From positions 1 through 33,758 of the forward strand of contig CAIRNX010000017.1 of assembly GCA_903880095.1 (NCBI GenBank): a DNA stretch of 33,758 nt, read 5' to 3'. The notes under the pieces were generated by a model. The model saw nothing but the letters and a program-made list of their open reading frames with translations. It did no database searches and was not told where the DNA came from. The DNA comes from an uncultured Micrococcales bacterium (GTDB lineage Bacteria > Actinomycetota > Actinomycetes > Actinomycetales > Microbacteriaceae). This document shows positions 1 to 33,758 of the stretch, piece by piece; positions within the stretch are counted from its first letter, which is position 1, and each line of letters opens with the position of its first letter. Both the position numbers and the translations under genes were made by a program.

Positions 1-16
1 AGGGGTCGGATTTATA

Positions 17-22
17 AGGAGA
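17..22 (+). promoter_or_regulatory. Shine-Dalgarno of dnaK
   Basis: The AAGGAG stretch lies seven bases before the ATG at 30 and fixes the dnaK start. The heat-shock promoter and any HAIR operator (the HspR binding site known from other actinobacteria) must lie upstream, outside the window, because only 29 bases precede the gene. Confidence 0.85.
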
Positions 23-29
23 AACAAAC

Positions 30-1862
30 ATGGCACGTGCAGTAGGTATTGACCTCGGCACCACCAACAGCGCGGTTAGCGTGCTGGAAGGTGGCGAGCC
101 CACCGTTATCGCTAACGCAGAGGGCTTTCGCACCACCCCATCGGTGGTTGCGTTCACAAAAGACGGAGAGGTGCTAGTCGGCGAGACCGCAAAGCGCCAG
201 GCCGTCACCAACGTTGACCGCACCATCGCGTCGGTCAAGCGTCACATGGGCACCAACTGGACCTTCGACGTAGACGGTAAGAAGTACACCCCACAGGAGA
301 TCTCGGCTCGTATTCTTGGCAAGCTCAAGCGCGACGCAGAAACCTACCTTGGTCAGCCAGTAACCGACGCGGTAATCACCGTTCCGGCATACTTCAACGA
401 CGCAGAGCGCCAGGCAACCAAGGATGCCGGTGAGATCGCGGGTCTAAACGTCTTGCGCATCATCAACGAGCCAACCGCCGCGGCGCTGGCTTACGGCCTC
501 GACAAGGGTAAAGAAGACGAGCTCATTCTCGTGTTCGACCTCGGTGGCGGTACCTTCGACGTCTCGCTACTAGAAGTAGGCAAAGACGACGACTTCTCGA
601 CCATCACCGTTCGCGCAACCTCGGGCGACAACCGCCTCGGCGGCGACGACTGGGATCAGCGCGTAGTTGAGCACCTGGTCAAGAAGTTCAAAGAGACCTC
701 TGGTGTCGACGTGTCGAAAGACAAGATCGCGCTGCAGCGTCTAAAAGAAGCGGCAGAGCAGGCAAAGAAGGAGCTTTCGCAGTCGATGACCGCGAACGTT
801 CAGTTGCCTTACCTCTCGCTCACCGAGAACGGCCCAGCCAACCTCGACGAGACGATCACCCGCGCTCAGTTCGAGCAGCTAACCGCTGACCTACTCGAGC
901 GCACCAAGAAGCCGTTCAACGACGTAATCAAGGAAGCAGGCGTGAAGGTGGCAGACATCGCACACGTTGTTCTCGTTGGTGGTTCGACTCGTATGCCTGC
1001 AGTCACCGAGCTCGTCAAGAGCCTCACCGGGGGCAAGGAGCCAAATAAGGGTGTAAACCCTGACGAGGTTGTTGCTGTTGGTGCAAGCCTTCAGGCCGGT
1101 GTTCTAAAGGGTGAGCGCAAAGACGTAATGCTCGTCGACGTAACCCCGCTATCTCTCGGTATCGAAACCAAGGGTGGAATCATGACCAAGCTGATCGAGC
1201 GCAACACTGCGATCCCGACCAAGCGTTCTGAGACCTTCACCACGGCAGACGACAACCAGCCTGAGGTAACCATTGCAGTGTTCCAGGGCGAGCGTGAGTT
1301 CACCCGCGACAACAAGGCACTCGGCGACTTCAAGCTAGGCGGCATCGCACCAGCACCACGCGGTGTGCCACAGATCGAGGTCACATTCGACATCGACGCC
1401 AACGGCATCGTCCACGTGTCTGCAAAAGACAAGGGCACCGGCAAAGAGGCTTCGGTCACGATCACCGGTGGTGGTTCGCTACCAAAGGAAGACATCGAGC
1501 GCATGGTTCGCGAGGCAGAAGAACACGCTGCCGAAGACAAGAAGCGTCGCGAAGAGCAGGAAGACCGCAACCTTGGCGAGCAGCTTGTCTACTCGACCGA
1601 GAAGCTGATCAAAGACAACGACGAAAAGCTACCTGAAGACGTAAAGTCTGAGGTCCAGGCCGACGTCGACGCTTTGAAGACCGCGCTCGCCGGTGAAGAC
1701 ATCGACGCAGTCAAGGCCGCAATCGAGAAGCTGAACACCTCTTCGCAGAAGATGGGCGAGGCAATCTATGCGACCCCGGCTGAAGAGGCTCCTGCCGACT
1801 CGACCGATGGCGAAGACGTCGTTGACGCCGAAGTCGTCGAAGACGAGGACGACAAGAAGTAA
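30..1862 (+). CDS. dnaK: Molecular chaperone DnaK (Hsp70)
   Basis: This is the cytoplasmic ATP-dependent Hsp70 chaperone that binds unfolded polypeptides in cycles driven by DnaJ and GrpE. The 610-residue length is normal for actinobacterial DnaK. The N-terminal ATPase domain carries the phosphate-1 motif GIDLGTTNS (residues 6-14) and the [10 protein letters not shown] motif near residue 170; the substrate-binding domain follows, and the tail is a run of acidic residues ending in DDKK. It starts after a strong Shine-Dalgarno and ends in a TAATG junction shared with grpE, so the two are translationally coupled. It is the first gene of a dnaK-grpE-dnaJ-hspR operon, the layout in which HspR represses the set in Streptomyces and Mycobacterium. 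The identification is essentially certain. Confidence 0.99.
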
Positions 1863-2380
1863 TGTCAGACGACAACACTCAAGACGAGACTGGTCAGGGC
1901 GAAAGCCCTGACCAGCTCGATCAGGAACTTGCCGACCTAGTCGAAGAGACCGGGCCAATCAGCAAAGAGGCCGAGCTTCTAGCCGACCTCCAGCGCCTGC
2001 AGGCAGAATTCGTGAACTACAAGAACCGCGTCGAGCGCGACCGCGAAGTTGCCCGCAACCTTGCGATTGCCGAAGTGTTTCGTGCCATGTTGCCAGCACT
2101 AGACGATCTTTCGCGAGCCGAATCACACGGCGATCTTGAAGGAACACCTTTTGCTGCAGTCGTCACCAAGCTTCGCGCCTCGGGCGAAAAGTTTGGTCTC
2201 AAGGCGTTTGGTGCCGAGGGTGACAAGTTCAACCCAGAGCTACACAACGCACTTGTTCAGAATCCAACCGAGGGAGTAACGGAAACCGTTATTGCTGCAG
2301 TCATCGAGTCTGGCTACATGGTGGGCGACCGCCTGCTGCGCCCGGCAATGGTTGCGGTCAACATTCCGCTTGAGGGGTAG
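1862..2380 (+). CDS. grpE: Nucleotide exchange factor GrpE
   Basis: GrpE releases ADP from DnaK and so resets the chaperone cycle. The 172-residue protein has an acidic, poorly conserved N-terminus, then a long helix around residues 35-70 (ADLQRLQAEFVNYKNRVERD), and a C-terminal beta domain ending in the typical GYMVGDRLLRPAMVAV signature near residues 150-166. Its ATG overlaps the dnaK stop codon by one base, and only two bases separate its stop from the ATG of dnaJ, so it sits inside a tightly packed operon. The position and the C-terminal signature make the call secure. Confidence 0.97.
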   Translation: MSDDNTQDETGQGESPDQLDQELADLVEETGPISKEAELLADLQRLQAEFVNYKNRVERDREVARNLAIAEVFRAMLPALDDLSRAESHGDLEGTPFAAVVTKLRASGEKFGLKAFGAEGDKFNPELHNALVQNPTEGVTETVIAAVIESGYMVGDRLLRPAMVAVNIPLEG

Positions 2381-2382
2381 TA

Positions 2383-3306
2383 ATGGCTAGTCAGGACTGG
2401 TTCGAAAAAGACTTCTACAAGGTCATGGGTGTATCGAAAGATGTGACCGAGGCCGAGCTTAAGAAGAAGTATCGCAAGCTTGCTCGCGAGTTTCACCCAG
2501 ACCTTCACCCGGGAGATGCAAAGGCCGAGGCGCGCTTCAAAGAAATCAATGAGGCTTACGACGTTCTCAACGACAAAACGAAACGTGCCGAATACGACCA
2601 GGTGCGCGCAATGGGTGGTGGCCCTCGCTTCACCGGCGGCGCCGGTGGGCCAGGCTTCAATGGTGCTCAAGGTGCCGGGTTCGAAGACGTCTTCTCAAAC
2701 CTTTTTGGTGGCGGGGGCGGCGGCTTCGGCGGTTTTGGTGGCTTTGGCGGCCCGCAGCGCGGAGCCGACCTCAGCACCAAGACCACCTTGGCGTTTATCG
2801 ACTCGATTCACGGCACCAGCATCAAGCTGAACCTGAACGGCAAAGACGTAACCGTCAACATTCCGGCAGGCGTTAGCGACGGCCAGAAGATCAAACTTCG
2901 TGGCAAAGGCCAGGCATCACCAAACGGTGGGCCAGCCGGCGACCTAATCATCGACGTACATGTGAAACCACACCCGGTGTTTTCTCGCGACGGCAACAAC
3001 ATTCGCGTAACCGTGCCGGTCACGTTTCACGAGGCAGTCGTTGGCGCGACAATTCAGGTGCCAACGCTCGGCGGCGAGCCGGTAAAGCTAAAGGTCGCAC
3101 CGGGCACACCAAACGGCCGCGTTCTTCGAGTCAAGGGCAGAGGCGTCCAAGGGGCTAAGGCAGTTGGCGATCTACTGGCGATGGTCGAAATCGCTGTTCC
3201 TGCACACGTCTCAGACAAAGCCAAGCAAGCGCTCGCCGAATTCGACGCCTTGCTTCCGCAAGAAGACCCGCGAGAAGATTTACTCAACAAAGCCGGATTG
3301 CTTTAG
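2383..3306 (+). CDS. dnaJ: DnaJ-type co-chaperone without zinc finger (CbpA-like)
   Basis: This J-domain protein stimulates the ATPase of DnaK and delivers substrates to it. Residues 10-72 form the J domain with the HPD motif (residues 38-40). A Gly/Phe-rich linker follows at about residues 78-125, with a strongly repetitive GGFGG tract. The C-terminal substrate-binding beta domain runs to residue 307. The protein contains no cysteine at all, so the four CxxCxGxG zinc-binding repeats of canonical DnaJ are absent; in architecture it matches CbpA or type II (DnaJB-like) J proteins. It lies in the dnaK operon where Mycobacterium and Streptomyces have a zinc-finger DnaJ1. A second, zinc-containing DnaJ may exist next to hrcA elsewhere in the genome; that is inference. 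Confidence 0.93.
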   Translation: MASQDWFEKDFYKVMGVSKDVTEAELKKKYRKLAREFHPDLHPGDAKAEARFKEINEAYDVLNDKTKRAEYDQVRAMGGGPRFTGGAGGPGFNGAQGAGFEDVFSNLFGGGGGGFGGFGGFGGPQRGADLSTKTTLAFIDSIHGTSIKLNLNGKDVTVNIPAGVSDGQKIKLRGKGQASPNGGPAGDLIIDVHVKPHPVFSRDGNNIRVTVPVTFHEAVVGATIQVPTLGGEPVKLKVAPGTPNGRVLRVKGRGVQGAKAVGDLLAMVEIAVPAHVSDKAKQALAEFDALLPQEDPREDLLNKAGLL

Positions 3307-3315
3307 GAGTAGCTG

Positions 3316-3729
3316 ATGGATGAGTTCGACGTAGACACCCCGATGTTCGCCATCGCCGTTGCCGCCGAACTCGCCTTCATGCACCCGCAAACCCTGCGCC
3401 AATATGACCGCATGGGCTTGGTGATCCCGACCCGAACTGGCGGTCAGTCACGCCGCTACACCATGCGCAACATTGCCCAGCTTCGCGAGATCGCTCGCCT
3501 AAGCAACGAAGGCGTGAGCCTCGAAGGCATCAAGCGCATTCTGGAGCTCGAAAACCAGAACGCCGAATTACAAAAAAGAGTTCGTGACCTCGAGCAGGCA
3601 CTTGCCAACGAACTGATGAGCCGACCCGGCGCTAGAGTTTTTGCCGCGGGTGAAACTGGCATCGAAACCTTAGCGCCTGGTCAACGCCCGACGAGCCGCA
3701 CCTCAGTGGTTGTTTGGCGCAGGCGCTAG
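3316..3729 (+). CDS. hspR: Heat-shock repressor HspR (MerR family)
   Basis: HspR represses the dnaK operon by binding HAIR inverted repeats and in other actinobacteria uses DnaK as co-repressor. The 137-residue protein has a MerR-type winged helix-turn-helix at residues 7-75 with the conserved stretches HPQTLRQYDRMGLV and SRRYTMRNIAQLREI, then a coiled-coil-prone segment (ELENQNAELQKRVRDLEQAL, about residues 75-97) for dimerisation, and a basic tail ending in WRRR. The AGGAG Shine-Dalgarno (3305-3309) overlaps the dnaJ stop codon, which supports the ATG at 3316 and co-translation with the operon. Being last in the operon it gives negative feedback. Confidence 0.93.
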   Translation: MDEFDVDTPMFAIAVAAELAFMHPQTLRQYDRMGLVIPTRTGGQSRRYTMRNIAQLREIARLSNEGVSLEGIKRILELENQNAELQKRVRDLEQALANELMSRPGARVFAAGETGIETLAPGQRPTSRTSVVVWRRR

Positions 3730-3731
3730 AC

Positions 3732-3754
3732 ACCTTCGCAAAGGTAACGTTTTT
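3732..3754 (+). terminator. Probable terminator of the dnaK operon
   Basis: A short stem ACCTT/AAGGT with a CGCA loop (3732-3745) is followed by AACG and five T residues at 3750-3754, directly after the hspR stop. The stem has only five pairs, so this is a modest rho-independent candidate. Confidence 0.45.
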
Positions 3755-3838
3755 CTAATGATTTCTTCGTATTCCTGAATAAATCGGCCTATCAGCGTAA
3801 AGTGCCTAATAAGTAGTCACGAGCTTTTAAGGGCCCAC

Positions 3839-6613
3839 ATGAAGCAGAGCATCAAAAATCTCCTAGTTTCGGCACTAGCCATAACCTTCGTTGCAAGTGG
3901 CGCGGGCCTTTCGGCTCAAGCAGACCCTGCACCAACCGTGACAATCGTCAACACCGGCACTTCTCTTGCCGGCAGCGCGGTGACCAACTTTGACCCAACC
4001 GAAATTCTGCGGCTCACTCTTAGCATCGACGTAGGCGACATCACAGTCGCGCTGGGTAGTTCGGGAGCGCTAACCGCTCCACACGCAACTTTTAATGGCC
4101 AAATTGTCTCAATCACCGGCACCGAAGATCAACTGAATGCCGCGCTGACCACGACAACGCTAAGCGAAAACTGCAGCACCGCTAGAACTATTAGTGCATC
4201 AGTGGTTGAGGGTACCGATGATCTTGTCTTCGACTCGGCAAACAGCCACTGGTATGAACTTGTCACTTCGGCAGGCATCAGCCCAAGCGATTCAAAAACT
4301 GCAGCAGATGCCGCAACATTGCCGAATTCAACCGGTCACGGTTACCTCGCGACTATCACCAGCGCGGCCGAAAACACCTTTATCAACAACCACTTTTCGG
4401 CTACTGCCATTGTCGGCGGATCAGATGCTGCCGCAGAAGGCGTTTGGTACTGGGTTGATGGCCCAGAGTCTGGCACAAAGTTTTACGAAAACAACGCGGC
4501 TTTCGGTAACGCGTTCACAAACTTTGCGCCAGGTGAGCCAAACAACTCGAACGGCAACGAAAACTACCTGCAGCTTTGGAGCAGCGACACCTGGAACGAC
4601 ATTGCCAGCAGCGACACCTACCTAGTTGAATTCGGCGGCATGGCTGGAGACAGTTTTAGCGCTGTTAAACAAGCCTCGGCTACAGCGACACTCACAGTTC
4701 CAAGGCGACTTTCAGGTGCCGGAACCGCTGCAAGCCCATATCTGTTAGTTACTCCAACCGACCTAAATGCTGTCCAAGTTTGTTCGGGTGCGGGAACCTA
4801 CTTTCAGCAAACTGACGACATCGCGATCCCTAACCCGTTCTCTGGGTTCGGCTCATTCTCGGGTCATTACGACGGTAACGACAAAACCATTGACCTCACG
4901 AGCAATACAAGTTTCACTTCTCCGCTCTTTAACTCGATCTCGGGCGCCACTTTGGCAACAGACACAACGGTTTCTCACCTGTCGGTATTAGCCCCACACG
5001 ATCAGCAGGGCAACAATTTTGGTCAAGCAGCCGTTTTCGCTAACGCCATCGGTACGGCCACTATCGACGGCGTTCAACTTTCTGGAGCCCGAGTGCACAG
5101 CGAAATGATGGGCGGCCTTTTGGCTGTCACCATATCGAATTCGGTAGTCAGAAACACAAGCGTTCAAGGCGAAATTGATCCGATGTTCTTTATCGAGGGC
5201 GCAGGTGCGCTCGCTGCTAGGGCGTCAGACAGTCAATTCATCAATGTTCAGTGCAACTTGTCTTTCGGCCTGAACATGCAAGACCCTTTCATCGACATGA
5301 TTAATGCCGCAGGAGGTTGCGTTGGCGACTCCAGCAACAACGTTTACAGAATGGCCACCGGAAGCGGCGAGTACCTTGTAAATGGTCAGCAAATTGAGGT
5401 GATGTCTATGCGCTCCGTCGGCGGCCTCGTAGGCATGTCATCCGGAGACACAATCAGTGATTCTTCATCGAACATGGCTCTGAATTTGACCCGTGGCTAC
5501 GCCACCGGTGGTTTAGTCGGCGATGCGCAAAACCTAACAGTCAACCGCTCTTTTGCCAGTGGAGCAGTTAACTCAGTCGACGGATACTTGGCCGGCGGCT
5601 TGGTTGGCCACATGTCATCTTCACTTATTACCGACAGCTACGCGCTGGGTGATGTAACCGCTGACCAGAATCCGGGAGCCTTGGTAGGTCAGATGGATAA
5701 CGGCTCGCTAGTAAATAACGCTTATGCAACGGGTGTGGTCACGGTTGGCCAGGGCAATGAGTCTCATGGTCTGATCGGTTCGGCAACTAACTCAAATGTG
5801 GTGTCTTCGTTCTGGAAGCTGAACAGCACGGGCGTTCCATTCACGGTGAGTTCGATTGGCACAGAGGTTCCGAAGCTCGATGGCGAGTTGAAGAACATCA
5901 ACACGTATTCGGGTTGGAACATGTCGGCAACACCGAACTCGACAAACTTCTGGGCCATCTGCCAGTCGGCTAACGGTGGTTACCCTTACCTGAACTGGCA
6001 AACAGTCGACGGCTCTTGCCCTCGAACCTTGGTTCCTGGCGGAACCGCGGCAATCACTGGGGCAAACTACGTTGGCGCCACCTTGACTGCAACGACTGCC
6101 AACTGGGACTCTCTAGCTACACTCGCATACCAGTGGAGCCTAGATGGCAGCCCAATTGTCGTAGGCGGAAACGCGCAAACGATTACACCGATCGCAGCGA
6201 TGAAGGGCAAGGTTCTTTCGGTTACCGTCACTGGGAGCAATGGCCCTGGCTACAACAGCATCGTCGTTACTGTGCCAGGCACCAAGATTGCCGGAGCTCC
6301 AACCAGTAAGGTCACTGTAATCGGCGGTTTTGCTGCCGGAGCGAAGGTAGCCTCAGCGGCCACCAAGGCTGCTGTTAAGGCAATGCTTAAAAAGGTTGAC
6401 CTACTCGTGACAGTGAAGTGTGATGCATTCGCAACCGGCAAAAAGTTAACGCCAAAACAGAAGGTGCTTGCCAACGCTCGCGCTGCAGCTGTTTGTGCGC
6501 TGATTACGGCAGCGAAGCCTGGGTCGGTGGTTTCAACGGCCAACTCAGTAGCTAAAAAGACTGACAAACTCAAGGAGGGCGTGCGCGTAACCGTTACGAG
6601 CGTTCAGCGTTAG
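3839..6613 (+). CDS. Secreted protein with C-type lectin-like domain and GLUG repeats
   Basis: This 924-residue protein is exported: residues 1-28 form a Sec signal peptide ending SAQA/D. Residues about 137-268 form a C-type lectin-like domain with an EPN motif (233-235) and a WND motif (252-254), the residues that bind calcium and mannose-type sugars in classical C-type lectins. Residues about 390-660 hold a beta-helix-like stretch with GLUG-type repeats (GGLVG followed by about 20 residues and a YA.G/FASG turn). An Ig-like segment follows near 735-815. The last 100 residues contain a FATGKKLTPKQ...ARAAAVCALI stretch that resembles the OmpA-like C-terminal fold; that resemblance is tentative. 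A weak AAGGG Shine-Dalgarno precedes the ATG. The likely role is surface or extracellular adhesion to glycans; no catalytic motif was seen. Confidence 0.8.
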   Translation: MKQSIKNLLVSALAITFVASGAGLSAQADPAPTVTIVNTGTSLAGSAVTNFDPTEILRLTLSIDVGDITVALGSSGALTAPHATFNGQIVSITGTEDQLNAALTTTTLSENCSTARTISASVVEGTDDLVFDSANSHWYELVTSAGISPSDSKTAADAATLPNSTGHGYLATITSAAENTFINNHFSATAIVGGSDAAAEGVWYWVDGPESGTKFYENNAAFGNAFTNFAPGEPNNSNGNENYLQLWSSDTWNDIASSDTYLVEFGGMAGDSFSAVKQASATATLTVPRRLSGAGTAASPYLLVTPTDLNAVQVCSGAGTYFQQTDDIAIPNPFSGFGSFSGHYDGNDKTIDLTSNTSFTSPLFNSISGATLATDTTVSHLSVLAPHDQQGNNFGQAAVFANAIGTATIDGVQLSGARVHSEMMGGLLAVTISNSVVRNTSVQGEIDPMFFIEGAGALAARASDSQFINVQCNLSFGLNMQDPFIDMINAAGGCVGDSSNNVYRMATGSGEYLVNGQQIEVMSMRSVGGLVGMSSGDTISDSSSNMALNLTRGYATGGLVGDAQNLTVNRSFASGAVNSVDGYLAGGLVGHMSSSLITDSYALGDVTADQNPGALVGQMDNGSLVNNAYATGVVTVGQGNESHGLIGSATNSNVVSSFWKLNSTGVPFTVSSIGTEVPKLDGELKNINTYSGWNMSATPNSTNFWAICQSANGGYPYLNWQTVDGSCPRTLVPGGTAAITGANYVGATLTATTANWDSLATLAYQWSLDGSPIVVGGNAQTITPIAAMKGKVLSVTVTGSNGPGYNSIVVTVPGTKIAGAPTSKVTVIGGFAAGAKVASAATKAAVKAMLKKVDLLVTVKCDAFATGKKLTPKQKVLANARAAAVCALITAAKPGSVVSTANSVAKKTDKLKEGVRVTVTSVQR

Positions 6614-6619
6614 TTTCAC

Positions 6620-6632
6620 TAGACTTTGTGGC
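6620..6632 (+). promoter_or_regulatory. -10 box of a probable leaderless promoter
   Basis: TAGACT at 6620-6625 lies seven bases before the ATG at 6633, where no Shine-Dalgarno exists. A -10 box at this distance would start transcription at or next to the start codon. No clear -35 is visible. Confidence 0.5.
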
Positions 6633-8600
6633 ATGTCTGAAAACAACAACGAACGTTCTTACGGCCAAGGAGCTCAAGGCGAACCAGCCGCTCCAAAAGC
6701 AACCAAGGTTGGTCTCTGGACTCGCTTTCGCTACTTCTTCGACAACTCGATCGCCAAGGGTGGCGCATTCGTGGGTTGGATGTTTGCAGCGATGGTCGTG
6801 TTCTCGATCATCCTTGTCTTCATCAAGTACGCGCTGTTTGCTGTTCCTGCGCTGCTAAATGCCGACACCGCGCCACTGGGCGCTCTCGACTTCAACACCT
6901 TCTGGGGTTCGTTTGCAACCCTATTCGGTAAGGGTGGCGAACCTACCTGGGCAGAGCGAATTCTCGGAGTTCTCTACTGGGTCGTAACAATCACCATTAC
7001 CGCCAGCGTCACCGGTTACATTGTCGGTTTGATTGGCCGCACCTTTGAGAAGCTCCGCAAAGGCAAGAGCCCTGTCATCGCCAATAACCACACCCTCGTG
7101 CTTGGTTGGTCGAACCGCGTGTTCCCGATCTTGAAAGAACTTGCAATCGCCAACGAAAACGTTCGCAAAGCAACCGTTGTGATCTTCGCAAATCAGTCAC
7201 GCGATTTCATGCAAGACGAGATCGACGCACGCGCCGAGGGCTTAGGCAAACTGAAAGTTGTTACCCGAACCGGCGACCCAACCAACCCCGCAGACCTAAA
7301 GCGTGTAAACCTATCAAACGCCAAGTCGATTATTATCTTGGACGCAGATGACACGGGAGACGCCACGGTTGTTTCGACCGTGCTAGCCGTGAAGGCAGTT
7401 AACGCCAACCCTTCGCTCAGAATTATCGCCGAAATCGATGACGCTCACACCGCAGAGGCGCTTGAAAGCGCGACCAACGGACAGGTGATCGCCGTTCGTT
7501 CGCACGACGTCATTGCTCGCGTAACCGCGCAGGCATCGCGCCAGCCGGGTCTCGCTGCAGTCACTCTCGACCTTCTCGACTTTGATGGCGACGAGATTTA
7601 CTTCCAGAACGTCCCAGCTCTTGCTGGCAAAACCTACCGTGACGCATTGCTCTCGTTCAACGGCGCATCGGTAATCGGTTTGGTCGACGACAAGGGTGTT
7701 GTTTCGCTGAACCCTAAAAACACCACCAAGCTAACTGCCCTTTCGAAGGTCATTGCTATCGCCGAAGACGACGACAAGGTTGTCTACACCGGAGTTTCAA
7801 CGACAAAGGCCGCGAAGGACTACAAGCCTGGCGCAGCTATCAAGCGCAAGGCGGAGCACCTGCTATTCATTGGTTGGTCAGAGATGGGTCGTTCGGTTCT
7901 AACCGAACTTGCCGCCTACCTGCCTAAGGGTTCTACCGTTCACATCGTGGCCCAGAACCGCTTCGTTGATGAGGCTTTGTTCGCTAACCTCAGCTTCGGT
8001 GCAAACGTTAAGGTCACTCATGCCGCCGTTACCGGCGACATCGATGACCTAATCGCAGCAGCTGCGGCAAAGAAGTATGACGAAGTCATCGTTCTTGGCT
8101 ACCGAAACGCAATTAGCGAAGCCGAAGCAGACGCTCAGACAATGCTTACCATGCTTCAGATGAACCAGCTGTTTGAGGCTGCCGGTAATGGCGTTGAGCC
8201 AACCCGTCTAGTTGCCGAAATCCTCGACTCTCGCAAGGCCGAGTTGGCACGAGTTGCTGCCGTTGACGACCTAGTCGTCAGCGACAACCTGGCGGCGCTG
8301 CTAATTTCGCAGATCAGCGAAAACCCTGCCCTTGCACCAGTGTTCGAAGACCTCTTCGACGCTGACGGCGCGGCAATCAACGTGAAGCCAATCGAACACT
8401 ACGTTCCGGTTGGCAAGAAAATTGCCTACGCCGAGCTTGTTGCTATCGCAGCTGCTCACGGTGAGTCAGCAATTGGTTACCGAGTTGTTGCCGAATCGGC
8501 TAACGACGCCTCAACCGGTGTTCGCCTCAACCCTGCCAAGACCACCGAGTTCACCCCTGCAAAGGGTGACTCGCTGATTGTCATTGGCGACGTTGAGTAA
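6633..8600 (+). CDS. CASTOR/POLLUX-like ion channel with RCK domains
   Basis: The 655-residue protein looks like a ligand-gated cation channel of the family that includes plant CASTOR/POLLUX. A hydrophilic N-terminus precedes TM1 (about residues 45-72), then a pore-loop-like segment (LDFNTFWGSFATLFGKGG, about 88-105) and TM2 (about 112-135). Two cytosolic RCK/TrkA-N-like Rossmann modules follow, the first starting at HTLVLGWSNRVFPILKEL (about residue 152) and the second at HLLFIGWSEMGRSVLTEL (about residue 410). In the plant relatives the same HxLxxGWS motif begins the RCK domain. The pore lacks the GYG potassium filter, so its ion selectivity cannot be read from the sequence. It appears monocistronic from a leaderless promoter, followed six bases later by the repair gene. 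Confidence 0.85.
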   Translation: MSENNNERSYGQGAQGEPAAPKATKVGLWTRFRYFFDNSIAKGGAFVGWMFAAMVVFSIILVFIKYALFAVPALLNADTAPLGALDFNTFWGSFATLFGKGGEPTWAERILGVLYWVVTITITASVTGYIVGLIGRTFEKLRKGKSPVIANNHTLVLGWSNRVFPILKELAIANENVRKATVVIFANQSRDFMQDEIDARAEGLGKLKVVTRTGDPTNPADLKRVNLSNAKSIIILDADDTGDATVVSTVLAVKAVNANPSLRIIAEIDDAHTAEALESATNGQVIAVRSHDVIARVTAQASRQPGLAAVTLDLLDFDGDEIYFQNVPALAGKTYRDALLSFNGASVIGLVDDKGVVSLNPKNTTKLTALSKVIAIAEDDDKVVYTGVSTTKAAKDYKPGAAIKRKAEHLLFIGWSEMGRSVLTELAAYLPKGSTVHIVAQNRFVDEALFANLSFGANVKVTHAAVTGDIDDLIAAAAAKKYDEVIVLGYRNAISEAEADAQTMLTMLQMNQLFEAAGNGVEPTRLVAEILDSRKAELARVAAVDDLVVSDNLAALLISQISENPALAPVFEDLFDADGAAINVKPIEHYVPVGKKIAYAELVAIAAAHGESAIGYRVVAESANDASTGVRLNPAKTTEFTPAKGDSLIVIGDVE

Positions 8601-8606
8601 TTTCTG

Positions 8607-9320
8607 ATGTTGTTGACGGCGGCCAGTGTTCAAGAAGCACTGGCCGCCGTCGCTTCTCAAAAGGATGCCGAATTTCTCGCGGGTTATTTCAAAACCGGGC
8701 TCGGCGGCTACGGTGAAGGCGATGTTTTCATTGGGGTGCGCGTCCCAGCCTCACGTGCGATTGCCAAACACTTCAAAGGGTTGCCGCTAGAAGAGCTCGA
8801 AATCTTGCTCGATTCGCCGGTTCACGAACACCGACTAACCGCCTTGCACATAATTGTGGGCCAGTTTCAGAAAGCTAAAGGCGACCGCCAACGCGAAGAG
8901 CTTTTCGACTTCTACCTGGACGCTGCTATGCGCGGGCGAATCAACAACTGGGACCTCGTTGACACGTCGGCACCAAAAATGGGTGAATGGCTGGTAGAGC
9001 ATCCTAGAAAAACCATGATCCTGAATCTTGCACGCAGCCAAAAGCTTTGGGAGCGAAGGCTGGCGATCATGTTCACTTTCGCAAATATCCGCGCTCGAGA
9101 CTTTGGTGTTCCCCAGCACATTGCATTGGTTCTTCTTCACGACGAACACGACCTAATTCACAAAGCCGTCGGTTGGATGCTTCGCGAGATTGGCAAGCGA
9201 GAAATTTCGGTTTTGCGAACATTTTTAGGCAAATATTCGAAAACTATGCCGCGAACTATGTTGCGCTACGCAATCGAGAAAATGGAACTCGACGAGCGAG
9301 CCGAATGGCTAGGAAAATAG
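8607..9320 (+). CDS. DNA alkylation repair protein, AlkD-like
   Basis: This 237-residue protein belongs to the HEAT-repeat DNA alkylation repair family (AlkC/AlkD type), whose members are monofunctional glycosylases removing bulky or cationic alkylated purines. The family hallmarks are visible: YFKTGLGGYGEGDVFIGVRVPASR at the N-terminus, ALHIIVGQF, INNWDLVDTSAPK near residue 113, LWERRLAIMFTFANIR, and a final helix pair HKAVGWMLREIGKR. Length and motif order agree with the family. It follows the ion-channel gene by six bases with no Shine-Dalgarno, so the start is either coupled to the upstream gene or slightly different from the ATG at 8607. Confidence 0.9.
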   Translation: MLLTAASVQEALAAVASQKDAEFLAGYFKTGLGGYGEGDVFIGVRVPASRAIAKHFKGLPLEELEILLDSPVHEHRLTALHIIVGQFQKAKGDRQREELFDFYLDAAMRGRINNWDLVDTSAPKMGEWLVEHPRKTMILNLARSQKLWERRLAIMFTFANIRARDFGVPQHIALVLLHDEHDLIHKAVGWMLREIGKREISVLRTFLGKYSKTMPRTMLRYAIEKMELDERAEWLGK

Positions 9321-9333
9321 GGCTAATTAGCGC

Positions 9334-9339
9334 TAAAAT
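9334..9339 (+). promoter_or_regulatory. Candidate -10 box for the 1217-residue secreted protein
   Basis: TAAAAT at 9334-9339 overlaps a perfect 10-base palindrome TTAGCGCTAA (9327-9336) in the 73-base intergenic region. A start near 9346 would leave a leader of about 48 bases. No convincing -35 was found, so the call is weak. Confidence 0.3.
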
Positions 9340-9393
9340 TTAGAAGTTACGCCACTTGGCGATAAGTCTCTATGCATCGGGGAATTAAAAATT

Positions 9394-12300
9394 ATGTTCA
9401 AAAAACTAGGCACTATTGTGCTGTCCGCGGCAATCGCGGTTCTGGGCTTCCAGGCACCTGCAAATGCAGCCGACAGCGATCCAGTAGCTAACTCGGTCGT
9501 TGGCTCATTTATCAACTTCAGCGTGCCGCTGAGCACCACAGTGCCGGTTTCGGCTGGAGTTACCAGCATCAGCTTGCAGAAGTATTGGACTCCAAATGCC
9601 AGCGACATAGCGACGCTTGGTGGCAAGACCATCGGATTCCAGGCAACCGTTACGCAGCCAAATGGCTCGTCGGTTACGGTGGCTACCTCTTTCGGTTCAA
9701 CCCCGGCAGGCGTTTCGGCAAGCAGCACAAACCCTAGCGCTTCATTCTCAGGAACCGGTGGCGCGATGCCGCTTTCGATCATGTATCCAGCGACTACGCT
9801 CACTATGCCTGCCGATGTTAGTTCTTATACCAATGGTTACCTAGGTGCCAGCATCAACGTGATGAATCGCTCAGGTAATGCCTCAGCGCCTCTGCCAACA
9901 GGTAACTGGACTCTCACGCTAAGTGTCACAGTGAATGGAACTCCCGTAACCGAGTCGAACTCAACTGGTGGATCTTGGTCGCTAGACCGCATGAGTGGAA
10001 TGAGCGAAGGCGCAAGCGGCACCTCTGCAGTTGCACCAACCGGAGTTACCGGCGTTAGTGCTTCGGCGCGCATTTGTGTGGCAACCGGCCTAGTTACCCC
10101 AGGCGACGCTCTAACCAGCTCGGTCTTGATTAACGGCGTTGCTGTGTCAAGCCCAAGCAACTCTTACCAGGCCAAGGTGAACACTAACGGCCAAAGTCGA
10201 GCAAACACAGGGAACGTCGTACTCGCAAGCGATGCAACCACGGGTCTATATGACAGCGTTTACGGCAGCCTAACCGGTTCTGCCCCGACAGCCGGCACTA
10301 CCTACTCGGCGACCTATACCCTCCTTAAGGGCGCAACTAACGTGACCGGTTCCTGTGCACCAGCGGCACCAGCTAAGCCAACTTTGGCCTTCTCAAACGG
10401 CTCATTCCAGGTTGGTTACCAGCTGACCCCAGGTGCCGACACTTACAGCAGCATTTGCAATCTTTACGATGCAACCGACCTAAATACTGTTGCAGCAACC
10501 GCTACCGGTAACTCAAGCAACAACACCTGTACTTTCAGCGCGGGAACAATTGTTGGGCACTCCTACGTTGCTAAGGTCAGCCTTGGTTGGCAGGGCTCCG
10601 CTGCCAGCGACTTATCTGTAGCGTCAGACTCGGTTGTCAAACCAGTCCTTGGCTACACCTTCACCTCTGCAGTTTCTGGCATTACCAACGCGGGCGGAAA
10701 GCTTTCGCGCGTTACCAACAGCCTGCCTATGGACTCTTCGGCCGGCACTTCAACAACTTTCAGCGATGGTGGTTCAGGCACAGTGATTCTTGAGACCGAG
10801 CAGGGAACCTCTGGCGGATTGCTTTCGTCGAAGGCGTTTGTCTTGCACCACGTCACCAAGAGTGGGCTCGATGGATCATTTGCTGGCACCGGCTCGGCAA
10901 CCATCACTCCAACCGTTGGCGGTTTCGCGAGCACCGGTCGTTTTGGTTGGTATGGCGCAAACCACGCTAAGTGGGCACTTGCCTACGGTGGTTTTGAGCC
11001 AAATGCCTCTGAGTCAAGCGTGAACTTTGTTACTGGCTCAAACGCTAGCGCGGGAACAAACTCGGTAAATGTTTCGGCCACAGTATTGACTGCTGCCTGC
11101 GTCAGCGCTTACGGTGCGGGCGCGACAGTTACCTCATCGCCTTCACCAACCAGCACACCTAGCGTGTCGGTAGTCCCAGCCGTTACCACTAACCCTCTTT
11201 ATCTTCTTAACTGTTACAAGACGATAAGCAACATGGGTTTGACTACCTACCTGAGCAACCCGCTTCTCATCAACGTCACCGACTCGACCACTGTTTCGGT
11301 CGTGAGGGCACTTCTTACACCGAGCCAAACCGTAAACACCGCCACTGTTTACTTCTCGTCAAACCCTGGCGCAGGTGCAAGCGACGCCGCTGTTACGTTC
11401 TTGGTAGTTGGTTCGCTGTCGTCCTCGGGCGCCAGCACAGTTGCTTCTCGCACCTTCGTCAACATGACTCCTAGTTTTGTTTTCACCAACTCGGCTGGCA
11501 CCTACACGCCGAGCGGCATGGAGCCACAGGTCAAATTGGCGCCGCTAAACGATGGAACCGTCTGGGGTCTCTTGGTGGGAACATCAACGCAGCTTCTAAA
11601 GGCGGCTGGCGACACAATTACCACCACAACCGTGAACGGTGATGTCGTAACAGGTTTCACTAACTCCAGTTACTCGATGCCTCTCGGCCTACAGCCTGGC
11701 TCTGCAACTGGTGTTGAGGTGGTTAGAACTTCGATTCCTGTCGGCTCTATCGCAATGGCTTCGGTTGACCCAGCCACCGGTAACGCCACAACTGCCGAGG
11801 TCGCAACTTACACTGTGGCTGCAGGCGCGAGCGTGGTTAGTGCATACTTCGTTGCTAGCAACAACGTGTACTGGCTGGTCAGCGATGTAGCTAATGCAAC
11901 GTCTTACAGCCTCTACAAGTGGCTAGACCTGAACTTTCACCTAACCGCACAGACGATCACTTGGGCTAACAACAGCCCAAGCACTCTGGCTGCAGGTAGC
12001 ACAGCAACGGTCTCAGCAACAGCTAGCAGCTCGCTCACTGTTTCTTACGGAACAACCGATGCCTCGATCTGTACCGTGAATGCGTCAACCGGTGTTGTAA
12101 CCGCTGTTGCCGGAACAGGCAACTGTGTTGTGACTGCCGACCAGGCTGGTAATGGTACTTACGACTCGGCTCCGCAAGTTACCCTGACGCTTGCCCTTCA
12201 GAAGGCTGCTCAGACAATCAGCTGGACCAGTAGCCCAACAACAATCACAGTTGGCGGCAACCTCACCCTTGCCGCTACCTCGACAAGTGGTTTAACTATT

Positions 12301-13047
12301 ACCTATGGCAGCACCGACAGCACCAAGTGTGTCGTTGATCCAGCCTTAGGTTATGTTTCGCCAATTGCCACCACAGGTACTTGCGTCGTCACAGCCGACC
12401 AGGCTGGTAACGGCACTTACAGTGCCGCTGCGCAGAAGACGCTGACCTTGACGATCTCTGCTCACGCATTGACCGCTCAGACGATTAGCTGGACAACTTC
12501 ACCAACCTCGATCACCGCTGGCGGCACAGTGACTGTTGCTGCGACCTCGTCGAGCGCTTTGGCTGTTGCCTACACAAGTACCGATGTCACCAAGTGCACC
12601 GTCTCGGCTTCGGGTGTTGTAACCGCGGTAGCTACCTCGGGCACCTGCACCATCGCAGCCAACCAGGCCGGTAACGACACTTACAGTGCCGCTGCACAGA
12701 AGACCCTTGCGATCACCATCGCTGCGGTTGCTCCTGTGAAGTCGGCTCCGAAGGTGCCTACCGTTGCAACCAAGCTCAAGGTTGGCAAGCTCGTAACTGT
12801 TGCGCTTAGCGTGACTCAGGGAACAGCTGCCAAGGGCGCTAACGTCGATGGCCTAGCAACAGTTGTTTCTGCTGCTCCGGCTTCGAAGGCGTTCTGCTCG
12901 GTTGTCAAGGTTGTCAAGGCCAAGAAGATCACTGGCTACGCAGTCAAGGGTCTGAAGGCTGGCAAGTGCTCGATAGTTGTTACGATCACCGGCAACGACA
13001 TCTACAACTCGTTGGCCAAGACCGTTGTAGCAACCGTCACCAAGTAA
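9394..13047 (+). CDS. Large secreted protein with three Ig-like tandem repeats
   Basis: This 1217-residue protein has a Sec signal peptide (residues 1-26, cleavage after ANA). The first 850 residues are rich in Ser, Thr, Ala and Val with no recognised enzyme motif and look like beta-rich extracellular domains. Three consecutive repeats start at residues 850, 937 and 1024, each exactly 87 codons (261 bases) long, opening with AQTI(T/S)W and carrying paired cysteines in the pattern K/I-C-T/V-V...TG-N/T-C-V/T, ending in DQAGNGTY or NQAGNDTY. These resemble bacterial Ig-like repeats found in surface proteins. A further beta domain with two cysteines closes the protein. No LPxTG sorting signal is present. 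A surface or matrix role is inferred. Confidence 0.8.
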   Translation: MFKKLGTIVLSAAIAVLGFQAPANAADSDPVANSVVGSFINFSVPLSTTVPVSAGVTSISLQKYWTPNASDIATLGGKTIGFQATVTQPNGSSVTVATSFGSTPAGVSASSTNPSASFSGTGGAMPLSIMYPATTLTMPADVSSYTNGYLGASINVMNRSGNASAPLPTGNWTLTLSVTVNGTPVTESNSTGGSWSLDRMSGMSEGASGTSAVAPTGVTGVSASARICVATGLVTPGDALTSSVLINGVAVSSPSNSYQAKVNTNGQSRANTGNVVLASDATTGLYDSVYGSLTGSAPTAGTTYSATYTLLKGATNVTGSCAPAAPAKPTLAFSNGSFQVGYQLTPGADTYSSICNLYDATDLNTVAATATGNSSNNTCTFSAGTIVGHSYVAKVSLGWQGSAASDLSVASDSVVKPVLGYTFTSAVSGITNAGGKLSRVTNSLPMDSSAGTSTTFSDGGSGTVILETEQGTSGGLLSSKAFVLHHVTKSGLDGSFAGTGSATITPTVGGFASTGRFGWYGANHAKWALAYGGFEPNASESSVNFVTGSNASAGTNSVNVSATVLTAACVSAYGAGATVTSSPSPTSTPSVSVVPAVTTNPLYLLNCYKTISNMGLTTYLSNPLLINVTDSTTVSVVRALLTPSQTVNTATVYFSSNPGAGASDAAVTFLVVGSLSSSGASTVASRTFVNMTPSFVFTNSAGTYTPSGMEPQVKLAPLNDGTVWGLLVGTSTQLLKAAGDTITTTTVNGDVVTGFTNSSYSMPLGLQPGSATGVEVVRTSIPVGSIAMASVDPATGNATTAEVATYTVAAGASVVSAYFVASNNVYWLVSDVANATSYSLYKWLDLNFHLTAQTITWANNSPSTLAAGSTATVSATASSSLTVSYGTTDASICTVNASTGVVTAVAGTGNCVVTADQAGNGTYDSAPQVTLTLALQKAAQTISWTSSPTTITVGGNLTLAATSTSGLTITYGSTDSTKCVVDPALGYVSPIATTGTCVVTADQAGNGTYSAAAQKTLTLTISAHALTAQTISWTTSPTSITAGGTVTVAATSSSALAVAYTSTDVTKCTVSASGVVTAVATSGTCTIAANQAGNDTYSAAAQKTLAITIAAVAPVKSAPKVPTVATKLKVGKLVTVALSVTQGTAAKGANVDGLATVVSAAPASKAFCSVVKVVKAKKITGYAVKGLKAGKCSIVVTITGNDIYNSLAKTVVATVTK
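11941..12723 (+). repeat. Three in-frame 261-base tandem repeats
   Basis: Copies begin at 11941, 12202 and 12463, all 261 bases apart, and encode the Ig-like repeats of the surrounding gene. The copies have diverged at many synonymous sites, so they are old duplications held by selection on protein length and the cysteine pair. Confidence 0.8.
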
Positions 13048-13062
13048 CAAGGTTCAAAGAAG

Positions 13063-13097
13063 AAGGCCCCTGGGAAACCGGGGGCCTTTCTCTTTTA
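13063..13097. terminator. Bidirectional terminator between convergent genes
   Basis: AAGGCCCC (13063-13070) pairs with GGGGCCTT (13081-13088), and the inner TGG/CCG pairs close a GAAA tetraloop. The T-rich tract TTCTCTTTT follows on the plus strand. It sits between the convergent ends of the 1217-residue protein gene and xth. Confidence 0.88.
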
Positions 13098-13871
13098 GTC
13101 GATGGTGACGACCACGGGCACGTGGTCGCTCGGGCCTTCGCCTTTTCGTTCGTCGCGCACAATTTCGGCGGAGGTCACTCGCTCGGCGAATGCATCCGAG
13201 CCAAGAATGAAGTCGATGCGCATGCCTTCGTTGCGAGGGAACCTGAGCTGCTGGTAATCCCAGTAGGTGTAGCCGGTCGGGATTCGCTCGCGAACGGGGT
13301 CGCGGAGCCCGATCTGCTCGAACGCCTCAAACGCTTGGCGCTCGGGCACGGAGACGTGCGTCGAGCCGGCGAAGTCGTCGATGTTCCAGACGTCGGTGTC
13401 TAGGGGAGCGATGTTGAAATCACCCATCAGAGCAAGCGGCTGGTCGGGGTCGTATTCGAGCCACTCTGCGGTGTTTGCCGCGAGGCGATCGAGCCACTCG
13501 AGTTTGTAGGTGTAGTGAGGGTCATCGAGCATGCGGCCGTTTGGCACATAGAGGCTCCAGAGACGCACACCATCGAATGTTGCGCCAAGCGCACGTGCTT
13601 CTAGGACGTCCTTGAATTCAGGCATTCCGGTGAAACCGATTTCGACGTCCTCGGCTTCGATTTTGCTTGCAAAGGCAACGCCGTTCCACTGGTTTAGGCC
13701 GTGCATGGTCACCTTGTAGCCGATGGCTTCGAAGGCTTCGACCGGGAACTGCTCGGGCTTGCATTTGATTTCTTGCATCGCCAAGACGTCTAGGTCGGCA
13801 CGCTGCAGGTAGTCGGTTACGCGGCCAACTCGCGTGCGAATCGAGTTGACGTTCCAGGTTGCAATCTTCAT
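13095..13871 (-). CDS. xth: Exodeoxyribonuclease III / AP endonuclease
   Basis: This is the base-excision repair nuclease that cuts DNA at abasic sites and degrades from 3' ends. All catalytic motifs of the exonuclease III (EEP) family are visible: WNVNSIRTR at the N-terminus, MQEIK (metal-binding Glu), LYVPNG, GDFNIAP, RIDFILGS and the C-terminal SDHVPVV (catalytic Asp-His). I place the start at the internal ATG at 13871, which gives 258 residues beginning MKIATWNVNS as in other family members; an upstream in-frame ATG at 13901 would add ten residues of no conserved character. A TAACCT box eight bases ahead (13880-13885, minus strand) fits a leaderless promoter. It is divergent from pyrE. 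Confidence 0.95.
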   Translation of the reverse strand: MKIATWNVNSIRTRVGRVTDYLQRADLDVLAMQEIKCKPEQFPVEAFEAIGYKVTMHGLNQWNGVAFASKIEAEDVEIGFTGMPEFKDVLEARALGATFDGVRLWSLYVPNGRMLDDPHYTYKLEWLDRLAANTAEWLEYDPDQPLALMGDFNIAPLDTDVWNIDDFAGSTHVSVPERQAFEAFEQIGLRDPVRERIPTGYTYWDYQQLRFPRNEGMRIDFILGSDAFAERVTSAEIVRDERKGEGPSDHVPVVVTID

Positions 13872-13879
13872 TGTGTCCA

Positions 13880-13908
13880 AGGTTATCTTGCCGAAAGGCA
13901 CTTAAACT
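13880..13908. promoter_or_regulatory. Divergent leaderless promoters of xth and pyrE
   Basis: Two opposite -10 boxes share a 43-base spacer: TAACCT on the minus strand (13880-13885), eight bases before the xth ATG, and TAAACT on the plus strand (13903-13908), six bases before the pyrE ATG. Neither gene has a Shine-Dalgarno. The boxes are 17 bases apart, so polymerase bound to one should interfere with the other. Confidence 0.55.
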
Positions 13909-13914
13909 TGAGCC

Positions 13915-14478
13915 ATGACCTTTTCTTCAGCCGCCAAGCCACGCCTTGTTGAACTAATCAAAGAGCTAGCCGTTGTGCACGGTAAGGTGACTCTTTCGAG
14001 TGGCATCGAGGCCGACTATTACGTTGACCTGCGACGCGCGACCCTTCACCACGAGGCGGCTCCGCTAATCGGCCAAGTCATGCTTGACCTCTTGGACGAC
14101 GCTGGCGTGACCGATTTTGTTGCTATCGGTGGCCTGACCATGGGTGCAGACCCCGTGGCAACAGCCGTTCTTCACCAGGCGAATGCTCGCGGTCGCGCAA
14201 TCGATGCCTTCGTGGTTCGCAAGGCACCCAAGGGCCACGGCATGGGTCGCCAGGTTGAAGGCCCCGACGTCGCCGGCAAGAAGGTTGTTGTTGTCGAGGA
14301 CACCTCAACAACCGGTGGTTCGCCACTAACCGCGGCAGAGGCTCTAGAGCGCGCTGGTGCGATCATCGTTGCAGTGGCAACCGTTGTCGATCGCGACACT
14401 GGAGCCCAGAAGGTTATCGAGGACGCCGGCTACCGCTACCTGACCGCCGTCACCCTCGACGATCTCGATCTTCGCTAA
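13915..14478 (+). CDS. pyrE: Orotate phosphoribosyltransferase
   Basis: PyrE joins orotate to PRPP to make OMP, the fifth step of de novo pyrimidine synthesis. The 187-residue protein shows the substrate-binding stretch SSGIEADYYVDLRRA (about residues 29-43), the flexible-loop RKAPKGHGMGRQVEG (about 102-117), and the type I phosphoribosyltransferase PRPP motif VVVVEDTSTTGGS (about 124-136). The length is normal. It appears leaderless (TAAACT six bases before the ATG). Its TAA stop is directly followed by the ATG of the MFS gene, suggesting co-transcription, although no functional link is obvious. Confidence 0.96.
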   Translation: MTFSSAAKPRLVELIKELAVVHGKVTLSSGIEADYYVDLRRATLHHEAAPLIGQVMLDLLDDAGVTDFVAIGGLTMGADPVATAVLHQANARGRAIDAFVVRKAPKGHGMGRQVEGPDVAGKKVVVVEDTSTTGGSPLTAAEALERAGAIIVAVATVVDRDTGAQKVIEDAGYRYLTAVTLDDLDLR

Positions 14479-15681
14479 ATGCGCCAATTTGTTCTCGCTC
14501 AACTAGCTAACTTCGCCAGCGTGGTTGGCGGTTCGATCACCTTTATCGCGCTGCCTTGGTTGTCTTTTGTGATCACCAAGTCTTCGACCGCTTCGGCGCT
14601 GGTGATCGCGGCAACCTCTATTCCGGTCATTCTGCTTTCACCTTTCATGGGTTCGATCATCGACCGCTTCGGCAGGCGCCGTTCGGCTATCTGGTTTGAG
14701 TTGGGGCAGGGGCTCGCGGCCGCAGCCGTAGCCGTCTTCAACGACTTTTGGGGTATCGGCATTGTTTCGCTGGTGGTTCTTTCGGTTATCAAAAACGCTT
14801 TTGGCCCAGGAAGCCAAACCGCGCGAAAGGCTTTGGTGCCCGACGTAGCCGAAAAGGCAGGCCTGAGCCTCGACCGCGCAAACTCGGTGCACGAGAGTGT
14901 GTTTGCGGCCGGATTCGCTGTCGGCCCGGCCATAGCCGCCTTTCTAATCTCGTCTATCGACGTTTACGCGGCGTTCTGGGCAGCTGGCATCGCCGGTTTT
15001 GTCTCGGTTGGGGCAATGGCGCTGATTCGGGTCACCGAACGCCAGGAGCACGACCCTAACGATGAGAAGGGCAACGTCTTCTTCTTTGCCATGCAGGGAA
15101 TCAAGGCGCTTGGGCGCATCAAGGTACTCGGCCTCGTGTTTGCCGGCTTCTTGATGCTTTCGGTGATCTACATTCCTACCGAAATGGTGGTGTTGCCTCG
15201 TTACTTCAACGAGATTCACGACGCCAAGGGCCTTGGTTTGCTAATCACTACGATGGCCGGCATGAGCATGGTCACCAGCTTGGGCTTTGAGTGGTTGCAC
15301 AAACGTGTTGGTTACGCCAATATTCTGCGCATCGCCATTGGTGGAGTGGCAATTGTCATGCTCCCGATGTCGCTTTTGCCACCGCAGTGGGCAATGATTG
15401 CGCTCGGCGCTGTGCTTGGCGGTGTTTGGGGGCCGATTTCACCCCTCTTGAACACGGTTATTCAGAAGCTTGTTGCCGCCAACCTGCGCGGGCGAGTTTT
15501 CGCGTTGGAGATGATGATGTGGAACGTGGCGCCACTGACGTCGTTTATCGTCGTCGGTCTCTGCCTTGACTCGTTTGGGGTGCGTCCGGTGTATTTGACC
15601 CTCGCATTGATCATGCTCGGGGCTTCGGCGCTCTTGCTGACCGCTCCACGCCTCAAAGACCTTAAATCGATCGAAGCATAA
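14479..15681 (+). CDS. MFS transporter
   Basis: This 400-residue integral membrane protein has about twelve hydrophobic segments and the MFS loop 2-3 signature in the form GSIIDRFGRRRSAIWFE (about residues 57-73). The hydrophobic profile, length and the central hydrophilic loop (RVTERQEHDPNDEKGN, about residue 180-195) fit the major facilitator superfamily, closest in style to the multidrug or macrolide efflux (MFS_3) group. The substrate cannot be predicted. It starts immediately after the pyrE stop codon with no Shine-Dalgarno of its own, so translation is probably coupled. No terminator separates its end from the LacI operators at 15702. Confidence 0.85.
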   Translation: MRQFVLAQLANFASVVGGSITFIALPWLSFVITKSSTASALVIAATSIPVILLSPFMGSIIDRFGRRRSAIWFELGQGLAAAAVAVFNDFWGIGIVSLVVLSVIKNAFGPGSQTARKALVPDVAEKAGLSLDRANSVHESVFAAGFAVGPAIAAFLISSIDVYAAFWAAGIAGFVSVGAMALIRVTERQEHDPNDEKGNVFFFAMQGIKALGRIKVLGLVFAGFLMLSVIYIPTEMVVLPRYFNEIHDAKGLGLLITTMAGMSMVTSLGFEWLHKRVGYANILRIAIGGVAIVMLPMSLLPPQWAMIALGAVLGGVWGPISPLLNTVIQKLVAANLRGRVFALEMMMWNVAPLTSFIVVGLCLDSFGVRPVYLTLALIMLGASALLLTAPRLKDLKSIEA

Positions 15682-15700
15682 CGAAACCATAAAGGTCTTG

Positions 15701-15728
15701 TGAAACCGCTTTCCTGAAACCGCTTTCT
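15701..15728. promoter_or_regulatory. Tandem LacI-family operators (two copies) upstream of 15789 gene
   Basis: Two palindromic cores GAAACCGCTTTC lie at 15702-15713 and 15716-15727 as an exact 14-base direct repeat TGAAACCGCTTTC plus C or T. They match the palindromes in front of the other glucan genes. The right half of copy 1 gives TTTCCT (15711-15716), sixteen bases before a -10 candidate TAACTT (15733-15738), so copy 2 lies within the promoter spacer. Confidence 0.85.
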
Positions 15729-15732
15729 CGGG

Positions 15733-15738
15733 TAACTT
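15733..15738 (+). promoter_or_regulatory. Candidate -10 box of the 15789 operon
   Basis: TAACTT fits the actinobacterial TANNNT pattern and lies five bases downstream of the second operator. It would start transcription near 15745, just before the leader hairpin. Confidence 0.5.
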
Positions 15739-15747
15739 TGGAATCAA

Positions 15748-15782
15748 ATGAGCTTGCCGCTCATTCGAAACCTTTCGAAAGG
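15748..15782 (+). other. Leader hairpin and palindrome over the Shine-Dalgarno
   Basis: ATGAGC/GCTCAT with a TTGCC loop (15748-15764) forms a six-pair stem at the expected mRNA 5' end. A perfect 12-base palindrome CCTTTCGAAAGG (15771-15782) then contains the GAAAGG Shine-Dalgarno. Either could stabilise the mRNA or tune translation; this is inference. Confidence 0.4.
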
Positions 15783-15788
15783 CACCCG

Positions 15789-17300
15789 ATGAAGTTCTCA
15801 CTGAAGCGCTCACTAGCCACTATTGGCGCAGTAGCCCTAACCTTTGCCGGCCTAGCAGCTGTCGGCAGCCCTGCAAACGCAGCACCGGCACCGTATCACG
15901 GCGCTTACATTACTCTTCTAACCCCAACGCTCGACGACACCAACACCAGCGAAGCCGGTGCAAACCAGGCAATGGCTAACACCTGGATCGACGCCGGTTG
16001 GTTCGCATCGGGCCTAAAGTACCAGCGCTCATTCGCACCGGTTGGCTCAACCGTTGTCTTCACCTACCACGTAGCCGACAAAGACGGCAACGCGCTAGCT
16101 GGCCAGTCGATTACACTCCGTGTAAACAAGCAATACTCGACCTCTCAGGCAGCTGTCACCGTTGACGGCCAGAATGCCAAGCCAGGCACCGCTTCGGCAG
16201 ACGGCCTTCGCGTGGCTCACATCACCGACGCAGCGGGTAACGTTTCGTTCACCGTTGAAAACAAAGACGCAGCCGGAACCGTTGAGCAGGAGCCAGCGAG
16301 CTTCACCGACGCTCCAACCATCTCGCTAGATGGTCTAGACGACATTCACTGCCAGGTGCTGCCTTACATCACAGGAGCCCAAGAGAAAGACGACCACACC
16401 GTCATCTCTGAGATTCACTACTACGACCCAGCATCGAGCGACCCAGCACCGGTTACTAACCCGACTATCCGTCAGGTTCTACCAGTGCTGAACGACACCA
16501 ACTCGATTCACCGCGCAGACCTAGAGAACCTTTTCAGCGTTCAGAACACCTGGTACCCAACCGGCATCGGCGTTCGTCAGGCCTACCTACCTACCGGTAG
16601 CACCAACACCCTGGCCTACCACGTAACCGACGACAACGGCAAGCCACTGCGCAACGCAACCGTCAAGGTGCACGTAAACAAGGCTCACTCGGCATCGAAC
16701 GCTCACATGACCGATGGAACCACCCCAACCAACTCGGCCAAAGACAACTCGGCCAACGGAAACTTCGACCAGGCTCTCTGGACAGGCACCACCGACGGCT
16801 TCGGCAACGTGTTCTTCAACATGCACAACACCGACACCGTGGGCGAGGCTGCTCCGGCAACCCTAACCACCGCTGTTCCGCTAACCGGTGGCGTCTTTAG
16901 CCAGCTCTACCCTGAGGTAACCGCTGGCGCAGACCACGCCGACATGACCGAGTTCCACTTCTTCGGCACCTTCAAGGCACCGACTCGCAGCGTTGCAGCT
17001 TCGATCACCGGCACCGCAAAGGTCGGCAAGGCTCTTACTGCGAAGAACGGCACCTGGGCAGGCACCGCAACCATCGCCTACACCTACAAGTGGTACCGCT
17101 GCACCGTGATTGGCAAGACTGCAACCACAGCTGCACCAGCCGCCTCGGCTAAGTGCGTAGTTATCGCCGGTAAGACCGCGCAGACCTACACACTCGCCGC
17201 AGCCGACAAGGGCAAGTTCGTTCGTGTTCTAGTAACCGCAACCAACCCTGCAGGTGTTGGTCTGTCGTTGAGCAAGTCAACGGCAACCAAGATCGGCTAA
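15789..17300 (+). CDS. Secreted two-repeat protein, LacI-operator controlled, unknown fold
   Basis: I place the start at the ATG at 15789, after a GAAAGG Shine-Dalgarno, giving 503 residues with a signal peptide (MKFSLKRSLATIG..., cleavage near ANAA, residue 32). Two diverged copies of a domain of about 170-190 residues follow (about 37-220 and 225-396). Shared positions are DDTN/NDTN near the start, a YHVxDxxGxxL strand, VNKxxSxSxA, a TDxxGNVxFxxxNxD stretch and a final TEFHFF/SEIHYY. Residues about 400-503 form an Ig-like C-terminal domain with the TYKWYRCTV motif, nearly identical in pattern to the end of the protein encoded at 26111-27631. No catalytic motif was recognised. The tandem operators and the adjacent GH16 gene suggest a beta-glucan-binding or surface-capture role. 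Confidence 0.8.
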   Translation: MKFSLKRSLATIGAVALTFAGLAAVGSPANAAPAPYHGAYITLLTPTLDDTNTSEAGANQAMANTWIDAGWFASGLKYQRSFAPVGSTVVFTYHVADKDGNALAGQSITLRVNKQYSTSQAAVTVDGQNAKPGTASADGLRVAHITDAAGNVSFTVENKDAAGTVEQEPASFTDAPTISLDGLDDIHCQVLPYITGAQEKDDHTVISEIHYYDPASSDPAPVTNPTIRQVLPVLNDTNSIHRADLENLFSVQNTWYPTGIGVRQAYLPTGSTNTLAYHVTDDNGKPLRNATVKVHVNKAHSASNAHMTDGTTPTNSAKDNSANGNFDQALWTGTTDGFGNVFFNMHNTDTVGEAAPATLTTAVPLTGGVFSQLYPEVTAGADHADMTEFHFFGTFKAPTRSVAASITGTAKVGKALTAKNGTWAGTATIAYTYKWYRCTVIGKTATTAAPAASAKCVVIAGKTAQTYTLAAADKGKFVRVLVTATNPAGVGLSLSKSTATKIG

Positions 17301-17313
17301 CAAACCAAAGTTG

Positions 17314-17349
17314 TTCAAGGGTGGGATTCGAAAGAATCTCACCCTTGAA
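17314..17349 (+). terminator. Strong intergenic hairpin (terminator or partial attenuator)
   Basis: A 16-pair stem (left arm 17314-17329, right arm 17334-17349, one G-T pair) is capped by a GAAA loop. The following bases CGTTTG give only a weak T tract. Only 18 bases remain before the next ATG at 17368, with no visible promoter, so readthrough is probably needed to express the downstream GH16 gene. Confidence 0.7.
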
Positions 17350-17367
17350 CGTTTGTAAAGGAAACCA

Positions 17368-18747
17368 ATGATTCGCAAAGGGCTTGCTCTACTAGCAGCA
17401 GTATCGTTTCTACTAATCGGGCAGTCGGCTAGTTCGGCCGTTGCCCCGAAGGTAGTTACGCCACCGAGCATCAGCTCCTACGCGACAGTTGGCACAACAG
17501 TCAGACTCGTTCACGCCAAGTTCAGCCCCACCGGCAAGATTGCCACCGCCTGGTATTACAACGGCAAGGTGATTGCCGGAGCCACCGGAGTCACCTACAA
17601 AGTCACAGCGAAACAGGCGACAGGCACGCTTCAGGCGAAGGAGACCGCGACCATTTCAGGTAAAAAGCTAACCTCAGCCTCAAACCTGATCAACCTCGGC
17701 AAGCTCTACATTGAGGGCACGGCCACCATTTCTTACACCGACGGCACTCAAGTGGCTTTCAAGGCCACCCCGCCAACCAAGATTCTTCCGGCGCCAACCG
17801 AAGTGAAGTACCAGTGGCTTCGAAACGGCTTCGACATTCCTGGTGAGACAACCGACACCCACACTGTTGCCACCTCAGACAAGGGCGCACTTGTGAGCGT
17901 CAATATCACCTACATCGCGCCTCGAGGCTACCTTTCTAAAGACATGAAATCTGCTGAGATCAGGCCAGCAGAATTGGTTCGCACCTACGCTCAGGTTTGG
18001 TCAGATGAGTTCAATGGCGCGTCTGGCGCAGCGCCAGACGCTTCGGTCTGGACTGCTCAAAACGGCGACGGCAGCGCAGAGCGCAACCGCGGCTGGGGTA
18101 ACAACGAGCTCGAGTACTACAAAGCAGACCTTTCGACCACAGACGGAAACGGAAGCCTGGTTGTTCAGGCAACCTCCGACGGCGCCGCAAACCAGCAGTG
18201 CTACTACGGCGCATGCTCATGGCTATCTAGCAAATACATCACCAAGGGTAAGGTCGGCTTTAAGTACGGCCGCATCGAGGCGCGAATCAAGGGTGCGCCA
18301 GGCGCTGGCACCTGGAACGCATTCTGGGCTCTAGGCGCCAACGACACCACCACGCTTTGGCCTTCATGCGGTGAAATCGACTTCACCGAGCTGATCGGTC
18401 GCTCACCTAACGACGTACTGGGCTACTCGCACGGCCCTATTTCGCGCGGTGGAGGTCGTGGCAACACCACAACGCTCACCAGCGACTGGTCGAACGACTA
18501 TCACACCTACGCGGTTGACTGGCTACCAGACCAGCTCGTTTGGTATGTAGATGGCCAGGTTTACGGCGTCGTGGACAAATACGACAACGACTGGAAGTAC
18601 GACCACGAGTTCTACCTGATCTTCAACCTCGCCATGGGCGGAAACCTCGGTGGTGACGTTGCCCCTGGGCTAACCTCAACCTCGATGAAGATCGACTGGG
18701 TTCGCTTCTCAACCATCAACGGTGTCGGTGAGGTAATCACTCACTAG
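17368..18747 (+). CDS. Secreted GH16 endo-beta-glucanase (laminarinase-like) with N-terminal Ig-like modules
   Basis: This 459-residue enzyme should hydrolyse beta-1,3 or mixed-linked glucans outside the cell. A signal peptide (residues 1-24, cleavage near SSA) is followed by about 180 residues of two Ig-like or accessory beta domains (about 30-205), one with the YQWLRNG motif. The GH16 catalytic domain starts at VWSDEFNG (about 211) and contains WNNELEYY-like substrate-cleft residues, YGRIEARIK, and the active-site motif GEIDFTE with the nucleophile Glu336, helper Asp338 and acid/base Glu341. The C-terminus DWVRFSTINGVGEV is typical. An AAAGGA Shine-Dalgarno precedes the ATG. It follows the two-repeat protein and probably shares its LacI-controlled promoter. 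Exact glucan specificity is not certain. Confidence 0.93.
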   Translation: MIRKGLALLAAVSFLLIGQSASSAVAPKVVTPPSISSYATVGTTVRLVHAKFSPTGKIATAWYYNGKVIAGATGVTYKVTAKQATGTLQAKETATISGKKLTSASNLINLGKLYIEGTATISYTDGTQVAFKATPPTKILPAPTEVKYQWLRNGFDIPGETTDTHTVATSDKGALVSVNITYIAPRGYLSKDMKSAEIRPAELVRTYAQVWSDEFNGASGAAPDASVWTAQNGDGSAERNRGWGNNELEYYKADLSTTDGNGSLVVQATSDGAANQQCYYGACSWLSSKYITKGKVGFKYGRIEARIKGAPGAGTWNAFWALGANDTTTLWPSCGEIDFTELIGRSPNDVLGYSHGPISRGGGRGNTTTLTSDWSNDYHTYAVDWLPDQLVWYVDGQVYGVVDKYDNDWKYDHEFYLIFNLAMGGNLGGDVAPGLTSTSMKIDWVRFSTINGVGEVITH

Positions 18748-18750
18748 GGT
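18745..18750 (+). promoter_or_regulatory. -10 box of a probable leaderless promoter (DUF2087 gene)
   Basis: TAGGGT at 18745-18750 overlaps the end of the GH16 stop codon and lies seven bases before the ATG at 18758, which has no usable Shine-Dalgarno. This would separate the DUF2087 gene from glucan control. Confidence 0.45.
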
Positions 18751-18757
18751 TGAGGGT

Positions 18758-19018
18758 ATGGACATCAAGTTCGCCCCGGCCGGCACAACCCCTGAAGCGC
18801 CCGAGCGCACCTCGAGGAACGGCGCTAAACGCCGTGTGCAGCTAGAACGCGCAGAGGCGCAGTTTGCCCTTGGCAAGCGCTACACGGAGCGTGAGGTAAA
18901 CGAACTTCTCAAGCCCCTGTTTATGGACCACGTGTTCGCCAGGCGAGCACTCATCGAGCGCTGCTACCTTGAACGAACCCCCAGCGGCTCCGAATACTGG
19001 GTTCGCGAGCAAGACTAA
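18758..19018 (+). CDS. DUF2087 domain protein
   Basis: The 86-residue cytoplasmic protein carries the DUF2087 pattern in its second half: KRYTEREVNELLKPLFMDHVFARRALIERCYLERTPSGSEYWV (residues about 39-83). This module is found alone or at the end of bacterial transcription regulators; its charge and helix-rich look fit nucleic acid binding, but the function is not established. The first 35 residues are basic and poorly conserved in look. It lies ten bases after the GH16 gene and ends at a bidirectional terminator. Confidence 0.85.
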   Translation: MDIKFAPAGTTPEAPERTSRNGAKRRVQLERAEAQFALGKRYTEREVNELLKPLFMDHVFARRALIERCYLERTPSGSEYWVREQD

Positions 19019-19048
19019 AGGCCCACCACCTTTCGGTAGCGGGCCTTT
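19017..19048. terminator. Bidirectional terminator
   Basis: AAAGGCCC (19017-19024) pairs with GGGCCTTT (19041-19048), with an inner ACC/GGT pair set around TTTC. It overlaps the stop codon of the DUF2087 gene and lies before the convergent end of the ABC permease gene at 19067. Confidence 0.8.
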
Positions 19049-19066
19049 GCCTTTGCTTTGAAGCGA

Positions 19067-19927
19067 CTAGCCCTTTACGGCTCCGTCCATAACACCCGAA
19101 ACCAGGCGTCGTCCGACGAATACGAACAGTAGAAGCAACGGTGCGGTTGCCATGAAGGCACCACCGAGGTTCAACGAGTAGTCGATCACATAGTTTGCCT
19201 TGAGCTGCTGCACGGCCACCTGAACGGTGAAGTGCGCAGGGCTCTGCAGAACCAGCGATGGCCAAAGGAAGTCGTTCCACGAAGCCAAGAAGCTGAAGAG
19301 ACCCAAAACAAAGCCGCTCTGTCGAATAATCGGCAAAACGATGTTCCAGTAGATTCTCATCACGCCAGCACCGTCGATGCTCGCGGCTTCGAGGAGCTCA
19401 TTCGGCACCTGTGCGTCAACAACCTGGCGCATCCAGAACACACCGAATGCTGTAACCAGCGCCGGCACGATCAGTGCCAATAGGCTGTCTTGCCAACCCA
19501 ACTGTGAAACCAGCAAGAACAACTCAATGATTCCGAGTTGGCTTGGGAGCATCATGGTTCCGATAACAAACAGAATCATGAACTTGCTGCCCTTGAAGTT
19601 CAGCTTCGCGAAGGCGAACCCTGCAAGTGCCGAGAAGAACACCTGAGCCACGGCGACCGTCAAGCCCACGATTGTGGTGTTGAGCAGAGCAGCGTTGAAC
19701 GGGATCACATCGTATACGTGCTTGATAACGGTGAAGAAGCGGCCGCCAGGAATCAGTACGGGTGTTGGGCTAGAGATTGCAGCAGTGGTCTGCGAAGCAA
19801 CAACGAACATCCAGTAGAACGGGAACACCGAGAGAAGTGCTACCAAACCGAGCATTGCGTAGCCGAAAGGCGAAACACGCTGCCACTTTGGCTTGCGACG
19901 TCTAATAACCCGAGTTTCTACGGTCAT
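19067..19927 (-). CDS. ABC sugar transporter permease (MalG/CUT1 type)
   Basis: This is the second membrane subunit of a carbohydrate importer. The 286-residue protein has six hydrophobic segments after a basic N-terminus (VIRRRKPKWQR) and the cytoplasmic EAA loop that docks the ATPase, seen as ELLEAASIDGAGVMRIYWNIVLP (about residues 185-207). The FLASWNDFLWPSLVL stretch and a short tail ending SGVMDGAVKG are typical of MalG-like permeases. It overlaps the upstream permease gene by four bases (ATGA), so they are translationally coupled. It is the last gene of the binding protein-permease-permease operon; no ATPase gene follows. Confidence 0.93.
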   Translation of the reverse strand: MTVETRVIRRRKPKWQRVSPFGYAMLGLVALLSVFPFYWMFVVASQTTAAISSPTPVLIPGGRFFTVIKHVYDVIPFNAALLNTTIVGLTVAVAQVFFSALAGFAFAKLNFKGSKFMILFVIGTMMLPSQLGIIELFLLVSQLGWQDSLLALIVPALVTAFGVFWMRQVVDAQVPNELLEAASIDGAGVMRIYWNIVLPIIRQSGFVLGLFSFLASWNDFLWPSLVLQSPAHFTVQVAVQQLKANYVIDYSLNLGGAFMATAPLLLLFVFVGRRLVSGVMDGAVKG

Positions 19928-20910
19928 TTTTTGTCCTCGCTAGCTACTCGACGGGTCACAACAAAGTTGATCAACGAAATGATCAGAACAATGATGGTGA
20001 TCAAGATACCGATAGCGGCTCCGTGCCCATATCTAATGTTGATGAAGCTCTCGTTGAAGAGATACATCGTTAGGGTACTCAGCTGGTGTGAAGATCCACC
20101 ATCGTTGGTTCCGGCGAGCGTTAGTGGCTCGGCGTAGACCTGTAGGCCACCGATGGTGCCAACGATCAGTACGAAGGTGATGGTGTTTCTAAGGCCAGGC
20201 AGGGTCACGTATCTGAACTGTTTCCATGCGCCAGCCCCATCTAGCGATGCTGACTCATAAAGGTCGTCTGGAATCGCAAGCATCGAGGCTAAGAAGATTA
20301 GTGAGTTGTAACCTACCCAACGCCAAGTGATCATCACAGCAACGGCAACGTGCGAAGCGAATGAGTTCTCGATGAAGTCAATGTGCGGGAATCCGAAGAA
20401 ACCGATGATCGAGTTGATCATTCCGTAGTCACGTCCAAAAAGCTGCCCGAAGATGATCGCTACGGCGATAACCGAGGTGATGTTTGGCACGAGAAGAATC
20501 GTGCGCCAGAAGGTCTTGCCTCGCAAGAACCGGTTGCGCAGAATCGCGGCAAAACCAATGGCCAGAATCATCTGTGGGAACGTCGAAAGCGCCCAGATCT
20601 CGAAGGTGTTACCAAGCGAGAGCCAGAAAGTTTCGTCGGCCAAGATGTCTTTGAAGTTTGCCAGACCAACCCAGGTCCAAGCCTGATCGAGTGACAGTGG
20701 GTCGTACTTGTAGAACGCCAACTTGGTTGAGTAAGCGACCGGGAACAGACCGAAGATCAAGAACATGGCGATAAACGGCGCAACGAAGAGGTAACCCCAT
20801 TTGCCGTTTAGTGAAGCAACGCCTGTGCCAGGCTTCTTTGGCCTCTTCTGCTTCCAAGGAGAAGGAGCCGCCTTTGGGCGGCTCCTTTCCTTTGTGGCGA
20901 TGTCTGCCAT
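19924..20910 (-). CDS. ABC sugar transporter permease (MalF/CUT1 type)
   Basis: This 328-residue membrane subunit has a Lys/Pro-rich cytoplasmic N-terminus (about 35 residues) and then six hydrophobic segments beginning GYLFVAPFIAMFLIFGLFPV. The EAA loop reads DDLYESASLDGAGAWKQFRYVTLPGL (about residues 210-235). It starts two bases after the stop of the binding protein gene and overlaps the second permease gene by four bases. Together the two permeases should form the channel through which glucan oligosaccharides enter. The CUT1 assignment fits the genetic context and the motif pattern; the exact sugar is inferred. Confidence 0.93.
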   Translation of the reverse strand: MADIATKERSRPKAAPSPWKQKRPKKPGTGVASLNGKWGYLFVAPFIAMFLIFGLFPVAYSTKLAFYKYDPLSLDQAWTWVGLANFKDILADETFWLSLGNTFEIWALSTFPQMILAIGFAAILRNRFLRGKTFWRTILLVPNITSVIAVAIIFGQLFGRDYGMINSIIGFFGFPHIDFIENSFASHVAVAVMITWRWVGYNSLIFLASMLAIPDDLYESASLDGAGAWKQFRYVTLPGLRNTITFVLIVGTIGGLQVYAEPLTLAGTNDGGSSHQLSTLTMYLFNESFINIRYGHGAAIGILITIIVLIISLINFVVTRRVASEDKK

Positions 20911-20912
20911 GG

Positions 20913-22394
20913 TTACTTAGTTGCCTTGTCTAGGTCAACTAGAACTTGAATCTGAGACTGCAGTGATCCCTGTTTCTTGGCTGCTACGCGGCCAAGACCA
21001 GCACCGATTGCCTGGTCGATTGCACGCTCAAGCTTGCCTTCGAAGATTGGCTTCAGCTTCTGGATACCGGTTAGGTAGATCTTTCCAACCGGCGCGTTGT
21101 TGAAGAACGGGTCCTTGAAGTTGACAAGAGCTGGGTCGTTGTAGATGCTCTTGGTCGATGGGAACAAACCGTAGGTCTTGAACACGGTCAGCTGCTGCTG
21201 AGGTGCTAGGTACCAGTTCATGAAGTCCCATGCAGCCTGCTTGTTGGCAGACCATGCAGGAATCGTTAGCTGGGTACCACCCTGGTTACCTCCACCGCCA
21301 GGTAGGTCGGCGATGTCCCACTTGCCCTTGGTGGTTGGAGCCTGACCCTTGATGTAGTCCATCATCCAGGCCGGAGCCAAGATGGTGGCGAAGGTGCCCT
21401 TGGTCATACCGACGTTCCAGTCAGAGGTGTACTGACCGATACGGGTACCGATGCCTGCATCGTTAGCCTTGATCGTGTAGTCCCAAGCCTTGGTGATGTT
21501 TGGGTTCAATATCCAGCCGGTGGTGAACATTGGCTTCTTGGTCTTAGGGTCGATCTTTTGCTTCTTGGTCTTGGCGTCATAAACAGGCATCTTGCCCTTG
21601 ACCTTGTAAACCAGCTGGCCGGCGTCAGTGCCGTTGTTGTTGTAGTACTTGTAGGTGCCCTGGTTCATGCTGGCAGCGTAGATGGTTCCTACGTTGTCGA
21701 TGAAGCCAACGCCCTTCTTCTTGTCGGCTGCCGAGATCTTGGTCATGTACTGCTTTCCAACAGCGATGAACTTGTCCCAGGTTGGCCAGAGAGCTCCGAC
21801 CTTGGCGCGGTCAGTTGGCAAGCCTGCCTTCTTGAATAGGTCGGTACGGTATGCGACCTCTAGGCCACCCACGTCGGTCGGAATACCAATAACGCTGTCG
21901 TTGTAACCGGTTCCCTGCGCCCAGCGCCAAGGAAGGTAGTTCGTCTTGATGTCGGTGGCGTTCAAGTTAGCCGCGATGTTTGACGAGCTGGCAACAAGGC
22001 TCTGCGCGGCAGCGTTCGCCGACGACGTGTTTAGAGTGCGAAGGTCGGTGAAGCACTGAGGGTACGCGCGCCAGTAGCCAGAGTACGAAACCTCTACGGC
22101 TGCGATGTCAGGCGGGTTGCCAACGCGGTGGTTCTGCACGTAAGCAGCACACGATGTTGTCAGGTTTGTCATCGATGGGTCTAGGTCGGCCTTTTTCAGA
22201 GCGATCGTGACCTCTGGGTGAATGACCTTGTATGCGCGAAGCATTGCGGGTTCGATTACGTCACCGAAGGTCCAGATGGTGATTGTTACCGGAGTTGCGG
22301 TTGCGCGTGCCGGGGCGGCCAGAAGGAGGCCCGATCCAACGGTCGCGATGAGAGCTGCTGCAGCAACTGCTCGGTTGAATTTCTTCTTAGACAT
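20913..22394 (-). CDS. ABC sugar-binding protein (extracellular solute-binding, family 1) without lipobox
   Basis: This 493-residue protein should capture oligosaccharides and hand them to the two permeases. After the signal peptide the mature chain opens with TPVTITIWTFGDVIEPAMLRAY, a standard family 1 binding-protein start, and it contains the typical PAWSANKQAAWDFMNWYLAPQQQL stretch near residue 385. The signal peptide (residues 1 to about 31-33) ends in APARATA and has no cysteine, so there is no lipoprotein anchor, which is unusual for a Gram-positive importer. A Lys-rich insert (VYDAKTKKQKIDPKTKKPMF, about residue 268-287) is another oddity. An AGGAG Shine-Dalgarno (22402-22406) fixes the start. 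Two LacI operators lie upstream, shared with the divergent GH16 gene. Confidence 0.92.
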   Translation of the reverse strand: MSKKKFNRAVAAAALIATVGSGLLLAAPARATATPVTITIWTFGDVIEPAMLRAYKVIHPEVTIALKKADLDPSMTNLTTSCAAYVQNHRVGNPPDIAAVEVSYSGYWRAYPQCFTDLRTLNTSSANAAAQSLVASSSNIAANLNATDIKTNYLPWRWAQGTGYNDSVIGIPTDVGGLEVAYRTDLFKKAGLPTDRAKVGALWPTWDKFIAVGKQYMTKISAADKKKGVGFIDNVGTIYAASMNQGTYKYYNNNGTDAGQLVYKVKGKMPVYDAKTKKQKIDPKTKKPMFTTGWILNPNITKAWDYTIKANDAGIGTRIGQYTSDWNVGMTKGTFATILAPAWMMDYIKGQAPTTKGKWDIADLPGGGGNQGGTQLTIPAWSANKQAAWDFMNWYLAPQQQLTVFKTYGLFPSTKSIYNDPALVNFKDPFFNNAPVGKIYLTGIQKLKPIFEGKLERAIDQAIGAGLGRVAAKKQGSLQSQIQVLVDLDKATK

Positions 22395-22415
22395 CTATGC
22401 TCTCCTAGTGCTGGT

Positions 22416-22435
22416 CTGATTGTTATCAAACTGTG
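22416..22435 (+). repeat. 20-base direct repeat, copy 1
   Basis: CTGATTGTTATCAAACTGTG matches the copy at 22516-22535 at 18 of 20 positions. The copies are exactly 100 bases apart in the same orientation and bracket both operators of the divergent promoter region. This copy overlaps the expected -10 region of the binding-protein promoter. Confidence 0.6.
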
Positions 22436-22447
22436 GCTTCCAGTGAA
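22419..22447 (-). promoter_or_regulatory. Candidate promoter of the ABC transporter operon
   Basis: Read on the minus strand, TTCACT (22442-22447) and AACAAT (22419-22424) are separated by 17 bases. The -35 overlaps the edge of the operator at 22445-22456, so repressor binding should block polymerase. Confidence 0.45.
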
Positions 22448-22488
22448 ACCGATTTCACGTACTCTCAGTAAACTAAGAAAGCGGTTTC
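22445..22488. promoter_or_regulatory. Pair of LacI-family operators in the divergent promoter region
   Basis: GAAACCGATTTC lies at 22445-22456 and GAAAGCGGTTTC at 22477-22488, with centres exactly 32 bases apart (about three helical turns). Each sits next to the promoter of one of the two divergent genes, the binding protein (minus) and the GH16 enzyme (plus). In front of the GH16 gene, TTCACC (22486-22491) and TATTTA (22510-22515) form a weak -35/-10 pair with an 18-base spacer. Confidence 0.87.
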
Positions 22489-22515
22489 ACCGCAACATGA
22501 AAATGCAGTTATTTA

Positions 22516-22535
22516 CTGTTTGTTATCAAAGTGTG
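22516..22535 (+). repeat. 20-base direct repeat, copy 2
   Basis: CTGTTTGTTATCAAAGTGTG repeats the sequence at 22416-22435 with two differences, 21-40 bases upstream of the GH16 start codon at 22556. A shorter relative (CTGTTATGAAAAGTGG) lies at 27649-27664 in the leader of the tandem carbohydrate-binding-like gene. Confidence 0.6.
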
Positions 22536-22555
22536 ATTATCGATATAGGAGTGAC

Positions 22556-23425
22556 ATGAAATCGAAGCGAATTGCGGCCCTCGCGGTTGCCGCCCTGAGC
22601 GCCAGTCTTTGCCTAGGCGCAGGAGCCATCTCGCCCGCTACGGCAGTCACAAAGTACAAGCTGCTCTGGAGCCAAGAGTTCAATGCCAAGAAGGTTTCTC
22701 GACCTGATAGCAAGGTTTGGGACTACGACCTAACCGATGGCTACGGCTGGGGCAACTCTGAGCAGGAGTACTACACCAACAGTTTTCGCAACGTAAAAAT
22801 CGACGGCAAGGGCAACCTCGTTATTACGGCACTGCGGTTGAGCGACACCGACCCTATTCTCGACCACTGCTTTAGCTGCACCTACACCAGCGCTCGCCTG
22901 AAGACCGCTGGATTGCTAGGTTTTCGCTACGGCCGCATGGTCGCGCGCATGAAGCTACCTACTGACACCGGCACCTGGCCTGCGTTTTGGATGCTCGGTA
23001 ACGACCTGACCAAGGGCGGCACCTGGCCTGAATCAGGCGAGATGGACATCGTCGAAACCCGCGGTTCGGCGCCAAATGTTGTTCACGGCACGGTTCACGG
23101 CCCAGGCTACTCTGGTGGCAATGGTCGCGGATCAACCTTCTACGCACCAAACCCGGTCTCTAACGGCTACCACACCTACGGAATCGACTGGACTCCGAAC
23201 AAAATTGTCTTCACCTTCGACAACCGCCCTTACTTCACGATGACCCCAGCAGATACCGGCGGCAACCGCTACGTTTATAACCAGGAGTTCTTCTTGATCC
23301 TCAACCTAGCCATGGGTGGGGAGTTCCCAGGAGACACCGATCCAGCGGTCAAGACCTCAACGATGAGCATTGACTGGATTCGCTACTACTCAATCAACGG
23401 CCAAGGGCGCGTATTCAAGCACTGA
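22556..23425 (+). CDS. Secreted GH16 endo-beta-1,3-glucanase (laminarinase-like)
   Basis: I place the start at the ATG at 22556 because AGGAG lies at 22547-22551 and the resulting 289-residue protein opens with a proper signal peptide (MKSKRIAALAVAALSASLCLGAG, cleavage near residue 29). The rest is one GH16 catalytic domain: LLWSQEFNAKK at its start, WGNSEQEYYTNS, YGRMVARMKLP, PAFWMLG, the active-site motif GEMDIVE with nucleophile Glu162, Asp164 and acid/base Glu167, and a C-terminal IDWIRYYSINGQG. Unlike the GH16 enzyme at 17368 it lacks accessory domains. It is divergent from the ABC operon and controlled by the shared operator pair. It should cut laminarin-type glucans outside the cell. 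Confidence 0.94.
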   Translation: MKSKRIAALAVAALSASLCLGAGAISPATAVTKYKLLWSQEFNAKKVSRPDSKVWDYDLTDGYGWGNSEQEYYTNSFRNVKIDGKGNLVITALRLSDTDPILDHCFSCTYTSARLKTAGLLGFRYGRMVARMKLPTDTGTWPAFWMLGNDLTKGGTWPESGEMDIVETRGSAPNVVHGTVHGPGYSGGNGRGSTFYAPNPVSNGYHTYGIDWTPNKIVFTFDNRPYFTMTPADTGGNRYVYNQEFFLILNLAMGGEFPGDTDPAVKTSTMSIDWIRYYSINGQGRVFKH

Positions 23426-23434
23426 TAACGATTA

Positions 23435-23466
23435 GGTAAAGAAAGCGGTTTCATGCTTCTTTTACC
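23435..23466 (+). terminator. Imperfect hairpin after GH16 that contains an operator
   Basis: GGTAAAGAAAGC (23435-23446) pairs with GCTTCTTTTACC (23455-23466) with one mismatch and one G-T pair, around an eight-base loop. No T tract follows, so termination is uncertain. The operator core at 23441-23452 lies in its left arm and loop. Confidence 0.4.
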
Positions 23467-23506
23467 GAAATCGTGTCCATAGTCTTGAAGTTGTGAAATC
23501 GGTTTC
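23441..23506. promoter_or_regulatory. Pair of LacI-family operators upstream of the GH1-lacI operon
   Basis: GAAAGCGGTTTC lies at 23441-23452 and GAAATCGGTTTC at 23495-23506, centres 54 bases apart (about five helical turns, suitable for looping). A TAGTCT -10 candidate (23480-23485) lies between them and would place the transcription start near or in the second operator. The lacI gene is in this operon, so autoregulation is expected. Confidence 0.85.
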
Positions 23507-23638
23507 ACGCTCCGTGGGTGGCCGATTTTGCAAAGTCGAATCTTTCGAGATGAAGGGCGAGGGGTTTGAGTGTCGTCGCACAGCGACGCTCAGGCCCCGA
23601 ATCCCTCGACAAGCAGACTTTCAAAGAAAGAAGAACCG

Positions 23639-25027
23639 GTGAGCAATTTTCCCGAAGACTTTAAGTGGGGCGCGGCCACAGCCAGCTACCAGATCGAAGG
23701 CGGCACCGAACTTGATGGCCGTGGCGTTTCGATTTGGGACACCTTCGCAGCGACTCCGGGCAACGTTGTAAACCAAGAAAACGGCAGCGTTGCCTGCGAC
23801 CACTACCACCGCTATGCCGAAGACTTCAAGCTCATGACCGAGCTCGGCATTCAGACTTACCGCTTCTCGTTTGCTTGGCCACGAGTTTTTCCTGCCGGCG
23901 ACTCAGTTCGCGAGCAGCGCGGTTTCGACTTCTACGACCGCCTGGTCGACTCGATGCTCGAGCACGGAATCGAACCAATGGCCACCGCGTACCACTGGGA
24001 CCTACCGCAAACCCTTCAAGACAAGGGCGGCTGGGCCAACCGTGACACCGCATACCGGTTAAGCGACTACACGGCAGCTCTCGTTGAGGCATTCGGTGAC
24101 CGAATCAACAACTGGTTGACCCTAAACGAGCCATGGTGCTTCTCTTGGCTTGGTTATGCCAACGGCGTTCACGCGCCTGGCGTCAAAAACCTCGACCACG
24201 CAATCGCGGCGGCCCACCACAGCTCGCTCGCACACGGTCTCGCCTCGCGCGCCATGAAGGCGGTCAACGGCAACATTCGCACCGGTATTGCTCTCAACAT
24301 GACCAACTACCGCATCGAAGACCCGAACGACCCAGACCTAGCCGAACTTGGTGGCCTACTCGACTCGCACATAAACCGTTGGTGGCTAGATGGCATAGTC
24401 CACGGCGCCTACCCACAGAACCTCGTCGACCTCTACGGTGACAAGTTGCAGAAACTAGTGCTGCCAGGCGACATGGACATCGTCAAGGTCGAGACCGACG
24501 TCGTCGGCATTAACTACTACTCAGACTCGTTCGTTGGTCTGCCAAGAGCAACCGACAAGCCAATGAGCGAGGGCGGTCTGTTCCCGTTCCCGCAGCGATC
24601 AAACGGCGAAACCCCGGCCCCACACACCGACATGGGTTGGCCAATCACGCCTGAGGGTCTCCATGACCTTCCTCTACGAATTGCTCGCGACTGGCCCGAG
24701 ATCAAAGAGCTTGCGGTCACCGAAAACGGAGCAGCTTACCCAGAAGGCCCAGACGAAAACGGTGACGTTGTCGATAACCGTCGCGTCGAATACCTGACCA
24801 GCCACATCGAAGCGCTTGGCCGCGCAGTTGCCGAAGGCGCTCCTGTGAAATCGTATTTCGCTTGGTCTTTCATGGATAACTATGAGTGGGCAGAGGGCTA
24901 CGCAAAGCGTTTTGGCATCGTTCACGTCGACTTCGAAACCCAGGTTCGCACTCCAAAGGATTCTGCGAAGGCTTATGCGTCTATAATCGCTAATCAGGGG
25001 GATTTCACCTCACTTATTAAGTCTTAG
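23639..25027 (+). CDS. GH1 beta-glucosidase
   Basis: This cytoplasmic family 1 glycosidase should hydrolyse imported beta-gluco-oligosaccharides to glucose. From the GTG at 23639 the protein has 462 residues and opens NFPEDFKWGAATASYQIEGG, the usual family start. The acid/base Glu164 lies in TLNEPW and the nucleophile Glu362 in VTENGAA; the SFAWPRVFP, YHWDLPQ and SFMDNYEWAEGY motifs are all present. An alternative GTG at 23570 behind a GAGGGG stretch would add 23 Ser/Pro-rich residues that are not part of the family; the internal start is preferred but not proven. There is no signal peptide. The lacI gene follows after 14 bases in the same operon. Confidence 0.94.
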   Translation: MSNFPEDFKWGAATASYQIEGGTELDGRGVSIWDTFAATPGNVVNQENGSVACDHYHRYAEDFKLMTELGIQTYRFSFAWPRVFPAGDSVREQRGFDFYDRLVDSMLEHGIEPMATAYHWDLPQTLQDKGGWANRDTAYRLSDYTAALVEAFGDRINNWLTLNEPWCFSWLGYANGVHAPGVKNLDHAIAAAHHSSLAHGLASRAMKAVNGNIRTGIALNMTNYRIEDPNDPDLAELGGLLDSHINRWWLDGIVHGAYPQNLVDLYGDKLQKLVLPGDMDIVKVETDVVGINYYSDSFVGLPRATDKPMSEGGLFPFPQRSNGETPAPHTDMGWPITPEGLHDLPLRIARDWPEIKELAVTENGAAYPEGPDENGDVVDNRRVEYLTSHIEALGRAVAEGAPVKSYFAWSFMDNYEWAEGYAKRFGIVHVDFETQVRTPKDSAKAYASIIANQGDFTSLIKS

Positions 25028-25041
25028 CGAAGGGGGCCTCA

Positions 25042-26046
25042 ATGACGCCGAAAGCACGTCCAACGTATTCGGTGATTGCGAAAGAGGCTGGCGTTTCAGA
25101 AGCCACCGTTTCACGAGTTCTTAATGGCGATGATCGCGTCGACCAAGAGCGAGCCGCAAAAGTCTTAGAAGTAGTCGAGCGACTCGGCTACAAAAAGCAC
25201 CGCGCAGCCACCGCTCTTGCATCTGGGCGCACAAACCTCATCGCCGTTGTTATCGACAATGACCTCTCGGTCTTCTCAGACCCGTTCTGGGGAACCGTTA
25301 CCTCCGGAATCAGCCGCGTTCTCATGGAGAACGAATTGCAGACCCTGCTAATGGTCACATCGGTGTCTTCGGTTGACGGCCCTGTAGCTCACTACCTCAA
25401 CACCGGCGAGGTCGACGGAGCGATCTTCTTTCAACTTCACAAAGACGCGCTGGTGCGAAAGCTCGCCAAGACAGGCCTACCAATCGTTATCACCGGCAGC
25501 CCTCACGCTGCGACTGACTTCGTGTTTGTCGACACCGACAACTTCGGTGGCGGGCATGCGGCAACCAAGCACCTGATCAACCGCGGTTGCAAGAAGGTTG
25601 CCATCATCGCAGGTGACATTGAAACCGTTGCTGGTCACCAACGTGTCGATGGCTACCACCAGGCCTACCGTGAGCTCGGCAGAGTGCCATCTAAGAGCCT
25701 CACCGCCTACGGTGATTACTCCTACGAGAGCGGCAAACGCGAGATGACCCGCCTGCTCACCGAACAGCCAGACATCGACGGCGTCTTTGCCTGCAATGAC
25801 CTAATGGCTATGGGAGCGATTGCCGCCATCGAAGAAAAGGGGCTCACCTGCCCCGACCACGTTGCAGTGGTTGGCTTCGACGACAGCCTCGTGGCCCAAA
25901 CTTCGCGCCCAGGCCTCACAAGCGTGAGACAAGACATCGTCGCCCTCGGTGAGGCGGCAGCAGAGCTCATGATCGCCCAACTGCGCAACGAGCCTGTTGA
26001 GCCGCGAATCTTGCCAACCGAACTCGTCATTCGAGAGTCTGCCTAA
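25042..26046 (+). CDS. LacI-family transcriptional repressor of the beta-glucan genes
   Basis: This 334-residue regulator has an N-terminal helix-turn-helix (about residues 6-27, IAKEAGVSEATVSRVLNG), a hinge region (AATALASGRT) and a periplasmic-binding-protein-like sensor domain with typical stretches FVDTDNFGGGHAATKHLI, GVFACNDLMAMGAI and VVGFDDS. In LacI proteins the ATVSRV recognition helix and hinge bind palindromes with a central CG, matching the seven GAAANCGNTTTC sites in this window. An AAGGGGG Shine-Dalgarno precedes the ATG, 14 bases after the GH1 stop. The inducer is probably a short beta-glucan oligosaccharide such as laminaribiose, or glucose-derived; this is inference. Confidence 0.93.
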   Translation: MTPKARPTYSVIAKEAGVSEATVSRVLNGDDRVDQERAAKVLEVVERLGYKKHRAATALASGRTNLIAVVIDNDLSVFSDPFWGTVTSGISRVLMENELQTLLMVTSVSSVDGPVAHYLNTGEVDGAIFFQLHKDALVRKLAKTGLPIVITGSPHAATDFVFVDTDNFGGGHAATKHLINRGCKKVAIIAGDIETVAGHQRVDGYHQAYRELGRVPSKSLTAYGDYSYESGKREMTRLLTEQPDIDGVFACNDLMAMGAIAAIEEKGLTCPDHVAVVGFDDSLVAQTSRPGLTSVRQDIVALGEAAAELMIAQLRNEPVEPRILPTELVIRESA

Positions 26047-26067
26047 ACAAAACTTTCGCTCAAAGTA

Positions 26068-26104
26068 ATCGGCCCCCAGCAGAAGCTGGGGGCCGATTCT
26101 TGTT
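26068..26104. terminator. Bidirectional rho-independent terminator
   Basis: A perfect 13-pair stem (26068-26080 with 26085-26097) closes an AGAA loop and is followed by TCTTGTT on the plus strand. It separates the convergent ends of lacI and of the tandem carbohydrate-binding-like gene. Confidence 0.93.
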
Positions 26105-26110
26105 GCTAGG

Positions 26111-27631
26111 TTACTTGGTTGCCTTGGCGGTAGTCGACTTGCTTAGCGACAGTGCAGAACCTGCGCTGTTGCGAGCGGTGACTAGTACGCGTAGGTACTT
26201 GCCTACGTCTGCGGTAACAACCTTGTGGCTAGCGGTGGTTGCACCAGCGATAACCGAGCACTTGGCTGCGGCTGCTGGGGCTGCGGTGCCAGCGGTCTTT
26301 GCGACCACGGTGCAGCGGTACCACTTGTAGGTGAAGGTTGCGGTGCTTCCGGTGTAGCTACCCTTGCCGGCGGTAAGAGTCTTACCAACCTTGGCGGTGC
26401 CTGCAACGGTTGCTGCAACACGAACTGCTGGCTTCACAACTGGAACGATCGCGGGAGTGGTTGCTCCGTTGAAAGCTACGTTGTCTGCGTAGTACGTGGT
26501 TGCAGTAGCGCCTGGGTCGACGTTGAAGTCAGGGAACAGGGTGAGTCCCACGAATTCTTCGCCCGCGGTCCAGCCATCGACCGAAGTGAAGTCGAAGGTT
26601 AGGGTCTGCCAGCCCTGTGCAGCCGTGAGGGTGAGGCCCAATGCGGCTGGGTAAGGGCGAACTTCTAGACGTACTGGTGAGTTGGCCTTTGGTGAGTAGT
26701 AGTTCAAGGTGATCACCTTGTGGCTACCGTCGGTGATGCGAGTGGTGTCGGCAAACTTGGCAAGGTTGACTCCGGCGTAGATCTGTGCCCCAACGTTCTT
26801 GACCATCTTTAGAGCCTTACCACCGTTTCCGCCAGCTGGAGCTGCATCGATTGAGGTGCTTAGACCAGCAAAACCACCCTGTGGCTTTGCGTCTGAAGAG
26901 TCACCCGAAGCCAAAGCACCGAGGGTGTCTGAGTCTTCGAACGTCATCAAGGTGCTGGTAGCGGTGCGTGGGGTAACGTCTGCAGCGATTGCGTCTGCAG
27001 CAGTTGCTCCGTTGACTGAGATGTTGTCTACTTCGTAAACCTGGTCAACGTTTGGTGTGAACGGGGCTGCGCCGGTGTAACCGGTGTCGTCAGCCGACCA
27101 GTTGCCGAAAATGGCCATAACGTCGTACTCAATGGTGTCGTTCCAACCGGTACCGGTCGACATGTCGAAGGTTAGGTGGTTTAGTCCAGGTGCAGCTTCG
27201 ACTGTCTTGGCAACCCATGGGCCACCCTGCCAGCTAGGAACTGCGCCAGTTTCCATCTTCAGCATGACTGGGCTTGCGACGCTGTCTGGGTTCCACCAGT
27301 CAAGGGTCACGGTGTGGCTCGCTGCGCTTGCAAGACGAGCAGTATTACCGGCGCTAGGTAGCAGAAGGTTTACGCCAGACCAAGGCTGGCCAGAAGCCTT
27401 CTTGGTGATCTTCAGCGAGTTGTTTGAAAGGTGGCTAGTGGTGCCAACGGCAGATTCGCCACCTTCAAAAGATGACGCAGCATTGCCGAGGGTGTCCCCA
27501 GAAGCAAAGTTTAGGTAGACATGGTTTGAATCTAGAGCGCTCGCAGGAGCGACTCCGCTTCCGAATAGAGCAAAAGCTGCGAGCACGGCGGTTGAGCCAG
27601 CTAGCGCCTTGCGACGGAGGTTGGTTTTCAT
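26111..27631 (-). CDS. Secreted protein with two tandem carbohydrate-binding-like domains
   Basis: I place the start at 27631 (MKTNLRRKALAG...) because GAAAGG precedes it and a signal peptide follows (cleavage near ASA, residue 32); an in-frame ATG at 27712 would add 27 hydrophilic residues that would bury the signal. The 506-residue protein has two similar beta-sandwich-like domains (about 33-225 and 235-400), each opening with L.F..(G/S)DTLG, containing WSGVNL/YAGVNL and ending in (V/A)DN(I/V)(S/A)(V/F)NGA, a pattern common in carbohydrate-binding modules that use a calcium-stabilised jelly roll. A C-terminal Ig-like domain (about 410-506, TYKWYRCTVV) matches that of the protein at 15789. 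No catalytic motif was seen. Its promoter is overlapped by a LacI operator, so it likely binds beta-glucan for the system. Confidence 0.82.
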   Translation of the reverse strand: MKTNLRRKALAGSTAVLAAFALFGSGVAPASALDSNHVYLNFASGDTLGNAASSFEGGESAVGTTSHLSNNSLKITKKASGQPWSGVNLLLPSAGNTARLASAASHTVTLDWWNPDSVASPVMLKMETGAVPSWQGGPWVAKTVEAAPGLNHLTFDMSTGTGWNDTIEYDVMAIFGNWSADDTGYTGAAPFTPNVDQVYEVDNISVNGATAADAIAADVTPRTATSTLMTFEDSDTLGALASGDSSDAKPQGGFAGLSTSIDAAPAGGNGGKALKMVKNVGAQIYAGVNLAKFADTTRITDGSHKVITLNYYSPKANSPVRLEVRPYPAALGLTLTAAQGWQTLTFDFTSVDGWTAGEEFVGLTLFPDFNVDPGATATTYYADNVAFNGATTPAIVPVVKPAVRVAATVAGTAKVGKTLTAGKGSYTGSTATFTYKWYRCTVVAKTAGTAAPAAAAKCSVIAGATTASHKVVTADVGKYLRVLVTARNSAGSALSLSKSTTAKATK

Positions 27632-27684
27632 TTTGAGCCTTTCATAGTCTGTTATGAAAAGTGGCCCTGGAGGCTGATCGCGCT

Positions 27685-27732
27685 CGTGTGCGCGACCGAC
27701 CCTAGGAGTCACTCAAAACGCGCGCACACACG
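27685..27732 (-). other. GC-rich leader hairpin
   Basis: GTGTGCGCG (27686-27694) is the exact reverse complement of CGCGCACAC (27721-27729), giving at least nine pairs with a loop of about 26 bases. It would form near the 5' end of the mRNA of the tandem carbohydrate-binding-like gene, whose predicted start is near 27735. A role in mRNA stability is a guess. Confidence 0.5.
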
Positions 27733-27742
27733 TCTAACTCGA

Positions 27743-27770
27743 ATAGTAGACAAAAAAGGGAGTTTGTGAA
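27743..27770 (-). promoter_or_regulatory. Promoter of the tandem carbohydrate-binding-like gene
   Basis: On the minus strand, a -35 TTCACA (27765-27770) and a -10 TACTAT (27743-27748) are spaced by 16 bases. This is the best-looking promoter in the window. The -35 overlaps the operator at 27768-27779. The expected leader is about 104 bases. Confidence 0.7.
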
Positions 27771-27831
27771 ACCGATTTCACGGCAAAACCTGCAAGCGTT
27801 ACCGAATCTTTATTTTGGCGTGAAACGTTTC
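27768..27831. promoter_or_regulatory. LacI-family operator and shortened second palindrome
   Basis: GAAACCGATTTC (27768-27779) has the same core and flanks (GTGAAA...TTTCAC) as the site at 22445. A shorter palindrome GAAACGTTTC, lacking one base on each side of the centre, lies at 27822-27831 and overlaps the stop codon of the HAD gene; whether it binds the repressor is uncertain. The centres are 53 bases apart. Confidence 0.75.
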
Positions 27832-28604
27832 TAGTCGAGCAGGCTTGCGATTGAGGGAAGAATCTCGGTTGGCCTAAACGGGTACTTTGCGATTTCGGCG
27901 TCGTCGGCGATTCCAGTGAGCACTAGGACGGTGTGTAAGCCCGCTTCGATGCCAGCAACCACGTCGGTGTCCATGCGGTCACCAATCATGCCGGTCGACT
28001 CTGAGTGAGCACCGATCTTGCGCATTGCGCTTCTAAACATCATCGGGTTTGGCTTGCCAACGATATATGGCTCCTTGCCGGTGGCCTTAGTAATAAGTGC
28101 CGCAACCGAACCGGTAGCTGGCAGAACACCCTCGGCCGAAGGCCCTGTCGCGTCTGGGTTGGTGGCGATGAAGCGGGCACCTGCGTTGATTAGGCGAATC
28201 GCCTTGGTCAAAACCTCGAAGTTGAAGTTGCGGGTTTCACCGAGCACAACGTAGTCGGGGTTCACCTCGGTCTGGGTGTAGCCAACCTCGTGGAGTGCGT
28301 GAGTCATGCCACTTTCGCCAATCACGAAAGCGGTTCCGTGCGGCTTCTGCTTGTCAAGAAACGCGGCCGTAGCCAACGCGGAGGTCCAGATGCGATCTTC
28401 AGGAACATCGAGTCCACCGAGTCGCAGACGAGCAGAAAGGTCACGCGGTGTGTAGATCGAGTTGTTGGTCAGCACCAAAAACGGGGTGCCTTCGGCTTGC
28501 CACTTGGCAATCACCTCGGCTGCTCCCGGTAGCGCGTGGCCTTCGTGCACAAGCACACCATCCATGTCGGTTAGCCAAGAAGTTATTGCACTGCGATCTG
28601 TCAT
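27831..28604 (-). CDS. HAD-IIA family phosphatase (NagD-like)
   Basis: This 257-residue cytoplasmic enzyme belongs to the HAD superfamily, class IIA, which dephosphorylates small sugar or nucleotide phosphates. Motif I is present as WLTDMDGVL (nucleophile Asp14), motif II as LVLTNNS near residue 46, and motifs III-IV as VGKPNPMMF (Lys) and GMIGDRMDTDVVAG (acidic pair) near residues 182 and 201. The C2-type cap lies between motifs II and III. The substrate cannot be told. It appears leaderless, with TAGCCT six bases upstream, and is divergent from the RNA methyltransferase gene. Confidence 0.92.
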   Translation of the reverse strand: MTDRSAITSWLTDMDGVLVHEGHALPGAAEVIAKWQAEGTPFLVLTNNSIYTPRDLSARLRLGGLDVPEDRIWTSALATAAFLDKQKPHGTAFVIGESGMTHALHEVGYTQTEVNPDYVVLGETRNFNFEVLTKAIRLINAGARFIATNPDATGPSAEGVLPATGSVAALITKATGKEPYIVGKPNPMMFRSAMRKIGAHSESTGMIGDRMDTDVVAGIEAGLHTVLVLTGIADDAEIAKYPFRPTEILPSIASLLD

Positions 28605-28610
28605 GCGTTA

Positions 28611-28635
28611 AGGCTACCAAAGCGCGGTTTACTCT
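28611..28635. promoter_or_regulatory. Divergent leaderless promoters in a 37-base spacer
   Basis: TAGCCT on the minus strand (28611-28616) lies six bases before the HAD start, and TACTCT on the plus strand (28630-28635) lies six bases before the RNA methyltransferase start. Neither gene has a Shine-Dalgarno. The boxes are 13 bases apart, so the two promoters must compete physically. Confidence 0.55.
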
Positions 28636-28641
28636 AGATGA

Positions 28642-29259
28642 ATGACTGAAAGCCACGAGCAAACAACTTGGGGCGTCGGCCCTTGGGATGGCCCTTGGCC
28701 GACCGAAGACTTCTATGATCCAGAGCTCCTCAAAAACGGTGACACCCGAAACGTGCTTGACCATTTTCGGTACTGGAAGATGGAGGCGATCATCGCCGAG
28801 CTTGACTCGCGCCGGCACAAGTTTCACGTAGCGATCGAAAACTGGCAGCACGACCTAAACATTGGTTCAATCGTTCGAACAGCCAACGCCTTCTTAGCCG
28901 CCGAGGTTCACATCATCGGGCATCGCCGCTGGAACCGCCGCGGAGCCATGGTCACCGACCGCTACCAACATGTTCGCCACCACCCAACCGTCGAGGATTT
29001 CGTCACCTGGGCCAAAGAGGCGAACCTGCCGATTATCGCGATCGACAACGTGCCCCGTTGCGAACAGATCGAAACCTTCAAGCTGCCAGAGTCGTGCGTC
29101 TTCTTATTTGGCCAAGAAGGCCCTGGCCTAAGTCAGCCAGCAATAGAGGCAGCAGAGGTTGTGCTCGAGATAACTCAGTTCGGTTCAACCAGATCAATCA
29201 ACGCCAGCGCTGCGGCAGCAATCACAATGCATGCCTGGGTGCAACAAAACCTGTTTTAG
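28642..29259 (+). CDS. SpoU (TrmH)-family RNA 2'-O-methyltransferase
   Basis: This 205-residue enzyme should transfer a methyl group from S-adenosylmethionine to a ribose 2'-OH in tRNA or rRNA. The SPOUT knot motifs are clear: motif 1 NIGSIVRTANAF (about residues 74-85, with the catalytic Arg), motif 2 FLFGQEGPGLS (about 154-164) and motif 3 GSTRSINASAAAAI (about 184-197). An extended N-terminus of about 60 residues (TTWGVGPWDGPWP...) precedes the catalytic domain. The start is leaderless in style. Its stop overlaps the stop of the convergent gene by two bases, with no terminator in between. The target nucleotide is unknown. Confidence 0.92.
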   Translation: MTESHEQTTWGVGPWDGPWPTEDFYDPELLKNGDTRNVLDHFRYWKMEAIIAELDSRRHKFHVAIENWQHDLNIGSIVRTANAFLAAEVHIIGHRRWNRRGAMVTDRYQHVRHHPTVEDFVTWAKEANLPIIAIDNVPRCEQIETFKLPESCVFLFGQEGPGLSQPAIEAAEVVLEITQFGSTRSINASAAAAITMHAWVQQNLF

Positions 29260-29714
29260 CCGCAGGTAAAGTCGCTCTGCTCAACGTAGGCGGCATCAGT
29301 GTCGTCTGTTCCAACTTCTAAACTGCGGAGCTTCGCCCCCGATTTGATCGTGCCAACCGGTACCGATTCGGTGTCGTAGTTTTCGTCGTTGTCGTCAAAA
29401 AGGTCGATCGAGATTTCGGCATTTTTGCAGGTTGCGTTGGCAGTGATATTTACGAAAGTGCACACCTCAAACTTTTTGCAAGTGTCTTCGCCTAGGTCTT
29501 CGATATAAAGCTCTGGTGTTGGCAGCGGCGTGCCGTCGGTGTGCTCTGGGCTGGGCTTTAGCTTTTGACTAGGCCCTGCGCTTGGACTTGTAGTAGCGCT
29601 CGCCGAGGCGCTTGGTGAGGCCTTGGTTGCCCGGCTACTCGAGTCTGTTACCGAGGTGGCAATGGCGACTATGCCGATTACGACGGCAGCGGCGTACAGC
29701 AAATACTTTTTCAA
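29256..29714 (-). CDS. Small membrane-tethered or secreted protein with Ser/Ala/Thr-rich linker
   Basis: This protein of about 152 residues has an N-terminal hydrophobic segment (KKYLLYAAAVVIGIVAIATSV) that may be an uncleaved anchor or signal peptide. A low-complexity Ser/Ala/Thr/Pro linker follows (about residues 23-55), then an acidic domain of about 90 residues with four cysteines (TCKKFEVCTF, ATCKNAEI and the terminal FTCG) that probably form two disulfides outside the cell. I prefer the TTG at 29714 as start because GGGGG lies five bases ahead; an in-frame TTG at 29726 would add four residues. No family was recognised. It is convergent with the RNA methyltransferase gene and divergent from purA. 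Confidence 0.7.
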   Translation of the reverse strand: MKKYLLYAAAVVIGIVAIATSVTDSSSRATKASPSASASATTSPSAGPSQKLKPSPEHTDGTPLPTPELYIEDLGEDTCKKFEVCTFVNITANATCKNAEISIDLFDDNDENYDTESVPVGTIKSGAKLRSLEVGTDDTDAAYVEQSDFTCG

Positions 29715-29762
29715 TGTTTCCCCCAAAAGAACTTTGCATTCAGCCTAAAGGCAACCTCCGAC

Positions 29763-29768
29763 TAAACT
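29763..29768 (+). promoter_or_regulatory. Candidate -10 box of purA
   Basis: TAAACT at 29763-29768 fits TANNNT and would start transcription near 29775, leaving a leader of about 46 bases that begins with a GTGC/GCAC hairpin (29776-29789). Confidence 0.4.
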
Positions 29769-29820
29769 TGGCTTTGTGCTTTTCGGCACGAAATAAGCGA
29801 ACTTCAGAAACGAGTTAGCC

Positions 29821-31110
29821 ATGCCTGCAGTAGTTATTGTCGGCGCTCAGTGGGGCGATGAAGGTAAGGGTAAGGCGACAGACCTACTCGCAGAACACAT
29901 TGATTATGTGGTCAAGTTCAATGGTGGCAACAACGCCGGCCACACTGTTGTTATTGGCAACGAAAAGTACGCTCTCCACCTGTTGCCTTCAGGCATCTTG
30001 ACCGAAGGTGTTGTGCCGGTCATCTCAAACGGCGTGGTTATCGACCTCGAAGTTTTGTTTCACGAAATCGATGCGCTTAACGCTCGCGGCATCGACACCT
30101 CAAAACTTCGCGTTTCTGCAAACGCGCACGTGATCACCTCATATAACGTCACCATCGACAAGACCGCCGAGCGATTCTTGGGCAAGCGCGCCATTGGCAC
30201 CACCGGTCGCGGCATTGGCCCAACCTACGCCGACAAGATCAACCGTGTTGGCGTGCGCATTCAAGACATCTTCGACGAGAGCATTCTTCGCCAAAAGGTC
30301 GAGGCGGCACTGGTTAATAAGAACAACCTGCTAACCAAGGTTTACAACCGCGCAGCGATCAAGACCGATGCCGTTGTTGCCGAGCTTCTTAGCTTCGCCG
30401 ATCGCCTGCGCCCAATGGTTGCCGACACAGCACTTGAGTTGCACCAGGCACTTGAGGCTGGCAAGACTGTTTTGTTTGAGGGCGGCCAGGCCACCATGCT
30501 CGACGTAGACCACGGCACCTACCCGTTCGTAACCTCTTCAAACGCCACCGCCGGTGGCGCATCGACAGGTTCGGGTGTTGGACCAACGGAGTTTAAGACC
30601 ATCATCGGCATCGTCAAGGCTTACACAACCCGCGTTGGCTCAGGGCCTTTCCCGACCGAATTGTTCGACGAAAACGGCGAATTCTTACGCTCGACCGGTC
30701 ACGAATACGGCACCACCACCGGCCGCCCTCGTCGTTGTGGTTGGTACGACGCACCAATCGCTCGCTACTCGGCTCGAATCAACGGGCTCACTGACTTTGT
30801 GCTCACCAAGCTCGACGTTTTGACCGGGCTCAAAGAGATTCCGGTTTGCGTTGCCTATGAGGTTGACGGCAAGCGCGTTCAAGAAGTCCCGGTTAGCCAG
30901 AGTGACTTTCACCACGCCACACCTATTTACGAGAACTTCCCTGGCTGGAGCGAAGACATCAGCACCTGCCGCACCTTCGAAGAGCTGCCGGCAACTGCGC
31001 AGAGCTACATTTTGAAGCTCGAAGAGTTGAGTGGCTGCCGCATCAGCGCAATCGGAGTTGGCCCGGCACGTGACGCGATTATCGTGCGTCACGACATGCT
31101 CGCCAGTTAA
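29821..31110 (+). CDS. purA: Adenylosuccinate synthetase
   Basis: PurA makes adenylosuccinate from IMP, aspartate and GTP, the first committed step from IMP to AMP. The 429-residue length is standard. The GTP-binding loop GDEGKGK (residues 12-18) and the [11 protein letters not shown] stretch (about 39-49) are present, followed by [14 protein letters not shown] (about 129-142), the [19 protein letters not shown] segment (about 222-240) and [10 protein letters not shown] (about 299-308). The start has no strong Shine-Dalgarno. It ends six bases from the convergent gene at 31117 with no obvious terminator. Confidence 0.98.
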
Positions 31111-31116
31111 GGTTTA

Positions 31117-31860
31117 TTACTTTTTGGCAGCCCTTTGGGCAGCCACGCCTTCGCGAAGTTGTTTCGCATAGAGCCTGGCCGTTTCAGGAGCGACCGAGCC
31201 ACCCTCTTTATGGGCATCAAAGGCAATGCCATAAATCACACCAGGGCCGAGCAGGGTCGTATTGGGTTGAATAAGCGTTGAGGTCGCTGCTTTGTTAGCA
31301 GCCGCAATTGTCAATGTAGAACCGTTAGCGCCTAGTGTCTGATTCAATATCTTCGAAAAATCCCATACTCGCGTTTGCTGCGCGCCAGTAAAAATGACTC
31401 TTTGGTTCGTAAACGAAACCTGACCGGTGTCGATCACGTTTAGAGCTGCCGGGTTCTTGGTGAGCTGCCCTTGGCTGCCGCCCACGTTTGCGCGAACTCT
31501 GCCAAAAACCGGCACACTAACCCCAAGATTTGTGCCCGAGTAACTTGAGCCGGTGCTTGTGTATTCGGCAAGCTGAATCCCGTTGAGGCTGTAGACAAAC
31601 TTTTCACCCTTAGCCAAAGCGAATGGGGCGTCATCGGTTAAGCCGTGCTCGGCCCAGTTTTCAAGAATATTCGCCTGCGTAAGAAGCCCACTCTCAAAGT
31701 TCGATTGGTTCTCTTTGCGCTTTTTGAGTATGGCCCATACCCCCCAGGCAATCAGGCCGACGAAAACAATCAGCGTCCAAGGCTGCGATTGAAACAGGTT
31801 TACAAGCAAGCCAAAGGACACCATTACTATGGCAATGCCAAAACAACCAATCTTTTGCAA
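31117..31860 (-). CDS. Membrane protein with PH-like domain, unknown function
   Basis: This protein of about 247 residues begins with two hydrophobic segments (CFGIAIVMVSFGLLVNLF and WTLIVFVGLIAWGVWAI), then a basic turn (KKRKEN) and a cytoplasmic part of about 180 residues. The stretch GQVSFTNQRVIFTGAQQTRVWDFSKI (about residues 140-165) resembles the bacterial PH-like domains that respond to membrane lipids or are tethered to membranes. I prefer the TTG at 31860 because GGGGG lies five bases ahead; an in-frame TTG at 31917 would add 19 residues. It is convergent with purA and divergent from the gene at 31925. No substrate or partner can be named. Confidence 0.7.
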   Translation of the reverse strand: MQKIGCFGIAIVMVSFGLLVNLFQSQPWTLIVFVGLIAWGVWAILKKRKENQSNFESGLLTQANILENWAEHGLTDDAPFALAKGEKFVYSLNGIQLAEYTSTGSSYSGTNLGVSVPVFGRVRANVGGSQGQLTKNPAALNVIDTGQVSFTNQRVIFTGAQQTRVWDFSKILNQTLGANGSTLTIAAANKAATSTLIQPNTTLLGPGVIYGIAFDAHKEGGSVAPETARLYAKQLREGVAAQRAAKK

Positions 31861-31924
31861 AACAACCCCCAAAAATTGAGAAACATGTTTTCTTATTATC
31901 GCCCCGAGCGGCGACAATTATTAG

Positions 31925-32449
31925 GTGAGCGAACCAGAAGAAGAACTCCACGAAGTCCTCGTGCAGTGGGCGAAGCCAAGCCCAGAAGGCTACGTGCCTT
32001 TCTATCGTCTCTTCTACCTGCCCGATGTTCTCGACCTAAAAAAGATCGGCTACCCGCTCGAAAAATTCGAAAACCTCTTCGACCTTCTCGAAGGCGCTCG
32101 CGTGAGCCAGGCACAAAGCGTCCATCGTCTACTTCACACGCCTGGCGGCAATGCGATCTGGAACCCGCTAAAGGCTCGTCAACTCGAATTCAACGTGCGA
32201 GCAGCGATGCATCGATACGGCTTGAGCGATGCTCCGAGCATTTTGCGCCGAACCATCGGCAAGGCCTTCCCTGGCGACCACCTAACCCACCTCGCCATGG
32301 ACATCATCAACGTGTTCTTCTGGGCAGCACTCGCCCAGATTGCCCGCGACTACGCCTGGCGCTCGCCGCAACTTGAATACATGGCCGACTACCTTGAATA
32401 CCCGATTCGCATGGCGTTTGGGGCCCAAGCACTTGAAAGGGCTAGCTGA
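31925..32449 (+). CDS. Uncharacterised helical protein coupled to a macro-domain gene
   Basis: I do not recognise this 174-residue protein. It is mainly hydrophilic with predicted alpha helices, including an acidic start (MSEPEEELHEVLVQW), and one more hydrophobic helix (IINVFFWAALAQIARDYAW, about residues 127-145) that could be buried or membrane-associated. There is no signal peptide. It starts with GTG; no Shine-Dalgarno is visible, and a GACAAT stretch ending six bases earlier could be a leaderless -10 box. Its TGA overlaps the ATG of the macro-domain gene (TGATG), so the two are translated together, which suggests a shared job. Confidence 0.7.
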   Translation: MSEPEEELHEVLVQWAKPSPEGYVPFYRLFYLPDVLDLKKIGYPLEKFENLFDLLEGARVSQAQSVHRLLHTPGGNAIWNPLKARQLEFNVRAAMHRYGLSDAPSILRRTIGKAFPGDHLTHLAMDIINVFFWAALAQIARDYAWRSPQLEYMADYLEYPIRMAFGAQALERAS

Positions 32450-32964
32450 TGGCAAGACTTGAAGTAGTTAAAGGTGACATCACCACTTTTGTTGCCGACG
32501 CAATCGTGAATGCAGCCAACGAACAGTTGCAGCATGGTGGTGGAGTCGCGCTTGCGATCTCGAAGGCCGCCGGCCCGGAGCTTCAAGCTTTCTGCCACAA
32601 CCTCCCTACGGTTGCCACCGGCGATGCCGTAGTCACCCCAGGCTTTAACCTGCCCGCCAAGTTTGTGGTTCACGCGGTCGGCCCAATCTGGCAGGGCGGC
32701 ACCAATGGCGAACCCGGGCTGTTGTTTAAGGCCTACTACCGAGCCGCGCAGGTGGCCGTCGAGGCCGGCGCAAAAACCATCGCGTTCCCATCGATATCAA
32801 CCGGCATCTACGGTTACCCGATCGAGGACGCCGCCGAGATGGCCGTGGCTGCGCTGCTCGAGGCGCTCGCCGACTTTCTAATGATCGAAAAGATCACCAT
32901 CGTCACATTCTCTGATGAAGACTTCTTGGTGTTCAGCGAGGCCACCGAAGGCCTTTTCGACTAG
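32449..32964 (+). CDS. Macro-domain ADP-ribose hydrolase (O-acetyl-ADP-ribose deacetylase type)
   Basis: This 171-residue protein is a stand-alone macro domain of the MacroD/YmdB type, whose members remove ADP-ribose from proteins or deacetylate O-acetyl-ADP-ribose. Family marks are VVKGDITTFVADAIVNAANEQL (residues 5-26), the GGGVALAI loop (31-38), the VHAVGPIW strand (about 72-79) and the diphosphate-binding SISTGIYGYPIEDAA stretch (about 110-124). A GAAAGG Shine-Dalgarno lies nine bases before the ATG inside the previous gene. The TGATG overlap couples it to the unknown gene at 31925. Confidence 0.93.
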   Translation: MARLEVVKGDITTFVADAIVNAANEQLQHGGGVALAISKAAGPELQAFCHNLPTVATGDAVVTPGFNLPAKFVVHAVGPIWQGGTNGEPGLLFKAYYRAAQVAVEAGAKTIAFPSISTGIYGYPIEDAAEMAVAALLEALADFLMIEKITIVTFSDEDFLVFSEATEGLFD

Positions 32965-32981
32965 GCGTGAAATTTGGAGTA

Positions 32982-33695
32982 ATGGATAGACGTCAATTTC
33001 TCAGCTTGGGCGTAACCGCGAGCATTGCCGGAGTCACGGCTTTGGGTGGCGAGCCAGCCTGGGCGTGGCCGAAATCGTGCCTTACCCAACTGCCTAAATC
33101 GCCTCACCCTCGAATGGCGTGGACTCTTGATGATGGCTTTTCGTTGCCGGCCATGAAGGCATATGTGAATTTGCTTCAAGACCATGACCACCTAAAGATG
33201 ACAATGTTCGTCTTGCAGGAGGCGCCGGCCTGGAAGGCGCTGGCCAAGCCGATAACCGAATTGGTAAATGCGGGCCGCGTGCAACTCGGCAATCACACAT
33301 GGCAGCACAAATCCCTTACAGGCCTCAGCGACGCACACATCAAGGAGCAGCTGACACACTGCGGAAAATTCATTGAAGACACCTTTGGTGTGAGTGCGGG
33401 CACATACTTTCGCCCGCCATACGGCAACATCGATTCACGCGTTATAAATGTGGCGCGTGAGGTTGGCTACACAACGCCCGTGCTTTGGTTGGGCTCAACG
33501 GGGGCTGGCGACAAAGAGAGCGTGGCTGGAAACTGGAAGATGTGCCAGAAGTGGATGCATGATGGACGAATTGTGATCGACCATTCAAACAGCGATGTCA
33601 CTGTTCACAACTTCGCAAAAGTGCTAGGCCTCTTGAAGAGCCGAAACCTAACTACGGTGACTCTTCAAGACGTCTTCGGTAACGGGCTTCGCTAG
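32982..33695 (+). CDS. Tat-exported polysaccharide deacetylase (NodB family, CE4)
   Basis: This enzyme should remove N- or O-acetyl groups from a cell-wall or exopolysaccharide outside the cytoplasm. From the ATG at 32982 it has 237 residues and a twin-arginine signal (MDRRQFLSLGVTASIAG), with cleavage near PAWA. NodB motifs are visible: TLDDG with Asp50 and Asp51, the metal-binding HTWQH with His105 and His109, FRPPYGNID (about residue 140-148) and a late VIDHSN motif. An in-frame GTG at 32967 would add five residues; a GGAG lies only two bases before the ATG, so the start is uncertain. It follows the macro-domain gene closely, possibly in one transcript. The substrate is unknown. Confidence 0.88.
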   Translation: MDRRQFLSLGVTASIAGVTALGGEPAWAWPKSCLTQLPKSPHPRMAWTLDDGFSLPAMKAYVNLLQDHDHLKMTMFVLQEAPAWKALAKPITELVNAGRVQLGNHTWQHKSLTGLSDAHIKEQLTHCGKFIEDTFGVSAGTYFRPPYGNIDSRVINVAREVGYTTPVLWLGSTGAGDKESVAGNWKMCQKWMHDGRIVIDHSNSDVTVHNFAKVLGLLKSRNLTTVTLQDVFGNGLR

Positions 33696-33699
33696 GCGG

Positions 33700-33758
33700 C
33701 TACTTCTTGGCAACGTTGATAGTTTTGGTAGCGCTCAAGAACTGATGGGTTTCATCAC
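33700..33758 (-). CDS. 3' end of a gene, probably a secreted protein (partial)
   Basis: The minus strand reads in frame from the window edge to a TAG stop at 33700-33702 and encodes the last 18 residues, ending QFLSATKTINVAKK. The short basic end (TKTINVAKK) resembles the C-termini of the secreted Ig-like proteins in this window (ATVTK, TAKATK), so a similar exported protein is plausible. It is convergent with the deacetylase gene with a four-base gap. Too little is visible for a family call. Confidence 0.5.
   Translation of the reverse strand, partial: DETHQFLSATKTINVAKK

Follow-up and report, generated by a model that had tools for sequence, protein, structure and literature searches.

A probable LacI-controlled locus for uptake and digestion of laminarin-type beta-1,3-glucan in a Luna-1 actinobacterium

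Algal beta-1,3-glucan makes up a large pool of carbon, the breakdown of which has been studied mostly in Bacteroidota. The laminarin PULs of that phylum resemble the locus described here in having secreted GH16 enzymes, a glucan-binding protein, an uptake system and an intracellular glucosidase, and the secreted protein P9 considered below has a modest similarity to module X584 (8qx6), which comes from a marine Bacteroidota protein. They differ in that an ABC importer stands here in place of SusC/SusD, that the regulator is of the LacI family and that the cell plan is Gram-positive. In Streptomyces the CebR-CebEFG-MsiK system has a LacI regulator, an EFG importer without its own ATPase, a shared ATPase encoded elsewhere and a cytoplasmic GH1; CUT1-type importers whose ATPase lies outside the locus, and shared ATPases, are known. 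In contrast to the Ceb system, GH16s of putative laminarinase type and secreted binding proteins are here under the same operator, and the operator sequence differs. The bglKL genes of Thermotoga maritima encode ATPases, and the importer concerned is of the oligopeptide type. As described in parts of PMC3750489, the BglR regulon of that organism is similar in combining a laminarinase, a beta-glucosidase and a cellobiose/laminaribiose ABC transporter with one local regulator, but BglR belongs to the ROK family, there is a single operon, and the ABC system has its own bglKL.

The cluster type itself is already in print for Rhodoluna, with beta-1,3-glucan CAZyme gene clusters (CGCs) of MAGs Ww148 and Ww162 described in January 2026 as transcribed in fresh (non-saline) water and called unexpected (PMC12915301). 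Lineage, GH16, a "cellobiose" ABC importer, LacI and GH1 are common to those clusters and the present one. An operator or regulon, a P9-like binding protein and a Nanopelagicales copy go unmentioned in the passages of that paper on the clusters, though the legend of its Fig. 6 has a signal-peptide track and a signal-less GH16 may appear there. Its CGC3 of Ww162 includes a sigma-70 factor, in those passages not called defining, and none is present among the 27 ORFs scanned here for protein families (Pfam). What is added here is the shared operator, an enzyme seemingly kept inside the cell, and sharing with a second freshwater lineage.

The locus occupies positions 15701-27831 of the window, the 33,758-nucleotide stretch of DNA analysed, in a draft genome that is 92% complete and whose host is a Luna-1 actinobacterium, probably of the Rhodoluna group. 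The genes named by the initial annotation are all in place, with open frames and, except for P9, Pfam matches. On the forward strand are P1 (15789..17300, open frame from 15738; BIg21, E 2e-10; homologues in relatives) and GH16a (17368..18747; PF00722, E 2e-23; secreted, with the catalytic motif EIDFTE). The reverse strand carries permeases in the G-type position (19067..19927; PF00528, E 6e-14) and the F-type position (19924..20910; PF00528, E 2e-12) and a CebE-like solute-binding protein, SBP (20913..22394; PF13416, E 1e-21). Forward again are GH16b (22556..23425, open frame from 22520; PF00722, E 3e-25; secreted, single-domain, catalytic motif EMDIVE), the GH1 beta-glucosidase (23639..25027, open frame from 23570; PF00232, E 6e-149; no signal peptide; NCBIfam TIGR03356 at 553 bits for a cut-off of 478.5) and, directly 3′ of it, the LacI-family regulator (25042..26046; PF00356, E 5e-13; PF13377, E 4e-34), while secreted P9 (26111..27631, open frame to 27712) is on the reverse strand. 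In four of these genes the first-listed ORF probably starts too far upstream, and 15789, 22556, 23639 and 27631 (reverse strand), chosen from the N-terminus and from homologues, are the likelier starts. Five transcription units are suggested by gene order and operators, and CAZyme, transporter and transcription-factor genes adjoin, as in a CGC.

The binding protein and two permeases have the make-up of a CUT1-type importer. The locus had been presented as a complete pathway, which it is not on its own, since there is no ABC ATPase among the 27 window ORFs scanned; a gene for an ATPase of UgpC/MsmX type is present on another contig, near 124 kb of C1, and the importer is probably powered by this type of ATPase encoded elsewhere. 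Neither SusC nor SusD families were detected in the Pfam scan of the same 27 ORFs, and no beta-1,6-debranching gene was recognised within the locus.

A palindrome, TGAAANCGNTTTCA, is found upstream of all five likely units. Before unit 1 it is in tandem (15701..15728), as TGAAACCGCTTTCC at 15701 and TGAAACCGCTTTCT at 15715, each with one mismatch, and the site at 15715 is kept in relatives L064 and G033. The divergent region between the SBP and GH16b genes has a pair 32 bp apart (22444..22489), exact at 22444-22457 and with one mismatch at 22476-22489, and both are kept in G088, G033 and G019. Two more precede unit 4 (23440..23507), with one mismatch at 23440 and exact at 23494, the latter kept in the same three relatives, and an exact copy before P9 (27767..27780) is kept in G088 and, with one free position changed, in G019. 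With up to two mismatches allowed, the window has nine matches compared to a mean of 1.72 and a largest value of 4 in 100 shuffles, so that the shared palindromic operator of the initial annotation is real. Genome-wide, up to one mismatch, there are 12 places and 5 for a reversed control pattern; eight of the 12 are within 15701-27831, which is 0.85% of the genome (binomial P about 1e-14). Seven of the eight are intergenic and upstream of likely units (15701, 15715, 22444, 22476, 23440, 23494 and 27767); the other, at 18372, sits within the GH16a gene, a further window match at 13631 sits within an upstream nuclease gene, and these two may be chance occurrences. The regulator has the HTH and sugar-sensor domains of LacI proteins, and the palindrome before the genes is CG-centred.

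The regulon probably extends past the five units, as a one-mismatch operator is present just inside the start, within the coding sequence, of a signal-less GH16 on another contig. This enzyme seems, from its N-terminus, to stay inside the cell. An N-terminal hydrophobic segment is absent (peak 12-residue hydropathy under 1.7) from 23 of 34 GH16c-like ORFs and from 0 of 53 for GH16b; the 11 GH16c-like ORFs with a hydrophobic N-terminus are taken as secreted relatives, and the 23 include L113, truncated where its locus ends, and L134, which is borderline (1.62). No report of an intracellular or cytoplasmic GH16 or laminarinase was found in the open-access literature searched, keeping in mind that absence from print is thereby unproven.

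Four GH16 proteins are encoded in the genome, and all have ExDxxE and the two-tryptophan motif, as do 120 of 120 GH16 ORFs from other loci (at least 230 aa and at least 40% identity). The two tryptophans, which flank finger three, are tied to beta-1,3-glucanases in a passage of PMC11345257. GH16a, where a region of about 200 residues precedes the GH16 domain, has laminarinase 3azx as its best PDB match (E 6e-46); that of GH16b is glucanase 3atg (E 1e-59), followed by beta-1,3-glucanase 2hyk, and that of GH16c is the GH16 protein 4dfs, followed by laminarinase 3azx. GH16a and GH16b are clear members of the family, and they would act as secreted enzymes of laminarinase type.

The two secreted proteins at 15738-17300 and 27712-26111 (reverse strand) have, as had been proposed, no recognised catalytic domain. 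P1 consists of two Ig-like repeat blocks and a C-terminal Ig-like domain common to P9. No ligand is proposed for it, since a fold search with its predicted model (pLDDT 75) returned only unspecific Ig-like matches and a sequence search of the PDB gave nothing at E<=1. P9 has two beta-sandwich domains resembling carbohydrate-binding modules ahead of its C-terminal Ig-like domain, and neither Pfam nor NCBIfam gave a match at E<=0.001. By sequence a single PDB entry matches it at E<=10, namely 8qx6, a laminarin-binding module, at a modest E of 3.7e-4 (22.6 bits); in a Foldseek search with a model of mean pLDDT 61.5 the same structure has TMt 0.62 and is at rank 27, after CBM22 and unrelated beta-sandwich proteins. 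This provides a lead to the function of a secreted protein that is otherwise unannotated.

Relatives were compared in two sets. The first consists of 67 same-genus genomes, this one included, 45 with GH16 and 22 without. Exact operators number 91 in the 45, with 8 reversed-pattern controls, and 34 of these genomes have at least one while 11 have none; in the 22 there are 5, with 7 controls, and four genomes have one. SBP (E<=1e-20) and GH16 (E<=1e-10) occur together in 41 genomes, SBP only in 1, GH16 only in 4 and neither in 21 (Fisher P 2e-12). By the coordinates of the matches listed, the two are divergent neighbours in 37 of the 42 genomes with SBP. Outside this number are G008, which has no GH16, G085, G035 and G032, where SBP and GH16 are on separate contigs, and G087, which has only an 83-residue piece of SBP, its GH16 genes being on that contig and another with none beside SBP. 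The distant SBP of G008 (39% identity) was considered as part of the same system and rejected, as its cluster is another one and has neither of GH16 and operator.

The second set comprises 80 loci from public genomes, which overlap in part with those of the first. A divergent GH16 is the nearest upstream ORF in 67 of them, and the operator is in all 67 divergent regions (the intergenic sequence with up to 150 nt of flank on either side), exact in 48 and altered at one end base in the others, the reversed pattern being in none; where a region has two sites, their spacing is 30-34 bp in 27 of 35. SBP is at a contig edge in a further four loci, and in nine another ORF is nearest upstream. In five of the nine (L102, L131, L148, L150 and L154) GH16 does stand next before SBP and was missed because of overlapping or small ORF calls; L158, L159, L161 and L162 have no GH16 there, L158 having one further downstream. 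The conserved order and operators for which a search of relatives had been proposed are found for this pair; only the SBP-GH16b pair is called core, because the neighbouring GH1, LacI and P9 vary across relatives.

In a tree of SBP with 75 rows including that of the window (six of the 80 loci were left out as their SBP is too short), the Nanopelagicales copies nest inside Luna-1, and the conserved operator, importer and enzymes suggest that two freshwater lineages have exchanged genes. The edge-cut stretch of L155, Nanopelagicaceae by title, lacks both GH16 and operator. Eight genomes were searched for the slot of the island, seven of which had the HAD gene, and in five of the six island-free genomes inspected it is empty or nearly so. 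A phage origin was rejected, the locus being without a megablast match in the phage collection.

These features are probably those of a co-regulated beta-1,3-glucan utilisation locus, and a LacI-controlled regulon for uptake and digestion of laminarin-type beta-1,3-glucan is the favored reading, with a probability of roughly 0.8. Without sugar, the LacI repressor would hold the five units and the outlying GH16 via the CG-centred palindrome, often paired, and a short glucan fragment would release it. P1 and P9 are secreted, P9 would bind glucan through its two CBM-like domains as its homology suggests, and GH16a and GH16b would cut the glucan to oligosaccharides outside the cell. The CebE-like SBP and two permeases would import these with power from the MsmX/UgpC-type ATPase, after which the signal-less GH16 would shorten longer oligosaccharides and GH1 release glucose. 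The GH16 motifs and the modest 8qx6 match support the proposal of a beta-glucan locus with an ABC importer in place of SusC/D and a secreted binding protein. For the proposed algal storage glucan a beta-1,3 type is likely, and laminarin is indistinguishable by sequence from paramylon, curdlan, callose or fungal glucan. The term "specialist" finds no support and fits poorly, as Luna-1 cultures assimilate many sugars according to parts of PMC12422013 and the present genome has five SBP_bac_8-family binding-protein genes, one of which belongs by our reading to a polyamine-type operon.

Mixed-linkage glucan, too, can be a substrate of GH16 beta-1,3-glucanases. A system for plant hemicellulose, with import of cello-oligosaccharides and with GH16s that are beta-1,3-1,4-glucanases, would fit several observations: the PDB matches of SBP include 5ixp (E 1e-54) and 8bfy (E 5e-48), the latter, a "putative secreted cellobiose-binding" protein, being the nearest functionally named structure, and the best NCBIfam model for GH16b is an endo-1,3-1,4-beta-glycanase, though at 104.5 of 700 bits it is far below cut-off. 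In addition, parts of PMC12422013 interpret the cebEFG genes of Luna-1 as importing the breakdown products of cellulose and report assimilation of cellobiose, among other sugars, by Luna-1 cultures. ExDxxE and the beta-1,3-glucanase tryptophans in all four GH16 proteins of the genome, the PDB matches of GH16a, b and c, the coupling of SBP to GH16 in 37 of 42 same-genus genomes (among the matches listed) and the modest resemblance of P9 to a laminarin-binding module argue against this reading, which is unlikely. For the importer, labelled in print as serving cellobiose, uptake of beta-1,3-glucan oligosaccharides is the better reading. The name "cellobiose importer" (cebEFG) is probably misleading for these bacteria.

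It is also rather improbable that the palindrome belongs to a global carbon regulator or to another LacI protein, with the local one not the controller. Since the genome has five LacI-family genes, the local one is assigned by position only, and Nanopelagicales loci keep the same operator beside a non-orthologous LacI of only about 35% identity; yet a LacI of at least 55% identity stands with GH1 in many Luna-1 loci, and a global catabolite-repression site was rejected because the 22 same-genus genomes without GH16 show no operator excess over control. That the secreted enzymes lyse fungal or algal walls, or remodel the cell's own surface glucan, with sugar uptake secondary, draws on the substrate being unreadable from sequence and on the occurrence of single-domain secreted GH16 enzymes in wall-lytic actinobacteria, but importer, GH1 and signal-less GH16 are coupled under one operator, which speaks for catabolism, and there is very little chance of this alternative being correct.

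With the beta-1,3-glucan regulon as the preferred reading, the conserved operator, importer and enzymes offer, for small planktonic Actinobacteria, a regulon that is concrete and can be tested. A broader proposal is tentative and more doubtful than not: that the laminarin PUL has here a Gram-positive counterpart which is transferable and has been exchanged between Luna-1 Microbacteriaceae and Nanopelagicales/acI. P9 with two modules of laminarin-binding type would gather glucan, short GH16s would nick it, the CebE-type importer, wrongly taken to serve cellobiose, would bring in mid-sized fragments and a dedicated cytoplasmic GH16 would finish them, so that little sugar would be lost to neighbours, the operator being kept even in loci where LacI has been swapped for a non-orthologous one.

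A simple promoter scan gave 2 candidates, below the 4.2 expected from shuffles, and a simple terminator scan gave 19, slightly above the 13.9 of shuffles (sd 3.4). Between P1 and GH16a, at 17306..17355 on the forward strand, is a stem-loop (-31.1 kcal/mol) with a GAAA loop and no T-run, the consensus of which, from four loci, has changes on both sides in 10 of 23 pairs.

Between positions 15701 and 27831 the putative genes for use of a beta-glucan are arranged in five likely transcription units: P1, a secreted non-catalytic protein, with GH16a (15789-17300 and 17368-18747, plus strand); a CebE-like substrate-binding protein (SBP) with two permeases (20913-22394 and 19067-20910, minus strand); GH16b (22556-23425, plus); GH1 with a LacI regulator (23639-25027 and 25042-26046, plus); and P9, also secreted and non-catalytic (26111-27631, minus). 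All the genes that the initial annotation had placed here are present, their reading frames are open and one operator is common to the five likely units, so that observation is borne out. Its interpretation, a complete pathway from polysaccharide to glucose, is largely right except for the word ‘complete’, as no ABC ATPase gene was found in the window, and its designation of the bearer as a specialist is not upheld. Four of the called ORF starts are probably too far upstream. Typical export signals, as judged by eye, are at the N-termini of P1, GH16a, the binding protein, GH16b and P9, and GH1 is without one. The island is bordered by genes of housekeeping type: pyrE and one for an MFS transporter at one end, and at the other purA and those for a HAD phosphatase and a SpoU methylase. 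The genome is a 1.44 Mb draft in 42 contigs, the window being contig 17, and the host is most likely a Luna-1 actinobacterium of the Rhodoluna group, Rhodoluna being a member of this Microbacteriaceae subcluster.

The operator, TGAAANCGNTTTCA, is present in the window in nine copies at up to two mismatches, against 1.72 expected. Genome-wide, at up to one mismatch, it occurs at 12 places against five for the reversed pattern, and eight of the 12 fall in the 0.85% of the genome that the locus takes up (P ~1e-14); seven of these eight are intergenic, ahead of the five likely units. The 45 same-genus genomes with GH16 have 91 exact operators against eight reversed-pattern sites, and the 22 without GH16 have five against seven; at least one exact operator is present in 34 of the former, leaving 11 GH16 genomes without one, and in four of the latter. 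Where, among the best 80 of 138 public loci, a divergent GH16 is the nearest ORF upstream of the SBP gene, the region scored (the intergenic sequence with as much as 150 nt of either flank) contains the operator in all 67 cases, exact in 48 and with one end base changed in the rest, and the reversed pattern in none of the 67. The 35 regions with at least two sites have pair spacings of 30-34 bp (27 regions), 66-67 bp (seven) or 24 bp (one), and spacings near 32 and 66 bp come close to whole helix turns, as would suit a paired site for a repressor acting between two divergent promoters. The operator pair at 22444/22476 has on both sides, in the four nearest loci, a similar stretch (GTTATCAAA-TGTG; window ~22420-22436 and 22518-22540), the first copy of which reads GTTACCAAA in two relatives; this stretch is a candidate second control element or promoter part. 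An operator-like site, TGAAAACGCTTGCA, at position 1709 of locus L060, between a divergent gene and what we take to be an alpha-glucosidase-like gene, perhaps serves another LacI.

One operator place outside the locus falls within the reading frame of a third GH16 gene, GH16c on contig 42, 8 bases past the start. The product of 271 residues has no signal peptide by eye, and there is an in-frame stop shortly upstream of its start codon. Among the best 80 of 138 public loci a hydrophobic N-terminus (peak 12-residue hydropathy; below 1.7 counted as absent) is lacking in 23 of 34 GH16c-like ORFs against 0 of 53 GH16b-like ones, and several GH16c-like genes adjoin GH1 or GH16b. A fourth GH16, on contig 16, is secreted in appearance; the genome-wide scan at up to one mismatch gave no operator for it. 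Near the signal-less GH16 gene, in L057, are two secreted proteins (107-1396 and 2482-4830), presumably CotH-like, and a similar pair is a few kb from island genes in L075. As to the ATPase, a search of the genome for MalK-type domains gave one gene above the family cut-off and a second below it. The weaker looks, from its neighbour genes, to be in a polyamine-type operon; the stronger, on contig 1 near 124 kb, exceeds NCBIfam's UgpC cut-off, and its second-best structure match is MsmX (6yir), presumably that of B. subtilis. MsmX is known to serve several importers. SBP_bac_8-family genes number five in this genome.

The best reading of the substrate is beta-1,3-glucan, which the GH16 structure matches, a tryptophan motif and the resemblance of P9 to a laminarin-binding module together suggest. 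Three of the four GH16 proteins were compared with the PDB: GH16a is closest to laminarinase 3azx, GH16b to glucanase 3atg and then beta-1,3-glucanase 2hyk, and GH16c to GH16 protein 4dfs and then 3azx. A motif test found ExDxxE and the tryptophan pair in all four, and this pair is described as a conserved trait of beta-1,3-glucanases that other GH16 activities do not share (PMC11345257). At E<=0.001 nothing in Pfam or NCBIfam matches P9, and the single PDB match of its six-sequence profile at E<=10 is 8qx6 (E 3.7e-4, 22.6 bits), titled ‘Novel laminarin-binding CBM X584’. With a P9 model of middling confidence, Foldseek placed 8qx6 27th by E-value (2.7e-5), behind tandem CBM22 domains, a CBM11 and various unrelated beta-sandwich proteins, and gave it the highest target-normalised TM score (0.62) among the 50 matches listed. 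That laminarin itself is the substrate is suggested on ecological grounds.

Several further features of the window and genome can be recorded. An ORF of 86 aa (18758-19018, plus) between GH16a and a permease gene presumably resembles DUF2087, and of two large ORFs (3839-6613 and 9394-13047) one has weak C-type lectin/GLUG matches and the other none in a Pfam scan. A lysine-rich insertion of ~30 residues in the SBP (residues 267-296, window ~21507-21596) is shared by the closest relatives and absent from most other aligned SBPs. Between P1 and GH16a (17306-17355) is a stem-loop with a GAAA loop and no T-run, kept in the consensus of four loci with both-side changes in 10 of 23 pairs and not seen in two further loci inspected (L067, L068); it may set the level of P1 above that of GH16a. 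On contig 40 (~42.8-48.6 kb) an open frame of 4644 residues has many matches to the C-terminal Ig-like domain of P1 and P9.

In 67 same-genus genomes (own included; many are incomplete) SBP was found in 42 at E<=1e-20 and GH16 in 45 at E<=1e-10, with both in 41, SBP only in one, GH16 only in four and neither in 21; by their coordinates, the SBP gene and a GH16 gene are adjacent and divergent in 37 of the 42 SBP genomes. When public genome contigs were scanned with the SBP alignment, a divergent GH16 was the nearest upstream ORF in 67 of the best 80 of 138 loci, some of which are from the same genomes as the genus set. The near-equal proportions given for Rhodoluna in one survey, 58% with EC 3.2.1.39 genes and 59% with cebEFG, agree with this linkage, cebEFG being interpreted there as for uptake of cellulose products (PMC12422013). 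A January 2026 report describes two Rhodoluna populations in which three clusters for beta-1,3-glucan are transcribed; the most complete comprises four GH16 genes, LacI, GH1, a sigma-70 factor and an ABC importer whose annotation is for cellobiose (PMC12915301). The present locus is of the same kind, and for gene content and transcription the cluster type is already in print. The signal-peptide track of its Fig. 6 may show GH16 genes without a signal peptide. Neither an operator nor the P9 family nor a Nanopelagicales copy is mentioned in the relevant sections of the two papers. To this the present analysis adds the operator and its regulon, a signal-less GH16 outside the locus, a new reading of the importer, the match of P9, and the fixed position and the spread of the island.

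The slot is between the MFS and HAD genes. Six island-free genomes of the genus were inspected: in three (G016, G059, G006) the two genes share a few bases or are ~30 bp apart, in two (G028, G008) one small ORF of 126-142 aa is between them, and in one (G062) an unrelated ORF of 1410 residues.

Importer, P1-like and GH16 genes and the operator are all present in three loci labelled as Nanopelagicales (L104), Planktophila (L128) and SCGC AAA044-N04 (L110), and a locus labelled as Nanopelagicaceae and cut by a contig end (L155) has importer, GH1 and LacI, with no GH16 or operator in that stretch. DnaK of seven genomes grouped by their Nanopelagicales-type loci (G090, G092, G093, G094, G096, G097, G098) is 70-73% identical to that of the window genome; full-length matches in six same-genus genomes (G029, G022, G006, G007, G001, G080) are at 87-91%, partial ones in G031 and G004 at 91-95%, and G088 at 100%. 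The SBPs of the Nanopelagicales-type loci are 57-65% identical to that of the window, as close as many same-genus SBPs, and their neighbouring LacI proteins are at only ~35%, with a similar recognition helix. In an SBP tree rooted on Jiangella, two Acidimicrobiales and one Aquiluna sequence (the last itself from Luna-1, with a distant importer), 12 sequences with the distant LacI and 12 more form one group inside those of Luna-1, and holding 27 Luna-1 sequences together against the 12 and the four outgroup sequences was rejected (p-AU 0.015). Given this nesting, and with a tree of one gene, groups set by neighbouring genes and some long branches, transfer from Luna-1 to Nanopelagicales is likely, not proven. 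A distant importer in a locus labelled as Aquiluna sp. (L158; SBP 37-38%) is in one stretch with LacI, GH1 and GH16, from which the operator is absent, and is perhaps part of a second, separately assembled cluster with the same purpose.
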